Shown piece by piece: positions 1-64,000 of a stretch of DNA of 64,000 bases. This DNA comes from Paractinoplanes maris (GTDB lineage: Bacteria; Actinomycetota; Actinomycetes; Mycobacteriales; Micromonosporaceae): positions 186,001 through 250,000 of the forward strand of contig NZ_JALPVL010000001.1 in NCBI RefSeq assembly GCF_023544465.1, given 5' to 3'. The notes beneath the pieces are model-generated. The model had not been told where the DNA came from, ran no database searches, and worked only from the letters and a program-made list of their open reading frames with translations. Positions within the stretch are counted from its first letter, which is position 1; every line of letters starts with the position of its first letter. Both the position numbers and the translations under genes were made by a program.

Positions 1-244
1 AGAACGGGGTGTCGCCCATCAGGTGCTGCGGTGTGGCCAGCGCGACCACCTGCTCCTCGAGGCCGGCGTCGCGCAGCACCTCCATCGTGCGCTGGTTGGT
101 GATGTGGGCCCGCGGGGTGTCGGAAAGGCTGCTGTACTTGGTGACCACGATGTTGGGCACGCCGTAGGTGCTCAACAGCATCGCGGCCGCCCCACCGGCC
201 GGTCCGCTGCCGACGATCAGCACGTCGGTTTCCACGTCAGCCAT
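1..244 (-). CDS. FAD-dependent aromatic monooxygenase, N-terminal part (resorcinol hydroxylase-like)
   Basis: Only the first 81 residues lie in the window; the gene runs off the left edge. The protein opens with an FAD-binding Rossmann motif, VLIVGSGPAGGAAA, followed by PRAHITNQRTMEVLRDAG, a pattern typical of class A flavoprotein phenol hydroxylases. The ATG at 244 overlaps the stop of the upstream hydroxyquinol dioxygenase fusion by 8 bp (ATGGCTGA), so the two are translationally coupled. That context suggests it hydroxylates resorcinol or a related phenol to hydroxyquinol, the substrate of its partner. The family is clear; the substrate is inferred from the neighbour. Confidence 0.85.
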   Translation of the reverse strand, partial: MADVETDVLIVGSGPAGGAAAMLLSTYGVPNIVVTKYSSLSDTPRAHITNQRTMEVLRDAGLEEQVVALATPQHLMGDTPF

Positions 245-2096
245 CCGAAGCTCCCAACCTGAAGGTGAACTCGACCGTGCGCCCGCCGTCCGGGCCGGGT
301 GGGAACTCGACGATCAGCTCGTCCTTGACTCCGAAGACCGCGTCGGAGTCGAGGTACTTCCCGCCGGCCACGAAGAGCTGGGTGACCAGCTTCCGGAAGC
401 CGGGCGCGCTGATCATGAAGTGCAGGTGCGGTGCCCGGTACGGGTGCCGGCCGGTGGCCCGCAGCATCTCCCCCACCGGTCCGTCGTCCGGGATCGGGTA
501 TTCCGACGGCAGGATCGAGGAGAACCAGAGCCGCCCGTCGGCGTCGCTGCGCAGGCGCGCCCGCAGCACCGGGCCCTCCAGATCCGGCAGCTGCACGTCG
601 TAGAAACCGTCCTGATTGGACTGCCAGACGTCGACGACCGCGTCCGGCACCGGCCGGCCGTCCAGGTCGGTGATCAGGACGTCGGCTCGCAGCGGCACCC
701 CGGGCAGGCCTTCGGCGAGGTTGGCCCCCGACGCGACGGCCGGTGGCCCGTCGACGTAGAACGGCCCGAGCACGGCCGACGGCGTGGTGTCGGGGGAGCG
801 GGAATTGGTCAGCAGGTCGACCGCGCTGGAGATGCCCAAAGTGTCGCTGAGCAACACGAACTCCTGCCGGGTGGGTGAGCACATCTGCCCGGCCCGGGTC
901 AGGAAGCCGATCGCGGTCATCCACTCGTCCTCGGTGACGTCGTTGTCGGCCACGAAGCCGTGCAACCGGCGCACCAGGTCACCCAGCAGCCCGGCCACCC
1001 GCGGGTCGGACGCCGGGGAGAAACTGGCCACGACCTGCTCGGTGAGCCGGCTCAGATCGGGCTTCTCGCCGGCGGCGACCGGTCGATCACCGCGCCAGGC
1101 CTCGCCGAGCGCCTCGAGAACGCCGGGCGTGCCGGACTGCTCGGCCACCACGGGCAGGTCGGCCTCGGCCAGCCCGAGCTCGGCCAGCGAGCCCGGGGCA
1201 CCGAGCCGGGTGGCCAGATCGAAGACCGCGGCCGGGGCGTCGGTCGCGCCGAGTGCGGCGGCGACGCGCCGCATCGCCTCCGGCGCCGACCCGGCCCGGT
1301 ACGCCATCACGTGCGGCAGCAGCACCGCGTGCGTCTCGGCGTGCGGCAGCCCGAACGAGCCGCCCAGCACGTGGCAGAGCTTGTGGTGCGGCCCCATCGC
1401 GACCGAGCCGAGGCAGATCCCGGCCAGCCAGGCGCCGATCAGGGCGTCCGAGCGGGCCTCCGGGTCGTCCGGCCGCTCCGCGATCGACGGCAGGGCCCGG
1501 GCCAGCCGGGTGAGGGCGTCGACGGCGAACCGGTCCACGACCGGGTTGGCCTCCGGCGAATACAGCGCCTCGACGGCGTGCGCCATCGCGTTGAGCCCGC
1601 TGGTGACCGAGAGCCCGACCGGCAGGCCGAGGGTGAGCTCGACGTCGTAGAGCACGGTTTTCGGCAGCAGGGCCGGGTCCCGGCGGGTCCGCTTCTCGCC
1701 GTCCGCGGTCTCGCCCAGCACGGGTGTCACTTCCGAGCCGGCGTACGTGGTGGGGACCGCGATCTGCGGCAGGCCGGTGCGCGCGGCGAGGGCCTTGCCG
1801 AGTCCGGTGGCCGAGCCGCCGCCGATCGACACCAGGCAGTCGACGCCGTGCTCGCCGACCAGGCTCAGCGCGTCCTCGGTGACCTCGACCGGGGTGTGCA
1901 TGGCGACGCCCTCGAAGCGCGCCACGGCCAGCGGCCCCAGCACCGCGGCCGCCCGATCGGTGCGACGGCCCAGCAGCAGCACCCGGGAGGCACCCAGCCG
2001 CTCGGTCTCGTCGCGCAACCGGCTCAGCGTCCCGGCCCCGAAGAGCACCCGGGAGGCGTGCGCGGTGTAGGTGAAGGACTCCACGGGCTCGGTCAC
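237..2096 (-). CDS. Fused maleylacetate reductase / hydroxyquinol 1,2-dioxygenase
   Basis: This 619-residue bifunctional protein covers two consecutive steps of hydroxyquinol breakdown. Residues 1-345 are an iron-alcohol-dehydrogenase-type maleylacetate reductase: nucleotide motif GGGS at 92-95, TTYAGSE at 116-122, and a metal site around GPHHKLCH at 235-242. Residues 360-619 are an intradiol dioxygenase with the expected Fe(III) ligands Tyr499, Tyr533, His557 and His559 (RAPHLHF). The dioxygenase opens the hydroxyquinol ring to maleylacetate and the reductase converts that to 3-oxoadipate. The two are normally separate genes; here they are one frame with a short linker. The start is a GTG at 2096. 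It sits 15 bp after gtrA on the same strand, so it could share that transcript. Confidence 0.9.
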   Translation of the reverse strand: MTEPVESFTYTAHASRVLFGAGTLSRLRDETERLGASRVLLLGRRTDRAAAVLGPLAVARFEGVAMHTPVEVTEDALSLVGEHGVDCLVSIGGGSATGLGKALAARTGLPQIAVPTTYAGSEVTPVLGETADGEKRTRRDPALLPKTVLYDVELTLGLPVGLSVTSGLNAMAHAVEALYSPEANPVVDRFAVDALTRLARALPSIAERPDDPEARSDALIGAWLAGICLGSVAMGPHHKLCHVLGGSFGLPHAETHAVLLPHVMAYRAGSAPEAMRRVAAALGATDAPAAVFDLATRLGAPGSLAELGLAEADLPVVAEQSGTPGVLEALGEAWRGDRPVAAGEKPDLSRLTEQVVASFSPASDPRVAGLLGDLVRRLHGFVADNDVTEDEWMTAIGFLTRAGQMCSPTRQEFVLLSDTLGISSAVDLLTNSRSPDTTPSAVLGPFYVDGPPAVASGANLAEGLPGVPLRADVLITDLDGRPVPDAVVDVWQSNQDGFYDVQLPDLEGPVLRARLRSDADGRLWFSSILPSEYPIPDDGPVGEMLRATGRHPYRAPHLHFMISAPGFRKLVTQLFVAGGKYLDSDAVFGVKDELIVEFPPGPDGGRTVEFTFRLGASDG

Positions 2097-2111
2097 CCGA
2101 CCATGACACCA

Positions 2112-2486
2112 TCAACGCGCGCGGAAGGTCCAGCGCGAGTTGAGGGCGTAGTTGACGGCCGGGATCGTGACCAGGGCGAGCGCCTGCACCATCAGGTAGG
2201 GCCCGGTCACCAGGCCCAGGATCGCGGTGTTGAGGGCGAACGCCACGGCGGTCACGGCGAGGAAGCGCCCGCCCGTGGTGACGTGCCCGGTCGAGGCGCG
2301 GAAGACCCAGGAGCGCTGGAGACCGTACGAGACCAGGACGCTCGCCGCGAACCCGGTGGCCGACGCCGTCACCGGTGGCACCTCGAGCCCCTCGGCCAGC
2401 AGGAGCCCCACGCTCAGGTGGGTCAGGGCGCTGGCGGCACCGCTCAAGCCGTACCGGAGAAGGCGGGACGCCTCAGCGCTCGGCAC
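2112..2486 (-). CDS. GtrA-family membrane protein
   Basis: A 124-residue protein with four predicted membrane helices and the GtrA ending YALNSRWTFR. GtrA-family proteins are thought to help move polyprenyl-phosphate-linked sugars across the membrane and usually partner a GtrB-type glycosyltransferase. Such a gene lies directly upstream, overlapping by 14 bp (its TGA is at 2473-2475; this GTG start is at 2486). The pair closes the operon that starts at 4845 and supplies the lipid-linked sugar step of the surrounding glycan island. Family assignment is firm; the sugar is unknown. Confidence 0.9.
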   Translation of the reverse strand: MPSAEASRLLRYGLSGAASALTHLSVGLLLAEGLEVPPVTASATGFAASVLVSYGLQRSWVFRASTGHVTTGGRFLAVTAVAFALNTAILGLVTGPYLMVQALALVTIPAVNYALNSRWTFRAR

Positions 2487-3435
2487 GCTCGGCTCGCACC
2501 CACTGCTCGGGGAGCGAAGCGACCGGCCCCGACCGTTCCTGCACCAGATAGCGCGGGCGGCCGCGGACCTCCTCGTGGATGCGGGCCAGGTACTCCCCGA
2601 TCACGCCCAGACCGAGCAGCAGGAACGTGCCCATCACCAGCAGCAGCAGGATGACCGTGGGGAAGCCGGCCACCGAGTCCCCGCCGATCCAGCGGATCAG
2701 GGTCTGCGCGCCCAGCAGCACGGCGAAGGCGGCGAAGGCCAGCCCGACCATGGTCACCAGGTGCAGCGGCGCCGAGGTGAACGAGGTGAGGCCGTTGACC
2801 GCGAGCCGGAACAGCGAGCCGAACGTCCAGCGCGACCGGCCGCCCGCCCGCTCCTCGATGTCGACCTCGATCGTGCTGCGGCGGAACCCGATCCAGCTGC
2901 TGGTGCCACGGAAGAACGACGAGTGCTCGGGCAGCCGCAGCAGCGCGTCCAAGGCCGGCCGGCCGAGCAGCCGGAAGTCGGTCGCGTCGATCAGGTCGAC
3001 CCGGGTGAGGCCGGTGAACGCCTTGTTGAACGCGCGCCCGCCGAGCCGTCCGACCACCCCTTGGCCGGTACGGTTGCGCTTGACCGCCTCGACCACGTGC
3101 GCGCCCTCCCGCCAGCGGCGCACCATCTCGGGGATGGCGTCCGGCGGGTGCTGCAGGTCGGAGTCGATGACCACCACGGCATCACCGGCCGCGTGCTCGA
3201 GCCCGGCCAGCACGGCCGGCTCCTTGCCGAAGTTGCGCGACAGCTTGAGGCCGCGCACGTGCTCGTCGAGGAGTGCCCGCGCGGCCACCCGGTCCCAGGA
3301 GTCGTCGGTCGAGCCGTCGTCGACCAGCACCAGCTCGAAGCTCAGGCCGGCGCCGGTGAGCACCTCGGTGAGCCGGTCGACGAAGCGGTCCACGCCGGCG
3401 CCCTCGTTGAAGATGGGCGCCACCACGGAGATCAT
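2473..3435 (-). CDS. Polyprenyl-phosphate glycosyltransferase, family 2 (GtrB/ArnC-like)
   Basis: A GT2 enzyme of about 320 residues. It begins MISVVAPIFNEG and has VLVDDGSTDDS, a DSDLQHPP metal/nucleotide motif, and two C-terminal membrane helices ending in GEYLARIHEEVRGRP, a GtrB/DPM1 hallmark. It should transfer a sugar from a nucleotide donor to polyprenyl phosphate on the cytoplasmic face. I chose the ATG at 3435 because family members begin there; an in-frame start 45 bp upstream (3480) is possible. It overlaps gtrA and follows the coiled-coil protein gene by tens of bases, so it belongs to the 4845-2112 operon. Confidence 0.9.
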   Translation of the reverse strand: MISVVAPIFNEGAGVDRFVDRLTEVLTGAGLSFELVLVDDGSTDDSWDRVAARALLDEHVRGLKLSRNFGKEPAVLAGLEHAAGDAVVVIDSDLQHPPDAIPEMVRRWREGAHVVEAVKRNRTGQGVVGRLGGRAFNKAFTGLTRVDLIDATDFRLLGRPALDALLRLPEHSSFFRGTSSWIGFRRSTIEVDIEERAGGRSRWTFGSLFRLAVNGLTSFTSAPLHLVTMVGLAFAAFAVLLGAQTLIRWIGGDSVAGFPTVILLLLVMGTFLLLGLGVIGEYLARIHEEVRGRPRYLVQERSGPVASLPEQWVRAERAER

Positions 3436-3491
3436 CGGGCTCGATACCGTCACGCTCAGCCAACGACGGCGCTCGGGCAAAAGTTACAAAC

Positions 3492-4049
3492 CTAGCGGAG
3501 CAGCTCGGCCAGGGTGGGTGGCTGGGCGCGATCAACGAAGATCGTTCGAGCCGCGCCGTGGTCGCGGTAGAGGCGGGACAACCGCTCCGAGAGCACGTCC
3601 TCCCACGACCGGTCGGGGCGGTGCTGCTCCCAGGTCTCGCGGTCGGGCAGGTATTCCAGCAGCACGCCCAGGTCGCGCAGCAGCGCGAACGACGAGCAGT
3701 CGGTCAGCACGACCGGGCGGTGGCCGGGCTCGACCCGCAGCCGCTCCCGCAGGGTCAGCACGAACTCGCGCAACGGCTCGAAGTCCAGCCCGATCACCAC
3801 GTACAGGTGGACCGGCGCCGGGGTGGCCCGGACCGGACGAGCCGGGCGGCGGGCCGGGAAAAGCCGCTGCAGCACCGACGTACCGGCACGCAGCCGGTCG
3901 CGCTCCTGGCGCAGTCGCTCGCTCTTCCGGCGCTCGTCGGCCAGCCGGGTCTCGAGCGAGCGCAGGCGCCCGGCCATCGCGCTCAGCTCCCAGCGCGCCC
4001 GTTCCATCGCGTCAAGCGGCTCCCGCACCCGCACAGCCGTCTCCCGCAC
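3492..4049 (-). CDS. Coiled-coil plus alpha/beta protein of unknown function (paralogue 1)
   Basis: I do not recognise this 185-residue protein. Residues 15-55 are heptad-rich and charged (likely coiled coil). Residues 80-185 look alpha/beta, with HLYVVIGLD, RPVVLTDC, GVLLEYLP and a closing PPTLAELL. The protein at 8011-8661 matches it segment by segment (HVYVAIGL, LPVVVTD, GVVLEYLP, PPTLARLL), so the two are paralogues. Both lie immediately downstream of a gene of the same other family (4051-4845 and 8651-10126), so a two-gene block appears duplicated. The start is a GTG one base after the upstream stop. No membrane segment or signal peptide is seen; a cytoplasmic role in glycan assembly is a guess from context. 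Confidence 0.75.
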   Translation of the reverse strand: MRETAVRVREPLDAMERARWELSAMAGRLRSLETRLADERRKSERLRQERDRLRAGTSVLQRLFPARRPARPVRATPAPVHLYVVIGLDFEPLREFVLTLRERLRVEPGHRPVVLTDCSSFALLRDLGVLLEYLPDRETWEQHRPDRSWEDVLSERLSRLYRDHGAARTIFVDRAQPPTLAELLR

Positions 4050-4050
4050 C

Positions 4051-4845
4051 TCAGCCTCCGATCTCGCGACGGGCGCCGAGCCCGCCCCACCAGGTCGTGC
4101 CGGGCTCGACCACCCGGTCGAACACCTCTTGTCCCTCGCCGCCGCCGGTGGACACCCAGACGACTCCGGGGTGGTCGCGGATCGCCTCGGCCAGCCCCGG
4201 GCGCGGCCCGCCGGCGACCGCCACGATCGCGGGCTGGTGCACCGCGATCAGATGGGCCAGACGGTCCCGAAGCACTGTCCGGGGCGGGATGTGCTCGATG
4301 AGGAAGCCCGGCGGCACCGCCGTGGCTCCCGGGGCCCATGAGACCAGCACCGCGGACAGATCACCGGGCACCTTCGCCGCGAGCCGGCCGAGGGCCTCCG
4401 GGTCGTCGCCGACGATCAGCATGCGGCGGCCGGGCGCGGGCCCTTCCCGGTGTGTCCGGGCCGGGAGGCTGATCCGCGGGCGGATGCCGAACCCGGCCAG
4501 CCAGCGCAGATGGGACCGCCCGGCCGCCTCGCCGGGATCGTCGACGGCCACGGTGCGCCCGGCCCGTACGGCCGGCAGGTCCTCGACGATCGGGCGCCGC
4601 CCCCGGATAACCAGCAGCCGGGCCGTCACCGGCTCGTCGTCGCGGGCCAGCACGGCCACCCCGTCGCGGATCAGGTCGCGGATGTCCGGGCCGAACGGCA
4701 GGGGCCGCCGGTCGCCGGGCAACGGCGCGTGCACCAGGACCGTGCTCAGCGCCGCGTCGGCCTGCGTGCGCACCTCGGGAGCCACCCGGGCATCGGGGAA
4801 GCGGAAGTCGGCCAGGATCGCCACGTCGTGAACGGTCGTCGCCAT
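4051..4845 (-). CDS. GT-B-like protein of unknown function (short form)
   Basis: A 264-residue protein starting MATTVHDVAILADF. The ATG at 4845 is preceded by a good AGGGGG ribosome site, so an earlier in-frame start at 4896 is unlikely. Its first 100 residues match the start of the protein at 8651-10126 (DVAILSDLR, PF...I..L.DG...LA.DD, ARxLLIR) and the C-terminal modules of the two large glycosyltransferases in this island. The second half (MLIVGDD, IVAVAGGP, VVWVSTGGGEG) resembles a second Rossmann domain, but it ends before the donor-binding tail seen in the longer relative. It may be a truncated or regulatory glycosyltransferase. It is the first gene of the 4845-2112 operon. Confidence 0.7.
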   Translation of the reverse strand: MATTVHDVAILADFRFPDARVAPEVRTQADAALSTVLVHAPLPGDRRPLPFGPDIRDLIRDGVAVLARDDEPVTARLLVIRGRRPIVEDLPAVRAGRTVAVDDPGEAAGRSHLRWLAGFGIRPRISLPARTHREGPAPGRRMLIVGDDPEALGRLAAKVPGDLSAVLVSWAPGATAVPPGFLIEHIPPRTVLRDRLAHLIAVHQPAIVAVAGGPRPGLAEAIRDHPGVVWVSTGGGEGQEVFDRVVEPGTTWWGGLGARREIGG

Positions 4846-4899
4846 GGCCGATCCCCCTCTGAGCGCCTCTGGAAGGCCTAACGAGCACGGACACACTCC

Positions 4900-5036
4900 G
4901 TCACGGGACCGTTACGGAAACCGCATGACGGGGGGCCAACCGGACCGCAACCAGAGGGCATCGGGGTAGCTCCCAAGTCGGCGCGTCCGGGGCCGAACCA
5001 GGTCTGCGAGAGCCCCGGTAGCGACCGGGACCACTT
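4900..5036 (+). promoter_or_regulatory. Candidate c-di-AMP (ydaO/yuaA-type) riboswitch
   Basis: The leader of the CAP-protein gene carries, in order, elements I recall from actinobacterial c-di-AMP riboswitches: GGGGGGCCAACC (4930-4941), GGGCATCGGGGTAGCTCCC (4956-4973), GGGGCCGAACC (4989-4999), and a closing CTGCGAGAGCCCCGGTAGCGACCGGG (5004-5028). In Streptomyces such leaders sit in front of wall-active secreted proteins (for example rpfA), which fits the downstream gene. Recognised by eye; boundaries are approximate and no folding was run. Confidence 0.55.
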
Positions 5037-5051
5037 ACCGGAAGGCAGTCG

Positions 5052-5537
5052 ATGCGTTCTTCGATCACCAAGCGTCTGGCCCTGATCGCGATGATCCCCG
5101 CCACCCTGCTCGTCGTGGTCGCGTTCGCTTCGTCCGCCCAGGCCGCCGTCACCGGCTCCGCGAAGCTGCAGAGCGACATCGCGGTGCTGACCAACAAGCA
5201 GCGCGCGGCCCACGGCTGCAAGGCCGTCGTCGTCAGCCCGGCCCTGACCCGCTCGGCCATGGGCCACAGCGCCTACCAGGCCCGCACCAACACCATGAGC
5301 CACACCGGCGCCGGCAAGTCGACCTTCATCACCCGGACGATCGCCGCCGGCTACAACCGCCCGCTCAGTGAGAACGTGGCGTTCGGCTTCAGCACCGGTG
5401 CCGCCGTTGTCGGGGCGTGGATGAAGAGCCCGGGTCACCGCGCGAACATCCTCAACTGCAAGGCGATCGCGGTCGGGGTCGGCGTGGCCTACGCCGCCAA
5501 CGGCACCCCGTACTTCACGCAGGAGTTCGGTTACTGA
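5052..5537 (+). CDS. Secreted CAP-domain (SCP/YkwD-like) protein
   Basis: A 161-residue protein. A signal peptide (KRLALIAM...VVVAFASSAQA) is likely cleaved after AQA near residue 31. The rest is a single CAP domain with the usual YkwD landmarks: LTNKQRAAHGC near the start, MSHTG, ENVAFG, WMKSPGHRANIL and a final FTQEFGY. CAP proteins are extracellular; their activity in bacteria is poorly defined, but many are wall-associated. GAAGG precedes the ATG. Its leader holds a candidate c-di-AMP riboswitch. The 3' end overlaps the convergent methyltransferase-like gene by 23 bp. Confidence 0.9.
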   Translation: MRSSITKRLALIAMIPATLLVVVAFASSAQAAVTGSAKLQSDIAVLTNKQRAAHGCKAVVVSPALTRSAMGHSAYQARTNTMSHTGAGKSTFITRTIAAGYNRPLSENVAFGFSTGAAVVGAWMKSPGHRANILNCKAIAVGVGVAYAANGTPYFTQEFGY

Positions 5538-6396
5538 GCTCCCGGACGACCCGCCGATAGGACAGCAGGGCCTCACCTTCCCGGGTGAGGCCTTCTGTCG
5601 TCTCCAGCCAGCGCGCGGCGGCCTCCGGGGCGCCGGCCAGGCAGACCGTCGCCGTGTCGGCCAGCACGGCGGTGAGCAGCCGCATGGTGGCGGCGGCGTC
5701 CGGGCCGGTCAGCAGATCCGTGCGCTCGACCACGAGCAGGCCGACGTCGCGCAGGTCGGCCAGGGCCTCCAGCGGCGCCTCGCGGATCTCGGCCACCCCG
5801 GCCAGAGCGTGGGCGGTCAGGCCGGCCCGGGTCCGCCCGGCCCGCGCGGCATCGTGGTCGAGCGAGACCAGCCGGCCACCGGCTTCCTCGACGGCATAGG
5901 CCATCCAGACCGTCGGGGCACCACCGCCCAGTTCGAGCACCACGCGCGGGCGCCGGGTGCGAATCAGGTGCAGCAGGTCGAGCAGCGGAACCGCCCCGCC
6001 CGAGGGCGGCATCGGCGCGCGCGGTGTGACCTGGTGGAAGAGCTGGACGAAAGCCTCGATCTCCCGGGTCTGGGCCGCGGCCCGGTCGGCCGCCTCCCGA
6101 TGCCGGTCACCCGAGTGCAGGAGCAACTCCTCGAGCGCGCCCAGCATCCGGCGCTGGGTCTGGTCGAGCACGGTCCGGGCGTCGGTCTGCTGCCGCCGTT
6201 GCAGGCGCTGCAGCCCGGAGAGCCGCCGGGCCACCAGCAGCAGGCCGGCGAAGAGGATCGTGAAGAAGACCGCGAGCAGGGTGAGGGCCAGGCCGACGTT
6301 CCCGGTCAGCGCCGCCCCCGCCACCGCGGCACAGAGCACGCAGGCTCCGCCGGCCGAGACGATCTGACGGCGGGTCAGATTCCGGAACCGGCGCAT
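5515..6396 (-). CDS. Membrane-anchored SAM-methyltransferase-like protein (paralogue 1)
   Basis: A 293-residue protein: short N-terminus, two membrane helices (about 13-53), a coiled-coil stretch (about 55-115), the motif EIEAFVQLFHQVTPRAPMPPSGG, then a Rossmann fold with VVLELGGGAPTVWMAYAVE (SAM motif I) and LVSLDHD. It is a clear paralogue of the product of 12564-13577, which shares this architecture and the PRAPMP linker. It is the last gene of the 10126-5515 operon and is preceded by GGAGGAGAG. I infer a membrane-tethered methyltransferase acting on a glycan or its lipid carrier; the substrate is unknown and catalysis unproven. Confidence 0.75.
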   Translation of the reverse strand: MRRFRNLTRRQIVSAGGACVLCAAVAGAALTGNVGLALTLLAVFFTILFAGLLLVARRLSGLQRLQRRQQTDARTVLDQTQRRMLGALEELLLHSGDRHREAADRAAAQTREIEAFVQLFHQVTPRAPMPPSGGAVPLLDLLHLIRTRRPRVVLELGGGAPTVWMAYAVEEAGGRLVSLDHDAARAGRTRAGLTAHALAGVAEIREAPLEALADLRDVGLLVVERTDLLTGPDAAATMRLLTAVLADTATVCLAGAPEAAARWLETTEGLTREGEALLSYRRVVRELSNRTPA

Positions 6397-6433
6397 CAGC
6401 TCTCCTCCACGATCGGGACAAACGCCGGTGGCG

Positions 6434-8014
6434 TCAGCCGGTTACGCCCGGGCAGAACGCGACGTCCGCCCGCTGCCGGGAGGCGATCTCCAGCGACTCG
6501 TCGAAACGCCGTACCGAGAACGGCGTGTCGGCGTGCAGTTGCACGAACTCGGCCCGCAGCGCGCACCGGCGGGCGGCGCCGGCGGAGGTCGGGTCGAAGT
6601 CGGCCATCTCGACCGCCACCCGGTCGGCGAGCCGGGCGGCCGGACTGGTCATCGCGAGGTCGCGCTGCCCTTTGTTGGCCGCCGCCGTGACGGTCGCCGC
6701 CGCCGCGAAGAGGACCACGGCCGCGATGAGGGCGCCCTGCCGCCGTACGAGATGAACCAGCGCCACCAGCAGCAGCGCCCCCGCCGTGGTGGTCACCGCC
6801 GAATCCCGCCAGCCGTATCCCCACCGGCCCGTCGTCACGAGCTGCTGCACGTCGGCGTTCAACGACCCCATCGCCGCCCCCAGCACCACGAGCGTCCCGG
6901 CGGTCACCGCCAGCGCGAGAGCCGGCCGCCGTCCGACCTGCGACATCCGCGGCAGATCACGGATCGCGGGCCGGGCCAGCGCCCCGATCACCACCACCGC
7001 GACGATCAGCACGAGCCCGCCCAGCCACGACCCTCGCGGTGCCGCCGCCGGCCACATCAGCGGCGGGAACCAGGCGATGGCTCGTACCGGAAGGGCCTCC
7101 AGCGTCTCCGGCCCGAACCGCACATCGGAGCCCTGGTAGCAGTTCCCGGCCGCGCAATAGCGGTGGATCACCACCCGCACGGCCAGGAAGATCGGCAGGA
7201 ACCCGACCCAGGCCAGCCCGACCGCCCGGGCCGGCGCCGCCGTGAGCAACCGGACCGGCCGCAGGCCCAGCACCAGCCGGCTGCGGGCCAGGACGGCCAC
7301 CGTGGCCAGCGGCAGCGCCAGGTAGGCGATCTCGTTGAACGCCGCCAGAGCCGCCCCGCCCAGCAGCAGCAACGGCATCCGCCACCACCGCAGCGGCCGT
7401 TCGGGGTCGATCCGGCACAGTGCCGCCGTCACCGCCAGGACCAGCGCGGCCGAGGCCAGATAGAGCCCGCCGAAGAGCACGATCGGACTGGACCCCCCGG
7501 CGGCGACGAAGCCCGCGGCGACGGCGAACGGGACGACAGCGGCCATAGTGGACGGTGCCCGGCGGAACAGCCGGCCCCGCGCGACGACGCTCTCGGCGAG
7601 CAGCACGGCGGTCACACACAACAGGATCGCCGAGAGGAACGAGACCAGCCGGAACCCGACGTTCACCGGCAGGCCCAGCACCTCGCTCACCGCGTAGGCG
7701 ACCGTGTCCAGCGCCTTCTCCAGCATCCGCCCGAACAGCCGGAAGTTGCCCAGCCGCAGATAGCCCGGAAGCGAGCCGACGGTGTGCGGCACGATCCGCA
7801 GCGGGTCGTCGCGGAACAGTCCGCCGTGCCAGTAGAGGTTGAACCGATGATCGCGGCTCGGCGCCAGCGCGACCAGCGGCGCCAGCACGGGCAGCGGCAC
7901 CAGCACGGCCCGCAGCAGGGCCCGCCGCCAGAGCGCGCCGACCGGTGGCCCCTCGACGACGAAGCGCATCCCGACACGCGGGGCGGCGGGGGCATCGATC
8001 GTCGAGGAACTCAT
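6434..8014 (-). CDS. Large polytopic membrane protein, unknown
   Basis: A 526-residue protein with roughly ten hydrophobic segments and a C-terminal soluble tail of about 80 residues ending in DVAFCPGVTG. After the first helix comes a hydrophilic segment (RFNLYWHGGLFRDDP), as in some GT-C-type membrane glycosyltransferases, but I see no diagnostic motif. The ATG at 8014 overlaps the stop of the upstream coiled-coil gene (ATGA), so it is coupled within the 10126-5515 operon. It could be a glycosyltransferase using lipid-linked sugars, a polymerase or a transporter; none can be chosen from sequence alone. Confidence 0.7.
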   Translation of the reverse strand: MSSSTIDAPAAPRVGMRFVVEGPPVGALWRRALLRAVLVPLPVLAPLVALAPSRDHRFNLYWHGGLFRDDPLRIVPHTVGSLPGYLRLGNFRLFGRMLEKALDTVAYAVSEVLGLPVNVGFRLVSFLSAILLCVTAVLLAESVVARGRLFRRAPSTMAAVVPFAVAAGFVAAGGSSPIVLFGGLYLASAALVLAVTAALCRIDPERPLRWWRMPLLLLGGAALAAFNEIAYLALPLATVAVLARSRLVLGLRPVRLLTAAPARAVGLAWVGFLPIFLAVRVVIHRYCAAGNCYQGSDVRFGPETLEALPVRAIAWFPPLMWPAAAPRGSWLGGLVLIVAVVVIGALARPAIRDLPRMSQVGRRPALALAVTAGTLVVLGAAMGSLNADVQQLVTTGRWGYGWRDSAVTTTAGALLLVALVHLVRRQGALIAAVVLFAAAATVTAAANKGQRDLAMTSPAARLADRVAVEMADFDPTSAGAARRCALRAEFVQLHADTPFSVRRFDESLEIASRQRADVAFCPGVTG

Positions 8015-8661
8015 GCCGAAGCCAACGACCCCACCCGTCGATCAGTGACGAGCAGCCGGGCCAGCGTCGGCGGATCACGCGGGTCGATCACGACGGCCCG
8101 GGTGACCCGGTGATCGCGGCAGAGCTGGGCGACCCGGCCGGCCAGCAGCGTCTCCCAGTCCCAGCCGGGCTCGTGCCGCGACCACGTCGCCGGGCCGGGC
8201 AGATATTCGAGCACGACCCCGGGAACCCGCAGGCTCCGCAGCGACTGCTGGTCGGTCACCACCACGGGCAGGTGGTCGGCGTCGACCAGCACCCGCTGGC
8301 GCAGCGCCCGGATCAACGCGCGCGACCCGGCCCGGGAGAGCCCGATCGCCACATAGACGTGGGCCGGCACCGCGGCCGGCGGCCCCGGGCGGGCCGGGGC
8401 GTCCGCCGGCTCGCGCCACCGCCGGGCCGCCCGGCCGGCGATCGCCGGGCCCTGGCGCACCGGGTCGCGGGCCAGGTCGACCAGCGCCCGGCCGAGGCGG
8501 TAGGAGCGGCTGCGCCGCAGGGCCAGCACCAGTTCGCGGTTGCGGTCGCGATCCCGCAGGGCGGCGTCGCGCTCGTCCTCGACACAGCGCAACCGCCCGG
8601 TCAACGTGGCCACCTGCCGGCGGGCGAGGGCCAGATCGGCCGCGTCCGGCTCATCGGACAC
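8011..8661 (-). CDS. Coiled-coil plus alpha/beta protein of unknown function (paralogue 2)
   Basis: A 216-residue paralogue of the 3492-4049 product. Residues 5-50 are charged and helical (likely coiled coil), followed by a basic linker (residues 50-90). Residues 95-205 are the shared alpha/beta domain (HVYVAIGL, LPVVVTD, GVVLEYLP, VIDPRDPPTLARLL). The GTG start at 8661 lies inside the end of the upstream gene (TGA at 8651-8653), and its own stop overlaps the next ATG, so it is locked into the operon. Function unknown; the conserved pairing with a GT-B-like partner suggests the two proteins act together. Confidence 0.75.
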   Translation of the reverse strand: MSDEPDAADLALARRQVATLTGRLRCVEDERDAALRDRDRNRELVLALRRSRSYRLGRALVDLARDPVRQGPAIAGRAARRWREPADAPARPGPPAAVPAHVYVAIGLSRAGSRALIRALRQRVLVDADHLPVVVTDQQSLRSLRVPGVVLEYLPGPATWSRHEPGWDWETLLAGRVAQLCRDHRVTRAVVIDPRDPPTLARLLVTDRRVGSLASA

Positions 8662-10126
8662 TCTCGGCCTCCACTTCGGATCGTCGCTGACAATGCCCGG
8701 CCAGCCAGGCCGCGGCGGCCCCGGCCCCGTTGCCGAACGGCAGCTCGGCGCAGCGGCGGCTCAGCGCCTCGCGGGCGGCCGGGTCGGCCAGCCGTTCGAG
8801 GGCCGCCGCGGCCGCCTCGTCGTCGGTGGCGCAGACCGCGACGCCGGCCGCCGCCGCGAAACGGGCCCGGCTCAGCTCGTCGTCGGCCCCGTCCGGGTCG
8901 GGCACGAAGACCGTCGGCACCCGCGCCGCGAGCAGCTCGTGAAAGCTCGTGTAGTCGGCACGGGAGACGGCCAGCGCCGCCTCGTCCTCGACCACCGTGA
9001 AGCCGGGCAGGGTGGCCTCCACACCCCGGCAGAGCAGCGTCTTTCCCGCACCCCGGCGCAACGGCGGCCCCATGATCGGGTCGACCGTGCTCACCCCGGC
9101 CCGGGCGGTGGTCGTCCAGCCCTCGTCCCCGGCCGACGCGAACTCACCGGGCTCGAGGATGCCGGCGAACAACGGGCCTCGCGCCGCCCACTCGCCGCCG
9201 GTGCCCCGCCGCCACATCGCCGGTCGCAGCCACAGCCAGCGCGGGCCCGGGTTGTCGGTGATGGCAGCGGCGATGCCGTCGTGCGGCACCCCGCCGATCA
9301 GGACGGCCCGGGGCCCGTAGAGGTGGATCAGGTGCCGCAGCCGGTCGCGCACGAAACGGGTCCAGCGCTCCTCGGACACCCCGAGATCCGCGGCCGCCGG
9401 CAGATGTTCGGTGAGCAGGCCGGCCGCGCAGGCCTCGGCCAGGCCGGCCGGACCGGCGACCACGATCGGCTCGAGCCCGGCCGGCAGGTGGTGGGCGATC
9501 GCCTGAAAACGCGCGATGTCGTCCCCGACCAGCAGCACCCGGCGGGGCGGACGGGCGGCCGGGCGGACGGGATCCCGGGGCCGGGCACCGCGGGAGAGCA
9601 CGCCCAGCGACGCCAGGCGGGTGATGTGCGAAGCCTCGTCGGCGATCTCGTGCCAGTCGGTCTCGGGCAGCGCCCACCCCGGCATCTCGTCACGCACCCG
9701 GCCGTTGACCGGCGCCCACACCACGCCCGGCCCGAAGTGGCGTTCGATGCGTTCACGGCCCTCGGCGAAGTCGGCCGGCGGCCGGTCGAGCACGACGATC
9801 GTGTGCTGGGACCGTACGCGCGGCACCACGGCCACGTCGTCGGTGAAGATCTGCGGTTGCCGGATCAGCAGGACCCTGGCCGCGAGATCGGTGTCGTCGT
9901 CGTGCGCCAGGTCGGCCAGCCCGTCGCGCAGGCAGGCCACGATCCGGCTCCGGAACGGCCGGGTGTGGTGCAGTTGCGGGGACGGCACATGGATCAGCAC
10001 AGTGGTCAGCCCGGCCGCCGCCTGGGCCCGCACCTCGGCCACCAAGCTCGCCGCACCCCCGCCCGGATACCGCAGGTCGGACAGGATGGCGACGTCGTAC
10101 ACGGCTTGGTCAACGAGACTTACCAT
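8651..10126 (-). CDS. GT-B-like glycosyltransferase, long form
   Basis: About 491 residues from the ATG at 10126; an upstream in-frame TTG at 10183 is less likely, since the shorter relative starts at the equivalent place. The N-terminal module (YDVAILSDLRYP) is shared with the 4051-4845 protein. A middle Rossmann part has RVLLVGDD. The C-terminus resembles GT28/MurG-type donor-binding domains, with ADYTSFHELLAARVPTVFVP followed by DDELSRARFAAAAGVAVC. It heads the operon running to 5515 and is divergent from the GT2 gene at 10192 across a 65-bp gap. A nucleotide-sugar glycosyltransferase is the best reading; donor and acceptor are unknown. Confidence 0.7.
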   Translation of the reverse strand: MVSLVDQAVYDVAILSDLRYPGGGAASLVAEVRAQAAAGLTTVLIHVPSPQLHHTRPFRSRIVACLRDGLADLAHDDDTDLAARVLLIRQPQIFTDDVAVVPRVRSQHTIVVLDRPPADFAEGRERIERHFGPGVVWAPVNGRVRDEMPGWALPETDWHEIADEASHITRLASLGVLSRGARPRDPVRPAARPPRRVLLVGDDIARFQAIAHHLPAGLEPIVVAGPAGLAEACAAGLLTEHLPAAADLGVSEERWTRFVRDRLRHLIHLYGPRAVLIGGVPHDGIAAAITDNPGPRWLWLRPAMWRRGTGGEWAARGPLFAGILEPGEFASAGDEGWTTTARAGVSTVDPIMGPPLRRGAGKTLLCRGVEATLPGFTVVEDEAALAVSRADYTSFHELLAARVPTVFVPDPDGADDELSRARFAAAAGVAVCATDDEAAAAALERLADPAAREALSRRCAELPFGNGAGAAAAWLAGHCQRRSEVEAESVR

Positions 10127-10191
10127 CAGGGCGATACGGACAATTCGCCCGGGTCGTTGATCACCTTGCACTGCTTCGTTCAAGGGGGATC

Positions 10192-12387
10192 ATGCGCGAC
10201 ACCGGACCTCACCCGCTCGCCGTCGCGGCTCTGCAGGCCCGGTCGATCGCCGCGCGCGAACCGCTGGCCCAGCTCGCCGGCGACCCGTGGATCGCCGGCG
10301 AGCTGGCCCGCGTCATCGCCGTGCAGGACCTGCGCCCGGACGACCGGCGCGACGCGCTCGCCCTGCTCGCCGGGCTCCGCGACAGCGGCCGGATCGCGGG
10401 AGTCCACCAGGGACTGCACTGCCAGCTCGCCTACGCCTCGGGCGATCACGCGTCGGCGGCCGCCCTGCTGGCCGAATACCCCGACGTCCCCGCGCCGGTG
10501 CGGGCGGCCCTCGAAGCGGATCTGGGCGGACCGGCCGCTTTCGCCGCGTTGCTGCCACCGCCGCGGGTGTGGGTGACCGACGGACCCGGCGCGCCGCTCG
10601 ACCGGATCACCACCGGTCCGGTGCAGCGCCGGGGCCACGCCCGCCGGATCACGAGCGTCATCACCACGTGGCAGCCCGGTCAGCCTCTGCTCACTGCGGT
10701 GCGCTCGCTGACCCGGCAGACGTGGACCAATCACGAGATCCTGGTCGTCGACGACGGCTCGTCGGGCGAGTTCGAACCGGTGCTGCGGGCGGCGGCCGCC
10801 CTCGACCCGCGGGTGCGGGTGATCCGGATGGTGGCCCGCGGCGGTCCCTTCGTCGCCCGCAACGCCGGTCTCGACGCGGCCACCGGTGACTTCGTGACCT
10901 TTCCGGAGTCCGGCGACTGGTGGCACCCGCTGTGCCTGGAACGGCAGGTGGCGCCGCTGCTGGCCGACGACCGGGTCTTCGCGGCCACGGTCACCACCCT
11001 GCTGGTCACGCCCGACCTGGTGGTGACCCGGCCCGGCCGGTCGGCGTCGGGCCGCTCGGCGCTGCTGATGCGGCGGTCGGTCGCCCTCGGCCGGGTCGGC
11101 CACTTCGATCCCGTACGCGAGGGAGCCGACCTCGAATACGCCGGGCGCGCCCGCGCGGTCCTCGGCGACCGGGCCGTCCAGCACCTGGACGGCCCGCCGC
11201 TGGCGCTGACCCGGCTGAGCCCCGAGCAGCCGGACCCGGCCCTGCGCTCCTACGGCTCGGCCTTCCGGCGGTGGCACACGCACGTCCGGGAGGGCCGCGA
11301 GCCGGCCCTGCGGACCCGAGCCTTCGCGGCGCCGCGCCGGCTGCGGGGTGAGTCCGGGGCCAAGGCGTACGACGTGGTGCTCGCGGGCGACTGGACCACG
11401 GCCGGCGGGGCCGGGGTGGCCGGGATCGGCCGGCTGCGGGCCCTCACCGCCCGCCGGCAGCGCGCCGCCCTGCTGCACCTGGACGTGCTGGCCAACCTGG
11501 GCGACGGTCCCCGGGACCTCGATCCAGCGGTCCAGGATCTGATCAACGACGGCGACCTGACCCAGGTCGAGCTGACCGACGACGTCCGCGCCCGGCTCGT
11601 GGTGGTCCGTTCGGCACAGGCGCTCGAGCACGCTCCCGAACGGGCCGGCGGCGTCCGGGCGCAGCGGGTGGTGATCGAGGACGCGGTGGTCGTCGCGGCC
11701 GCGGCCACCGCGGCCAGACGGCTCTTCGGCCAGCGGCCGCTCTGGGCCCCGGCCGGACCGGACGGACGGCGCCTGCTCACCCTGGCCGGTGAGTCCACAG
11801 TGGCCCCGCTCGACCTGCCCAGCACGCTCGACGCCGCCCGGTGGCGGCTCGACCGCCGGGGCCCCCGCGCCGACCGGCCGGTGGTGGGCCGGCAGTGCCG
11901 CGGCGGCCGCGCCGAATGGCAGCGTCTGCGCGACGAGTTGCCCGAGACGGCCCGGCTGGACGTCCGCCTGCTCGACGCGACCGGCAGCGCGGACCGCTCG
12001 TTCGGCCGGTCCGGGCCCCCGCGCAGCTGGCTGGTCTACGGCCCGGCCGACGTCAGCCTGCGCTCGTTCCTCGGCCAGATCGACTTCTATCTGCACCTGC
12101 CCCCGGACGACGAGCCGGCCGACCCGGTGGCGGACGTGCTCACCGCGCTGGCCGCCGGCTGCGTGGCCGTGCTCCCGCACCGCTATGCCTCCGCCTTCGG
12201 CGAGGCAGCGGTCTATTGCCGGCCCGACGAAGTGCACGACACCGTCCGCCGGCTCCACGCCGACCGGGAAGCACTACGCGACCAATCCGCCCGCGGCGCC
12301 GACTTCGTCCGCCGCCACCACACGCATGATCTGTTCGCGGAGCGCGCGGCCCATCTGGCCCTGCCCACTCCGGCAACGCAAGCGTGA
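10192..12387 (+). CDS. Bidomain glycosyltransferase (GT2 + GT-B-like), GT2 site altered
   Basis: A 731-residue protein. Residues 1-125 are helical. Residues 150-330 are a GT2 domain (SVITTWQPGQPLL, ILVVDDGSSGEFEP, ARNAGLDAATGDFVTF). Residues 392-731 are a GT-B-like module beginning AYDVVLAGDW and ending with a donor-site-like ALAAGCVAVLPHRYASAFGEAA. It aligns over its whole length with the 13615-16044 product. Where that protein has the metal motif DSDDW, this one reads PESGDW at 238-243, so the first GT2 aspartates are lost and the domain may be inactive or metal-independent. AAGGGGG precedes the ATG. It lies divergent from the GT-B gene and may share a promoter region with it. Confidence 0.8.
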   Translation: MRDTGPHPLAVAALQARSIAAREPLAQLAGDPWIAGELARVIAVQDLRPDDRRDALALLAGLRDSGRIAGVHQGLHCQLAYASGDHASAAALLAEYPDVPAPVRAALEADLGGPAAFAALLPPPRVWVTDGPGAPLDRITTGPVQRRGHARRITSVITTWQPGQPLLTAVRSLTRQTWTNHEILVVDDGSSGEFEPVLRAAAALDPRVRVIRMVARGGPFVARNAGLDAATGDFVTFPESGDWWHPLCLERQVAPLLADDRVFAATVTTLLVTPDLVVTRPGRSASGRSALLMRRSVALGRVGHFDPVREGADLEYAGRARAVLGDRAVQHLDGPPLALTRLSPEQPDPALRSYGSAFRRWHTHVREGREPALRTRAFAAPRRLRGESGAKAYDVVLAGDWTTAGGAGVAGIGRLRALTARRQRAALLHLDVLANLGDGPRDLDPAVQDLINDGDLTQVELTDDVRARLVVVRSAQALEHAPERAGGVRAQRVVIEDAVVVAAAATAARRLFGQRPLWAPAGPDGRRLLTLAGESTVAPLDLPSTLDAARWRLDRRGPRADRPVVGRQCRGGRAEWQRLRDELPETARLDVRLLDATGSADRSFGRSGPPRSWLVYGPADVSLRSFLGQIDFYLHLPPDDEPADPVADVLTALAAGCVAVLPHRYASAFGEAAVYCRPDEVHDTVRRLHADREALRDQSARGADFVRRHHTHDLFAERAAHLALPTPATQA

Positions 12388-12523
12388 CCACTTGGCACCC
12401 ACCGAATCGTCAACCCGGCCCCGGCGCGACCGATTCGTAAGGGCACAAGCAGCAAGCACCACAAAGATTCGGAGCGGCCCCCGCCGCCCCGTGAGCGGGA
12501 AGCACCACTCCCCCACCCGCGTG

Positions 12524-12558
12524 CCGCTACCCCGTCGTCCCCCGCGACGGGGTAGCGG
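12524..12558. terminator. Bidirectional hairpin terminator
   Basis: A perfect 14-bp stem (12524-12537 pairing with 12545-12558, CCGCTACCCCGTCG and its complement) with a 7-nt loop, lying between two converging genes. A short TGTTT follows on the plus side. The 135 bp before it, back to the GT2 stop, contain nothing else recognisable. Confidence 0.75.
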
Positions 12559-12563
12559 TGTTT

Positions 12564-13577
12564 CTACACCGAGGTCGGTGCCGCCGCCTGCGGATGCGTC
12601 AGCGCGGTCCAGCGCCCGGCCAGCCGCTTGCGTCTGGTCAGGCCGAAACCGCCGCCCTGGCGCGGTGCCACCCGGGCCGGCTCGTCGTCGACCACCACGG
12701 CCGCGACCGGGCTCAGCCGGCGGCCCAGCACGTGCAGGGCCGGCGCCAGCGGGTCGGGCGCGGCCGGGGTCAGCGTCCCGTCGACCAGCAGCAGATCGAT
12801 GTCGGTGAGGCCGTCCAGCGCGTCCACGTCGTACCAGTCGGCGGTGCGGCCGTCGACCGACAGCTCGGCCAGCGGCACGTGCCGCACCTCGACGCCGGCC
12901 AGCCCGTGCTCGGCCAGCCGGGCCCGCAACCGGGCGGCCCGCCCCTCGTCGTGGTCCACGGCGACCAACCGGCCGCCGGAGACGGCCAGCGCGTACCCCA
13001 GCCAGACCGTCGAGGCGCCGCAGCCCAGCGCCACCGTGAGCCCCGGGCGGCGCTCCCGGGCGACGTGCACCAGCCCGAGCAGGTCGGTCGGATGCAGACC
13101 GCCGCCGGTCGGCATGGGCGCCCGCGGGCTCACCGCCCGGAACAGCTGGAACATGGCCTCGATCTCCCGGCTCTGCTCGCGCAGCAGCAGCTCGGCGCCC
13201 CGGCCGGTCAGGCGCTCGGCCCGCGACAAGGTCTCGGTCAGCTCCAGGTGCCGGTCGCCCGCGGCCAGCCGTTCCTTCTCGACCGCGGCGACCACCCGGC
13301 GCTGCAGCTGGTCGATCGCGCCCCGCAGCTCGAGCACGGCCTCCTGGGTCGAGCGGTGCTGGCGGGTGAGCCGGCGGGACAGATGGACAACCCCGGCCGG
13401 CCCGGCCACCAGCAGCAGCGCCAGCAGGCAGGTGGCCACCACGGCCTGGCCCGCGGGCGACGCGATCGCCACCCCGGTCGCCACGAGCAGTCCGGCGACC
13501 AGGCCGGCGAGCTGCCGAGGGGACACCCCGCCCCGCCGCCGGAGGACGGTGTGGGCGAGCCTGAGCAGCCGAGTCAT
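12564..13577 (-). CDS. Membrane-anchored SAM-methyltransferase-like protein (paralogue 2)
   Basis: A protein of 337 residues from the ATG at 13577 (a GTG 15 bp upstream is an alternative). It has two membrane helices in the first 75 residues, a long coiled-coil region, then the signature EIEAMFQLFRAVSPRAPMPTGGG and a Rossmann domain with TVALGCGASTVWLGYAL and LVAVDHD. The layout matches the 5515-6396 product. Later strands read IDLLLVDGTL and VAAVVVDDEP. It lies downstream of the large glycosyltransferase gene at 13615 on the same strand, separated by about 37 bp. Likely a membrane-bound methyltransferase for a cell-surface polymer; the substrate is unknown. Confidence 0.75.
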   Translation of the reverse strand: MTRLLRLAHTVLRRRGGVSPRQLAGLVAGLLVATGVAIASPAGQAVVATCLLALLLVAGPAGVVHLSRRLTRQHRSTQEAVLELRGAIDQLQRRVVAAVEKERLAAGDRHLELTETLSRAERLTGRGAELLLREQSREIEAMFQLFRAVSPRAPMPTGGGLHPTDLLGLVHVARERRPGLTVALGCGASTVWLGYALAVSGGRLVAVDHDEGRAARLRARLAEHGLAGVEVRHVPLAELSVDGRTADWYDVDALDGLTDIDLLLVDGTLTPAAPDPLAPALHVLGRRLSPVAAVVVDDEPARVAPRQGGGFGLTRRKRLAGRWTALTHPQAAAPTSV

Positions 13578-13614
13578 GCGCACACCGAGCACAACGCGCC
13601 GGCGACCCGGGCCG

Positions 13615-16044
13615 TTACGGGATCGTCAGCAACGCCGGCACCAGATCCCTGATCCGCTCGACGAAGCGGGCCGGGTCGTGGGCGGCGGCGACCACCCGGC
13701 GGGCCCGGCTGCTCTGCTCGGCGAACAGCGCCGGATCAGCCCGGTAGCGCGCGATCAGGGCGGCGGCCTCGCTGCGGGTGCAATAGACGGCCGCGTCACC
13801 GTAGAACGGCCGGTAACGCGGCGGCATCACCACCACGCAGCCCATCGCCGCGGCCTCCAGCGCCGGGCGGGAATACCACTCGGCCGACTCGCGGGGCGGG
13901 AAGTGCAGATAGAAGTCGAGCTGGTGCAGGAACGGCCGGGGGCCGAGATCGCCGGTCTGGTAGGCGAGCCAGGTCGCCGCGATGGTCACGTCACCGGTGC
14001 CGGCCGGCCGATCGGGCAGCCGGACCCGGACGTCGGCTTCGGGCAGTCGCCGGCACACGGCCAGGCTGTCGGCCGCGTCGGGCGGCCAGTTGGCGGCGTC
14101 GCACAGGTCGGTGCCGACGATGGCCGAGCCCCGGGTGCGGTCGGCCACCCAGCCGCCGGTCGCGAGGGTGACGGGCAGGTCCTCCGGTTCCAGGTTCCCC
14201 ACCGTACGCAGGGCCGCCCGCACCCCCGGATCGCCGGGAACCCACGCCGGCTCGGCACCGAAGAGCCGCCGTACCGCCTCCGTGCAGATCTCCGGCTCAT
14301 AGCGGTGGTCGCTCCCGTCGGCCCGCACCGGCGCGCGGTCGGCCACCACCAGTGCCCGGGCCGCTCGTACGCCGCTGGTCAGCCCCCCGGTGAACTGGAC
14401 GACCGCCACCTGCCGCACCACCAGCAGGGCCGTCTCGACCCGGTCGTCGAGCGCCACCTGATCGACCGTGCCCGCGTTGACCAGGTCCTGCACCGGCGCC
14501 GCAAGCGGCATCCGCCGCACCTCCAGCGCCCGGTACGAATCGAGCTGGAGCACCGCGACCCGCAGCCCGGCCGCGCTCAGCGCCCGCAGCTCGTCGAGGG
14601 CTGTGCGCTGGGTGCTCTCCAGGAACCGCCAGTCGGCCACCATCACCACGTCGTACGCCCGGTCCCGCACCGTCCCGAGCAGGTGATCGGGCGCCGGGAA
14701 GGCCCGGTCGCCCCCGTCGGCCGGCCGGTAGGCCCCGGCCTGCCGGGCCGCGATCACCTGGTGGTGCCGCTGATAGGCCGACATGTAGGCGGTCCGCGCC
14801 GGGTGCATCCAGTGCGCCCGGATCTCCGAGCGGGACAGCGAGCCCGGCGAGAGCCGGATCAGTGCGAGCGGCGGCGAGTCGAGGTGCCGCACCCGGCCGG
14901 CCCCGAAGGCGGCCTGGATCCGGCCGATGTATTCGGAGTCGGCCGCCTTGCGCAGCCGGTCGAAATAGCCGGCCGTCCGCAGCACCGCGCTGCGCCGCAG
15001 CAGCAGCGACGACGGGTTGAACCGGCCGCTGCGCACCCCGGGCCGGGTGCAGAGCAGCTGGTCGGTCACGGCCAGTCCGTCCGAGGTGGTGGCGACCAGG
15101 CGCCGGTCCTCGAGCAGCGGCCGCACCTGCAGCTCGATCCGCCGCGGATGCGACCAGTCGTCGGAGTCCTGGAAGGTGGCGAACTCGCCGCCGGCCGCGT
15201 CCAGCCCGGCGTTGCGGGCCGCGTAGGTGCCGGAGTTGACCGGCATCCGGACCAGTTTGATCCGGTCGCCGAGGGCCACTGCTTCGCGCAGGACCGGCTC
15301 GAACTCCGGGGGTGAGGCGTCGTCCACGATCACCACCTCGGTGTTGGCCCAGCTCTGCGCGAGGATCGAGCGCACCGCGGTGATCAGCCCCCGGTCGGGA
15401 CGGTAGGCGGTCACGATCACCGAGACGCGGTGCGGGCCGTCGACGCGCTCGGCCGATCCGGTCAGCCGGTCGAACGGCGGGCCGGTCCCCTCGGCCACCT
15501 CGCATCCGGGCATCAGGGCGTGGAACGCGGCCAGCCAGGGCGCGACGGGCCGGGCGGCCACGAACGGGTTGAGCAGGTCGGCCCGCAACCCGGCCCGCGT
15601 CGGCTCGGCGATCTTCAGGTAGCGGCGCAGCAGCTTGCGGACCCGGGCCGGGCTCTCGGCGGTCAGCGCCAGCTGGGCGTGCAGCGCCTGGTTGGCCGGG
15701 GAGAGCGCCCGGGCGCCACAGGCCCGGCGGGTGAGCTCGAACAGGGCGAGAGCATCGTCCCGGTCGGCCGGCCGCAGCTCCTGCAGGGCCAGGCTGTGCG
15801 CGAGGGCGGCGACCAGGCTCGGATCGATCTTGCGGCGCCGGCTGCGCAGCCATCGCCGGTCGCCCGCGCGGGCCGCCGCGAGCAGCCCGTCGAGGGTGCC
15901 GTGCTCGCCCAGCGCGGCCCGGGCCAGCAGCACCCGGGCGTCGAGCGAGCGGTTGCGGGCGGCGGTGGCGGTCAGCGCGAGTCTCAGCCGGGGCCCGGCC
16001 GCTGCGACATGATCATCGAGGAGGCCGGATGGGTGGGGCAGCAT
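13615..16044 (-). CDS. Bidomain glycosyltransferase (GT2 + GT-B-like)
   Basis: An 809-residue protein. Residues 1-190 are helical and repeat-like (LALQELRPADRDDALALFEL). The GT2 domain spans about 205-400, with VSVIVTAYRPDRG, VIVDDASPPEFEP and an intact FQDSDDW motif (Asp293, Asp295). The C-terminal module from residue 463 (AYDVVMVADWRF) ends in a GT-B donor-site-like stretch, ALEAAAMGCVVVMPPRYRPFYGDAA. It resembles bifunctional polymer synthases with two glycosyltransferase sites, but no acceptor can be named. It is a full-length paralogue of the 10192-12387 product. No membrane segment is seen. It precedes the second methyltransferase-like gene in one transcription unit. Confidence 0.8.
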   Translation of the reverse strand: MLPHPSGLLDDHVAAAGPRLRLALTATAARNRSLDARVLLARAALGEHGTLDGLLAAARAGDRRWLRSRRRKIDPSLVAALAHSLALQELRPADRDDALALFELTRRACGARALSPANQALHAQLALTAESPARVRKLLRRYLKIAEPTRAGLRADLLNPFVAARPVAPWLAAFHALMPGCEVAEGTGPPFDRLTGSAERVDGPHRVSVIVTAYRPDRGLITAVRSILAQSWANTEVVIVDDASPPEFEPVLREAVALGDRIKLVRMPVNSGTYAARNAGLDAAGGEFATFQDSDDWSHPRRIELQVRPLLEDRRLVATTSDGLAVTDQLLCTRPGVRSGRFNPSSLLLRRSAVLRTAGYFDRLRKAADSEYIGRIQAAFGAGRVRHLDSPPLALIRLSPGSLSRSEIRAHWMHPARTAYMSAYQRHHQVIAARQAGAYRPADGGDRAFPAPDHLLGTVRDRAYDVVMVADWRFLESTQRTALDELRALSAAGLRVAVLQLDSYRALEVRRMPLAAPVQDLVNAGTVDQVALDDRVETALLVVRQVAVVQFTGGLTSGVRAARALVVADRAPVRADGSDHRYEPEICTEAVRRLFGAEPAWVPGDPGVRAALRTVGNLEPEDLPVTLATGGWVADRTRGSAIVGTDLCDAANWPPDAADSLAVCRRLPEADVRVRLPDRPAGTGDVTIAATWLAYQTGDLGPRPFLHQLDFYLHFPPRESAEWYSRPALEAAAMGCVVVMPPRYRPFYGDAAVYCTRSEAAALIARYRADPALFAEQSSRARRVVAAAHDPARFVERIRDLVPALLTIP

Positions 16045-16087
16045 GCACCGTCAAACGGTGCCGTGGGCCCGCCGGTGACGACCGGGC

Positions 16088-18355
16088 TCAGACCGCGGCG
16101 AGCACGGCCGCGGTCACCCGGTCGCGTTCGGCGCTGTCGGCCCACGAGCCGACCAGGTAGAACGCGTCGACCACGTCGCCGCCGAGGGTGGAGATGCGAG
16201 CCGCGCGCACCTCGGCGCCGGCTTCGTCGAGCGCGGTCGCCACCCGGTAGAGCAGGCCCGGGGAGTCGGCCGCGCGCAGCTCGAGCACGGCCGCGTCGGT
16301 GGCCACGTCGCGCTGCCAGACCACCCGGGGCGAGGCGGTGCCGCCGCGGGCACTCATCGCCCGGGCCCGGACCCGCTGGGTCACCGAGACGTCCCCGGAA
16401 GCCACCCGGCGCAGGTCGGCGGCGAGCGCCACCGGGTCGTACGGGGTGCCGTAACGGGGCTGGGTGAAGAACTCGACGATGGCCCGGCCGCCCACCGTGG
16501 AGGCGTTCGCGCCGACCACGTCGAGGCGGTGCATGGCCAGGCAGGCGGCGACCGCGGCGAGCAGGCCCCGGCGGTCGGCCGCGGCCACGGCGAGGAGGTC
16601 CCCGTCCAGGTGGACGGCGGGCAGGTCGCCCTCGAGCAACTCGGGGTCGGGCGCCGGCGGCTCGGGCAGCTCACCCGTGTCGAGTGCGGTGTGCACCCGG
16701 GTGACCAGTTCCTGCATGAGCCGGCCCTTCCAGTCCGACCAGGCGGCCGGGCCGGTGGCCCGTGAGTCGGCGCGGGCGAGCGCGTGCAGCAGGTCGAGCG
16801 TGGTGCTGTCGCCGACCGCCTCGGCCACGCTCGTGATGGTCATCGGGTCGCTGAGGTCGCGGCGGGTGGCCACGTCGGGCAGCAGCAGGTGCAGGCGCAC
16901 CATCTTCTCGACGGTGGCCACGTCGGCCGGCGGCAGCCCGATGCGGGTGGCGATGTCGGCCGCGATCGGGGCGCCGACGATGCTGTGGTCGCCGGGCAGG
17001 CCCTTGCCGACGTCGTGCAGGAAAGCGCCGATCAGCAGCAGGTCGGGGCGCTCGACCTCGCGGGTGTAGGCGGTGGCCTCGTACGCCGCCTGCACCAGGT
17101 GCCGGTCGAGGGTGAACCGGTGGATCGGGTGGTGCTGGGGCAGGCTGCGCATCCGCGCCCACTCGGGCAGCCAGGCGTCGATCAACCCGTAGCGATCGCA
17201 GGTCTCCCAGGCCGGCAGCAGGCCCGGACCCGAGCCGAGCAACGAGACCAGGGCGGCCCGGGCCGCCGGGGGCCACGGGGTGGGCAGGGGCGGGCTGAAC
17301 GAGGCGAGCCACTCGCTGGTGGCCCGGGCGATCGGGAGCTGCACGATGGCCGCCGCGGCGGCGACCCGCAACGACAGGCTCGGGTCGGGCACGGGGCCGA
17401 TGGCCGTCCGGGCCAGGACGAGCTCGCCGTCCTGCTCGACCACGTCCCGCGCCACCGGGCGGCGGACCGGCGGGCCCCCGGGCACCCCCCGGCGGCGTCC
17501 GTTGCGCAGCCGATCGGCGGCCCGCCAGGCGTCGTCCAGGGCGTGGGCCACGGTCCGGGCATCCCCCGCGACCCGGCGCAGCAGCGCGTCGCCGTCGTCG
17601 AGGTCGAGAAGCTCGGCCACCGCGGTCCGTTCCTGAGCCACCAGGCGGTCGATCCGGCGCCCGACCGCCAGGTGCAGCGCGTCGCGGGTGTCGAGCTGCC
17701 GCAGGTTCGCCGCGCGGACCGCCGGGCGCATCGTGTCGGCCACCCCGGCCCGGCCGATCGCCCGCAGCAGGGTCACGTCGCGCAGCCCGCCGGCGGCCTC
17801 CTTGAGGTCACCCTCGAGCAGGAACGCGAGCTCACCGTTGGTCGCCCAGCGGGTGGAGGTCAGTTCGCGGAGCTGGGGCAGCAGCCGCACCGCGGTGCGC
17901 CGCCACTGGTCACCGGCCGCCGCTATCAGCTCACCGGAGAGGACCGCGTCGCCGGCCACGTGGCGGGCGTCGAGCAGGCCGAGGGAGACCTTGACGTCGT
18001 CGTGCGCGACCGACAGCGCCTCCGGCAGCGTCCGCACGGAGTGGTCGAGGCCGAGCCGGGCGTCCCAGATCGGATACCAGAGGGAGGCGGCGATCCGGTC
18101 GATGCCGGCCGCGCCGTTGTGCAGCAGAACGAGGTCGAGATCGCTGTACGGCGCGCACTCGCGCCGGCCCAGCCCACCGACCGCCACCAGGCTGACGCCG
18201 GGCACGTGGCTGGGGAACATCCCCCGCAGCCAGACATCGAGCGCCGCGGCCCGTTCCTGCCGGGCGGCGGCGCCGATGTGCTCACGGAGCTTGTCCAGCG
18301 AACCGCCGACCGGCACCTGAGGCGGGGCCGGCGGTTCGCTGGGCAGGCGTGTCAT
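16088..18355 (-). CDS. glnD: PII uridylyltransferase / uridylyl-removing enzyme
   Basis: A 755-residue GlnD. The nucleotidyltransferase motif is VGGLGRRE followed by SDLDL (Asp72 and Asp74). The HD domain has HPIHRFTLDRH and GAFLHDVGKG near residues 400-450. Two ACT domains follow: one with DRRGLLAAVAACLAMHRLDVVGAN and one with DSPGLLYRVATALDEAGAEV near the end. It modifies the adjacent PII protein at Tyr51 in response to nitrogen status (actinobacterial GlnD can be an adenylyltransferase instead). It starts 8 bp after glnB and closes the amtB-glnB-glnD operon. Confidence 0.95.
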   Translation of the reverse strand: MTRLPSEPPAPPQVPVGGSLDKLREHIGAAARQERAAALDVWLRGMFPSHVPGVSLVAVGGLGRRECAPYSDLDLVLLHNGAAGIDRIAASLWYPIWDARLGLDHSVRTLPEALSVAHDDVKVSLGLLDARHVAGDAVLSGELIAAAGDQWRRTAVRLLPQLRELTSTRWATNGELAFLLEGDLKEAAGGLRDVTLLRAIGRAGVADTMRPAVRAANLRQLDTRDALHLAVGRRIDRLVAQERTAVAELLDLDDGDALLRRVAGDARTVAHALDDAWRAADRLRNGRRRGVPGGPPVRRPVARDVVEQDGELVLARTAIGPVPDPSLSLRVAAAAAIVQLPIARATSEWLASFSPPLPTPWPPAARAALVSLLGSGPGLLPAWETCDRYGLIDAWLPEWARMRSLPQHHPIHRFTLDRHLVQAAYEATAYTREVERPDLLLIGAFLHDVGKGLPGDHSIVGAPIAADIATRIGLPPADVATVEKMVRLHLLLPDVATRRDLSDPMTITSVAEAVGDSTTLDLLHALARADSRATGPAAWSDWKGRLMQELVTRVHTALDTGELPEPPAPDPELLEGDLPAVHLDGDLLAVAAADRRGLLAAVAACLAMHRLDVVGANASTVGGRAIVEFFTQPRYGTPYDPVALAADLRRVASGDVSVTQRVRARAMSARGGTASPRVVWQRDVATDAAVLELRAADSPGLLYRVATALDEAGAEVRAARISTLGGDVVDAFYLVGSWADSAERDRVTAAVLAAV

Positions 18356-18363
18356 CGTCAGGC

Positions 18364-20105
<1,742 letters not shown>

Positions 20106-20222
20106 GCTGCCTCCTCTCGGAATGAAGGTGTCCTCGTTACACAGCCAAGGGCAGCGGTGCCGGTCGGCCGGTTTCGTGACGAGAGACTTCCGGTCCGAGG
20201 TTTCACGCACGGTCTACGCGCG

Positions 20223-20259
20223 ATTTCCGGCGCGTGACGGACTGTTTCCTACGTGTGAA
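20223..20259 (-). promoter_or_regulatory. GlnR-like nitrogen-control operator upstream of amtB
   Basis: Read toward amtB, the sequence is TTCAC-N6-GAAAC-N5-GTCAC-N6-GAAAT. This matches the actinobacterial GlnR pattern of two tandem GTnAC-N6-GAAAC units with only small deviations. It lies 118-154 bp upstream of the GTG start, in the right place to activate amtB-glnB-glnD under nitrogen limitation. The rest of the 249-bp gap between amtB and the phosphotransferase gene (20106-20354) shows nothing else clear. Confidence 0.6.
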
Positions 20260-20354
20260 GAAACCCTCACAGGCTGTGCGTCGAAGCGGCACGAACCTGG
20301 GCAAACAACATCGAAAATCGTTCATCCCGGCGAAGCCGAAATGTCAACAGCGGA

Positions 20355-21146
20355 TCACCGGAGTGCGTATTCGAGGGTGTGCCGCTCGTAATCGAGCAGC
20401 CGCAGATCACGCATCGGACGCCGGAGATGCCCCTTGTGCACGATGCGGACGAAGGCCGGGTCGCCGGACGCGGCCATCCGCCGGATGCCCTCGACGTGAT
20501 CGACGATCCGCTTGCGGATCGTGCGCACCAGGCGGTGCCGGTCGCGCGGGATCAGGCCGTAGGCGTCGGCGAACAACCGCAGGCGGCGCGGGCGGTTGGG
20601 CCGCTTCCACCCCAGCGTGTAGGAGTCGCGGTCGCTGAACAGCGGCACCCACGTCCAGGCCGCGTAGGCCACGTCGTAGATGCGGGCTCCCGGCGAGGCC
20701 AGGTCGAAGTCGATCAGCGCGAGCGTGCCGTCGGGCCGCCAGACCACGTTGTGCGGGGCGGCGTCGTGGTGACAGATCACCTCGGTGTCGGGCGGCGGCG
20801 GGCCGAACGAGCGCCACACCGCACCCGGCGGGGGGACGAAGCCGTACTGCGCGTCGTGGAACATCCGCAGCATGGTGGCCACGGTGACCAGCGCTTCCTC
20901 GGTCACCCAATGGGGGGCCAGCGGATACTCGCCGCACTCGCCGTCGAGATACGACAACACCTCGCGGCCCTTGTCGTCCATGCCCAGCGCGTGCGGCGAC
21001 CCGGTGAAGCCCACCCGCTCGAGGTGGTTGAGCAGGCCGTGCACGGCCGGCGTCCACGGCCCGGCGTTGCGCCGCACGGTGTCGCCGACCTTGGAGACGG
21101 TGCTGACGTTGCCGCCGTGCAGCGGAATCTCCCGCTCCTGCGTCAC
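20355..21146 (-). CDS. Aminoglycoside-phosphotransferase-family kinase-like protein
   Basis: A 263-residue APH/choline-kinase-fold protein. The catalytic loop is CHHDAAPHNVV and the metal-binding motif is LIDFDLASPG; an early GNVSTVSKVGDTVRR corresponds to the ATP-binding strand region. The C-terminus is basic. Family members phosphorylate small molecules such as sugars, choline-like compounds or antibiotics; nothing here identifies the substrate, and resistance should not be assumed. It sits alone between amtB and ftsY, 36 bp from ftsY, and may be cotranscribed with it. Confidence 0.85.
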   Translation of the reverse strand: MTQEREIPLHGGNVSTVSKVGDTVRRNAGPWTPAVHGLLNHLERVGFTGSPHALGMDDKGREVLSYLDGECGEYPLAPHWVTEEALVTVATMLRMFHDAQYGFVPPPGAVWRSFGPPPPDTEVICHHDAAPHNVVWRPDGTLALIDFDLASPGARIYDVAYAAWTWVPLFSDRDSYTLGWKRPNRPRRLRLFADAYGLIPRDRHRLVRTIRKRIVDHVEGIRRMAASGDPAFVRIVHKGHLRRPMRDLRLLDYERHTLEYALR

Positions 21147-21182
21147 GTCGCACCACCCCCGTTCTCCGGCTGAGCTTCGAGA

Positions 21183-22367
21183 TTACGCGGCGCTGCCAAG
21201 CAACGCCTCGACGAACGCGGCCGGCTCGAAGGGCGCCAGGTCGTCCGGGCCCTCGCCCAGCCCGACCAGTTTGACGGGAATGCCCAGCTTGCGCTGCACG
21301 GCGATGACGATTCCCCCCTTGGCGGTGCCGTCGAGCTTGGTCAGCACGACCCCGGTCACGTCCACCACCTCGGTGAACACCCGGGCCTGCTCGAGGCCGT
21401 TCTGCCCGGTGGTGGCGTCGAGGATGAGCAGGGTCTCGTCGACCGGCCCGTGCTTCTCGACCACCCGCTTGACCTTGCCCAGCTCGTCCATCAGGCCGAC
21501 CTTGTTCTGCAGGCGGCCGGCCGTGTCGATGATCACGGTGTCGATGCCGGTCTCGATGCCCCGCTTGACCGCGTCGAACGCGACGCTGGCCGGGTCGCCG
21601 CCCTCCGGGCCGCGGACGGTCTCGGCGCCGACCCGCTCCCCCCAGGTCTGGATCTGGTCGGCGGCGGCCGCGCGGAAGGTGTCGGCCGCGCCGAAAAGCA
21701 CCGAGCGCCCGTCCGCGATCAGCACCCGGCCGATCTTTCCGCACGTGGTGGTCTTGCCGGCCCCGTTCACACCGACGACCAGCATCACCGCCGGACGACC
21801 GTCGTGCGGGGTGGTCTTGAGCGTGCGGTCCATCTCGGGCTCGAGCGCCGCGACGAGCTCCTCGGCCAGCTGCTGACGCACGTCGCTGACGGTCCGGCTG
21901 CCGAGCACGCGGACCCGCTCGCGCAGCCGGGCCACGATGGCCTGGGTCGCCTCGACGCCGACGTCGGCGCTGATCAGGCTGTCCTCGATCTCCTCCCAGG
22001 CGTCCTCGTCGAGGTGGTCGCGGGAGAGAACGCTGAGCAGACCCTTGCCGAAGACGTTCTGCGAGCGGGAGAGCCGGGCCCGCAGGCGCACCATGCGGCC
22101 GGCCGTGGGCTCGGGCCGGTCGAGGGTCGGCGCGGCCGGCGGCGCCTGCTCGATGAGCGGCGGCAGCCCCTCGTCGACCTCGGCCGGGACGACCAGGGGC
22201 GGTGTCTGGACCCCCGGTTCCGCCGCGGACGGCCGCTCCAGCGTCGTGGTGTCGCCGCCGGTCGATGACGGCGGCAGCTCACGGCGGCGCATGCGCGGCA
22301 CCACCAGGCCGACCGCGCCGGCCAGCAGAACGACTAGCAGAATGACTGCGGCGACCACGTATTCCAT
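21183..22367 (-). CDS. ftsY: Signal recognition particle receptor
   Basis: A 394-residue FtsY starting MEYVVAAVILLVVLL at 22367. It has one N-terminal membrane helix (1-25), a short proline-rich acidic linker (30-90), and the NG GTPase domain: GVNGAGKTT (199-207), DTFRAAA, DTAGR, TKLDGTAKGG. It docks the SRP-ribosome complex at the membrane. The open frame continues upstream for over 500 codons, but that part is antisense to the phosphatase gene and is not coding. Gene order amtB-ftsY-smc is as in Mycobacterium apart from inserts on both sides. Confidence 0.96.
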   Translation of the reverse strand: MEYVVAAVILLVVLLAGAVGLVVPRMRRRELPPSSTGGDTTTLERPSAAEPGVQTPPLVVPAEVDEGLPPLIEQAPPAAPTLDRPEPTAGRMVRLRARLSRSQNVFGKGLLSVLSRDHLDEDAWEEIEDSLISADVGVEATQAIVARLRERVRVLGSRTVSDVRQQLAEELVAALEPEMDRTLKTTPHDGRPAVMLVVGVNGAGKTTTCGKIGRVLIADGRSVLFGAADTFRAAAADQIQTWGERVGAETVRGPEGGDPASVAFDAVKRGIETGIDTVIIDTAGRLQNKVGLMDELGKVKRVVEKHGPVDETLLILDATTGQNGLEQARVFTEVVDVTGVVLTKLDGTAKGGIVIAVQRKLGIPVKLVGLGEGPDDLAPFEPAAFVEALLGSAA

Positions 22368-22481
22368 AGCCGAAATCCTGACAGATGGCCGGGCCGCCCG
22401 TGGCGTCGGCCGTGGAGTGGCGACTTGTGGCACATGTGGCGCAGGATTGAGCACCCCTGAAGAAAAGCGTGGAGGCTCTCC

Positions 22482-22511
22482 CATGCGCCTGACCCCGGCG
22501 TACCCCCAGTG
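22482..22511 (+). other. Possible 9-codon leader peptide coupled to the phosphatase gene
   Basis: GTGGAGG is followed 7 bp later by ATG, opening a nine-codon frame (MRLTPAYPQ) whose TGA overlaps the GTG start of the next gene (GTGA). The downstream gene has no ribosome site of its own. This could be a coupling leader; it may also be chance. Confidence 0.3.
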
Positions 22512-24179
22512 ACCGCTCAGCTGCTCGTCGGCCCCCTGCTCCGGCGGGTCACCGGCGACCGCGCCACGATCTGGGTCGAGACCTCCGAGCCGGCCTACGT
22601 GCACGTCGAGGCGGACGGCGGCGGCGCCGGCTCGGCCCCCACCTTCACGGCGTACGGGCACCACTACGCCATGGTCGTGGTCGAGGGCCTGCGGCTCGGC
22701 GCGTCGAGCGCCTACCGGGTGCTGCTCGACGATCGCCCGGTCTGGCCGAGCACCGAGTCGTCCTATCCGCCCCCGGCGATCCACACCCGGCCGGCCGACG
22801 ACACGCAGACCCCGGTCCGGATGATCTTCGGGTCCTGCCGCGAGGCGACCCCCGGCGCCACCACGCGCAAGCTGCCGCCCGACGCGCTCGACGCCTACGC
22901 CCGGCGCCTGATGGCCGACCCGCAGGATCCCGAGCTGCGGCCCGACCTGATCGTGCTGCTCGGCGACCAGGTGTACGCCGACAACACCTCGGCCAAGGTC
23001 CGCCGCTTCCTGCGCCGGCGCCGCCGCGCGGGCCACGACGGCCCGGACGACCAGGTGGTGACGTTCGAGGAGTACACGAAGCTCTACCTCGAGTCGTGGC
23101 GCGACCCCGAGGTGCGCTGGCTGTTCGCCACCGTGCCGACGGTCATGATCTTCGACGACCACGAGATGATCGACGACTGGAACACCTCCGAGTCGTGGCG
23201 CACGGACATGGCCCGGCAGAGCTGGTGGGAGGAGCGCATCACCGGCGGCCTGGCCTCCTACTGGGTCTATCAGCACCTGGGGAACATGGGCCCCGACGAG
23301 CTGTCCGTCGACCCGCTCTTCCAGAAGGTCACCACGGTCGACGACGCCACCGACCTGCTGCACGAGTTCGGCCGGACGGTCGACGCGGCCGAGCAGCTCT
23401 ACCAGTGGAGCTACTCGCTCGACATCGGCCGCACCCGCCTGGTCATGCTCGACAACCGGTGCAGCCGGGTGCTGACCCCCGACCGCCGCGAGATGCTGCC
23501 CGCCACCGAGTGGAACTGGTTCATCGACCAGGCCCACGGCGACTACGACCACCTGGTCATCGGCAGCTCGCTGCCCTGGCTGATGCCGCCGGCGATCCAC
23601 TATCTGGAGGCGTGGAACGAGAGCACGGCCGCCTCGTCCCGCCCCTGGGTGGCGCGGAACGCCGAGAGGCTGCGGCGAGCGGTCGACCTGGAGCACTGGG
23701 CCGCGTTCACCCGCTCGTTCAACGCCCTGGGCGAGCTCTTCCGCCGCCTGGGCGAGGGCGGCACCGGCGCCCCGGGCCACCGGGTGGGCGCGGGCGGCGC
23801 CTACGCGGCCCCGGCCTCGATCAGCGTCCTCTCCGGCGACGTCCACCACTCGTACGTGGCCCAGGCCCGATTCGGCACCGCGATGGCCACCCCGGTCATG
23901 CAGCTGACCTGCTCCCCGGTCCACAACCAGGTGCCCGCGTTCATGCGCCCCCTGATGCGCTTCAGCTGGTCGCGGGCCGCGGCCCGGGCCGTACGAGGCG
24001 TGGCCCGCTCAGCCGGCGTCCGCCGCCCCGCCTGGACCTGGAAGCGCCTGGCCGGCCCGTATTTCGGCAACGCCATCAGCACCCTCACCCTGCACGGCCC
24101 GGACGCCACCGCCCGGGTCGAGGGCACCACCAAGGACGGCGACCTCTTCGAGGTGGCCGAGGTCCCCTACCCCCGCTAG
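22509..24179 (+). CDS. Alkaline phosphatase D family (PhoD-like) metallophosphoesterase
   Basis: A 556-residue protein with an N-terminal beta domain (residues 1-95, GPLLRRVTGDRATIWVE) and a calcineurin-like PhoD domain: MIFGSCREAT, LLGDQVYAD, IFDDHEMIDDW, and a late SVLSGDVHHSY. Classical PhoD is a Tat-exported phosphodiesterase. This version has no signal peptide in the frame starting at GTG 22509, so it is probably cytoplasmic, or its start is wrong. The start is uncertain because no ribosome site precedes it except that of a nine-codon upstream frame. It stands alone between divergent ftsY and a decayed sigma locus. Confidence 0.85.
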   Translation: MTAQLLVGPLLRRVTGDRATIWVETSEPAYVHVEADGGGAGSAPTFTAYGHHYAMVVVEGLRLGASSAYRVLLDDRPVWPSTESSYPPPAIHTRPADDTQTPVRMIFGSCREATPGATTRKLPPDALDAYARRLMADPQDPELRPDLIVLLGDQVYADNTSAKVRRFLRRRRRAGHDGPDDQVVTFEEYTKLYLESWRDPEVRWLFATVPTVMIFDDHEMIDDWNTSESWRTDMARQSWWEERITGGLASYWVYQHLGNMGPDELSVDPLFQKVTTVDDATDLLHEFGRTVDAAEQLYQWSYSLDIGRTRLVMLDNRCSRVLTPDRREMLPATEWNWFIDQAHGDYDHLVIGSSLPWLMPPAIHYLEAWNESTAASSRPWVARNAERLRRAVDLEHWAAFTRSFNALGELFRRLGEGGTGAPGHRVGAGGAYAAPASISVLSGDVHHSYVAQARFGTAMATPVMQLTCSPVHNQVPAFMRPLMRFSWSRAAARAVRGVARSAGVRRPAWTWKRLAGPYFGNAISTLTLHGPDATARVEGTTKDGDLFEVAEVPYPR

Positions 24180-24633
24180 CCGGTCAGGGTCGACGGGCCC
24201 ACGTCGATGAAGTTCCAGCCGGTGGCTGGTTCCACGGTCATCGTGGGGCGGCTGCCGGCGCGCGGGTCCCAGCTGAGCCAGCGGCCCGATGCGACGCCGA
24301 CGACGCCGTACGAGTCGTCGGGGCCGGCGCGCAGCTCGAAGCGCTGACCGGCGTCGGCCGGGGCGCAGCGGGCCGGCCCGAGGGAGCCGTCGGCAACGAG
24401 TACGAGGGTGACGGGGCGCCCGGTAGCGGCGCCGGGTCGTCGCGGTCGGGGTGGGCGACCGCGATGCCGACACCGAGCACCACGACCGCGACCGCGCCGG
24501 CCGCCGCGGCAGTGGCGTACCGCCGGTGGCGGCGTTTGTCTGCGCGCAGACGGACGCTCGCGGCCGGCTCGAGGCGGCCGGTGCGGGCCGCGTGCCGGGC
24601 CAGCGCGGCGAGGCCGTCATCGAGGTCAGGCAT
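24176..24633 (-). pseudogene. Frameshifted single-pass membrane protein, sigma-factor partner
   Basis: The first part, from ATG 24633, reads MPDLDDGLAALARHAARTGR, a charged segment, then one membrane helix (YATAAAAGAVAVVVLGVGIAV). After about residue 70 that frame turns to low-complexity sequence. The next frame instead gives a sensible ending (GRPVTLVLVADGSLG ... RWLSWDPRAG ... GWNFIDVGPSTLTG) stopping at 24176. Start and end differ in phase, so one indel lies near 24395-24450. The ATG overlaps the stop of the upstream sigma remnant by 8 bp. The layout suggests a membrane protein, perhaps an anti-sigma-like regulator. Confidence 0.7.
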
Positions 24634-24795
24634 CGCGCGCCTCCAGGGAGTCGGAGAGATGGCCCGCCATCGCGCGGCGGCCCCGGGAGAGCCACGCCTT
24701 CACCGTGCCCGATTGCCGGTCATGGCATACACGTGACCGAGCACCCGCCGGGACGACGCCGCATAGAAGGCGTCGAATTCCTCGACGTCCCGCAT
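24626..24795 (-). pseudogene. ECF sigma factor remnant with large internal deletion
   Basis: After a good AAGGGGGC site, ATG 24795 opens MRDVEEFDAFYAASSRRVLGHVY, the usual N-terminus of an actinobacterial SigE-like ECF factor, but a stop comes after about 31 codons. In another phase the end of the family follows, GTVKAWLSRGRRAMAGHLSD, which is the sigma-4 helix-turn-helix end. Roughly 110-120 codons covering most of sigma-2, the linker and the start of sigma-4 are missing, and the two ends are out of frame. It cannot make a working sigma factor. Its coupled partner downstream is also frameshifted. Confidence 0.8.
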
Positions 24796-24856
24796 CGGTA
24801 GCCCCCTTCGTCGAGGGGATGACGCCCGGCCCGCCCGGCCGGTTGCAGCGACGCCG

Positions 24857-25468
24857 CTAAATATCCAGCGCCTTGCGCAGATAGTCGAGGTGCTGGGGGC
24901 CCGACCAGCGGTAGGCCGAGAGGCCGGCGGCTCGGGCGCCGCGTACGGCCCGGTCGTCGTCGTCGATGAAGAGCACCAGGTTCGGCGGGAAGCCGATCAG
25001 GTCGCAGGCCTTCTCGAAGAACTCGGCGGCCGGCTTGTGGGCCTTGATCTCCCACGAGCTGATCACCACGTCGACCTCGGCGGCCAGGCCGAGCGCCTCC
25101 AGGTCGGGGCGCAGGCGGTCGGTGGCGTTGGTGGCCAGGCCGACCTTGCGACCGGCGGCCCGCACCTCGCGGACGAAGGCCAGCACCTCGGGGTCGGGCT
25201 CACCGCGGTACGACTGCCACTCGGCGACCGCGGCCCGGGCCACGTCCGCCTCGAGCGGGAGCCGCAACGCCACCTGTTCCATCCACTCGGCGTCGGTGAT
25301 CTCGCCGGCCATCGCCGGGCGGTAGATGTCCCACGACATCGCCGTCTCCAGCAGGGCGGCCGGCTTGAGTCCGTGGGCCACCTCGACGGCGATCATCGGG
25401 GCCGGGTCCCAGCGGCGCAGCACGCCGTCCAGATCGATGAGCAGGGTCTGGGCGCGGTCGCGCGTCAT
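24857..25468 (-). CDS. HAD-superfamily hydrolase
   Basis: A 203-residue haloacid-dehalogenase-like protein: motif I LLIDLDGVLR with the nucleophile and acid aspartates, motif II GLATNAT, motif III lysine in HKPAAEFF, motif IV FIDDDDRAV. The cap is a helical type C1 insertion. Such proteins are usually small-molecule phosphatases; the substrate cannot be told. It follows smc on the same strand after a 4-bp gap and is probably cotranscribed with it. Confidence 0.88.
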   Translation of the reverse strand: MTRDRAQTLLIDLDGVLRRWDPAPMIAVEVAHGLKPAALLETAMSWDIYRPAMAGEITDAEWMEQVALRLPLEADVARAAVAEWQSYRGEPDPEVLAFVREVRAAGRKVGLATNATDRLRPDLEALGLAAEVDVVISSWEIKAHKPAAEFFEKACDLIGFPPNLVLFIDDDDRAVRGARAAGLSAYRWSGPQHLDYLRKALDI

Positions 25469-25472
25469 GCGG

Positions 25473-28400
25473 CTAGTCCTCCGGTTCGTGCTTGAGCCGC
25501 TGGCTGATCACCTGGGTCACACCAGCGCGCATGGTGACGCCGTAGAGGGCGTCGGCGACCTCCATGGTGCGCTTCTGGTGCGTGATGATCAAAAGCTGGC
25601 TCTTCTCCCGCAGCTGCGCGAAGAGCGTAATCAACCGGCCGAGGTTGACGTCGTCGAGGGCCGCCTCAACCTCGTCCATGATGTAGAAGGGCGAGGGGCG
25701 GGCCCGGAAGATGGCGCACAGCATCGCCACCGCGGTCAGCGAGCGCTCGCCACCGGAGAGCAGTGACAGCCGCTTGATCTTCTTGCCCGGTGGCCGCGCC
25801 TCGACCTCGACGCCGGTGGCCAGCATGTCCTCCGGGTCGGTGAGCACCAGCCGGCCCTCGCCGCCCGGGAAGAGCACCTGGAAGACGGTCTCGAACTCCC
25901 GCGCCGTGTCCTCGAACGCCGAGGTGAACACCTCGAGAATGCGGTCGTCTACATCCCGGACGACGGTGAGCAGGTCCTTGCGGGTGGCCTTGAGGTCTTC
26001 GAGCTGGTCGGAGAGGAACTTGAAACGCTCCTCGAGCGCGGCGAACTCCTCCAGCGCGAGCGGGTTGACCTTGCCGAGCAGGGCCAGGTCGCGCTCGGCC
26101 TTGTTGGCCCGCTTCTCCTGGGTCGGCCGGTGGAACATGACCGGCTCGGGAACGGGCTTGCCGTCCTTCTCGGCCAGCGCCACCTCGGCCTGCGTCGGCG
26201 GCACAAGCTGCTCGGGGCCGTACTCGACGATCAGCGTGTCGACATCGAGCGAGAAGTCCTCGGCCGCCTTGGCCTCGAGCTGCTCGATGCGCATCCGCTG
26301 CTCGGCCCGGGCCACCTCGTCGCGGTGCACCTCGCTGGTGAGCCGCTCCAGCTCGGTGACCAGCCGCTTGGCGCCGGCCCGCACCTCCTGCAGCTCGGCT
26401 TCGCGCAGCGTACGGGCCTGGGCCAGCTCATCGCGGACCTCGACCGCCCCGGCCAGCGACACCCGGACCCGGGCCAGCGCGGCCGCCGCACCCAGCGCGA
26501 CCGCCCGGGCGATCTCGGCTCCCCGGGCGCGTGCGGCGCGGCGGGCCGCGGCCCGTTCCCGGGCCTGCCGCTCGGCGTTGGCCTGCCGCATCAGCGAGTC
26601 GGCACGACCGGCGATCGAGGAGACCCGTTCCTCGGCGGTGCGCACCGCGAGCCGGACCTCCATCTCGTTCTGCCGGGCCTGGGGCACGAGGGCGGCGAGC
26701 CGGTCGCGCTCCTCGGTGGACGGTTCCTCGTCGATCGGGGTGGCCTCGGCCAGACGCAGGCGCTCCTCGAGCTCGGCCACCCGCATCAGGTCGGCCTCCC
26801 GGGCCGACTCGGCCTTCTGCCGGGCGGCACCGAGACGTTCGGTCTCGGCCTTGGCCGAGCGGGCGGCCGCACCGAGCTCGGCCAGCCGGCGGGCGGCGGC
26901 ATTGCGCTCACCCTCGGCGGCCCGCTTGGCGGCGGCCGCGACGTTCACCGCCTCCTTGTGCCCGGCCACCTCGGCCCGGGCCGCGGCCAGCTGCTCCTTG
27001 AGCTCGCCGATCGACTCCTCGGCGGCGGCCCGGCGGGCCTTGGCCTCGTCGACTGCCGCCTGCACCTCGAGATAGCTGGTGCCCTTGCCCGAGCCACCGG
27101 CCGCGGCGTACGCCCCGAGCACGTCACCGTCGGGAGTGACGGCCCGCAGCTCCGCGTTCGATGCGACCAACGCCACCGCCGCGGCGTGATCCGGCACGAG
27201 TACGACGTCCCGCAGCGCCCGGTTGAGGGCCGGCCGCACATTATCCGGGCAGCCGATCACGTCGGGCGCCCACACCGCACCGTCGGGCAGGGCCGGGCGC
27301 AGCGCGTCGAGCGACCCCTGCATGCCGGGACCAGCCGGCGACGCGACGACCAGGGCGGCTCGCCCGGCGTCGGCGATCTTCAGCGTCCGCATGGCCTCGA
27401 CGGCCTCGTCCACGCCGGACAGAGCGACCGCGTCGGCCAGCGAGCCCAGCGCCGCGGCCAGCGCCGCCTCGTGTCCGGGCCGGACGGTCAGGATCGAGGC
27501 CAGGCTGCCCAGCAGGCCCGGCACCTCGCCCGCCTTGGCCAGCAGCGCCCCGGCGCCGTCCTTGCGCTTGAGGCCCAGCGCGAGTGCCTCCTCGCGAGCC
27601 TTCCAGCTGGCCGCGTCCTTCTCGGCCGTCCGCTCGGCGTCCGAGAGCTCCTTGACCACCGCCGCCGCCCGGTCGTGCCGGGCCACCGCCTCGGCGTGCC
27701 GCTCGTCCAGCTCGACGTTGTCCCGGTCGGCCTCGGACGACTCGGCCGCGACCGCGTCCACCTCGCCCTGCGCGGCCTCGGCGCGCATCATCGCGTCGGT
27801 GTGCGCGGCGGCCAGGCGCTCGATCTCGTCGGTCGCGCCCTCGGTGCGGGCACGCGCCGCGTTGACGTTGCCGGTGAGCTTGGCCAGCCCCTCGCGCCGG
27901 TCGGCGATCGCCTTGGCCGCCGTCCGCAGCGCGCCCTCGGCCGCGGCCAGCTCGCGTTCGAGCTCCTGCCGGTGCTCGATCGCCTCGGCCAGGCGCATCT
28001 GGTCGTCGGTGAGCGCCTCGCGCAGCTCTTCCTCCTGCTCGCGCACCCGCTCGGCCTCGGCCACCAGCTGGTCGGGGTCGCGGCCGGGCCGTTCCTCGTC
28101 CGGCGTGGCGGCCAGGTGGCGCAGCCGCTCGGCGGCGAGCTGCTCGGTCGAGCGGAAGCGCTCCTGCAGGGCCGACAACTTGTACCAGGTGTCCTGGGCG
28201 GCCTGCAGAAGCGGCGCGTCCTCGGCGTGCGCGAGCTCGAGGTCGGCCAGGTGCCGCTGCACCTCGCGGTTCTCGTCCTCGACCTGACCGCGGCGGTCGC
28301 GCATGGCCGACTCGTCGGCGATCTCCTTGTCGAGGGTGGTGCGCAGCGTGTGCAGGTCGTCGGCGAGCAGCCGGAGCCGGGCATCGCGCAGGTCAGCCTG

Positions 28401-29054
28401 GATGCCGGCCGCGCGCCGGGCCACCTCGGCCTGCTTGCCGAGCGGCTTGAGCTGGCGCCGCAGCTCGGCGGTGAGGTCGGTGAGCCGGTTGAGGTTCACC
28501 TGCATGGCGTCCAGCTTGCGGATCGCCTTTTCCTTGCGCTTGCGGTGCTTGAGGACGCCGGCCGCCTCCTCGATGAAGGCGCGGCGGTCCTCGGGCTTGG
28601 CGTGCAGCATGGCGTCGAGCCGGCCCTGGCCGACGATGATGTGCATCTCGCGGCCGATGCCGGAGTCGCTCAGCAGCTCCTGGATGTCGAGCAGCCGGCA
28701 GGCATTCCCGTTGATCTCGTACTCGCTGGCGCCGTCCCGGAACATGCGGCGGGTGATCGACACCTCGGTGTACTCGATCGGCAGAGCACCGTCGTTGTTG
28801 TCGATCGTGAGCGTCACCTCCGCCCGGCCCAGCGGCGCCCGGCCGGACGTGCCGGCGAAGATGACATCCTCCATCTTGCCGCCGCGCAGCGCCTTGGCGC
28901 CCTGCTCGCCGAGGACCCAGGCGATGGCGTCGACGACGTTCGACTTGCCGGAGCCGTTGGGGCCCACCACGCAGGTGATGCCCGGCTCCAGCCGCAGCGT
29001 CGTAGCGGAGGCGAAGGACTTGAAGCCCTTGACCGTCAGGCTCTTGAGGTGCAC
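25473..29054 (-). CDS. smc: Chromosome segregation SMC ATPase
   Basis: A 1193-residue SMC. The start is the GTG at 29054 (VHLKSLTVKGFKSFA) preceded by CCGGAGATCC; the frame stays open 77 codons upstream but that part is not family-like. Walker A is GPNGSGKSN (31-39). Two long coiled coils flank a hinge at about 500-650 (VPGLLGSLASILTVRPGHE to GTSYLEVQ). The C-terminal head has LSLLSGGERSLTA and MDEVEAALDD. It compacts and separates chromosomes with ScpA/ScpB. A terminator lies upstream, so transcription of smc likely starts in 29055-29150. Confidence 0.96.
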   Translation of the reverse strand: MHLKSLTVKGFKSFASATTLRLEPGITCVVGPNGSGKSNVVDAIAWVLGEQGAKALRGGKMEDVIFAGTSGRAPLGRAEVTLTIDNNDGALPIEYTEVSITRRMFRDGASEYEINGNACRLLDIQELLSDSGIGREMHIIVGQGRLDAMLHAKPEDRRAFIEEAAGVLKHRKRKEKAIRKLDAMQVNLNRLTDLTAELRRQLKPLGKQAEVARRAAGIQADLRDARLRLLADDLHTLRTTLDKEIADESAMRDRRGQVEDENREVQRHLADLELAHAEDAPLLQAAQDTWYKLSALQERFRSTEQLAAERLRHLAATPDEERPGRDPDQLVAEAERVREQEEELREALTDDQMRLAEAIEHRQELERELAAAEGALRTAAKAIADRREGLAKLTGNVNAARARTEGATDEIERLAAAHTDAMMRAEAAQGEVDAVAAESSEADRDNVELDERHAEAVARHDRAAAVVKELSDAERTAEKDAASWKAREEALALGLKRKDGAGALLAKAGEVPGLLGSLASILTVRPGHEAALAAALGSLADAVALSGVDEAVEAMRTLKIADAGRAALVVASPAGPGMQGSLDALRPALPDGAVWAPDVIGCPDNVRPALNRALRDVVLVPDHAAAVALVASNAELRAVTPDGDVLGAYAAAGGSGKGTSYLEVQAAVDEAKARRAAAEESIGELKEQLAAARAEVAGHKEAVNVAAAAKRAAEGERNAAARRLAELGAAARSAKAETERLGAARQKAESAREADLMRVAELEERLRLAEATPIDEEPSTEERDRLAALVPQARQNEMEVRLAVRTAEERVSSIAGRADSLMRQANAERQARERAAARRAARARGAEIARAVALGAAAALARVRVSLAGAVEVRDELAQARTLREAELQEVRAGAKRLVTELERLTSEVHRDEVARAEQRMRIEQLEAKAAEDFSLDVDTLIVEYGPEQLVPPTQAEVALAEKDGKPVPEPVMFHRPTQEKRANKAERDLALLGKVNPLALEEFAALEERFKFLSDQLEDLKATRKDLLTVVRDVDDRILEVFTSAFEDTAREFETVFQVLFPGGEGRLVLTDPEDMLATGVEVEARPPGKKIKRLSLLSGGERSLTAVAMLCAIFRARPSPFYIMDEVEAALDDVNLGRLITLFAQLREKSQLLIITHQKRTMEVADALYGVTMRAGVTQVISQRLKHEPED

Positions 29055-29153
29055 GGATCTCCGGGGGTCGGTCGTCTTTCTGCTTCGGCGCAGACTACCC
29101 CCGGCACGCCTCAGCAGCCGTAACCGCCGCTCCGCGTCGGCGCGAAACCGGAC

Positions 29154-29188
29154 AAAAAGATGCGCGCCGCCACGGAGTGGAGGCGCGC
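29154..29188 (-). terminator. Intrinsic terminator after the small coiled-coil gene
   Basis: On the minus strand, GCGCGCC (pairing with GGCGCGC) encloses an inner CCAC/GTGG stem and is followed by ATCTTTTTG. This is a classic stem plus U-run and separates the 29309-29503 gene from smc. Confidence 0.75.
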
Positions 29189-29204
29189 GATTTCGGGGTG
29201 CGTC

Positions 29205-29236
29205 TTTGGTGCGGGGATCTTTTGGTGCGGGGATCT
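29205..29236. repeat. 16-bp tandem duplication
   Basis: TTTGGTGCGGGGATCT occurs twice head to tail (29205-29220 and 29221-29236), followed by a partial third copy. It lies in the non-coding stretch between the terminator and the coiled-coil gene stop at 29309. No function is evident; it looks like a slippage product. Confidence 0.85.
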
Positions 29237-29308
29237 TCGGTGCGAGGGGATTGCGGTGGCCGCCGTGGTCGTCAGCGTGGGTCACACAGCCGCAGCGGCC
29301 GGTGTGAC

Positions 29309-29503
29309 TCAGGTCAGCGCGGGCTCGGTCAGCCGCGCGAAATCGTCTGCCTCAGCGGCTGCCGCCGCCAGGCGATCATTCTCCGCCCGGAGACGGGTGA
29401 CCTCGAACTCCAGGGACTGAACCCGGGAACGCAGACGGGTGACCTCGTCGAGCAGACGCCGATCGGGCGCTGCACCTACGTGGCCGAAGAGGGCCTTCGC
29501 CAT
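29309..29503 (-). CDS. Small conserved coiled-coil protein
   Basis: A 64-residue protein starting MAKALFGHVGAAPDRRLL at 29503, with a strong AAGGAGTCACC site; the open frame upstream is not supported. Residues 18-50 form heptads (LLDEVTRLRSRVQSLEFEVTRLRAEND), so a coiled-coil dimer is expected. It ends TEPALT. I recall small proteins of this type (MAKAL.GHVG...coil...PALT) being widespread in actinobacteria, but know no assigned function. The neighbouring terminator shows it is its own transcription unit. Confidence 0.8.
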   Translation of the reverse strand: MAKALFGHVGAAPDRRLLDEVTRLRSRVQSLEFEVTRLRAENDRLAAAAAEADDFARLTEPALT

Positions 29504-29961
29504 GGTGACTCCTTGAGAAGCACTGCTTCTTCTTGTGGATAGCGTTGCCGGAGAGGCCGACCAACGCGCGCTCAGCACGCACCGCGGACTGCACTCAAGG
29601 GCACGCTTGAGCACAGAATCATGCACCCTAGGAATGTTTCTCAAGGTGCAGATCTCTCGTGCCCGACTGGAACCGGGCACGAGTGGGCGCGACTGGCGAC
29701 TCCTCCATAGTCCGCCGATACCCAACTTCCGTCAAGCGCTGCGGAGGCGTCCCGTCGTAGCGAGGCAGTGAATCATGCCACCCGGTCGACTGTCAGTAAG
29801 TCCTCAGGTACGGCGAGCCGGTCGTCGTCACGTGTTTGATCTAGGCCGTAGAAAGACTTTTAACGGACAAATAGGGCGGCAAATCGGGTAAATGTCGCGT
29901 AAATCTGTCGCCTACCCGACAGGCTCCCTCGCCTTGGGCACGCTGTTTCGTTGCCCCCATC
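29504..29961. other. Divergent intergenic region, no gene seen
   Basis: 458 bp between the divergent coiled-coil gene and the PelF-like gene. It is less GC-rich than its surroundings, especially 29840-29910 (AGAAAGACTTTTAACGGACAA), consistent with promoters. Near 29890-29922 there are two imperfect GTAAATnTCGC-type copies inside a GGGTA...TACCC inverted repeat, which could be an operator or leader hairpin for the Pel-like genes. No open frame or RNA family is recognised. Confidence 0.5.
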
Positions 29962-31506
29962 GTGAATCCCACCCCGCCGCGCGAGCGCATCTGCATGCTG
30001 ACCGGCGGCGGGTACCCGTACCGCCGGGACGCCCTGAGCGGATGGTGCCGCACCCTCGTCGAGGGGCTGCGCCGGTTCCGCTTCGAGTTGCTGACCGTGA
30101 CGGACCGGGAGCCGCCGTCCGCCCCCGCCTATCCGCTGCCGATGAACGTCGGCTCGGCTCGCGCCGTCGCCGTGGGGCGGGACGCGGCCAAGATCGGGAA
30201 ACCCGAGAACCGGAACGAGCGCCGGTCGGAGCGCAACGAGCGCCGCCGCGCCGAGGCCGAGCTGAGCAAGAACGCCGCCACGCTGCTGTGCCGGGGGCTG
30301 ATCGGCGAGCGGTCCGACGAGCAGACCTTCGCCGACGGGCTGCGCCGGGTGGCCGAGCGCCCGTCCGCGCTGTCCGCGCTTCCGCTGGCCGACGCGCTGG
30401 TCGAGGCCTGGCGTACGGGTCACGCCGAGGACGGCGATCCGCCGCTGCCCCGGCTCAGCATGCGCGACGCCCGCACCGCGGCCACCCTGCTGCGGCACGC
30501 GCTCGGGGCGCTGACCGTCGACCTGCCCGAGTCCGACCTGGTGCACTGCATCGGGGGCACCACGCCGCTGCTCACCGCGCTGGCCGGGCGCTGGCGGCAG
30601 GGCGTCCCGCTGCTGCTCACCGAGGCCCGGACACCCGTCGCCCGGCACAAACCGCACGAGGAACGGCTGTCGCCAGCCGTGCGCACGGTGCTGCGCCGGT
30701 TCCGGGGATCGGTGGCCCGCACCGGTTACGCCGAGGCGGGACTGATCGCGCCGCTCAGCGCCTACCACCACAGCTGGGCCCTGCGGCACGGCGCCCAGGC
30801 GGCCAAGCTCGTGCAGGTCCCGGCCGGGGTCGACCCGTCGGAATACCCAGGGGTGGCCGAGCCCGAGTCGGACCCGGCGGTGGTCTGGGCCGGCAGCGGT
30901 GGCCCGGACAGTGGCCTGGCCGCGCTGCTGGCCGCGTTCGAGCAGGTCGTCGCGGCCGTGCCGGGCACGGTGCTGCACCTGGTCGGGGTGACGGCGGCCC
31001 ACGAGGACTACTGCGCCGAGCTGATCGAGCGGACCGGGCTGGGGCGGACCGTACGCCTGCACCCGCTGCCGGCCGATCCCCGCGACCGATACACGCTCGG
31101 ACACGTCGTGGCCCACGTGCCGGGGCCCGCCGACCCGCCGTACCGGCTGGTCGAGGCCATGATGTCGGGCCGCGCGGTGGTCGGGGTGGACGTGGGACCG
31201 GCCGCCGAGACGCTGGGTGACGCGGGCGTCCTGGTGCAGCCGGGCGACCCGGCCGAGCTCGCGATCGCCGTGGTCGGCCTGCTGCGGGCGCCGAACCGCC
31301 GCCGCGCCCTGGGTGACGCCGCCCGCCGCCGGGCGCTCACCCACTACACCAACGACCGGGTGGTCCGTGTCTACGGCGAGCTCTACGCCGATCTGGCGGC
31401 GCCGCCCCCGGCGGCCTCGTTCGAGCTGGCGCTGGCCGTGCCGGCCCCGCGCTGCGAGCCGCCGGTCACTCTGCGCTGGCTGGTCAGTGAAAGGCAGGAC
31501 GGATGA
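29962..31506 (+). CDS. PelF-like glycosyltransferase, family 4
   Basis: A 514-residue GT4. The N-terminus (ICMLTGGGYPYRRDALSGWCRTL) has the DUF3492/PelF pattern of CLxTEGTYPY..GGVSxW. Mid-protein motifs also match PelF: VHCIGGTTPLLTALAGRW, PLLLTEART, VPAGVDPSEYP. The C-terminal donor site is YRLVEAMMSGRAVVGVDVGPAAETLG. PelF is the soluble enzyme that polymerises the partly deacetylated GalNAc/GalN Pel polysaccharide from UDP-sugars. Here the GTG start at 29962 follows a divergent promoter region, and the stop overlaps the next gene (ATGA). Relationship to PelF is fairly sure; the polymer made is not known. Confidence 0.8.
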   Translation: MNPTPPRERICMLTGGGYPYRRDALSGWCRTLVEGLRRFRFELLTVTDREPPSAPAYPLPMNVGSARAVAVGRDAAKIGKPENRNERRSERNERRRAEAELSKNAATLLCRGLIGERSDEQTFADGLRRVAERPSALSALPLADALVEAWRTGHAEDGDPPLPRLSMRDARTAATLLRHALGALTVDLPESDLVHCIGGTTPLLTALAGRWRQGVPLLLTEARTPVARHKPHEERLSPAVRTVLRRFRGSVARTGYAEAGLIAPLSAYHHSWALRHGAQAAKLVQVPAGVDPSEYPGVAEPESDPAVVWAGSGGPDSGLAALLAAFEQVVAAVPGTVLHLVGVTAAHEDYCAELIERTGLGRTVRLHPLPADPRDRYTLGHVVAHVPGPADPPYRLVEAMMSGRAVVGVDVGPAAETLGDAGVLVQPGDPAELAIAVVGLLRAPNRRRALGDAARRRALTHYTNDRVVRVYGELYADLAAPPPAASFELALAVPAPRCEPPVTLRWLVSERQDG

Positions 31507-32843
31507 CCATCACCCCCGGACGGACACGCACTGCTTCCCGGCGTACGCGGTCACGCGTCCCGGCCCGGTCCCGGCACAGCCGGCCGCCCGCCCCGCCGAG
31601 GCCACCCTTCCTCGAGCCACCGGCCCCCGAACCGGTCGAAGTGCCGGAGACCGGCCTCGACGTCCGCTCCCACCGGGCCCCGGCCCGGCGCTCCTACCAG
31701 CGGGCCGCCTTGCTGCGTTGCGCCCTCTATCTGGGTCCGCTCAGCGTCGCCGCGGCCGCCGCCGACCCGCTCTCCCAGGTCGCCTGGCCCGTCCCGATGG
31801 TCACCCTGCTGCTCGGCTGGGCCGCCGCCCAGGCGCTGACCTGCACCGGCGTCGCGGCCGCGCGCCGGGCCGGACCGGCCGCCGCCGCCCGCCGGGTCGG
31901 CGCCGGCTTCGCGGCCACCGCCGGGCTGTGGTGCGCGCTGGTCTGGGTGGCGCCGGCCGCGGCGGTCGGCGCCGATCGGGGGCTGGCCCTGGTCGTCGGT
32001 CTGGGCGGGATCGGCACGCTGGCCACGGTCACCGCCGCCCTGGTGACGCGGACCGAGGCCGCCGTCGTCGTGTGGAGCCTGCCCTGCCTGCTGCTGGCCG
32101 CGTCGGCGCTGGCCGAGCCGCTGATCGGCCCGACCGCAAAGGTCGGCACCCTGCTCCCGGCGGCCATCGTGGTGGCTCTGGTCCGCGCGTTCCAGCCCGC
32201 CCTGCTCACCGACGGTCCCGGCCGCCGGCCCCGGCCCACCCCGGCCGAGCTGCGGCGGGCCGGCGGTTACCTGGTCATCGGGGCGTCCCAGGCGGTCTGC
32301 GTGGGGCTGGTCTGGCAGGCCGGCCCGTCCGGTTCGACCGCGCCCTTCTGGCTGCCGCTGCTGCTCGCGGTGCCCATCCTCGAGGCGCTGATCGGCTGGC
32401 ACACCGGGCAGGTCGAGGCCGGGCTGGACACGGCCGAGAACGGCGCCGACTACCGCAAGCACGTGCGCGGCGTCACGCTGATCACGCTGGCCGGGCTGCT
32501 GCCGCCGTTCGCCGTGGGCGTCGCCCTGGCGCTGGCCGCCTATCAGCTGCCGGCCGCGAAGACCGCCGCCGTCGTGCTCGGGCTGGCCGGCGGCACCCTG
32601 CTGGGCGGGGTCTTCGCCGTCACCTACCTGCTGGCCGCGCGTTCCCGGACCGGTATCGCGGCCACCCTGGCCGCCGCCCCGCCCCTGGTCACCGTGGCCC
32701 TGCCGGTCCTTCCGCTGCCCTCGTCCGGTCCCCTGCCGGACGCCGTCGCCGTGCTCGCCGCCACCCACCTGGCCGGCCTGCTCATCGTCGCCCTGACCGC
32801 TCAACCCGCACCGACCGCCGACGACCCCCGGAGCACACCGTGA
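31503..32843 (+). CDS. Polytopic membrane protein, PelG position
   Basis: A 446-residue protein: a proline/arginine-rich cytoplasmic N-terminus of about 65 residues, then ten to twelve membrane helices. It occupies the place of PelG, the membrane component that works with PelF, and has PelG-like length and helix number, but I cannot find a sequence motif that proves PelG or MATE membership. It is coupled at both ends: ATGA overlap with the PelF-like gene, GTGA overlap with the glycosidase-like gene. Probable role is export of the polymer made by PelF-like. Confidence 0.65.
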   Translation: MTITPGRTRTASRRTRSRVPARSRHSRPPAPPRPPFLEPPAPEPVEVPETGLDVRSHRAPARRSYQRAALLRCALYLGPLSVAAAAADPLSQVAWPVPMVTLLLGWAAAQALTCTGVAAARRAGPAAAARRVGAGFAATAGLWCALVWVAPAAAVGADRGLALVVGLGGIGTLATVTAALVTRTEAAVVVWSLPCLLLAASALAEPLIGPTAKVGTLLPAAIVVALVRAFQPALLTDGPGRRPRPTPAELRRAGGYLVIGASQAVCVGLVWQAGPSGSTAPFWLPLLLAVPILEALIGWHTGQVEAGLDTAENGADYRKHVRGVTLITLAGLLPPFAVGVALALAAYQLPAAKTAAVVLGLAGGTLLGGVFAVTYLLAARSRTGIAATLAAAPPLVTVALPVLPLPSSGPLPDAVAVLAATHLAGLLIVALTAQPAPTADDPRSTP

Positions 32844-33409
32844 AGACCCTGTTCCCTCCGTACGCCCACCCGTCGCCCCAGCTCCCGCTCGACGGCGACA
32901 CCTGGATCGTCCGCGAGGTGCCGGGCGAACGACGCTCCCTGCACCAGTCGCTGGGCCGCATCGACCTGGACTGGGGCAGCCGCTCGCTGGCCGACGTGCT
33001 GGCCGACGTGGACGCGTGGCGGGCCGACGGCGCCGAGGGGCTCTTCCTCGACCGGGCACCCGCGGGCTCGGGCGGGGTGGGCCCGGTCGCGCTGACCGTG
33101 CGCCTGGCCGCCCGCCGGGGACTGCACCGGGTGGTGCTCAACCCGGGGGTGCCGACCCATCCGCTCTACCGCGACCTGGGCGTGCGGATCTGCACGTTCG
33201 AGGGGCCGTGGTCGTCCTATCAGAACTGGGACGGCGACGGCTCCCGGCCCGGCGACGGGCACATCGTGCACGGTGTGCCGACCGCGATGCTCACCGCGGC
33301 CCGCCGGCTGATGGGGCGCCGCGGAGCCGGGTTCGGGCTGGCCACCGACGCCGGACCGTGCGTCAGCGCCGAATCGTACGCGGGCGGGGCTGGCAGCGGG
33401 GACAGCTGA
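32840..33409 (+). CDS. Spherulin-4-like (GH135/GH166-type) protein
   Basis: A 189-residue protein from the GTG at 32840. It shows spherulin-4 family traits: PPYAHPSP at the N-terminus, [30 protein letters not shown] in the middle (compare GYGSRPLxEVxxDIxxWY...GIFxDE), and [25 protein letters not shown]. This family includes fungal Sph3 (GH135), a hydrolase of galactosaminogalactan, and is related to the PelA hydrolase domain. No signal peptide is seen and it is shorter than typical (about 220-260), so it may be cytoplasmic or trimmed. Its 3' end overlaps convergent mutM by 47 bp. Confidence 0.7.
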
Positions 33410-34217
33410 ACGAGGAGCGGTTCATGAACTGCTCGCGCCGGATCGGTGCGCCGCAGCGGTGGCACGGCTGCCCCTCGCGGCCGTACGCGTTGAGCGCACG
33501 GTCGAAGTAGCCGCTCTCGCCGTTCACGTTGACGTAGAGCTCGTCGAAGCTGGTGCCACCGGCGACGATCGCCTCGCCGAGCACGTCCCGGATGTGCGCG
33601 AGCAGACGCCGTACGGCGGGCCTGGTCAGTTGATCTGTCGGCCGCGCGCCGTGCAGCTGGGCCCGCCAGAGCGCCTCGTCGGCATAGATGTTGCCCACGC
33701 CCGAGATGAGGGTCTGATCGAGCACGGCCCGCTTGATCTCGGTGTGCTTGCCGCGCAGCCGGGCCACGAACGCCTCGTCGTCGAAGAGCGGGTCCATCGG
33801 GTCGCGGGCGATGTGCGCGATCTCGCCGGGCAGCTCGGCGCCACCCTCGGAGACGGACAGACCGCCGAACGTGCGCTGGTCGACGAAGCGCAGCTCGGCC
33901 CCGCCGTCGGTGAAGGTGAAGCGGATGCGCAGGTGCTTCTCGTCCTCGGCGTCGGACGGCTGCATGAGCAGCTGACCACTCATGCCGAGGTGGCCGATGA
34001 TCGCGTCGCCCGAGTCGAGCGGCAGCCAGAGGTACTTGCCGCGGCGGGACACGTCGGTGATGGTCCGCCCGGTCAGCAGGGCGATGAAGTGCGCGTCACC
34101 GGTCAGGTGCCGGCGGATCGCGCGCGGGTGGTGCACCTCGACGGTGTGGATCGTGCGGCCGGCCACCCACTTGGCCAGCCCCTGCCGCACGGTCTCGACC
34201 TCGGGCAGCTCAGGCAC
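33363..34217 (-). CDS. mutM: Formamidopyrimidine-DNA glycosylase
   Basis: A 284-residue Fpg. It begins [13 protein letters not shown], with the catalytic Pro2 and Glu3, a conserved lysine in SRRGKYLWL, a helix-two-turn-helix with [12 protein letters not shown], and a C-terminal zinc finger CHRCG...CPRC. It removes 8-oxoguanine and formamidopyrimidines. It ends inside the oppositely transcribed spherulin-like gene. It is downstream of rnc in a plsX-rnc-mannosyltransferase-like-mutM string. Confidence 0.96.
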
Positions 34218-34233
34218 TGCGTCTCCTCCGGAC

Positions 34234-35406
34234 TCACAAGGTGTAGGGCCAGACGGTCACCAGATAGGCGCCGTACCAGAGACCGAACAAAGCCCAGGCC
34301 ACGATCGATACCACCGCGACCCGCGGCCGGGCCCGGGCGGCGGCCACCGCGGCCGGGAGCAGAGTCAACAGTACGGGGGCCAGCAGGCGCGGCTTCGAGT
34401 GGTAGAACCCGGCCTGCCCATAGACCAGCACCATGGCGATGACGCCGTAGACGGCGAGCGGGGGCCACGGGCGCTGGGCCAGGGCGACCCCGGCCGCGGC
34501 CAGGGCGGCCAGCAGGATCAGGGCCACGCTGACCGGCACCCAGCCGTCGCCGGTGCTCAGCGTCGAGCTCACGAAGGACGCCGTGCTCGACCCTAAGTCG
34601 AAGGCGGTGCCCCAGCCCGCGGCCTGGATGCGGAACCACGCCGCCGGGTCACCGACCCGCCAGCCGACCCAGATGAGGAAGAGCGGCACTCCGGCCAGCG
34701 CCACCACCGCGGCGGTGATCGGCTGCCAGGCCTTCGCCCGCGACTCGCGGACCGCCAGCAGCGCGGCCACGGCCAGGGCGACGGCCGCGGCGGCGCCGGT
34801 CGGCCGGGTCAGTGCCGTGAGCAGTCCGAGGAGCCCGGCCGCCCACCACACACGCCGATGGGCGGCGACCAGCATCCCGGCCACCAGGGCCAGGAAGACC
34901 CCTTCCGAGTACGCCATCGAGAAGACGATCGCGACCGGGGCGCTGAAGCAGATGGCGACCAGCGCCCACCCGGTCCGCTTGCCGTAGAGCGACGTGCCGA
35001 GCAGGTGGACCGCGACGGCGGCCCCGATCGACGCCAGCCAGCTGACCATCAGGGCGGCCGTGGTGGCCGGGATGCCGAGCGCCGCCACCAGCCGGATGAG
35101 CATCGGGTAGACCGGGAAGAAGGCCAGCTCATTGCCCTGGAGCTGACCACCCTGATACGTGTAACCGTGCGGATAGCCGTCGACGGCGACCCGCAGGAAC
35201 CAGCCCGCGTCCCAGACCAGCAGGCGGTCCCGGATGCCGATCGGGTCGTCGTCGGCCGCGTCGAGCCACCCCAGGATGATCAGCTGAGCCACGCGGGTCA
35301 GCGCGAAGATGCCGACCGCCAGGCCCACACCGCGCCAGGCGCCGGCCAGCTCCCAGAGCCGGGGGCGCTCGGCCTGTTCGGCTTCGTCCTCCACGGTCAC
35401 GCTCAC
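34234..35406 (-). CDS. PIG-V-like membrane mannosyltransferase candidate
   Basis: A 390-residue polytopic protein with about ten helices. The start is a GTG at 35406 overlapping the rnc stop (GTGA). Between helices 1 and 2 lie an acidic loop ([36 protein letters not shown]) with WDAxWF and then [14 protein letters not shown], features of the PIG-V/GT76 family, which uses polyprenyl-phosphate mannose. A role in glycosylating lipids or proteins on the outer face is inferred. Nothing in the operon (rnc upstream, mutM downstream) explains the acceptor. Confidence 0.75.
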
Positions 35407-36254
35407 CGGCCGGCTTCGTCCCCGGGCTCGGCCTCGTCCCCCGGCTCGTCCCGCGGCTCGTCCCGCGGCTCGTCCCGCGGCTCGTCCCCCGGCTTGTCCC
35501 CCGGCTTGTCCCCGAGCTTGTCCAGCAGGCTGCCGTCGGGCTCGCTGGTGCGCTCGGTCAGGATCCGCCAGGCGGCCGCGGCGGCCCGCTGCTCGGCCTG
35601 CTTCTTGCTGCGGCCCTCGGAGCCGCCGTAGCGCTCGCCGGCCACCACCACCCAGGCGGTGAAGGTCTTGGCGTGGTCGGGGCCGGAATCCTCGATCACG
35701 TAGTCGGGCACCCCGAGACCGAGCGCCGCGGTGAGCTCCTGCAGGCTGGTCTTCCAGTCGAGCGCGGCGCCGCGACCGGCCGACTCGGCCATCAGCGGGT
35801 CGAAGAGCTTGTGGATCACCTCGCCCGCGACGTCCAGGCCGTGCTCCAGATAGATCGCGCCGAGCAGCGCCTCCAGCGTGTCGGCCAGGATGCTCGCCTT
35901 GTCGCGCCCGCCGGTCGTCTCCTCGCCCTTGCCGAGCAGCAGGTGCCGGCCCAGCCCGTACTCGCCCAGGCCGCGGGCCACGTCGGCCAGCGCGTGCATG
36001 TTGACCACGCTGGCCCGCAGCTTGGCCAGTTGCCCCTCGGGCAGGTCGGGGTGGTTGTGGAAGAGCGCCGAGGTGATCACGACGCCGAGCACCGAGTCGC
36101 CCAGGAACTCGAGGCGCTCGTTGGTCGGCAGCCCACCGTTCTCGTACGCGTAGGAGCGGTGGGTCAGGGCCCGCTCGAGCAGATCCGGCTCGAGGGGGAC
36201 GCCGAAGGCCTCCTCCAGGGGCAGGGTCGGCGGCCGGCGGCGCTTGTCGTTCAT
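35403..36254 (-). CDS. rnc: Ribonuclease III with an added acidic repeat tail
   Basis: A 283-residue RNase III. The catalytic signature ERLEFLGDS is at 46-54 (Glu49, Asp53), with Asp125 and Glu128 in DTLEALLG. The double-strand RNA-binding domain spans about 166-235. Family members stop near there. This one continues 45 residues in a tail of [12 protein letters not shown] repeats. It processes rRNA precursors and double-stranded RNA. It starts by ATGA overlap with plsX and is coupled to the membrane protein downstream. Confidence 0.95.
35418..35520. repeat. 12-bp tandem repeats at the 3' end of rnc
   Basis: Near-identical units of the form GGCTCGTCCCGC / GGCTTGTCCCCC run in frame and encode the repeating tetrapeptide (G/R)DEP or GDKP. 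The central copies are exact, suggesting recent expansion. Confidence 0.85.
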
Positions 36255-37255
36255 AAAACACCTCGGTGTGTTTCGATCTCGGCCATCGCCGCGACCGCGG
36301 CTTGGCGATGAAGCTGGGCGGCGAAGGCGATCCCGGCGGCGAGCTCCGGGCCGGTGGCGGCACCGTGGCAGACGACCACGGTGCCCTCGACACCGAGCAG
36401 CAGGGCGGCGCGGACCGGGGTGTCGGGCTGTGGTGGGCCGAGTTCGGCGTACACCGTCTCCAGGCCCTTGAGCAGCACGTTCCCGGTGAAGCCGTCGGTC
36501 ACGACGACATCGGCGACGGTGCCGGTGACCACGTCGTTGCCCTCGATCAGGCCGACGTAGCGGCCCCCGCCGGGCAGGTCGAGCTCGGCCAGCAGGGGTG
36601 GGAGGGCGCGGCGGAGGCGGTCGCCCTTGCCGCGCTCGGTGCCGATGGTGAGCAGTCCGACGCGGGGCTCGGCCAGGCCGTGGACCACCGACGCGTACGC
36701 GGAACCGAGCCGGGCGTGCATGGCGACGGTCTCCTCGTCGGGGTCGACCGACGAGCCCACGTCGAGCAGGACGATCCGCCCGGCCAGCGTGGGCAGCACG
36801 GCGGCCAGCGGGGGACGGCGCACGCCGGGACGGCGGCCCAGGCCGAGGGCGGCCGAGGTCACGGTGGCTCCGGTGTTGCCGGCCGAGATCACCGCGTCGG
36901 CCGCGCCCTGGGCGACGGCCAGCACGGCGGAGCGCACCCCGGACTCGACCCAGCTCTCCACCCGGTCACCGGGGGCGATGGGCAGCGTGCTGATCCTCGC
37001 GTGATCGGCCGGTGGGAGGGCGCCAAGAATCTCGTCGGCTGCTTCCAGCGGGCCGACGAGCAGCAGGTGCAGGGCCGGATCGGCCTGACAGGCGAGCAGA
37101 GCGCCGTCAACCACGACGGCGGGAGCATGGTCCCCGCCGAGGAGGTCGACGGCGATCCGCGCGGTGCCCGGCTGTCCGACAGTCACCTGTCGGGCAGCCG
37201 GGGCACCGCTCGGTCGCTGGTGCTCAGGCGCGACCCGCCCGTTCGGGCGAGTCAC
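36251..37255 (-). CDS. plsX: Phosphate acyltransferase
   Basis: A 334-residue PlsX. After a nonconserved 30-residue N-terminus it has [34 protein letters not shown], and a later [16 protein letters not shown]. It makes acyl-phosphate from acyl-ACP for phosphatidic acid synthesis. The first 30 residues may be an overcalled start (GTG 37255); an internal start nearer IAVDLLGG is possible. The order rpmF-plsX-rnc is widespread. Confidence 0.95.
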
Positions 37256-37266
37256 TTAGAAGAGGC

Positions 37267-37440
37267 TCAGACCTCGAGGACCTGGCGGCCGTTGTAGGTG
37301 CCGCAGACCCCGCACGCAGTGTGCGGCAGGTGCGGCGACTTGCACTGGGGGCAGGCCACGGTCTGGACCGCGGTCGCCTTCCAGTTCGCCCGGCGGGACC
37401 GGGTGTTGCTGCGCGACATCTTGCGCTTGGGGACGGCCAC
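37267..37440 (-). CDS. rpmF: Ribosomal protein bL32
   Basis: A 57-residue L32 starting [18 protein letters not shown] from the GTG at 37440, with GAGGAGTAGG upstream. It contains a zinc ribbon, CPQC...CGVC, so it is the zinc-binding (C+) form. It lies between yceD (DUF177) and plsX, the standard bacterial arrangement. Confidence 0.97.
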
Positions 37441-37445
37441 GGTAC

Positions 37446-38042
37446 CTACTCCTCAGAATCTTGCTGCGGCGAAGCCGTTTGGGACGGCTCAGTCGAAATG
37501 GTGCGCAAAGCGGCCCAACGGGCGTCGACGACCTCGTGGCTGTGATCGGCCGGAAGGTCGTCGAAGTGCACCCCGCACTCGGGGCACAGGCCGGGACAGT
37601 CCGGCCGGCACAGCGGGTTGGTCGGCAGCATCAAAACCACCGCGTCCCGCAAAGCCGGCTCCAGGTCGAGCAGGTCGCCCTGCATCCGGCCCACCTCGTC
37701 CTCGTCCGTCGTCTCCTCGGTGGTGCTGTCCGCATAGGCGAACAACTCCGCGATCTTGACCTCGAAGGACTCGTTGATCTCGTTGAGGCAGCGACCGCAC
37801 TCGCCGGTGAGCGAACCGCGGGCGCTACCGCTGACATAGACCCCCTCGGAGACCGACGTGAGCGTCATGTCGAGCTCGACGTCCGACCCCTCGAGGACCG
37901 AGATCAGCTCCAAGCCGAGGTCCTTCGGTGCCGGGATCACCCTTTTCAGGGCACGCGTCGCACCAGGCTGCCGTGGAAGTTTCGTCGTGTCGACGACGAG
38001 CGGCTGCCTGGGGTCCAGGTGTGACTGTGGTGACTTGGGCAT
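37446..38042 (-). CDS. DUF177 / YceD family protein
   Basis: A 198-residue YceD-like protein. Landmarks are GECGRCL around residue 80, an acidic stretch near 105-120, and a metal-type [13 protein letters not shown] near 145-155. The family accompanies rpmF and has been linked to 23S rRNA or ribosome assembly in some organisms; its exact role is unsettled. It is 5 bp upstream of rpmF and presumably cotranscribed. Confidence 0.93.
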
Positions 38043-38149
38043 CGTTATTCCTCAGCCATGGGTAGGCCGACAGGAAAGGTTACCTGAGCTGCCGCCGTAC
38101 CGTCGAATCCGGGTCATGTGCGCCCGGACTCCTGACGGGCCGGGCTCTG

Positions 38150-38647
38150 TTAGAACGGCAGAGGACGCTCGCTGTCTTCCCCCTGGAAGGTTCCGATCTC
38201 GCGGAGCGCGTGCATTTTGTCGCGGCCGCGCTCTATCGAGGCCAGCGCCCTGGTCAGGAACTGCTCGAAGTTGGCCAGTGCGGTGTCGACGTAGTCGTCG
38301 ACCTCCTCACGCAGGCGCTGGGCCTCGGTGCGGGCCTCGGCCACGATACGGGCGCCCTCGTGCTCGGACGAGACGGTGATCTCGTTGACCGAGACCAGCC
38401 GGGCGTGTTCGGTCTCACCCTCGCTGATGATGCGGTCGGCCTCACGGCGGCCGGCCTCGATGATCCGGTCGCGCTCCTCGAGCACCGCGGCGGCCTTGCG
38501 CAGCTCGGACGGCAACTCGGCACGCAGGTCGTCGAGACGTTCGATCATCTCGGCCCGGTCGTACATGAAGTTGGTCCGCGACATGGGCACGGAGCGGGAC
38601 TCCTGCACGATTTCGATGATCTCGTCGATGCGGTCGAGCGGATCCAC
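38150..38647 (-). CDS. SepIVA-like DivIVA-domain protein
   Basis: A 165-residue, highly charged, almost wholly helical protein: MDPLDRIDEIIEIVQESRSVP, then long heptads. In Mycobacterium the gene in this position (next to the DUF177-rpmF-rnc cluster) encodes SepIVA, a DivIVA-domain factor for septation and growth at the cell pole. Length and charge pattern agree. The GTG start at 38647 follows AGGAGAG. Identity rests on position and coiled-coil character. Confidence 0.75.
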   Translation of the reverse strand: MDPLDRIDEIIEIVQESRSVPMSRTNFMYDRAEMIERLDDLRAELPSELRKAAAVLEERDRIIEAGRREADRIISEGETEHARLVSVNEITVSSEHEGARIVAEARTEAQRLREEVDDYVDTALANFEQFLTRALASIERGRDKMHALREIGTFQGEDSERPLPF

Positions 38648-38661
38648 CGGTGCTCTCCTGT

Positions 38662-38707
38662 CCTGAACTCGCCCTTGACCTGAACTCGCCCTTGGCCTGA
38701 ACTCGCC
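38662..38707. repeat. 17-bp tandem repeat upstream of the sepIVA-like gene
   Basis: CCTGAACTCGCCCTTGA/G is repeated 2.7 times (38662-38678, 38679-38695, 38696-38707) in the short leader between coaD and the coiled-coil gene. It sits 15 bp before the start codon and could affect the leader; no known motif. Confidence 0.85.
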
Positions 38708-38770
38708 ACGCAGGGTGGTGCGATCACGTTACTGCGTCACCGCCGTGGCCGCGTCGGGCACGCCGAGCGG

Positions 38771-39246
<476 letters not shown>

Positions 39247-39250
<4 letters not shown>

Positions 39251-39810
39251 GATCGGCGACCGTACCAAAGTGTGGTCTCGCCGTAACGGCGACTGCGGTC
39301 CGCAGTGATGCCGTCCACCCAGGTCACCGCGCCTCCGCGGGTGGCCCGCTCGAGGACGATCACCGCGCCGGGAGCCAGCCAGCCGAAGTCGATCATAGAT
39401 TGCTGCACGTCGATGAGGTCGCGGTCGGTCACGTCGTACGGCGGGTCGGCGAACACGACGTCGTAGGCACCGCCGTCGGGCGGGCCGGCCACCACCTGGG
39501 CCACCTTGCCGGTGATCAGCCGGGCGGCGTTGCCGACCCGGAGCGTCACGATGTTGTCGCGGATCGTGCGCGCGGCGCGGGCGTCGGCCTCGACCAGAAG
39601 GGTGTGCGCGGCCCCCCGGGAGAGCGCCTCGAGACCGACCGCCCCCGAACCGGCGTAAAGGTCGGCGAACCGGACGTCCTCCAGGTCGATCATGGAGTCG
39701 AGCGCACTGAAGAACGCCTCGCGGACCCGATCCGTCGTCGGGCGAGTCAGCGCACCGGCCGGTGCGGACAGTCGGCGGCCGCCGTGCGCGCCCGCGATGA
39801 TCCTGGTCAT
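39247..39810 (-). CDS. rsmD: 16S rRNA (guanine-966-N2)-methyltransferase
   Basis: A 187-residue RsmD starting MTRIIAGAHGGRRL at 39810; the frame is open further upstream without family similarity. Motifs: RPTTDRVREAFFSAL, DLYAGSGAVGLEALSRGA, and the catalytic FADPPYD. It methylates 16S rRNA. It is coupled to coaD, a common arrangement. Confidence 0.94.
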
Positions 39811-40157
39811 GAGCCCTCGCGTGGGTCTGCGGTGAACACGACTCGAAGCTACTTCACTGCTTACCGACCGCGACCGCCGAGTGAACAATTCCGCATCGGA
39901 CGGCGACTGTGAGCATCGATCCGATTCCGTTCGGTCCATGGAAAATCACGGATCCGCATCAAGACCTTTAAGGGGCTCTGAGGGATTTCCCAGATTCCCG
40001 TAAGTCGTTATGGTCAGGCGCTGTTGCCGACACTCCACCGATTGTCGGCCGACGACGCGGGGAGGCGTCGTCGCAGGCCATCGCCCCTTTACCGCCGGCG
40101 ACCGGCCCGCGCCGCTTCCTTGTGCCGTACCCCTGATTTCCCCAGACAGGAGTAGGC
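39811..40157. other. Divergent intergenic region, no gene seen
   Basis: 347 bp between divergent rsmD and the wall-protein gene. It includes an AT-richer stretch (39955-40020, AAGACCTTTAAGGGG) suited to a promoter and a GC hairpin near 40055-40075 (GACGACGCGGGGAGGCGTCGTC). No recognised RNA family. Confidence 0.5.
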
Positions 40158-41315
40158 GTGAACCTGCTGAAGTCCAAGCTGCGGCGCGCAACCGCCGTGG
40201 TCGCGGGAACGCTCATCGGCTTTGCCGGTGTCGCGTTCTTCGCCGCGCCCGCGAGCGCCCACAGCAGCGATGTCAAGGGCACCCCTTGGTGCGACACGGC
40301 GACCGGTGAGTGGGTCGTCGACTGGGAAGTGAACACCGACAACGGCAACGAGCGGGGCGCCGAGAACTACCGGTTCCTGCTGGTCGAGTCGAAGCCGACG
40401 CCCGTCGAGGGCATCGTGCACACCCCGGACGACGCCGACCCGGCCTTCCCGCACAAGAGCAACGAGCCGCTCAAGGGCGTCCAGCGGGTTCCCGGCGACA
40501 CCCGGTTCGCGAAGCTCGAGGTCCAGGTCAAGTGGAGCGACGAGTGGATCGAGTACGAGCACCGCAAGGGCTTCGTCAAGTTCCGCGGCACCTGCTCCAA
40601 GGAGGAGACGCCGACCGCCGAGCCGGACGCGTCGCTCGCCTCGACCTGTGACGGCGTGACCGTCACCCTGACCAACGGCGAGGACGCCAAGGCCGACGCC
40701 GAGTTCACGGTCAAGGGCTCGAAGGGCTTCGAGAAGACCGTGACCGTCAAGGCCGGCGACAAGCCCGCCACCCTCGACATCCCGGCCGAGAACGCCGCGA
40801 AGGTCGTCGTCACCGAGAAGTCGAGCGACAAGCCGATCCTCGAGGGCAAGTGGGAGAAGCCGGCGGACTGCACCCCGCCGTCCGAGGGTCAGACCGAGAT
40901 CGGGTACGAGGTCACCTGTGACTCGCTGATCTTCGGCATCGACAACACCGAGGGCACCGAGACCTTCACCCTCGTGCTCAAGTCCAACAAGGGCGCGACG
41001 AAGACCCTGGTCGCCAAGGCCGGCGAGGAGAAGACTCTCACCGTCAAGGGTGAGAAGGGCCTCGTCATCAACGCCACCATCAACGGTGAGGCGCAGGAGC
41101 CCCTCAAGTGGGACGAGCTGAAGAAGCCCGAGGACTGCGACGCGACCTCGACGCCCACCCCGACCCCGACCGAGTCCACCCCGGGTGAGGGTGGCGGCCT
41201 CCCCGTCACCGGTCCGGTCGCCGGCAGCATCGCCGGTGGCGCGGCCCTCCTGCTGGCCGCCGGGGCCGTGCTCTTCATCCTGGCCCGTCGCCGCAAGGTG
41301 AAGTTCACCGCCTGA
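40158..41315 (+). CDS. LPXTG-type cell-wall-anchored surface protein
   Basis: A 385-residue secreted protein. The signal peptide runs to about residue 35 (AAPASAHS). The middle consists of threonine/lysine-rich beta-type segments, with two cysteine-bearing stretches (ASTCDGVTVTLTNGEDAKADAEFTV and VTCDSLIFGIDNTEGTETFTLV) that look like repeated domains. Then comes a TPTPTPTEST spacer. The C-terminal sorting signal is GLPVTG, a hydrophobic helix and RRRK. A sortase would link it to peptidoglycan. The start is a GTG after AGGAGTAGGC. It is monocistronic, with a strong terminator. Function of the exposed part is unknown. Confidence 0.88.
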   Translation: MNLLKSKLRRATAVVAGTLIGFAGVAFFAAPASAHSSDVKGTPWCDTATGEWVVDWEVNTDNGNERGAENYRFLLVESKPTPVEGIVHTPDDADPAFPHKSNEPLKGVQRVPGDTRFAKLEVQVKWSDEWIEYEHRKGFVKFRGTCSKEETPTAEPDASLASTCDGVTVTLTNGEDAKADAEFTVKGSKGFEKTVTVKAGDKPATLDIPAENAAKVVVTEKSSDKPILEGKWEKPADCTPPSEGQTEIGYEVTCDSLIFGIDNTEGTETFTLVLKSNKGATKTLVAKAGEEKTLTVKGEKGLVINATINGEAQEPLKWDELKKPEDCDATSTPTPTPTESTPGEGGGLPVTGPVAGSIAGGAALLLAAGAVLFILARRRKVKFTA

Positions 41316-41332
41316 TAGCAGCAAACGAGAAA

Positions 41333-41367
41333 GGCGCGCCGGCTCCGGTCGGCGCGCCTTTTCTTTT
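41333..41367 (+). terminator. Rho-independent terminator
   Basis: A 9-bp GC stem (GGCGCGCCG pairing with CGGCGCGCC, 41333-41341 and 41350-41358) is followed by TTTTCTTTT. It ends the wall-protein transcript. Confidence 0.9.
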
Positions 41368-41379
41368 GTGTCCGGGTGC

Positions 41380-41721
41380 TCAGAGCCGCGGCGGTGCGAA
41401 CGAGCCGTCCGGCTCGGGGCGGTATTCCTTGATCGCCGCCACCGCGTCGAGCGGGAGGGGCGCGTACAGGTGGGGGAAGGGGCTGCCGTCGGCGGCCGGT
41501 GGATCGCCCTGCTCCCAGGTGATCGGGACCGGCAGGCGGGACTCGTCGATCACCAGCAGCAGGAGGTCGTCGCGGCCCCGGAAGAGAGCCGTGGCGGGCA
41601 GGTGGGCCTGGTGCTCGGTGGAGCAGTGGATGAAGCCCTGGGTGGCCAGGGTGTCGCCCTCGTAGACGCCGGCTTGCTGCGCGGCCTCCCAGGTGGCGCG
41701 GGGAACGATGTGCAGGATCAA
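41380..41721 (-). CDS. DUF952 family protein
   Basis: A 113-residue DUF952 protein: MILHIVPRATWEAA, GFIHCSTEHQ, LLLLVIDESRL and FPHLYAPLPLDAV. The fold is related to ADP-ribosyl-type small enzymes but no activity is assigned. The start appears to be a TTG at 41721 that overlaps the recG stop, making it coupled to recG. Confidence 0.88.
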   Translation of the reverse strand: MILHIVPRATWEAAQQAGVYEGDTLATQGFIHCSTEHQAHLPATALFRGRDDLLLLVIDESRLPVPITWEQGDPPAADGSPFPHLYAPLPLDAVAAIKEYRPEPDGSFAPPRL

Positions 41722-43922
41722 CCCTTCTCCAGGTATTCGGCTCGCTCTTCGTCGACCAGGGCGGCCACGGAGGCGGCGAGGGCGGGGTATTTCGTCAGAT
41801 CGGGATCGTCACCGACCAGCTCGCCGGCCTCGGCGCGAGCCTCGGTGATCAGTTTCGAGTCGGTGATCAGGGACAGCAGGCGCAGGTGCGAGTTCTTGCC
41901 GGACTGGGAGGCGCCCAGCACGTCACCCTCCCGGCGCTGCTCGAGGTCGATCTCGCTGAGCTTGAAGCCGTCGGTCGTCGACGCCACGGCGGCCAGGCGC
42001 TCGCGGGCCGCGGTGCCCTCGACCGACTCGGTGACCAGCAGGCAGATGCCCGCCGCGGAACCCCGGCCGACCCGGCCCCGCAGCTGGTGCAGCTGGGAGA
42101 CACCGAACCGGTCGGCGTCCATGATGACCATGACGGTGGAATTGGGCACATCGACGCCGACCTCGATCACCGTGGTCGCCACCAGCACGTCGAGGTCGCC
42201 GGCGGCGAACTTGCGCATCACCGCGTCCTTCTCGTCGGCCGGCAGCTTGCCGTGCAGGATGCCGATGCGCAGGCCGTGCAGCGGACCCTCCTCGAGGATC
42301 GGCGCGACCTCGAGCACGGCCAGGGGCGGGCGCCGGGCCGGCTCGTTGTCGCCCGGTGGCTCCTCCTCGTCACCCTCGGCCGTGCCGATGCGCGGACAGA
42401 CCACGTACGCCTGATGGCCGGCCTGGACCTCCTCGCGCAACCGGCGCCAGGCCCGGTCGAGGAAGGCCGGCTTCTCGGGCGGCACGACGTGCGACGCGAT
42501 CGGTGAGCGGCCCCGCGGGAGCTGCGACAACACGGACGTCTCGAGGTCGCCGTAGACGGTCATGGCGACCGTCCGGGGAATCGGGGTGGCCGTCATGACC
42601 AGGACGTGCGGCGGTTGGGCGGCCTTGGCCCGCAGGGCGTCCCGCTGCTCGACGCCGAACCGGTGCTGCTCGTCGACGACCACCAGGCCCAGATCGTGGA
42701 AGTCGACGCCCTCGTAGAGCAGGGCGTGCGTGCCGATGACGATGCCGGCCGTGCCGTCGGCCACCTTGGCCAGCGCGGCCCGCCGAGCGGCGGCACCGAG
42801 CGAGCCGGTGACCAGGGTGAGCTGGGTGCCGGCCGGGTCGCCGTCGATCTCACCGGCCCGGCCCAGGGCGCCGAGCTGCGCGCCGATGCTGCGGTAATGC
42901 TGTGTGGCCAGGACCTCGGTGGGAGCGAGCAGGGCGGCCTGGCCCCCCGAGTCGACAACCTGGAGCATTGCCCGCACCGAGACGAGGGTCTTGCCGGAAC
43001 CGACCTCACCCTGCAGGAGGCGGTGCATCGGGTGCGGCTGGGCCAGATCGGCGGCGATCTCCGCGCCGACCGTGGCCTGGCCCTCGGTCAACTCGTACGG
43101 AAGGCCGGCGTCGAACTTGGCCAGGATGCCGCCGTCGACCCGCGGACGGGCGCGGCCGGGAGCGGCGGCGGCCCGGGCGCGGCGCTGCACCAGGGTCAGC
43201 TGGACGGCGAAGGCCTCGTCCCACTTGAGGCGGTATTTCGCCCATCGGAGGGCTTCCTCGGTGCTCGGCCGGTGGATCTCGCGCAGCGCCGAGCCGATGC
43301 CGACGAGATTGCGTTTGGCCCGGACGGTGGCCGGCAGCGGATCAGCCGGCGGGTCGAACCTCTCGAGCAGCGTGCGGACACAGCGGGCGATGACCCACGT
43401 CGGCACGGCCTGCGACGCCGGATAGACCGGGATCAGCGCGCCCGCGAACTCCTCGATCTCCTCGGCCGCCTCGTCCTGCGTGGCGTCGACGCTGAGCAGC
43501 TGATAGGACGGACTGACCAGCTGGAGCTTGCCGCGGAAGTCGGACACCTTGCCGGCGAACAGGCCCCAGCGGCCGCGCTTGAGCTCGCGCTCGCGCCACG
43601 CCTGGCCGAAGAAGGTGCAGGTGAGAGTGGCGCCCGAGTCGTCGCCGAGGATGAGCTCGAGGATGTTGCCCCGGCGCTGGCGCATCGGCTTGACGGTGAC
43701 CGCCTGGACCTGGGCCAGCACGGTGGCCTGCTCGCCGATCTCCAGGCCGTGGATGGCTGTCTCCTCACCCCGCTTGTCGTAGCGGCGCGGGAAGTGGTAG
43801 ATCAGGTCGCCCGCCGTGTGCAGGTCGAGGTGGGTCGCGAGCGCCTTGGCCTCGTTCTTCTTGAGCACCTTGTCGAGCGGGGTGTCCGTCGTGATCCTGG
43901 TCTCGGTCTCGATCTCGGTCAT
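41718..43922 (-). CDS. recG: ATP-dependent DNA helicase RecG
   Basis: A 734-residue RecG starting MTEIETETRITTDTPLDK. The N-terminal wedge/OB region is about 60-200. Walker A is GEVGSGKT; the DEAD-like box is VDEQHRFG; helicase motifs TATPIPRT and later QLRGRVGRG follow. It remodels stalled forks and branched DNA. The ATG at 43922 overlaps the stop of the DAK2 gene (ATGA). The frame runs on upstream without coding support. Confidence 0.95.
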   Translation of the reverse strand: MTEIETETRITTDTPLDKVLKKNEAKALATHLDLHTAGDLIYHFPRRYDKRGEETAIHGLEIGEQATVLAQVQAVTVKPMRQRRGNILELILGDDSGATLTCTFFGQAWRERELKRGRWGLFAGKVSDFRGKLQLVSPSYQLLSVDATQDEAAEEIEEFAGALIPVYPASQAVPTWVIARCVRTLLERFDPPADPLPATVRAKRNLVGIGSALREIHRPSTEEALRWAKYRLKWDEAFAVQLTLVQRRARAAAAPGRARPRVDGGILAKFDAGLPYELTEGQATVGAEIAADLAQPHPMHRLLQGEVGSGKTLVSVRAMLQVVDSGGQAALLAPTEVLATQHYRSIGAQLGALGRAGEIDGDPAGTQLTLVTGSLGAAARRAALAKVADGTAGIVIGTHALLYEGVDFHDLGLVVVDEQHRFGVEQRDALRAKAAQPPHVLVMTATPIPRTVAMTVYGDLETSVLSQLPRGRSPIASHVVPPEKPAFLDRAWRRLREEVQAGHQAYVVCPRIGTAEGDEEEPPGDNEPARRPPLAVLEVAPILEEGPLHGLRIGILHGKLPADEKDAVMRKFAAGDLDVLVATTVIEVGVDVPNSTVMVIMDADRFGVSQLHQLRGRVGRGSAAGICLLVTESVEGTAARERLAAVASTTDGFKLSEIDLEQRREGDVLGASQSGKNSHLRLLSLITDSKLITEARAEAGELVGDDPDLTKYPALAASVAALVDEERAEYLEKG

Positions 43923-45676
43923 TCCACTCCAACCAGCAGGTGGTAGCGCGGTTGCCCGCCCGTGTAGCAGTGCAGCTCGACGAACGGCCACAAGCGGCCG
44001 ACGTGCGCACGGAGGGCTTCCTCGAGCGCGGGCGGGGCGTCGGCCCCGAGGACGAGGGTGGCCAGCTCGCCGCCGCCGCCGAGCATGCGGTCGAGCAGGT
44101 GGGCGCTGACCTCGGCCAGGTCGTCGCCGATCACGTGCACCTCGCCGTCGACCAGCCCGAGCAGGTCGCCGGCCCGGCACGGCCCGGCGACGGTGAGCGA
44201 GTCGCGGCGGGCGGTGCAGACCTCGCCGTAACGGCAGGCGCCGGCCGCCTCGGCCATGGCGATCACATCGTCGGCGAACGGGCGCTGGGGATCGCGGACG
44301 GCCAGGGCGGCCAGCGCCTGGACCGGGGAACGGGTCGGCACCACGCTGACCCGCAGGCCGGCGGTCTCGGCCTCACGGGCGGCGGTGACGGCGACGGCCT
44401 GGGTGTTGGCGTCGTTGGGCAGGAGCACGACGGAGCCGGCCCCGGAGGCGTGGACGGCCTCGAGCATCTCGCGGGTGGACGGGTTGCGGCCGACGACGAG
44501 GGCGCCCTCGGCTTCGAAGATCGCGGTCAGCCCGTCACCCGCGGCCACCACGACAGCGGCGCGCTCGCTTTGCGCGGCGGTGCGCTCGCGTTGCCGGGCG
44601 GTGTGCTCGCGTTGCGGGGCGGTGTGCTCGCGTTGCGGGGCGGTGTGCTCGCGTTGCGGGGCGGTGTGCTCGCGTTGCGGGGCGGCGTGCTCGTCCGGCG
44701 GGTGATCGTGCTGGTGGTCGTCGAGCGGGGTGACGGTGATGGCGTGCGGGCGCCCGGCCCGGATGCCGGCCTCCATCGCGGGACCGATGGCCGCCGCCGC
44801 GACGTGGACGTGCACATTCCAGGTGGCCAGGCCCGGGTCGCCGGTGCCGACCACGACCAGCGAGTCACCGAGGGCGGCCAGATCGGCCCGGAGCCGCTCG
44901 ACCGCCGGGGCCTCGGCGTCGAGCAGGTATTGGACCTCGTAACCCCAGAGGCCCTCCCGCTCGCGTGCCGGGCTGATTTCGCCGTCTGGGCGCGGGGCGT
45001 CGGACCCGGCCGCGGGAAGGGGGCGGCCGGTCGTCGGGGACAGGGCCTCGACCAGAGCCTCCAGCAGGACGACCAGGCCGCGGCCGCCGGCGTCGACCAC
45101 CCCGGCCCGGGCCAGAGCGGGCAACTGCTGCGGGGTGCGGGCCAGAGCCTCGGCGGCGGCCCGGGCGGCCGCGCGGGCCACGGCGACCAGGTCGTCGGAC
45201 TTGAGGCGGGCCGCGGCGTCGGCGGCAGCCGCGGCGACGGTCAGGACCGTGCCCTCGACCGGGCGGGCGACCGCGGCATAGGCCGCCTCGGAGGCGGAAC
45301 GCAACGCCCGGGCCAGCTCGGCACCCCGGACGGCGGCCACGGCGCCGACGCTGTCGGCCATGCCCCGCAGAATCTGCGAGACGATCACGCCGGAGTTGCC
45401 CCGGGCGCCGAGCAGGGCCCCCCGGGCCATGCGACGCAAGGCATTCGCCGGGGCGGCCGCCTCGGCCGTGCTCGCCCCGGTCGACGCCGGGTCGAGGTCG
45501 GGCCGCTCGAGAGCCTCCTGGGCCGAAGTGAGGGTGAGCACCAGGTTGGTGCCGGTGTCGCCGTCGGGCACGGGATAGACGTTCAGCTCGTCGATCTCGC
45601 GCTGATGAGCCCGCAACGCCACCAGCCCGCCACCGCACCAGCGGCGGACGGCTGCGGCGTCCAGCGTCTCGAGCAC
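43919..45676 (-). CDS. DAK2-domain protein (FakA-like)
   Basis: A 585-residue protein. The N-terminal DhaL/DAK2 domain (about 10-210) has NVYPVPDGDTGTNL and ARGNSGVIVSQIL; the rest resembles the FakA C-terminal region (VVLLPNDANTQAVAV near 415, then EVHVIGDDL). FakA is the kinase subunit that phosphorylates fatty acids bound by FakB/DegV proteins. No fakB is seen nearby. Residues 325-372 are a histidine/glutamine-rich tandem repeat not expected in the family. The GTG start at 45676 lies just after TACGAT, so it may be leaderless. The order rpmB/DAK2/recG is as in Mycobacterium. Confidence 0.88.
   Translation of the reverse strand: MLETLDAAAVRRWCGGGLVALRAHQREIDELNVYPVPDGDTGTNLVLTLTSAQEALERPDLDPASTGASTAEAAAPANALRRMARGALLGARGNSGVIVSQILRGMADSVGAVAAVRGAELARALRSASEAAYAAVARPVEGTVLTVAAAAADAAARLKSDDLVAVARAAARAAAEALARTPQQLPALARAGVVDAGGRGLVVLLEALVEALSPTTGRPLPAAGSDAPRPDGEISPAREREGLWGYEVQYLLDAEAPAVERLRADLAALGDSLVVVGTGDPGLATWNVHVHVAAAAIGPAMEAGIRAGRPHAITVTPLDDHQHDHPPDEHAAPQREHTAPQREHTAPQREHTAPQREHTARQRERTAAQSERAAVVVAAGDGLTAIFEAEGALVVGRNPSTREMLEAVHASGAGSVVLLPNDANTQAVAVTAAREAETAGLRVSVVPTRSPVQALAALAVRDPQRPFADDVIAMAEAAGACRYGEVCTARRDSLTVAGPCRAGDLLGLVDGEVHVIGDDLAEVSAHLLDRMLGGGGELATLVLGADAPPALEEALRAHVGRLWPFVELHCYTGGQPRYHLLVGVE
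44561..44686. repeat. Six 21-bp tandem repeats in the DAK2 gene
   Basis: Units of GTGCTCGCGTTGCGGGGCGGT repeat six times, the central ones exact and the outer ones diverged. On the coding strand they encode the seven-residue repeat AAPQREHT/TAPQREH. They lie in a linker between domains, so length may vary between strains. Confidence 0.9.
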
Positions 45677-45879
45677 GCGAAAATCGTACTAACCAACACT
45701 GACAACTTCTCGGTACGAACACCGGACCGCGCTGTCGTACCTGCGGACAACAGGCCTCGGCGGGGGGTGTGCGGGGGCGATTCGCTGTTCGGGGCCGGCA
45801 TCGGGTAACCTTGCCGGGTTGCCTGCGCGGCGGTGTTCGCTGGGCGCCTTCAGTTTCGTTTCGACCCAGGAGTTATCCC

Positions 45880-46071
45880 GTGGCTAGCGTGTGCGACGTC
45901 TGTGGCAAGGGACCGGGCTTCGGCCACAACGTGTCCCACTCGCACCGGCGGACCAACCGCCGCTGGAATCCCAATATCCAGTCGGTGCGCACCCCCGCCG
46001 GTGGTGGCACGACCAAGAAGCTCAAGGTTTGCACTTCGTGCATCAAGGGCGGCAAGGTCGTCCGCGCCTGA
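45880..46071 (+). CDS. rpmB: Ribosomal protein bL28
   Basis: A 63-residue L28 from the GTG at 45880 with AGGAGT upstream: [33 protein letters not shown], and [14 protein letters not shown]. The two cysteine pairs make it the zinc-binding form. It is monocistronic with a 15-bp terminator hairpin downstream. The 203-bp gap before it contains GGTAACCTT (a plausible -10) and no gene. Confidence 0.97.
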
Positions 46072-46085
46072 TTCAGGCTTTTTGA

Positions 46086-46119
46086 CCAACCCCCTCGGCC
46101 GCCTGGCCGAGGGGGTTGG
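46086..46119. terminator. Bidirectional terminator between rpmB and the GNAT gene
   Basis: A perfect 15-bp stem (CCAACCCCCTCGGCC, loop GCCT) between the convergent genes. Confidence 0.9.
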
Positions 46120-46137
46120 TTCTGTTGCGGCCGCTTG

Positions 46138-46596
46138 TCAGACCGGCTTGGCGTAGGACAGGACGCCCTCCTGGCCCCGGTAGTAGCCGAAATCCTCGAT
46201 GCGGACGTAGCCGGCCGATTCGTAGAGCGCGATCGCCTCGGGCTGCTTGTCGCCGGTCTCCAGGATCACCCGGGGGCAGCCGGCGGCTCGGGCCGACTCC
46301 TCGATGGCCGCCAGCATGCGGCGGCCCAGGCCCTGACCGCGGACGGCCCGGGCGGTGAACATGCGCTTCAGCTCCGCGTCGCCCTGGTGGCGGCGCCAAC
46401 CGGCACACGCCACCAGACGCTCGCCGTCGTCGGCGACGAGGAAAGCGCCGTTCGGCGGGGTGAAGTCGTCGTCGGCGATGGGCGTGTCGTCCCCGGAGCC
46501 GCCGTAGCGCTCCGCGAGCTCGGCGAACACATCAACCAGCAGCGCCCGGACGGCCGGATCGGCGTAGTCGGCCTGCCTGATCTTGATTTCTGGCAC
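46138..46596 (-). CDS. GNAT-family N-acetyltransferase
   Basis: A protein of about 152 residues with the GNAT fold: GAFLVADDGERLVACAGWR, the acetyl-CoA loop RGQGLGRRML, ILETGDKQPEAIALYESAGY. The acceptor is unknown. The start is uncertain: a GTG at 46596 is taken here; a TTG at 46605 is also possible, and neither has a clear ribosome site. It lies 15 bp after thiL and likely shares its transcript. Confidence 0.88.
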   Translation of the reverse strand: MPEIKIRQADYADPAVRALLVDVFAELAERYGGSGDDTPIADDDFTPPNGAFLVADDGERLVACAGWRRHQGDAELKRMFTARAVRGQGLGRRMLAAIEESARAAGCPRVILETGDKQPEAIALYESAGYVRIEDFGYYRGQEGVLSYAKPV

Positions 46597-46611
46597 GACA
46601 GACAAGACTAA

Positions 46612-47550
46612 TCAGCGGAAGTGGTCCCAGCCCAGCGGGCCGCTCCACGGCTTGCGGTCGACGGTGACGCCGGTGCCCTCGTGGACCACGCCGATCGCCT
46701 GCCAGCCCTCCGGAAGCTCGACGCCGGACGGGAACGTCGCCACCAGCGCGTGATCGTCGCCACCGCCAAGGATCCACTGCAACGGGTCGACGCCGAGAGC
46801 GGTCGCGGCGTCGCGCATCTGCTGGGACACCTCGAACGCCTCGGTGCTGACGTCCACGCCGACCACGCTGGCCGTCGCGATGTGCCCCAGGTCCTGCAGC
46901 AGGCCGTCGGAGACGTCGATCATCGCGGTCGCGCCCGCGCGGGAGGCGGCCGGCCCGGCGGCGTACGGGACGGAGGGGCGCCGATACGCCTCGACCAGCG
47001 CCTTCGGCGTACGGAAACCGCGGGACAGCACCGTGTAGCCCGCCGCCGCGTGACCGAGACGCCCGGCCAAGGCGATCACGTCACCGGGCTCGGCCCCGCT
47101 GCGCAGGACGGGCTTGCGGCCGCCGAGATCGCCCAGGGCGGTCACGGCGATGGTCAGGGTGGGGCTGGACGACATGTCCCCGCCGACGACGCTCGCGCCG
47201 ACCAGGGACGCCTCGGCCGCGAGACCGTCGGCCAGATCCTCGGCCCAGCTCACGTCGAGATCGGCCGGCGCGCACAGGCCGACGAGCAGGGCGGTCGGCG
47301 TCGCCCCCATGGCCGCTATGTCGGCCAGGTTGGCGCCGGCCGCCCGGTGGCCCACGTCGGCCCCGGAGGACCAGTCGCGGCGGAAATGGTGGCCCTCGAC
47401 GAGGACATCGGTGGAGGCCACGATCCGTCCGTCGGGCGCGGCGACGATGGCGCTGTCGTCACCGGGACCCAGCAATGTCGTCGGACCATTCTCCAGCCGG
47501 GCGATCACCCGGGCGATCAGCCCGAACTCCCCGGCCTCGGCGATGCTCAC
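46612..47550 (-). CDS. thiL: Thiamine-monophosphate kinase
   Basis: A 312-residue ThiL of the AIR-synthase fold: GEFGLIARV at the start, LGPGDDSAIV, STDVLVEGHHF, NLADIAAMGA, VVGGDMSSSP and DVSDGLLQDLGH. It converts thiamine phosphate to the diphosphate cofactor. The GTG start at 47550 faces the divergent AsnC-like gene over a 97-bp gap. Confidence 0.95.
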   Translation of the reverse strand: MSIAEAGEFGLIARVIARLENGPTTLLGPGDDSAIVAAPDGRIVASTDVLVEGHHFRRDWSSGADVGHRAAGANLADIAAMGATPTALLVGLCAPADLDVSWAEDLADGLAAEASLVGASVVGGDMSSSPTLTIAVTALGDLGGRKPVLRSGAEPGDVIALAGRLGHAAAGYTVLSRGFRTPKALVEAYRRPSVPYAAGPAASRAGATAMIDVSDGLLQDLGHIATASVVGVDVSTEAFEVSQQMRDAATALGVDPLQWILGGGDDHALVATFPSGVELPEGWQAIGVVHEGTGVTVDRKPWSGPLGWDHFR

Positions 47551-47647
47551 TTGTGTGGCCTTTCGTTCCGGATGCGTCCCGCTGTCGGACGGATTCTTAC
47601 GGTAGTTTCACGTTCGGGTTACGGCGGAGGCGGAATGGAGTCGGAGC

Positions 47648-47881
47648 GTGGTACAGGCATACATCCTGATCCAGACCGGGGTCGGAAAGGCCCATGACGT
47701 GGCCGCCGCGATCGGCAAAATTCCTGGTGTGGTGCGCGTCGACGCTGTCACCGGACCCTATGACGTGGTGGTTCTGGCCGAGGCGCACACCGTCGACGAC
47801 CTCGGTGGCCTCATTGTGAGCAAGGTCCAGTACGTACCGGGCATCATGCGGACGCTCACCTGCTCCGTGGTAAACCTCTGA
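47648..47881 (+). CDS. Stand-alone Lrp/AsnC ligand-binding (RAM) domain protein
   Basis: A 77-residue protein equal to the C-terminal effector domain of Lrp/AsnC regulators (VQAYILIQTGVGKAHDVAAAI, VRVDAVTGPYDVVVLAEA, GGLIVSKVQ, PGIMRTLTC) with no helix-turn-helix. Such proteins form oligomers and bind amino acids; several lie near thiL in actinobacteria. It ends 2 bp before the DUF3515 gene, so the two are likely cotranscribed. Confidence 0.9.
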   Translation: MVQAYILIQTGVGKAHDVAAAIGKIPGVVRVDAVTGPYDVVVLAEAHTVDDLGGLIVSKVQYVPGIMRTLTCSVVNL

Positions 47882-47883
47882 GC

Positions 47884-48525
47884 ATGGTCGACGTGGAGAC
47901 TCCCCCGGCGAACGCCAAGAAACCGGATCCGGCGACGCGCAGCGCGGCCCTGTGGGCCACTCTGGTCGCCGTTCCGGTGGCCGTGATCGTGGGTCTCGTG
48001 GCGTTCTGGCAAATCACCCCGGAGGACGCCGGGACGCAGGCCACGCCGTCGGCCTCGGCGCCGGCCGCGGTGCCGTCCACGCCCGTACGGATGGCCGCAC
48101 CCAAGCTCGACGAGCGCACGACCCAGGTGTGCCTCGCGGTGACCTCGCAGCTGCCGACCGAGTTGCGGGGGCTGGCCGGTCGTAAGGTGACCGCCGGCCC
48201 CGAGCAGAACGCGGCCTGGGGTGAACCGCCGATCACCCTCGCCTGTGGTGTGACGCAACCGACGATGTGCGAGCGGATCGACGGCGGCCACGACGGTTGC
48301 GTGCCGCTCGACTCCACGATGCTCGCGATGGACGGCGTCTGCTGGTGGGCCGCGGACGGCCCGGCCACCGACGTCTTCACCACGATGGACCGTGAGGTCG
48401 CCGTGCAGGTGAGCGTGCCGGGCAGTTACGACCAGACCGGGCAGTGGGCCAACGAATTCTCCGAGCCGGTGGTCAAGACCGTCAAGTCCACCACCAAGGG
48501 CGTCCCGTCCGGCTGTAAGGGCTAG
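47884..48525 (+). CDS. DUF3515 membrane-anchored or secreted protein
   Basis: A 213-residue protein: a cytoplasmic N-terminus, one membrane helix at about 23-44 (LWATLVAVPVAVIVGLVAF), a proline/alanine linker, then a cysteine-containing outer domain (VCLAVTSQLP, LACGVTQPTMCERIDG, VCWWA). This is the DUF3515 pattern; the Mycobacterium gene at this place, next to ddl, is of the same type. Function unknown, perhaps wall-related given the neighbour. Confidence 0.87.
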   Translation: MVDVETPPANAKKPDPATRSAALWATLVAVPVAVIVGLVAFWQITPEDAGTQATPSASAPAAVPSTPVRMAAPKLDERTTQVCLAVTSQLPTELRGLAGRKVTAGPEQNAAWGEPPITLACGVTQPTMCERIDGGHDGCVPLDSTMLAMDGVCWWAADGPATDVFTTMDREVAVQVSVPGSYDQTGQWANEFSEPVVKTVKSTTKGVPSGCKG

Positions 48526-48564
48526 GAGCTTTCTCCCTGGCGCTTGGTCCCTGGCGCTTCGTCT

Positions 48565-49659
48565 CTAGTGCAGGCCTGAACCGCGACGCAGGGCGGTGCG
48601 GATCAGGCGGTCGACCACCTTGGGGTATTCGAGGCCGGTGGCCGCCCACATCAACGGGAACATCGACGTCGGGGTCATGCCGGGCATCGTGTTGATCTCG
48701 TTGAGGTAGACCTGATGGTCGGCGGTGACGAAGAAGTCGACCCGGGCCAGGCCGGCGCAGTCGAGCGCGGTGAAGGTGCGGCGCGCGTACTCCTGCACCT
48801 GGCGGGTCACCTCGGCGGGCAGGTCGGCCGGGATGTCGTAGCGGCCGCCGCCCAGGTACTTAGCCTCGAAGTCGTACCAGTCGTGGTCGCCGACGTGGAT
48901 CTCGGCCAGCAGGGACGCCTCCGGCGTGCCGCCGGCCTCGCCCTCGAGCACACCGCACTCGATCTCGCGGCCGACGATCGCGGCCTCGACGAGCACCTTG
49001 GGGTCGATCCGGCGGGCGGTGGCCACCGCGTCGTCGAGGTCGGCCCAGTCGGAGACCTTGGTGATGCCGTGCGACGAGCCGGCCCGGGACGGCTTCACGA
49101 AGACGGGCAGGCCCAGGCGCTCCTTGTCGGCCTCGCTCAGGGAGACGCCGGCGCGCAGCACAGCGTACGGGCCCACCGGGATGCCCTCGGCGAGCGCGAG
49201 CTTCTTGGTGAACTCCTTGTCCATGGCCGCCGCCGAGGCGAAGACGTTGGCGCCCACATAGGGCAAGCCGGCCATTTCGAGCAGGCCCTGGATGGTGCCG
49301 TCCTCGCCGTAGGCGCCGTGCAGCACCGGGAAGACCACGTCGACCCCGGCCAGCGACGAGAAGCCGTCGGTGGGCTCGCGGACGATCAGCTCGGTGGCCG
49401 TCGGGTCGGCGGCGAGCACGACCCCGCTGCCGCTGGCCGCGGTGATCTCGGGCAGCGTCCGGCCGGTGATGGCGAAGGTGGACGGGTCGTCCCCGGAGAG
49501 CACCCATCGGCCCTCACGGGTGATGCCGACCGGGAGCACCTCGTACTGGTCCGGGTCGAGCGCGCGCAGGATGCTGCCGGCGCTCACACACGAGATCGCG
49601 TGCTCGCTGCTGCGACCGCCGAAGACGATCGCGACGCGGATTTTTCGAGGGGTCGTCAC
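48565..49659 (-). CDS. ddl: D-alanine--D-alanine ligase
   Basis: A 364-residue ATP-grasp ligase: VAIVFGGRSSEHAISCVSA, VFPVLHGAYGEDGTIQG, FVKPSRAGSSHGITKV, ARVDFFVTADHQVYLNEINTMPGMT. It makes the D-Ala-D-Ala dipeptide for peptidoglycan; no D-lactate ligase features are obvious. In Mycobacterium gpsA is adjacent; here an insert of about 5.7 kb separates them. Confidence 0.95.
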   Translation of the reverse strand: MTTPRKIRVAIVFGGRSSEHAISCVSAGSILRALDPDQYEVLPVGITREGRWVLSGDDPSTFAITGRTLPEITAASGSGVVLAADPTATELIVREPTDGFSSLAGVDVVFPVLHGAYGEDGTIQGLLEMAGLPYVGANVFASAAAMDKEFTKKLALAEGIPVGPYAVLRAGVSLSEADKERLGLPVFVKPSRAGSSHGITKVSDWADLDDAVATARRIDPKVLVEAAIVGREIECGVLEGEAGGTPEASLLAEIHVGDHDWYDFEAKYLGGGRYDIPADLPAEVTRQVQEYARRTFTALDCAGLARVDFFVTADHQVYLNEINTMPGMTPTSMFPLMWAATGLEYPKVVDRLIRTALRRGSGLH

Positions 49660-49766
49660 TTTCTTTGGGCCTCTCGCTAGCGGGCTTGCCGGGGGGAACC
49701 CTACTCTGCGTTAGCCACTCGCGGGATCACCCGGCCTCGGGGCCGGGACAGGGGAACGGGCAGTTC

Positions 49767-50270
49767 ATGAGAGCAGCACTCCACGTGATCGCCGGGCCGG
49801 GGCCCGGGCAACTCGCGACCATCGCGCACCCGCGCGCGGACGCCTGGCCGGTCGAGCATTTCGGTGCTCTCGCCCGCGCCGGGGTGAACGTCCTCGTCTC
49901 GGCGCTGACCGCGAACGAGCAGTACCGGCTGGGCTTCGGCGACACCGCCACGGCGGCCGCCGCGTACGGCCTCGAGTTCGTCTCGTTCCCGGTGCCGGAC
50001 GGCGGCGTCCCGCGCGACGAGGCGGTCCAGGTGGTCGCCCTGGCGAGCAAGCTGGCCGGCGAGGTGCGGTCAGGCCGGTTCGTCGTGACCCAGTGCTTCG
50101 GCGGGATAGGCCGATCGACGCTGCTGGCGTGCACCACCTTGGTGCTGCTCGGCATCGCCCCGGGCGAGGCCCTGAGCCGCGTCACCGGCGGCACCGAGAT
50201 GCCAGTGACCCAGGACTGGCTGTACGACTTCGCCGCCACCCACCCCTCCCTCCTCGCCGACTCCGCCTGA
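49767..50270 (+). CDS. Protein-tyrosine-phosphatase-like protein, altered active site
   Basis: A 167-residue cysteine-phosphatase-fold protein starting MRAALHVIAGPGPGQL at 49767. The P-loop reads QCFGGIGRST, giving Cys110-X5-Arg116 followed by Ser/Thr. The usual His before the catalytic Cys is Gln109. The general acid loop is probably VPDGGVPRD. It may still be active; the missing histidine would raise the cysteine pKa. Substrate unknown. It is divergent from ddl and stands alone. Confidence 0.8.
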   Translation: MRAALHVIAGPGPGQLATIAHPRADAWPVEHFGALARAGVNVLVSALTANEQYRLGFGDTATAAAAYGLEFVSFPVPDGGVPRDEAVQVVALASKLAGEVRSGRFVVTQCFGGIGRSTLLACTTLVLLGIAPGEALSRVTGGTEMPVTQDWLYDFAATHPSLLADSA

Positions 50271-50280
50271 ACCAGCCGCC

Positions 50281-50399
50281 CCTCAACCGGCGACCGGCTC
50301 AACCGGCCGCGGCTCAACCGGCCGCGGCTTCACCGGCCGCGGCTCACCGGCCGCGGCTCAACCGGCGGCGGCTCAACCGGCGGCGGCTCAACCGGTCGC
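50281..50399. repeat. Eight 15-bp tandem repeats
   Basis: GGCTCAACCGGCCGC-type units, eight in a row (one 14 bp long), fill the gap between the PTP-like gene and the convergent permease gene. The last unit contains the permease stop codon (50388-50390). No spacers, so not CRISPR. Confidence 0.9.
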
Positions 50400-51068
50400 T
50401 CGGCGGATGGCGACGTCTCGCATGAGGCGGTGGGTGGCGAGGCCGCCGGCGACTGTGGCCGCAAGCGAAATCGTCAGCGCGATCGCGAGCGGCAGCCGCT
50501 GCGTCAGGTGGCCGAACTCGTCAATCTTGATCAGCCCCTCGGCGACGCCGGCCGGCACCGCCCCGGGGATGATCAACAGCACGCCGGTCCACGGCCGGAA
50601 ACGGTAGAACCCGGCCGCGATCAGGATGCCCGACGTGAGATACCCCGCCGTGCCCGGCAGCACGTGGAAGAACTCGGACGCCGCCTCGCCGAAGCGGAAC
50701 ACGGGATAGCCGTCACCCCGCTGGTCGAGCAGACCCAGCACGACGCTCTCGGCGGCATGCCCCAGAACCACCAGGGCCGCCACCACGAAGATGATGCCGA
50801 GCCAGAAGACCGCCAGCCCGCGGAGAAACTCGTGGCGGGTGATCCCGTTGGACGCGAAAAGCCGGAAATACATGCTGACGAGCAGGATCCCGGCGACGAG
50901 CGGCCAGTATTTCGCCGCCGCGCCGAAGACGACCAGCCAGAAGCTGAACTTGATCGGTCCGACCGACAGGATCGCGACCACGGCGATGACCTCGACCGCG
51001 GTCAGGATGGCCAGCACCCAGAGCACGATGGGCTTGAAGAGCCGGAGCAGGACAGCGGTGACGCTCAT
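50388..51068 (-). CDS. Membrane subunit of a YtrA-controlled ABC system
   Basis: A 226-residue protein with six membrane helices starting MSVTAVLLRLFKP at 51068. It overlaps the ATPase gene (ATGA) and forms an operon with it and the GntR regulator. No motif beyond hydrophobicity; by context it is the permease half of a drug- or envelope-stress ABC exporter. Its stop codon falls in the 15-bp repeat array. Confidence 0.8.
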   Translation of the reverse strand: MSVTAVLLRLFKPIVLWVLAILTAVEVIAVVAILSVGPIKFSFWLVVFGAAAKYWPLVAGILLVSMYFRLFASNGITRHEFLRGLAVFWLGIIFVVAALVVLGHAAESVVLGLLDQRGDGYPVFRFGEAASEFFHVLPGTAGYLTSGILIAAGFYRFRPWTGVLLIIPGAVPAGVAEGLIKIDEFGHLTQRLPLAIALTISLAATVAGGLATHRLMRDVAIRRATG

Positions 51069-51943
51069 CGCGACGCCTCCAGGGGCTGCTGCGAGGTGAG
51101 GTGGACGAACAGGTCCTGCAGGCCGAGCGGGCCGAACGTGAGGCCCTCGCGCTCGCCGAGCAGGATGTCGCCGGGGTCGAGCCGGCCGTCGAGTGTCAGG
51201 GCCCGGACGCCGCCCAGACTCTGCTCCCCCAGCACGGTGTGCCCGGCCGCGAAAGCGGTGACCCGTTCGGCCTGCCCGGTCACGGTGACACCCCGGCCGC
51301 GCAGGGAATCGGTTTCGTCGTGCAGCAGGATCCGGCCGCGGTCCATGATGATGACCCGCTCGAAGAGGTCGGCCACCTCGTCGATCAGGTGAGTGGAGAG
51401 GACGATCGTCCGCGGGTGGGCCAGATAGTCGGCCAGCAGCTCGCGGTAGAAGAGGGTGCGGGCCACAGCGTCCATGCCCAGGTAACTCTCGTCCAGGATG
51501 GTCAGTGCCGCCCGGGACGCGAGACCGAGCACCACGCCGAGCATCGAGCGCTGGCCGCGGGAGAGGCTCGAGACGCGTTTGCGGGTGTCGAGCTGAAAGA
51601 CGTCGACCAGCTTCGCCGCATAGTCCGCGTCCCACGTCGGTCGCAGCCAGGAGGCGATGTCGAGCGCGGTCCGGACGCGGTCGGAGTCGTTGAGATCGAG
51701 GGTGTCGCGGATGAAGCTCGTCTGCCGCACCACGCGCGGGTTCTCGAAGGCCGGCTCGCCATCCACGAAGACCGCGCCGGCCGACGGCTTGCGGTAGGAC
51801 GCGAGAGCGCTGAGCAGGCTGGTCTTACCCGACCCGTTGCGGCCGAGCAGTCCGTAGATCTTGCCCGGCGGCAGCTCGAGATCGATCGCGTCGACCGCCA
51901 CGGTTTCGCCGTAGCGGACGGTCACCCCGCGCAACTCGATCAT
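51065..51943 (-). CDS. ABC transporter ATP-binding protein
   Basis: A 292-residue ATPase: Walker A GRNGSGKTS, signature LSRGQR (a variant of LSGGQ), Walker B ALTILDESYLGMD, switch His in LSTHLIDE. The C-terminal 80 residues form an extra domain. Coupled on both sides by ATGA overlaps (GntR gene upstream, permease downstream). Confidence 0.92.
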   Translation of the reverse strand: MIELRGVTVRYGETVAVDAIDLELPPGKIYGLLGRNGSGKTSLLSALASYRKPSAGAVFVDGEPAFENPRVVRQTSFIRDTLDLNDSDRVRTALDIASWLRPTWDADYAAKLVDVFQLDTRKRVSSLSRGQRSMLGVVLGLASRAALTILDESYLGMDAVARTLFYRELLADYLAHPRTIVLSTHLIDEVADLFERVIIMDRGRILLHDETDSLRGRGVTVTGQAERVTAFAAGHTVLGEQSLGGVRALTLDGRLDPGDILLGEREGLTFGPLGLQDLFVHLTSQQPLEASR

Positions 51944-52293
51944 CGACGGCTCCCCAGGTAGTGCGTGATCTCGTCGGTGCTGATGCCCACCCGTTCCGCC
52001 TCGTCGAGCATCGGCTCGACCACCTCGGCGAAGAACCGCTCGCGTCGGGCCGCTCGCAACTTGCCGCGGGCGTCGGGGCTCACGAACATGCCGATCCCCC
52101 GCTTCTTGTAGAGGACCCCCTCGTCGACGAGCTGGGCGAAGCCCTTGGCCGCGGTGGCGGGGTTGATCCGGTAGAAGGCCGCGTACTGATTGGTGGACAT
52201 GACCTGCTCGTCCTCCTCGAGTGAGCCGCCGAGGATGTCGTTCTTGATGCCGTCGGCGATCTGCACATAGATCGGGCTCCGGTCGTGAAACAC
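51940..52293 (-). CDS. GntR-family (YtrA-type) repressor
   Basis: A 117-residue regulator with an N-terminal winged helix (PIYVQIADGIKNDILGG, NPATAAKGFAQLVDEGVLYKKRGIGMFV) and the short C-terminal helices of the YtrA subfamily. The GTG start at 52293 follows a strong GGGAGGCTCGG; an ATG 27 bp upstream lies inside the operator. First gene of the regulator-ATPase-permease operon, so autoregulation is expected. Confidence 0.9.
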   Translation of the reverse strand: MFHDRSPIYVQIADGIKNDILGGSLEEDEQVMSTNQYAAFYRINPATAAKGFAQLVDEGVLYKKRGIGMFVSPDARGKLRAARRERFFAEVVEPMLDEAERVGISTDEITHYLGSRR

Positions 52294-52313
52294 CCGAGCC
52301 TCCCTACTTAGGG

Positions 52314-52337
52314 GGTTCATTACTCATGCAATGAACC
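52314..52337. promoter_or_regulatory. Palindromic operator for the YtrA-type repressor
   Basis: GGTTCATT-ACTCATGC-AATGAACC: two perfect 8-bp arms around an 8-bp centre, 21 bp upstream of the regulator start. The spacing and AT-rich core fit a GntR/YtrA dimer site. Confidence 0.7.
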
Positions 52338-52441
52338 GTAGGACCTTCGGAGTCAGGGCGTCAAGCCTTCGTGCAGCCCTCGAAGCCTGAGTTCAGATGG
52401 TGGATGTCGATCTCCTCGGCCGCTGCCGTGGGCCAAAAATG

Positions 52442-52457
52442 TCGTACGTGTGTTCGA
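52442..52457. promoter_or_regulatory. LexA (SOS) box before the HNH gene
   Basis: TCGTAC-GTGT-GTTCGA matches the mycobacterial/actinobacterial SOS consensus TCGAAC-N4-GTTCGA at 11 of 12 fixed bases. It ends 11 bp before the chosen ATG, so LexA would cover the promoter of a nearly leaderless transcript. Confidence 0.65.
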
Positions 52458-52468
52458 AGATGGTCCCC

Positions 52469-53749
52469 ATGTTGGTCGACGTGCAGCAGCTCGGTGAAGA
52501 CGCGGCGAAGCTCGCCGCGGCTTCGGTGTGGCCGCTGGCCGACGACGAGCTGACCGGCACGCTGCGAGCGGCCTACCGCCTCGAGCAGGCCGCCGCAGCC
52601 CTGCAGGTGCGACTGGTGCAAGAGGTGACCGCCCGCGATCTGCCTGCCGCGCACGGCCACCGCGGCACGGCCCGATGGCTGCGCAGTCTGCTCACCCTCG
52701 ATCCGCAGCCGGCGCGGGAGCTGGCCGACCGCGCCGCCACCCTCGACCGGCATCCCACCGTGCAGCAGGCGGTTCTGGACGGCCGCACCGATCTGCGGCA
52801 GGCCACCGTGATCGCGGCGACCATCCATGACCTGCCCGAGGCCCTCGCCGAGATCGACGAGATCAGCCTGGCCGACGCCGCCGCGCTCGCCCGGCAGGCC
52901 GAGGACACGATGATCGAGATGGCCGGCCGCTTGTCGGCCTTCCAGCTGCGCCGGGTCGGTGAGCGGATCGTCGCGCACGTGGCCCCCGCTCTGGCCGAGC
53001 GGGTCGATCAGGTTGCGCTGGCCCGGCAGGAGACCCGCGCCCGCCGGCACCGTGGCCTCACCCTGTCGCTGCCGGTCGACGGCCTGGTGCGGCTGTCCGG
53101 GATGCTCACCGTGGAGGACGCGGCCACAGTGCAGGCTGCTCTGCACCCGTTGTGCGGACCGATGCCCGCCGACGACCGATCACCGGCGCAGCGCCGCGCC
53201 GACGCCCTGACCGACATCTGCCGGTTGGCCTTGAGCACCGCGACCCTGCCCGCCGACGGTGGCGAATTGCCGCAGCTGGCGATCACGGTCGCGTACGACC
53301 CACTCACGCGCACCCTCGGCACCGCCACCACCGACACAGGTGTCCGGTTGCCGGCCGAGGCTGCCCGCCGGTTGGCCTGTGACGCCCGGATCCTGCCGAT
53401 CGTGCTCGGTGGCGCCGGGCAGATCCTCGACGCCGGCCGCACCCGCCGACTCGCCGGCGGTCCGCTGCGACGGGCCCTGCACATCCGTGACCGCGGCTGC
53501 GCTTTCCCCGACTGCGATCGGCCGCCCCGATGGACCGACGCGCATCACATCACCGCCTGGACCGACGGCGGCCCGACGAGCTTGGACAACCTGGTCCTGC
53601 TCTGCCGCCACCACCACCGCGTGGTTCACCATCCCACCGCCGGCTGGCGGATCCGCCTGGGCGAGGACAGCCTCCCCGACTTCATCCCTCCGCCCACGAT
53701 CGATCCTGAGCAACTCGCCCGCCGCAACCTGTTCCACCGACGCCAATGA
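52469..53749 (+). CDS. DUF222 / HNH endonuclease-domain protein (13E12 type)
   Basis: A 426-residue protein from the ATG at 52469 (MLVDVQQLGEDAAKLAA), the usual family start; upstream in-frame ATGs overlap the SOS box. The N-terminal DUF222 domain is about 1-290. The HNH nuclease motif at about 345-405 reads CAFPDCDRPPRWTDAHHITAWTDGGPTSLDNLVLLCRHHH. This family is abundant in actinobacteria (13E12 repeats in Mycobacterium), and some copies are reported to be LexA-controlled. Role unknown: damage response, homing or phage defence have all been considered for HNH proteins. Isolated gene, not an insertion sequence. Confidence 0.88.
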   Translation: MLVDVQQLGEDAAKLAAASVWPLADDELTGTLRAAYRLEQAAAALQVRLVQEVTARDLPAAHGHRGTARWLRSLLTLDPQPARELADRAATLDRHPTVQQAVLDGRTDLRQATVIAATIHDLPEALAEIDEISLADAAALARQAEDTMIEMAGRLSAFQLRRVGERIVAHVAPALAERVDQVALARQETRARRHRGLTLSLPVDGLVRLSGMLTVEDAATVQAALHPLCGPMPADDRSPAQRRADALTDICRLALSTATLPADGGELPQLAITVAYDPLTRTLGTATTDTGVRLPAEAARRLACDARILPIVLGGAGQILDAGRTRRLAGGPLRRALHIRDRGCAFPDCDRPPRWTDAHHITAWTDGGPTSLDNLVLLCRHHHRVVHHPTAGWRIRLGEDSLPDFIPPPTIDPEQLARRNLFHRRQ

Positions 53750-53865
53750 CAACCACGCCGACCGCACCCGTTCGCCGCAGCGCCCGTTCACCACCCGGAT
53801 GCCGGCTACCCGGATGCCAGTACCCGGCCGAACCAGCACCGGCCAACCCCGCATGGTTTCCGGGA

Positions 53866-54222
53866 TCAGGCGGCGAAGGTCTGGGGCAGGACGCCGTCGT
53901 CCCAGAGGGTGTCCAGATGGTCCAGGAATCCGACCAGGCTGCGTTCGAGCTCGCGGCGCTCGCCGGCCGGCAGGGCGGCCAGCGGGTCGCTGAAGACGAG
54001 GCCCTCCGGGTGTTTGGCCCGGGTGCCGACGAACTTGCGGCACGACGAGCACCAGACGTAGCTCACCAGGGTGGGCCGGCGGGCGTTCTCGGGGGCGTTG
54101 ACGTAGGCCCGCAGGGTCTTCTCGCCGCACGCGGGGCACTCGCGCTCGCCGGGGGACGCGAAGAAGCTCTCGCCCTGCGTCATGGCCGCCACCTGGTCAC
54201 CGGAGAAGCTGTCCCAACTCAC
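53866..54222 (-). CDS. Small zinc-ribbon protein, unknown
   Basis: A protein of about 118 residues with one zinc ribbon (ECPACG near residue 29 and WCSSC near 58), an N-terminal SWDSFSGDQVAAM and a C-terminal helical part (LAALPAGERRELERSLVGFLDHLDTLWDDGVLP). The start is ambiguous: a GTG at 54222, preceded by GATACGGT (possible leaderless -10), or an ATG at 54252. No known function recognised. The 116-bp gap downstream to the HNH gene holds nothing clear. Confidence 0.7.
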   Translation of the reverse strand: MSWDSFSGDQVAAMTQGESFFASPGERECPACGEKTLRAYVNAPENARRPTLVSYVWCSSCRKFVGTRAKHPEGLVFSDPLAALPAGERRELERSLVGFLDHLDTLWDDGVLPQTFAA

Positions 54223-54257
54223 CCCGGCACCGTATCCCGCCGGGGACGGCATGGGGG

Positions 54258-55361
54258 TCAGGCCTGGTCCAGTGCCGCGGTCAGGTCGGCCAGGAGGTCC
54301 ACCGTGTCCTCGATTCCGCAGGACAGGCGGACGAAGCCGGGTGAGGTGTCGTCGCCCCACTGGGCCCGGCGGTCGGCCGTCGTGTGGACGCCGCCGAACG
54401 ACGTGGCCGCGAAGACGAGGGCGGCCGCGGTCAGGAAGCGGGCCACCCGCTGGGCGTCGCCCAGGTCGAACGAGACGACCCCGGGGATGCGGCGCATCTG
54501 GCGGGACGCCACGTCGTACGACGGATCCGAGTGCAGGCCGGGCCAGCGCACTCCGGTCACGTCCGGGCGACCGCTCAGGAGGGCGGCCACGGCGGCCGCG
54601 TTCTGGCTCTGGCGGGCCAGGCGCAGGTCGAGGGTGGCGATCGAGCGGTGGGCCAGCCACGCGTCGAAGGCGCCGGGGACGGCCCCGGTGTGCTTGCGCC
54701 AGGTCTCGATCTTGTCGTACACCGCGTCGTCGTTGGTCGAGACGTAGCCCAGGAGCACGTCGGAGTGGCCGGTCAGCGCCTTGGTGCCGGAGGCGACGAC
54801 CAGGTCGGCCCCGAGGGCCAGCGGGTTCTGTCCCAGTGGCGTGGCGGTGGTGTTGTCCACGGCGACCAGCGCGCCGGCCGCGTGCGCGGCCGCGGCCACC
54901 GCGGTGATGTCGCAGACGTCGAGGCCGGGGTTGGCCGGGGTTTCGAGCAGCACCAGACGTACGCCGGTGAAGTCCGGATACGGTCCGGCGGTGGGGGCCA
55001 CGACTGTGGTCACCCCGAGGTCGCGCAGGGTGCTCTCGGCGAAGCTGCGCACCGTGAAGTATCCGTCGGAGGGCAGGACCACGGTGTCGCCACTGCGCAG
55101 CACCGAGAGCAACAGGGCGGTGATCGCCGCCTGGCCGCTCGCGAAGGCCAGCGTACGGCCGCCTTCGAGCTCGCCGATGGCCGACTCGAGCAGGCGGCGG
55201 GTCGGGTTGTCCGGACGCCCGTACCCGTTGTCGCCGATCTGCCCCTGCTCGGGGTCGAGGTGATAGGGCGCCGCGAAGACCGGCCCGGGCAGGAACGGAT
55301 CCCCCGCCTCGGCCTCCGGCAGTCCGGCGTGCACAACCCGCGTTCCGTCCGAGTAGCTCAT
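54258..55361 (-). CDS. PLP-dependent cystathionine gamma-lyase-type enzyme
   Basis: A 367-residue Cys/Met-metabolism enzyme: YGRPDNPTRRLLESAIGELEGG, FASGQAAI, ETPANPGLDVCDI, and the PLP lysine in SGTKALTGHSD (Lys194). Family members interconvert cystathionine, homocysteine, cysteine or O-acetylhomoserine; the exact reaction is not certain. GGAGAAC precedes the ATG. It lies in the insert between ddl and gpsA. Confidence 0.88.
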   Translation of the reverse strand: MSYSDGTRVVHAGLPEAEAGDPFLPGPVFAAPYHLDPEQGQIGDNGYGRPDNPTRRLLESAIGELEGGRTLAFASGQAAITALLLSVLRSGDTVVLPSDGYFTVRSFAESTLRDLGVTTVVAPTAGPYPDFTGVRLVLLETPANPGLDVCDITAVAAAAHAAGALVAVDNTTATPLGQNPLALGADLVVASGTKALTGHSDVLLGYVSTNDDAVYDKIETWRKHTGAVPGAFDAWLAHRSIATLDLRLARQSQNAAAVAALLSGRPDVTGVRWPGLHSDPSYDVASRQMRRIPGVVSFDLGDAQRVARFLTAAALVFAATSFGGVHTTADRRAQWGDDTSPGFVRLSCGIEDTVDLLADLTAALDQA

Positions 55362-55392
55362 CTTGTTCTCCGTAAAAGGAACGGGCCGAGGC

Positions 55393-56388
55393 TCATTCCG
55401 GCTTGATCTCGCGGCCCATCAGCAGTTTGACGGCCACCCGCGGGTCCACTCCCTCGTGGCACACGCGCTCGACCTGCTCGGTGATCGGCACCTCGACCGC
55501 GTGGGCGCGGGCCAGATCGCGGATCGCCAAGCAGCTCTTGACTCCCTCGGCGGTCTGCCGGGCGGCCGCCTGAGCCTGCTCCAGAGTCTTACCCAGGCCC
55601 AGTTGCTCGCCGAACGTGCGGTTGCGCGACAGTGGCGACGAACACGTGGCGACCAGGTCGCCCAGCCCGGCCAGACCGGCGAAGGTGAGCGGGTCGGCAC
55701 CGAGTGCCACGCCCAGACGGGCGGTCTCGGCCAGGCCGCGGGTGATCAGGGACGCTTTTGTGTTGTCGCCCAGTCCCATGGCGGCGGCCATCCCGTACGC
55801 GAGGGCGATCACGTTCTTGACGGCGCCACCCAGTTCGCAGCCGACCACGTCCTCGCTCGTGTAGGGACGCATGTAGGGCAGCGCGATCGCGTGCTGCACG
55901 GCCCGGCACCGGTCGTGGTCGGTGCCGGCCACCACGGTTGCGGCGGGCTGCTCGGCGGCGATCTCGGGCGCCAGGTTGGGGCCCGAGACGACCACCACCC
56001 GGCTGGCGTCGACCCGGGCGGTCTCGACGATCACCTGGCTCATCCGCTTGGTGGTGCCGAGCTCGATGCCCTTCATCAGCGAGACGATCGTCGAGCCGGG
56101 CTCGAAGGCGCCCGCCCACTCGGCGAGGTTGCCGCGCAGAGTCTGTGACGGCACCGCGATGGCCACGATCTCGGCCCCGGCCACCGCCTCGGCGACGTCG
56201 CCGGTGGCGGTGATGCGCTCGGGCAGTTTGAGCCCGGGCAGCGCGCCCTCGTTGAGGTGGTGGTCGCGGATCGAGGCGACGACGGCCTCGCGCCGGGCCC
56301 ACATCGTGACCTCGGCCCCGGCCTCGGCCAGCATCTTGGCGAAGGCCGTGCCCCAGGCACCGGCCCCGATCACCGCGGCCCGGCTCAT
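55393..56388 (-). CDS. gpsA: NAD(P)-dependent glycerol-3-phosphate dehydrogenase
   Basis: A 331-residue Gps[61 protein letters not shown] (catalytic lysine) and [11 protein letters not shown]. It makes glycerol-3-phosphate for phospholipids. The ATG at 56388 overlaps the acyltransferase stop (ATGA), so the two form one phospholipid unit. Confidence 0.96.
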
Positions 56389-57131
56389 CCGAGGTCCTCG
56401 GTGCGCGACAGGCCCTCGGTGCGCGAGATCGGGCGGCGCGGCCGGTCGTAGAGGACGGCCGGCGGCTTCTCGCCGCGCAGGTCGCCGAGGAGGACGCTGA
56501 TGTCCTGCATGATCGCGTCGGTCATCTGCTCGAGCACGGCCCGGGTCGGGGTGGCCCCGGCCCACTGGCTCAGGTCCACCGGCCGGCCGGTGGTGACGGT
56601 CACCTGCGTACGCCGGAAACGCAGTTTGCTCGTCCGCGGGTCGAAGATCTGCTCCGCTCCCCAGTTGGCCATCGGGATCACCGGAGCTCCGGTGACCAGG
56701 GCCAAGCGGGCCGCCCCGGTCTTGCCGCGCATCGGCCACAGGTCGGGCTCGCGGGTGGTCGTGCCCTCGGGGTAGATGACCACGACACCGCCCTGCTGGA
56801 GGGCGTCGACGAGCACGTCGAGGGACTTCACCGCCTCGACACTGCCGCGTTCGACGGGGATCTGCTGGACCTTGCGGAGAAAGCCGCCGAGCAACGGCAC
56901 CTTCCACAGGCTGGCCTTGCCCAGGAAGCGGGGCCAGCGGCCGGCACTGAAGATGTAGTAGCCGACGACGACCGGGTCGAAGTGTGACACGTGGTTGGGC
57001 GCGATGATGACGCCGCCGGACGGCGGGATGTTCTCCTTGTTGAGCCACGTCCGCTTGGTCCAGACCTTCAGCGTCGGGATCACCAGGAACGCCGCGAAAC
57101 GTCGCCAGAATCCGAGCCTGCGGTGTGCCAC
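56385..57131 (-). CDS. plsC: 1-acylglycerol-3-phosphate acyltransferase
   Basis: A 248-residue PlsC-type acyltransferase: NHVSHFD (HX4D), [33 protein letters not shown] (EGT motif) and PVIPMANWG. It makes phosphatidic acid. The GTG at 57131 is chosen for its AGGGGGAGCC site; an ATG 69 bp upstream is possible. The C-terminal tail (residues 225-248) is nonconserved. Confidence 0.92.
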
Positions 57132-57299
57132 GGCTCCCCCTGCCCCCTGCTCGGGCGGCGTGTCCCCGCCACTCCGTCGTCGTACCTGCGACGAAATCAT
57201 GCCTGCTCGAAGCCTGCGGTACCAGGCAGGGGTCCTTACCGAGGGCGGCCGGGCCCAGCAGGCCAGGGCCGCACGAGCAGGCCAAGTAGGCTCGGCGCA

Positions 57300-58025
57300 A
57301 TGAGGCGGGACTGGACGGCAGTCATGCCGGTCAAGCGGCTGGGTGTGGCGAAGAGCCGGCTGCGGGGTGCGGTGCCGGCCGCCCGGCACAGCGACCTGGC
57401 GCTGGCGATGGTGCGCGACACCGCCACCGCGGTGCTGGCCGCCCGCGCGGTGGCCGAACTGCTGGTGGTGACCGACGACCCGGTCACCGCCGCGGCGGTG
57501 ACAGCCCTGGGCGCCCGCGTCGTGCCGGACCGCCCGGCGGCCGGGTTGCCGCCGGACCGCCCGGCGGCCGGGTTGCCGCCGGACCGCCCGGCGGCCGGGT
57601 TGAACGCAGCCATGCGGTACGGCGCGGACGAGGTGGCCGGCACCGGCCGCCACCGCTTCGTGCTGGCCGGCGATCTGCCCGCCCTGCGCGCCGAGCAGCT
57701 CGACGCGGCCCTGGCCGGAGCTGAGGCGCCGGCTGAGGCGCCGGCCGAGGCGGGCCGCAGTTTCGTGGCGGACGCCGCCGGCAGCGGCACCGTGTTGCTC
57801 GCGGTGGCGCCCGGCGGGCCGCTCGACCCGCACTTCGGCGTCGGCTCGGCGGCGGCGCACGCGGCCTCCGGCGCGCACCCGCTGGACGGCGACTGGCCGG
57901 GCCTGCGGCAGGACGTCGACACCCCGGCCGACCTGCTCACCGTCCTCGGGTTGGGGGCCGGACCGCACACTTGCGCGCTTCTGCGTGATGTGGGACTCAA
58001 GGTGGCCTGCGTCTCGGCCGCGTGA
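57300..58025 (+). CDS. cofC: 2-phospho-L-lactate/PEP guanylyltransferase (F420 synthesis)
   Basis: A 241-residue CofC/Fbi[53 protein letters not shown], and a final DVDTPADL. It activates phosphoenolpyruvate or phospholactate with GTP for coenzyme F420. Residues 76-102 are three tandem copies of PDRPAAGLP where relatives have one, inserted just before NAAM. The ATG at 57300 has no ribosome site and may be leaderless. Next to ppk1, as in Mycobacterium (Rv2983-Rv2984). Confidence 0.93.
57525..57605. repeat. Three 27-bp tandem repeats inside cofC
   Basis: Exact copies at 57525 and 57552, and a third at 57579 differing only in its last codon (AAC for CCG). In frame, nine codons each. Confidence 0.95.
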
Positions 58026-58041
58026 CCGGTAGCGTCGGGGT

Positions 58042-58239
58042 ATGCAGGGAACCATCGCGACCTTCGACCCGGGCTCCCGCAGCGGCACACTGCTGCTCGA
58101 CGACGGCACTGAGCTGGCCTTCGACGCCCCCGCCTTCGACGGCTCCGGGCTGCGGAAACTCCGCCTCGGCCAGCGGGTGGACATCGACGGCGGCGAGGAC
58201 GGCCAGGTCCGCCAGGTGAGAATTCCGGGGGTCCGCTGA
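58042..58239 (+). CDS. Small cold-shock-like (OB-fold) protein
   Basis: A 65-residue protein: MQGTIATFDPGSRSGTLLLDDGTELAFDAPAFDGSGLRKLRLGQRV, a cold-shock-domain layout (G.I..FD..S.SG.LL.DDG..L.F) but without the aromatic RNA-binding motifs of CspA (KGFGFI/VFVH). It probably binds no RNA in the usual way, or binds weakly. It sits 16 bp after cofC on the same strand. Confidence 0.75.
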   Translation: MQGTIATFDPGSRSGTLLLDDGTELAFDAPAFDGSGLRKLRLGQRVDIDGGEDGQVRQVRIPGVR

Positions 58240-58293
58240 ATCGCGTGAGCCGTGCTCGTTTCACGTTTCGCGGAAAACGGCAATGATGGTGCG

Positions 58294-60567
58294 ATGCAGA
58301 CCTCGCCCCGGAGCCCGGAGACCCGCCGGCGTGGCCCGAACGGCCGCTTTCTTCCTCGCCCGACCCCCGACAATCCGGCCGATCCGGCGCCCGTGAGCGA
58401 GAACGTGGTGGCCGCAACGGAAGATCTGATACCGACGGAGCCAGTGGTGACCACCAGCATCGAGACACCCGACCTGATCGAGCAGCCCGAGCGGCCGGAG
58501 CTGCCCGAGGACCGCTTCCTCAACCGGGAGCTCTCCTGGCTCGACTTCAACGCCCGCGTGCTGACGCTGGCCGAGGACCCGGGGACCCCGTTGCTCGAGC
58601 GGGCCAAGTTCCTGGCCATCTTCGCCAGCAACCTGGACGAGTTCTACATGGTGCGGGTGGCCGGCCTGAAGCGGCGGCTCAACGCCGGCCTGCCGATGCG
58701 CGGCGGTGACCGCTCCTCGCTGCGCAACCAGCTCGAGATGATCTCGCAGCGCACCGCGGATCTGGTGACCCGGCACTCGGCCTGCTTCTCCGACGAGGTG
58801 CGGCCGAAGCTGTCGGCCGAGGGCATCGAGATCGTGACGTGGGCCGACCTCGACGCCCCGGAGCGCGAGCGCCAGCGCACCTATTTCCGTGAGCAGGTCT
58901 TCCCGGTGCTGACGCCGCTCGCGGTCGACCCGGCGCACCCGTTCCCGTACATCTCGAACCGGTCCTTGAACCTGGCGGTCGTGCTGCGGGACCCGGACGA
59001 CGCCGGGGGCGAGTTGTTCGCCCGGATAAAGGTTCCCAACAACGTGCCGCGGTTCGTGACCGTGCAGAACGACAGCCGGGCGGCCCGTTTCCTGCCCGTC
59101 GAGGAGCTCATCGCGGTCCACCTCGACCAGCTCTTCCCGGGCATGCAGCTGCAGGAGTGGCACCTGTTCCGGGTCACCCGCAACGCCGAGCTCGAGGTCG
59201 ACGAGGACCGCGACGAGGACCTGCTGCAGGCGCTGGAGCGCGAGTTGGCCCAGCGCCGCTTCGGTCCGCCGGTGCGCCTCGAGGTGGCCGCCTCGATCAG
59301 CGACCACGTTCTCGACCTGCTCGTGCGCGAGCTCGACGTGGTCGGCTCGGACGTGCAGCGCGTGCCCGGCCTGCTCGACATGTCGGCCCTCTGGCAGGTT
59401 TTCGGGGAGTGTGACCGCGATGACCTCAAGGACCGCCCTTTCGTCCCGGCGACCCATCCGCAGCTGGCCGACGGCGAGGTGCCGCGGAGCGTATTCAACC
59501 GGCTGCGCGAGAGTGACATCCTGGTCCACCACCCCTACCACTCGTTCTCGACGAGCGTTCAGCGCTTCATCGAGCAGGCCGCGGCCGACCCCAACGTGCT
59601 GGCCATCAAGCAGACGCTCTACCGCACCTCGGGCGACTCGCCGATAGTGGACGCGCTAGTCGACGCGGCCGCCGCCGGCAAGCAGGTGGTGGTGCTGGTC
59701 GAGGTGAAGGCGCGCTTCGACGAGGTGGCCAACATCGCCTGGGCGCGGACGCTGGAGCGGGCCGGCTGCCACGTCGTCTACGGCCTGGTGGGTCTCAAGA
59801 CCCACTGCAAGACCGCTCTGGTCGTACGCCAGGAGGGCAACCAGATCCGGCGCTACTGCCACATCGGCACCGGCAACTACCACCCCAAGACCGCCCGGCT
59901 CTACGAGGACTTCGGCATGCTGACCGCCGATCCCGAGGTCGGCGCCGACGTCACCGACCTGTTCAACGTCCTCACCGGCTACAGCCGTCAGCGGTCCTAC
60001 CGCCGTCTGCTGGTGGCCCCGCACGGCGTACGCCAGGGTCTGATCGAGCGGATCGAGGAGCAGGCCCGCGTCGCCCGGGAGGGCGGCCCGGCGCTGGTGC
60101 AGATCAAGGTGAACTCGCTGGTCGACGAGGAGACCATCGACGCGCTTTACCGGGCCTCGCAGGACGGCGTCAAGGTCGACCTGATCATCCGCGGCATGTG
60201 CGCGCTGCGGCCCGGCGTGAGCGGCCTGTCGGACAACATCCGGGTCCGCTCGATCGTCGGCCGCTTCCTCGAGCACTCGCGGGTGTTCCGGTTCGGCGCC
60301 GGGGACGACGCGGAGTACTGGATCGGCTCGGCCGACATGATGCACCGTAACCTCGACCGCCGGGTCGAGGCGCTGGTGCGGGTGACCCTGCCGACCGCGC
60401 GCGAGGAGTTGCGCTATGTTCTCGACCTGTCGATGAGCGACGGCACCGAGGGCTTCGACCTGGCCGGTGACGGCACCTGGCACCGCAACCCGGGCAACCT
60501 CACCGACCCGCACGTCCACCTGCAGGAAGCCCTGCTGCGCCGGGTCATCGGCAAGCCGGTCAAGTGA
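58294..60567 (+). CDS. ppk1: Polyphosphate kinase 1
   Basis: A 757-residue PPK1 from the ATG at 58294. After a nonconserved 70-residue N-terminus it has [30 protein letters not shown], and the PLD-type active site with the phosphorylated His504 in LKTHCKTAL and a second His661 in [10 protein letters not shown]; the ending has [15 protein letters not shown]. It makes polyphosphate from ATP. Its stop overlaps the next GTG (GTGA). Confidence 0.96.
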
Positions 60568-61451
60568 GCCTGGGAGATCGAGTGACCGACACCGTCCGAG
60601 CCGCCGGCGGCGTGCTGATCCGCGACGACCGGGTGTGTCTCGTGCACCGTCCGCGCTACGACGACTGGGCGCTGCCCAAGGGCAAGCTCGACGGCGACGA
60701 GCACCCGATTCTCGGCGCCGTGCGAGAGGTGCGGGAGGAGACGGGCTGGAACGCCCGGGTGCGGGCCGCGCTGCCCCTGGTGGCTTACACGCTGCCCGAC
60801 GGCCGCCGCAAGACGGTCGACTACTGGCTGATGGAAGCGGTCGGCGAGGGCGGACCGGTGCTGGACACCGACGAGGTCGACCGGGTCGAGTGGCTGCCGT
60901 TCGACGAGGCCGCGGCCCGGCTCAGCTACGACGACGAGCGGGCCGTGCTCCAGCACGCCGCCGCCCTGCCCGCGATCACCTCGGTGGTGGTGCTGGTGCG
61001 GCACGCGCACGCCGGCGAGCGCAAGAAGTGGTCGGGCAACGACGCGCTGCGCCCGATCGACGCGCAAGGGCAGTCCGAGGCCGAGTTGTTCGCCGCGCTG
61101 TGCGGCCCGATCGGCCCCGAGCGGCTCGTCTCGGCGACGCCGTTGCGGTGCAAGCAGACCCTGGAACCGCTCGCCGCAGCGCGCGGCAACCTGCCGATCG
61201 TGGTGGACGGCGCCTTCGCCGAGCCGGCCGAGGCCGACGAGGCCCCGGCCAAGGCCAAGCTGGCCGCGCAGCGCCTGCTCGATCTGCGTTCCGGCGGCCT
61301 GCCGGCGATCTGCAGCCAGGGCAAGATGATCCCGCACCTGATCGCCGCCCTGCTCGACGAGGCCGACGAGACGCCCTACAAGACGGCCAAGGGCGAGTCC
61401 TGGTTGCTCACCTGGGCCGGCGAGCGGCTGCTCGAGCCGGCTCGGCTCTGA
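60564..61451 (+). CDS. Nudix hydrolase fused to a histidine-phosphatase domain (MutT1-like)
   Basis: A 295-residue protein. The Nudix domain (about 10-130) carries [23 protein letters not shown], a full Nudix box. The histidine-phosphatase domain (about 145-290) has [15 protein letters not shown]. This is the layout of mycobacterial MutT1, which removes 8-oxo-dGTP and diadenosine polyphosphates. Translationally coupled to ppk1. The last 44 bp overlap the convergent membrane-protein gene. Confidence 0.93.
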
Positions 61452-61833
61452 CCACCGGGACCGGGTCGGCCCGCCAGTAGCCGAGCAGGTCGCCGGTGAG
61501 CCACCGGGCCCGCCAGAGCTCGTCCTCGCGCGGCTCCCAGTCGCGCAGGGGCAGCAACGACAGCCGCCAGCCGAGCACACAGACCAGATACCAGTTGTAG
61601 AGCGGGATCAGACCCAGCCACGCGTCCCGCCGCCGGTACGAGGTCCACGGTGCCAGGACCCGCACGGCGAGTGCGGCCCAGGCCCCGGTCACCAGCCAGT
61701 CGAGCAGAGGCGACCCGGTGTACCGCTCGGCCAGCCCGCCGAGCGTCCAGCCCGGCACCACCGCGGCCGCGAAGACCAGCGCGGCGATCAGTGACCGGCC
61801 GACCAGCCCACGCGGCGATGCGTCACGCCCCAT
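61408..61833 (-). CDS. Small membrane protein, unknown
   Basis: A protein of about 141 residues with three to four hydrophobic segments (SLIAALVFAAAVVPGWTLGG, LLDWLVTGAWAALAVRV, AWLGLIPLYNWYLVCVLGW) and a basic C-terminus. The ATG at 61833 is taken because TAGCGT lies 8 bp upstream (leaderless pattern); an ATG at 61866 or 61875 is also possible. No family recognised. Confidence 0.65.
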   Translation of the reverse strand: MGRDASPRGLVGRSLIAALVFAAAVVPGWTLGGLAERYTGSPLLDWLVTGAWAALAVRVLAPWTSYRRRDAWLGLIPLYNWYLVCVLGWRLSLLPLRDWEPREDELWRARWLTGDLLGYWRADPVPVVRAEPARAAARRPR

Positions 61834-61882
61834 GTCCGCAGACGCTAGGCGGGCCACGGCATCCATGACCGGCACACGCGAA

Positions 61883-61911
61883 AGGCGTCCACCGTTCGGG
61901 TGGACGCCTTA
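61883..61911 (-). terminator. Terminator after the HU gene
   Basis: A 12-bp stem (AAGGCGTCCACC / GGTGGACGCCTT) with a 5-nt loop, 30 bp after the stop codon of the HU gene, followed on that strand by TTTCGCG. The short region between holds no gene. Confidence 0.85.
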
Positions 61912-61941
61912 TCGGCCGTGCATGGAGCTCTCCAGGGGGAT

Positions 61942-62784
61942 CTAGCGGGACTTACGGGCCGTGCTCGTGGCACGAGCCCGAGCCGGAGTCGCAGCGGTCG
62001 CCGCGGTGGTGGTCTTGCGGGCGGTCGTCTTCTTGGCAGCCGCCGTCTTGGTGGCGGTGCTCTTGGCCGGAGCCGCCTTGGTCGCGGCCGTCTTCTTGGC
62101 GGCCGTCGCCTTGGTGGCGGTGGTGGCCTTGGCGGCCGTCGCCTTCGTGGCGGTGCTCTTGGCCGGAGCGGCCTTGGTCGCCGCCGTCTTCTTGGCCGCC
62201 GTCGCCTTGGTGGCGGTGGTGGCCTTGGTGGCGGTGCTCTTGGCCGGGGCGGCCTTGGTGGCCGTCGTCTTCTTGGCCGCCGTCGTCGTCTTGGCGGCGG
62301 TGCTCTTGGCCGGAGCTGCTTTGGTCGCGGCCGTCTTCTTCGCTGCGGTCGACTTCGCCGCGGGGGTGGTGGTGCTCTTGGCCGGAGCCGCCTTGGTCGC
62401 GGCCGTCTTCCGCGCCGTGGTCGCCTTGGCGGCGGGCGCGGTGGCGGTGGCGGTGGCGGTGGCCTTGGTGGCCGTAGCCTTCTTGGCCGGGGCGGCGGCC
62501 TTGGCGACCTTGCCACTCGCGACCATCTCGCGGAAGGCCGTGCCGGGCTTGAAGGCCGGCACAGACGTTTTCTTCACTTTCACCGGCTCGCCGGTGCGCG
62601 GATTACGTGCCGTCCGCGCATTGCGTGCCCGCTTCTCGAAGACGCCGAAGCCGGTGATGGCCACTCGGTCGCCCTTGGTGACTGCGTTCTCCACCTCGCT
62701 GATGACAGCTTCAAGAGCGGCCGTAGCCGTCTTGCGGTCACCCAGTCGGGCTGCGAGCGCCTCGATGAGCTCGGCCTTGTTCAC
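61942..62784 (-). CDS. hup: HU nucleoid protein with long Lys/Ala/Thr tail
   Basis: A 280-residue HupB/HupS-type protein from a GTG with [55 protein letters not shown] (DNA-binding arm), [14 protein letters not shown]. Residues 1-92 are the HU domain. The remaining 188 residues repeat [17 protein letters not shown] blocks, an H1-like tail; the actinobacterial relative HupB has a shorter one of the same type. It compacts DNA. The 217-bp upstream region contains AT-rich TTGACA and a GACAC-N8-GTGTC inverted repeat. Confidence 0.95.
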
Positions 62785-62940
62785 GATTTTCCTCCCGAAC
62801 GTGAGAACTGAGGCTCGTAGGGGTCTTCTCCGTCGATTCGAGCCCCACTGGCCCAATGCGAGCCATTCTGCGCGCACCGTATGCCCTCTGACCAGCGGAC
62901 ACAAACATTCGTGTCAAAAAACCCCTTGTGTTGCAACGAA

Positions 62941-62972
62941 TTCGCCCCCACCGGGGACCCGGTGGGGGCGAA
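62941..62972. terminator. Hairpin terminator after leuD
   Basis: A perfect 14-bp stem (TTCGCCCCCACCGG pairing with CCGGTGGGGGCGAA, loop GGAC) about 30 bp after the leuD stop. No U-run follows on the leuD strand, so it would be an I-shaped terminator. Confidence 0.7.
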
Positions 62973-63001
62973 AAAGCCTGTTCTGGCTTGGGAATCGAGG
63001 A

Positions 63002-63589
63002 TCAGGCGACAACCGGCTTGTAGGACGGACGACCCTTCTCGTACGTGGTGATGGCGCTCTCGTGGCGCAGCGTCAGTCCGATGTCGTCGAGGCCCTCCAT
63101 GAGGCGCCAGCGGCTGAAATCGTCGATGGGGAACGACCAGGAGGCGTCGTCGGCGACCACTCGGCGGCCTTCGAGGTCCACCGTGATCTGCTTTTCCGGC
63201 TCGCTTTCGGCCAGATCCCAGAGCGCCTCGACGGCCTTCTGATCGAGCTGGACCGGCAGCAGGCCCTCCTTGAGGGCGTTGCCCCGGAAAATGTCGCCGA
63301 AGCGGGCCGCGATGACCACCTTGAAGCCCCAGTCACGCAGCGCCCAGACGGCGTGCTGACGCGACGATCCGGTGCCGAAATTGGGGCCGGCGACCAGGAT
63401 CGTGGAGCCCGCGTGAGCCGGGTTGTGAAGCACGAATCCGGGATCCTCGCGCCAGGCGCTGAACAGACCGTCCTCGAATCCGGTGCGGGTGACCCGCTTC
63501 AGATACACGGCCGGAATGATCTGGTCGGTGTCCACATCAGAACGGCGCAGCGGCATCACTTTGCCGCTGTGGCTGACGAACTTGTCCAT
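63002..63589 (-). CDS. leuD: 3-isopropylmalate dehydratase, small subunit
   Basis: A 195-residue Leu[57 protein letters not shown]. With LeuC it isomerises isopropylmalate in leucine synthesis. It follows leuC by 15 bp on the same strand. Confidence 0.97.
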
Positions 63590-63604
63590 CTCTCGTCCCT
63601 CGAT

Positions 63605-64000
63605 CTAGAGGTCGGCCGGGGCGGCCAGCTTGCCCACCACGGCGGTGGCGGCGGCAACCTGCGGCGAGACCAGGTGGGTACGCCCGCCCTTGCCCTGCCG
63701 GCCCTCGAAGTTGCGGTTGGAGGTCGACGCGGCGCGCTCGCCGGGGCTGAGCGTGTCCGGGTTCATGCCCAGGCACATCGAGCAGCCCGCGAACCGCCAC
63801 TCGGCGCCCGCCTCCGTGAAGATCTTGTCGAGCCCCTCGGCCTCGGCCGCCTCGCGCACCTTGTAGGACCCGGGCACGATCATCATGCGGACGCCGTCGT
63901 GCACCTTGTGACCGCGGATCACGTCGGCCGCAGCCCGCAGGTCCTCGATGCGGCCGTTGGTGCAGGAGCCCACGAAGACCACGTCGACCGCCACGTCCTT
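63605..64000 (-). CDS. leuC: 3-isopropylmalate dehydratase, large subunit (C-terminal part)
   Basis: The last 131 residues of LeuC; the rest lies beyond the right edge. [16 protein letters not shown] and [11 protein letters not shown] carry the iron-sulfur cluster cysteines, and [23 protein letters not shown] is the conserved C-terminal substrate region. Co-operonic with leuD. Confidence 0.97.

Follow-up and report, generated by a model that had tools for sequence, protein, structure and literature searches.

The gsf cluster and related systems

The closest described system to the locus considered here is the gsf cluster of Actinoplanes missouriensis (AMIS_70380-AMIS_70480), reported by Tezuka and Ohnishi in 2026, which is induced at early sporangium formation and whose deletion results in small sporangia and immature spores with unchanged macroscopic growth (PMC13390465). 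In the same paper, the function of AMIS_70420 was left unassigned, and a GT28 C-domain was placed at residues 619-685 of AMIS_70440 (PMC13390465). A second point of reference is provided by the multi-component transmembrane glycosylation systems, which combine a membrane GT-A enzyme, a GtrA flippase and a multi-spanning GT-C protein (reviewed in PMC8035078). Here, we use these systems to interpret an island in a 64,000-nucleotide stretch of Paractinoplanes maris DNA (the window), which is a counterpart of the gsf cluster in a composite, doubled and partly eroded form, in which two divergent versions of the gsf core adjoin each other. Its probable role is to produce and modify a glycan of the sporangium or spore surface.

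A gsf counterpart between glnD and ffh

A sequence-only reading of the window had described a gene set that it could not assign to any system known to it; the gsf cluster is that system, recognised through a protein of A. missouriensis 431 (P0014) that is identical, from its second residue on, to a protein encoded in one locus (L114), and whose motif GYNSFHEL, at residue 634, falls inside the GT28 C-domain of AMIS_70440. The features of the island are as follows.

2112..2486, minus strand: g2, GtrA-type flippase, AMIS_70400 counterpart by synteny (PF04138, 64.9 bits, cut-off 26.1)
2473..3480, minus strand: g3, GtrB/PgfS-like membrane GT2, AMIS_70410 counterpart (PF00535, 92.8 bits)
3492..4049, minus strand: g4 (C2), coiled coil with an orphan GT-B-like N-domain, shortened second copy, g9 paralogue
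4051..4896, minus strand: g5 (D2), truncated double GT-B remnant with neither GT28 C-terminal domain nor GxGxGH loop
5052-5537, plus strand: CAP-domain protein with a signal-like N-terminus (PF00188, 72.4 bits)
5515..6396, minus strand: g7 (MT2), membrane-anchored methyltransferase-like protein, g12 paralogue, motif IV aspartate lost
6434..8014, minus strand: g8 (TMP1), multi-spanning protein, predicted to adopt a GT-C-like fold, AMIS_70420 counterpart
8011..8661, minus strand: g9 (C1), coiled coil with an orphan GT-B-like N-domain, AMIS_70430 counterpart
8651..10183, minus strand: g10 (D1), double GT-B protein, AMIS_70440 counterpart (PF04101, 22.2 bits, cut-off 22)
10192..12387, plus strand: g11, GT2 plus GT-B protein, AMIS_70450 counterpart (PF00535, 80.9 bits), GT2 DxD replaced by ESG
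12564..13592, minus strand: g12 (MT1), transmembrane segment, coiled coil and class I methyltransferase domain, AMIS_70470 counterpart (PF13578, 37.1 bits, cut-off 26.3)
13615..16044, minus strand: g13, GT2 plus GT-B protein, AMIS_70480 counterpart (PF00535, 86.8 bits; PF13524, 28.0 bits)
contig 183267-184511 (L074:11267-12511), outside the window near ffh: UDP-sugar dehydrogenase
contig 181507-183267 (L074:9507-11267), outside the window near ffh: Stealth protein

Counterparts of 10 of the 11 gsf genes are present at the locus, in the gsf order of GT2, methyltransferase, (acyltransferase 3), reversed GT2, GT28 protein, domain-less protein, 11-TM protein, GtrB and GtrA; the second core block comes on top of this order. 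The island extends beyond the window edge (window start at contig position 186001), and the last two counterparts, the UDP-sugar dehydrogenase and Stealth genes, lie beyond GtrA as in the gsf cluster. The acyltransferase 3 gene (AT3; AMIS_70460 in A. missouriensis) is missing: no AT3 profile match was found in window positions 1-20000 or among the eight L074 proteins scanned, AT3 relatives lie only on other contigs, and the locus is therefore classed as a variant gsf locus. It differs further from the A. missouriensis cluster in having two versions of the core of double GT-B (D), coiled-coil (CC) and methyltransferase (MT) genes, eroded catalytic motifs, an aromatic-catabolism gene pair inserted between the GtrA and dehydrogenase genes, and a CAP gene, which we add to the original gene list and which is found in 35 of 41 mapped islands.

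The proposed insertion of the island beside glnD, within a backbone that is otherwise conserved, is upheld by a comparison of 61 sampled genomes, since the glnD-ffh interval spans 21.0 kb here and ≤1 kb in 28 of the 43 genomes outside the genus that carry both genes on one contig. Repeated co-occurrence was likewise found: of the 67 genomes sampled within the genus, 48 encode both the D protein and the membrane protein, and 13 encode neither.

A predicted transmembrane glycosylation set

The GtrA and GtrB-like pair noted from the sequence is supported by the profile matches of g2 and g3, and the reading of the island as a likely lipid-linked surface-glycan machine is supported. The best NCBIfam match of g3 is PgfS (235 bits, under its cut-off of 500), and two hydrophobic C-terminal stretches are visible in its sequence. 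The new element is g8, whose predicted multi-spanning, GT-C-like fold would supply the candidate GT-C that the GtrA/GT-A pair had lacked, making it the predicted enzyme that attaches sugars outside the cell. D55-H56, located after the first helices, is invariant in 45 of 45 sequences, and no DxD occurs there. The set resembles the multi-component systems, but differs in that the first outer loop of g8 carries D55-H56 and no canonical DxD, and in that GT2-GT-B and double GT-B proteins are encoded in the same island.

By analogy with the known GT-A/GtrA/GT-C scheme, undecaprenyl phosphate would receive a sugar from g3, the lipid-linked sugar would be flipped by g2, and g8 would pass it on to the polymer outside, the glycan itself presumably being assembled in the cytoplasm by g13. 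The membrane-anchored methyltransferase-like proteins and the coiled-coil half GT-B proteins would then likely act in chain capping, measuring or scaffolding.

A role in sporangia is extrapolated from A. missouriensis, the sole species with a demonstrated phenotype, and it is conceivable, though rather unlikely, that the product is instead a secondary polymer of the vegetative wall, of a teichuronic or teichoic-like type, with only an indirect effect on sporangia. Relatives of g13 do adjoin UDP-sugar dehydrogenase and AT3-SGNH genes in Oerskovia (L041) and Aeromicrobium (L048), together with a UDP-GlcNAc 2-epimerase gene in the former and a TagF-like gene in the latter; against this stand the unaltered macroscopic growth of the gsf deletion strain and the timing of gsf induction (PMC13390465).

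Two divergent core blocks

As originally noted, four gene families each occur twice within 14 kb, the eight open reading frames lying at the positions given and having coding-type third-position GC (0.89-0.96), and the pairs having BLASTP E-values from below 1e-122 to 5e-27, far beyond chance similarity. Identities are 46% over 104 aa for the coiled-coil/alpha-beta pair (g4 and g9, E=5e-27), 33% over 325 for the GT-B-like pair (g5 and g10, E=5e-29), 39% over 258 for the methyltransferase-like pair (g7 and g12, E=1e-38) and 39% over 739 for the GT2-GT-B pair (g11 and g13, E below 1e-122). The GT-B-like genes are also related to the GT2-GT-B genes, whose GT-B half has the same N-terminal domain (g10 against g13, E=4e-7).

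The doubling had been attributed to a block duplication, and if recent this does not hold. The common order of the two blocks, GT-B-like then coiled-coil, does exist as claimed and would suit a recent tandem duplication in this lineage, as would the coiled-coil family, in which a single clade of both copies is not rejected (p=0.148); such a clade is rejected for the other three families, MT (p=1.8e-4), TMP (p=4e-7) and GTB (p=1.6e-6), and the g11/g13 split predates the split among these islands, so that the four pairs lack one common origin and a recent event is highly improbable. The two versions have different phylogenetic affinities: a branch separating copy 1 and two further islands (L094/L095) from copy 2 and the single-copy islands is recovered in all four family trees (SH-aLRT 96-100), and g4 groups with single-copy Actinoplanes.

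The two versions may go back to a duplication before the radiation of the genus, after which most lineages shed one block or the other, without lateral merger of islands; we give this scenario about an even chance of being correct. It requires no transfer, and the two-copy gene order fits a single tandem repeat (MT-CAP-g11-D-CC-AT3-TMP) with complementary losses; moreover, the TMP tree places some single-copy islands with copy 2, with which they share the order CC-AT3(reverse)-TMP, and others with copy 1, a single-copy clade being rejected (p=0.001). However, the TMP split would also be expected from transfer or recombination between islands, and a single-copy clade is not rejected in MT, CC or GTB (p 0.32-0.44), so repeated clean loss of an old second copy would be required. 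GtrB is uninformative, being equidistant from all groups (76% to L094, 76% to single-copy).

Loss of catalytic motifs

Rather than simple enzymes, the GT-B-like genes encode shrunken double GT-B proteins, and the coiled-coil protein is an orphan half GT-B. In their C-terminal half, D proteins match PF04101, as in MurG/GT28 glycosyltransferases, but here the GT28 half is fused behind a second GT-B, and the glycine-rich GxGxGH loop of active GT28 enzymes was found in neither g10 nor g5; in g10, the first GT-B no longer has its C-domain, and the second has neither of its loops. In two-copy genomes, the loop is missing from 20/20 copy-1 and 12/20 copy-2 D proteins, and it is kept in 19/19 single-copy D proteins. 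The GT2 DxD of g13 is intact, with DSD in 35/35 alignment rows.

WbdD-type chain terminators combine a methyltransferase, a coiled coil and membrane association. The island methyltransferase protein unites the same three elements, but no kinase domain was found in the Pfam scan of the island proteins. At motif I, g12 has VALG (acidic residue replaced) and g7 keeps LELG; at motif IV, g12 keeps DGT and g7 has ERT. Neither thus has the motif I acid and motif IV aspartate together, either loss being no proof of inactivity, and g7 gave no methyltransferase match in the Pfam scan.

Although several catalytic motifs are lost, most of these genes are under purifying selection in the pairs measured. 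That the second block (g4, g5 and g7) is simply decaying, functionless DNA is suggested by the lost g5 C-terminal domain and g7 motif IV, the absence of AT3 and TMP2 from the locus and the omega of the g5 GT-B remnant (0.64-0.84), but seems unlikely given omega values of 0.16-0.34 for g4 and 0.29-0.36 for g7 (three close relatives each) and 0.30-0.36 for the first domain of g5 (two relatives). The erosion is graded, with mostly purifying selection. One speculative and, we think, doubtful reading is that inactive glycosyltransferases and methyltransferases are kept for a purpose: the Jidongwangia-type block, comprising a D protein without the GT28 loop, a methyltransferase without the motif I acid and a coiled-coil half GT-B, might surround g13, the sole intact double transferase, as a scaffold or chain-length ruler bound to the membrane, and once this block had been joined to a catalytic gsf block, the catalytic copies would have been free to decay, the methyltransferase partners each losing a different motif.

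Implications

An anonymous cluster is now linked with sporangium formation through a knock-out phenotype. With g8 and AMIS_70420 as the candidate GT-C transferase missing from the published gsf model, that model becomes testable by single-gene deletion. Across 20 related islands, catalytic motifs are lost stepwise in the double GT-B and methyltransferase proteins, under mostly purifying selection in the pairs measured, and this series is suited to asking whether such pseudo-enzymes serve as scaffolds.

Identity with the gsf cluster

The island at 2112..16044 is real, and the system is a recently described one, the sporangium glycan (gsf) cluster of Actinoplanes missouriensis, of which the window carries a composite, partly eroded variant. 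When 40 islands and the window were mapped jointly by profiles (41 islands), the usual order around a single core copy was glnD, a GT2-GTB protein (g13), a methyltransferase-like protein (MT, g12), an acyltransferase 3 (AT3) in some, a PF00188-domain protein (CAP, reverse) in most, a further GT2-GTB protein (g11, reverse), the double GT-B protein D, the coiled-coil, half-GT-B protein CC, AT3 in others, the multi-spanning protein TMP (g8), GtrB and GtrA, followed by a UDP-sugar dehydrogenase and Stealth in stretches long enough to show them. In the gsf paper (PMC13390465, June 2026), AMIS_70480 down to AMIS_70380 have this same order, CAP excepted; the CAP gene occurs in 35 of the 41 mapped islands and is absent from locus L114, as from the gene list in that paper. 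By protein identity L114 is the A. missouriensis gsf locus, since it encodes an exact match, starting at the second residue, to P0014, a protein of strain 431.

The sequence-only reading did not know the set as a described system; it is described in PMC13390465, the only paper that the literature search found on the gsf cluster of Actinoplanes. There, deletion of all 11 gsf genes reportedly reduced the size of the sporangia, left spores immature, misshapen and in chains, and lowered the number of spores released; the authors were unable to complement the deletion. The gsf acyltransferase differs in being without a counterpart at the window locus; relatives lie on other contigs of the window genome (best identity 48%).

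Genes and domains of the window island

The open reading frames of the earlier reading are present where it placed them, with codon use of the coding type, and its four gene pairs are true paralogues (E from 5e-27 to below 1e-122 in pairwise protein comparison).

Features of the island (window positions, except where marked L074, the locus extended past the window edge)
5052-5537, + strand: small CAP-domain gene overlooked by the earlier reading; signal-like N-terminus; strand opposite to its neighbours
237-2096, - strand: fused maleylacetate-reductase-like (Fe-ADH) and catechol/hydroxyquinol-type dioxygenase gene, inside the gsf island
L074:12514-14244, - strand: FAD aromatic hydroxylase just beyond the window edge, adjoining the fused gene
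g2: GtrA domain
g3: GT2 of the PgfS/ArnC type
g13: GT2 and GT-B part; Glyco_trans_1_2 match above cut-off
g11: GT2 and GT-B part; Glyco_trans_1_2 match slightly under cut-off
g12: Methyltransf_24
g10: Glyco_tran_28_C, barely over cut-off

The Pfam domain scan gave no matches for g5 and g8, and sub-threshold matches only for g4, g7 and g9. The fused gene and the hydroxylase lie between GtrA and the UDP-sugar dehydrogenase, and the fused gene likewise follows the GtrB/GtrA end in L075-L079, L081 and L082.

Distribution and insertion site

A g13 scan of GTDB contigs returned 65 loci, 37 of them labelled Actinoplanes or Paractinoplanes; a glnD match was present in 37 of the 65. Clustered g13-like matches (at least two close together) were also seen in distant actinobacteria, namely Oerskovia, Ruania, Aeromicrobium, Promicromonospora and Phycicoccus (L041, L047, L051, L052, L054, L064, L065), so the GT2-GTB pairing extends beyond Actinoplanes; at L041:20411-22330 (Oerskovia) an N-acetylmuramoyl-L-alanine amidase-domain protein adjoins a g12-like gene.

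Among 300 genomes of the window's family, D (the g10 family) was found in 59, 51 of these being among the 67 of its own genus, the g8 family in 51, every one in that genus, and the MT family in 97, comprising all 67 and 30 elsewhere with weaker matches. The co-occurrence check set by the sequence-only reading came out in its favour: D and g8 stand together in 48 of the 67, with D alone in three, g8 alone in three and neither in 13, all of which retain MT.

Insertion beside glnD was borne out as well, the glnD-ffh gap being 21.0 kb in the window genome; of 43 genomes from other genera in which the two genes share a contig, 28 have a gap of no more than 1 kb. In one genome of another genus (G045:C1:4089323-4110917), 21.6 kb with no MT match separates ffh from glnD and may be an insert of a different kind. 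A reduced island (L018:7994-21447) reads glnD, two unscanned ORFs, GT2-GTB, MT, a 162-aa ORF, AT3-SGNH, Stealth and ffh; neither D nor g8 had a match there.

Two versions of the core

Two D-CC blocks are present in 20 islands, the window and L075-L093, copy 1 comprising g12, g10, g9 and g8, and copy 2 the g7, g5, g4 block. In unrooted trees of MT, CC, TMP and the GT-B family of D (GTB), a single branch (SH-aLRT 96-100) separates copy 1, L094 (Jidongwangia) and L095 from copy 2 and the single-copy islands; with outgroup rows, the MT tree gave no resolution among copy 2, single-copy and copy 1. A recent form of the block duplication proposed earlier would make both copies of two-copy genomes a single clade; the MT (p=1.8e-4), TMP (4e-7) and GTB (1.6e-6) data reject this, and the CC data do not (p=0.148). 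The g11/g13 family split precedes the divergence of the core versions, and both proteins of two-copy genomes resemble copy 1 in lying nearer to L094 (62% identity) than to single-copy islands (52-54%). The island thus brings together two gsf cores that have diverged from each other, which may stem either from a lateral merger or from an ancient duplication followed by losses.

In the TMP tree some single-copy islands fall with copy 1 and others with copy 2 (p=0.001 against their forming one clade); they are undivided for MT, CC and GTB (p 0.32-0.44). GtrB is uninformative, since its identities are equal across groups and its tree grouping depends on midpoint rooting. TMP2 and AT3 occur in at least 7 of the 20 two-copy stretches, a lower bound as some stretches end early and the L084 genome carries extra TMP copies on other contigs.

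Motif erosion and selection

The GT28 loop GxGxGH of D is kept in 19/19 single-copy proteins, 8/20 of copy 2, 0/20 of copy 1 and 0/2 of L094/L095. The GT2 D-x-D is intact in all 35 rows of g13, and in g11 is lost from 8/20 two-copy genomes (ESG in the window) and 1/19 elsewhere. The MT motif I acid is present in 18/18 copy-2 proteins (those still with the domain, two more being cut short) and 18/18 single-copy proteins, and in 0/21 of copy 1 plus L094/L095. Nine of those 18 copy-2 proteins, the window's included, no longer have the aspartate of motif IV. Pairwise omega (NG86, domain envelopes only, window genes against L075, L076 and L077) was calculated for g10 in its second GT-B (0.24-0.34), g9 (0.39-0.43), g11 (0.31-0.34), g7 (0.29-0.36) and g4 (0.16-0.34), and reached 0.64-0.84 only in the GT-B remnant of g5; with omega low except in that remnant, these genes are mostly still under constraint.

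Proposed mechanism

Cytoplasmic synthesis of the glycan would fall to g13, with its intact GT2 motif and GT-B part; g3, g2 and g8 may add a sugar outside via C55-P, and the MT and CC proteins could act as cap or scaffold. Because fewer motifs are intact in the window species than in A. missouriensis, it would likely make a simpler glycan. What the window adds is a useful new assignment for g8.
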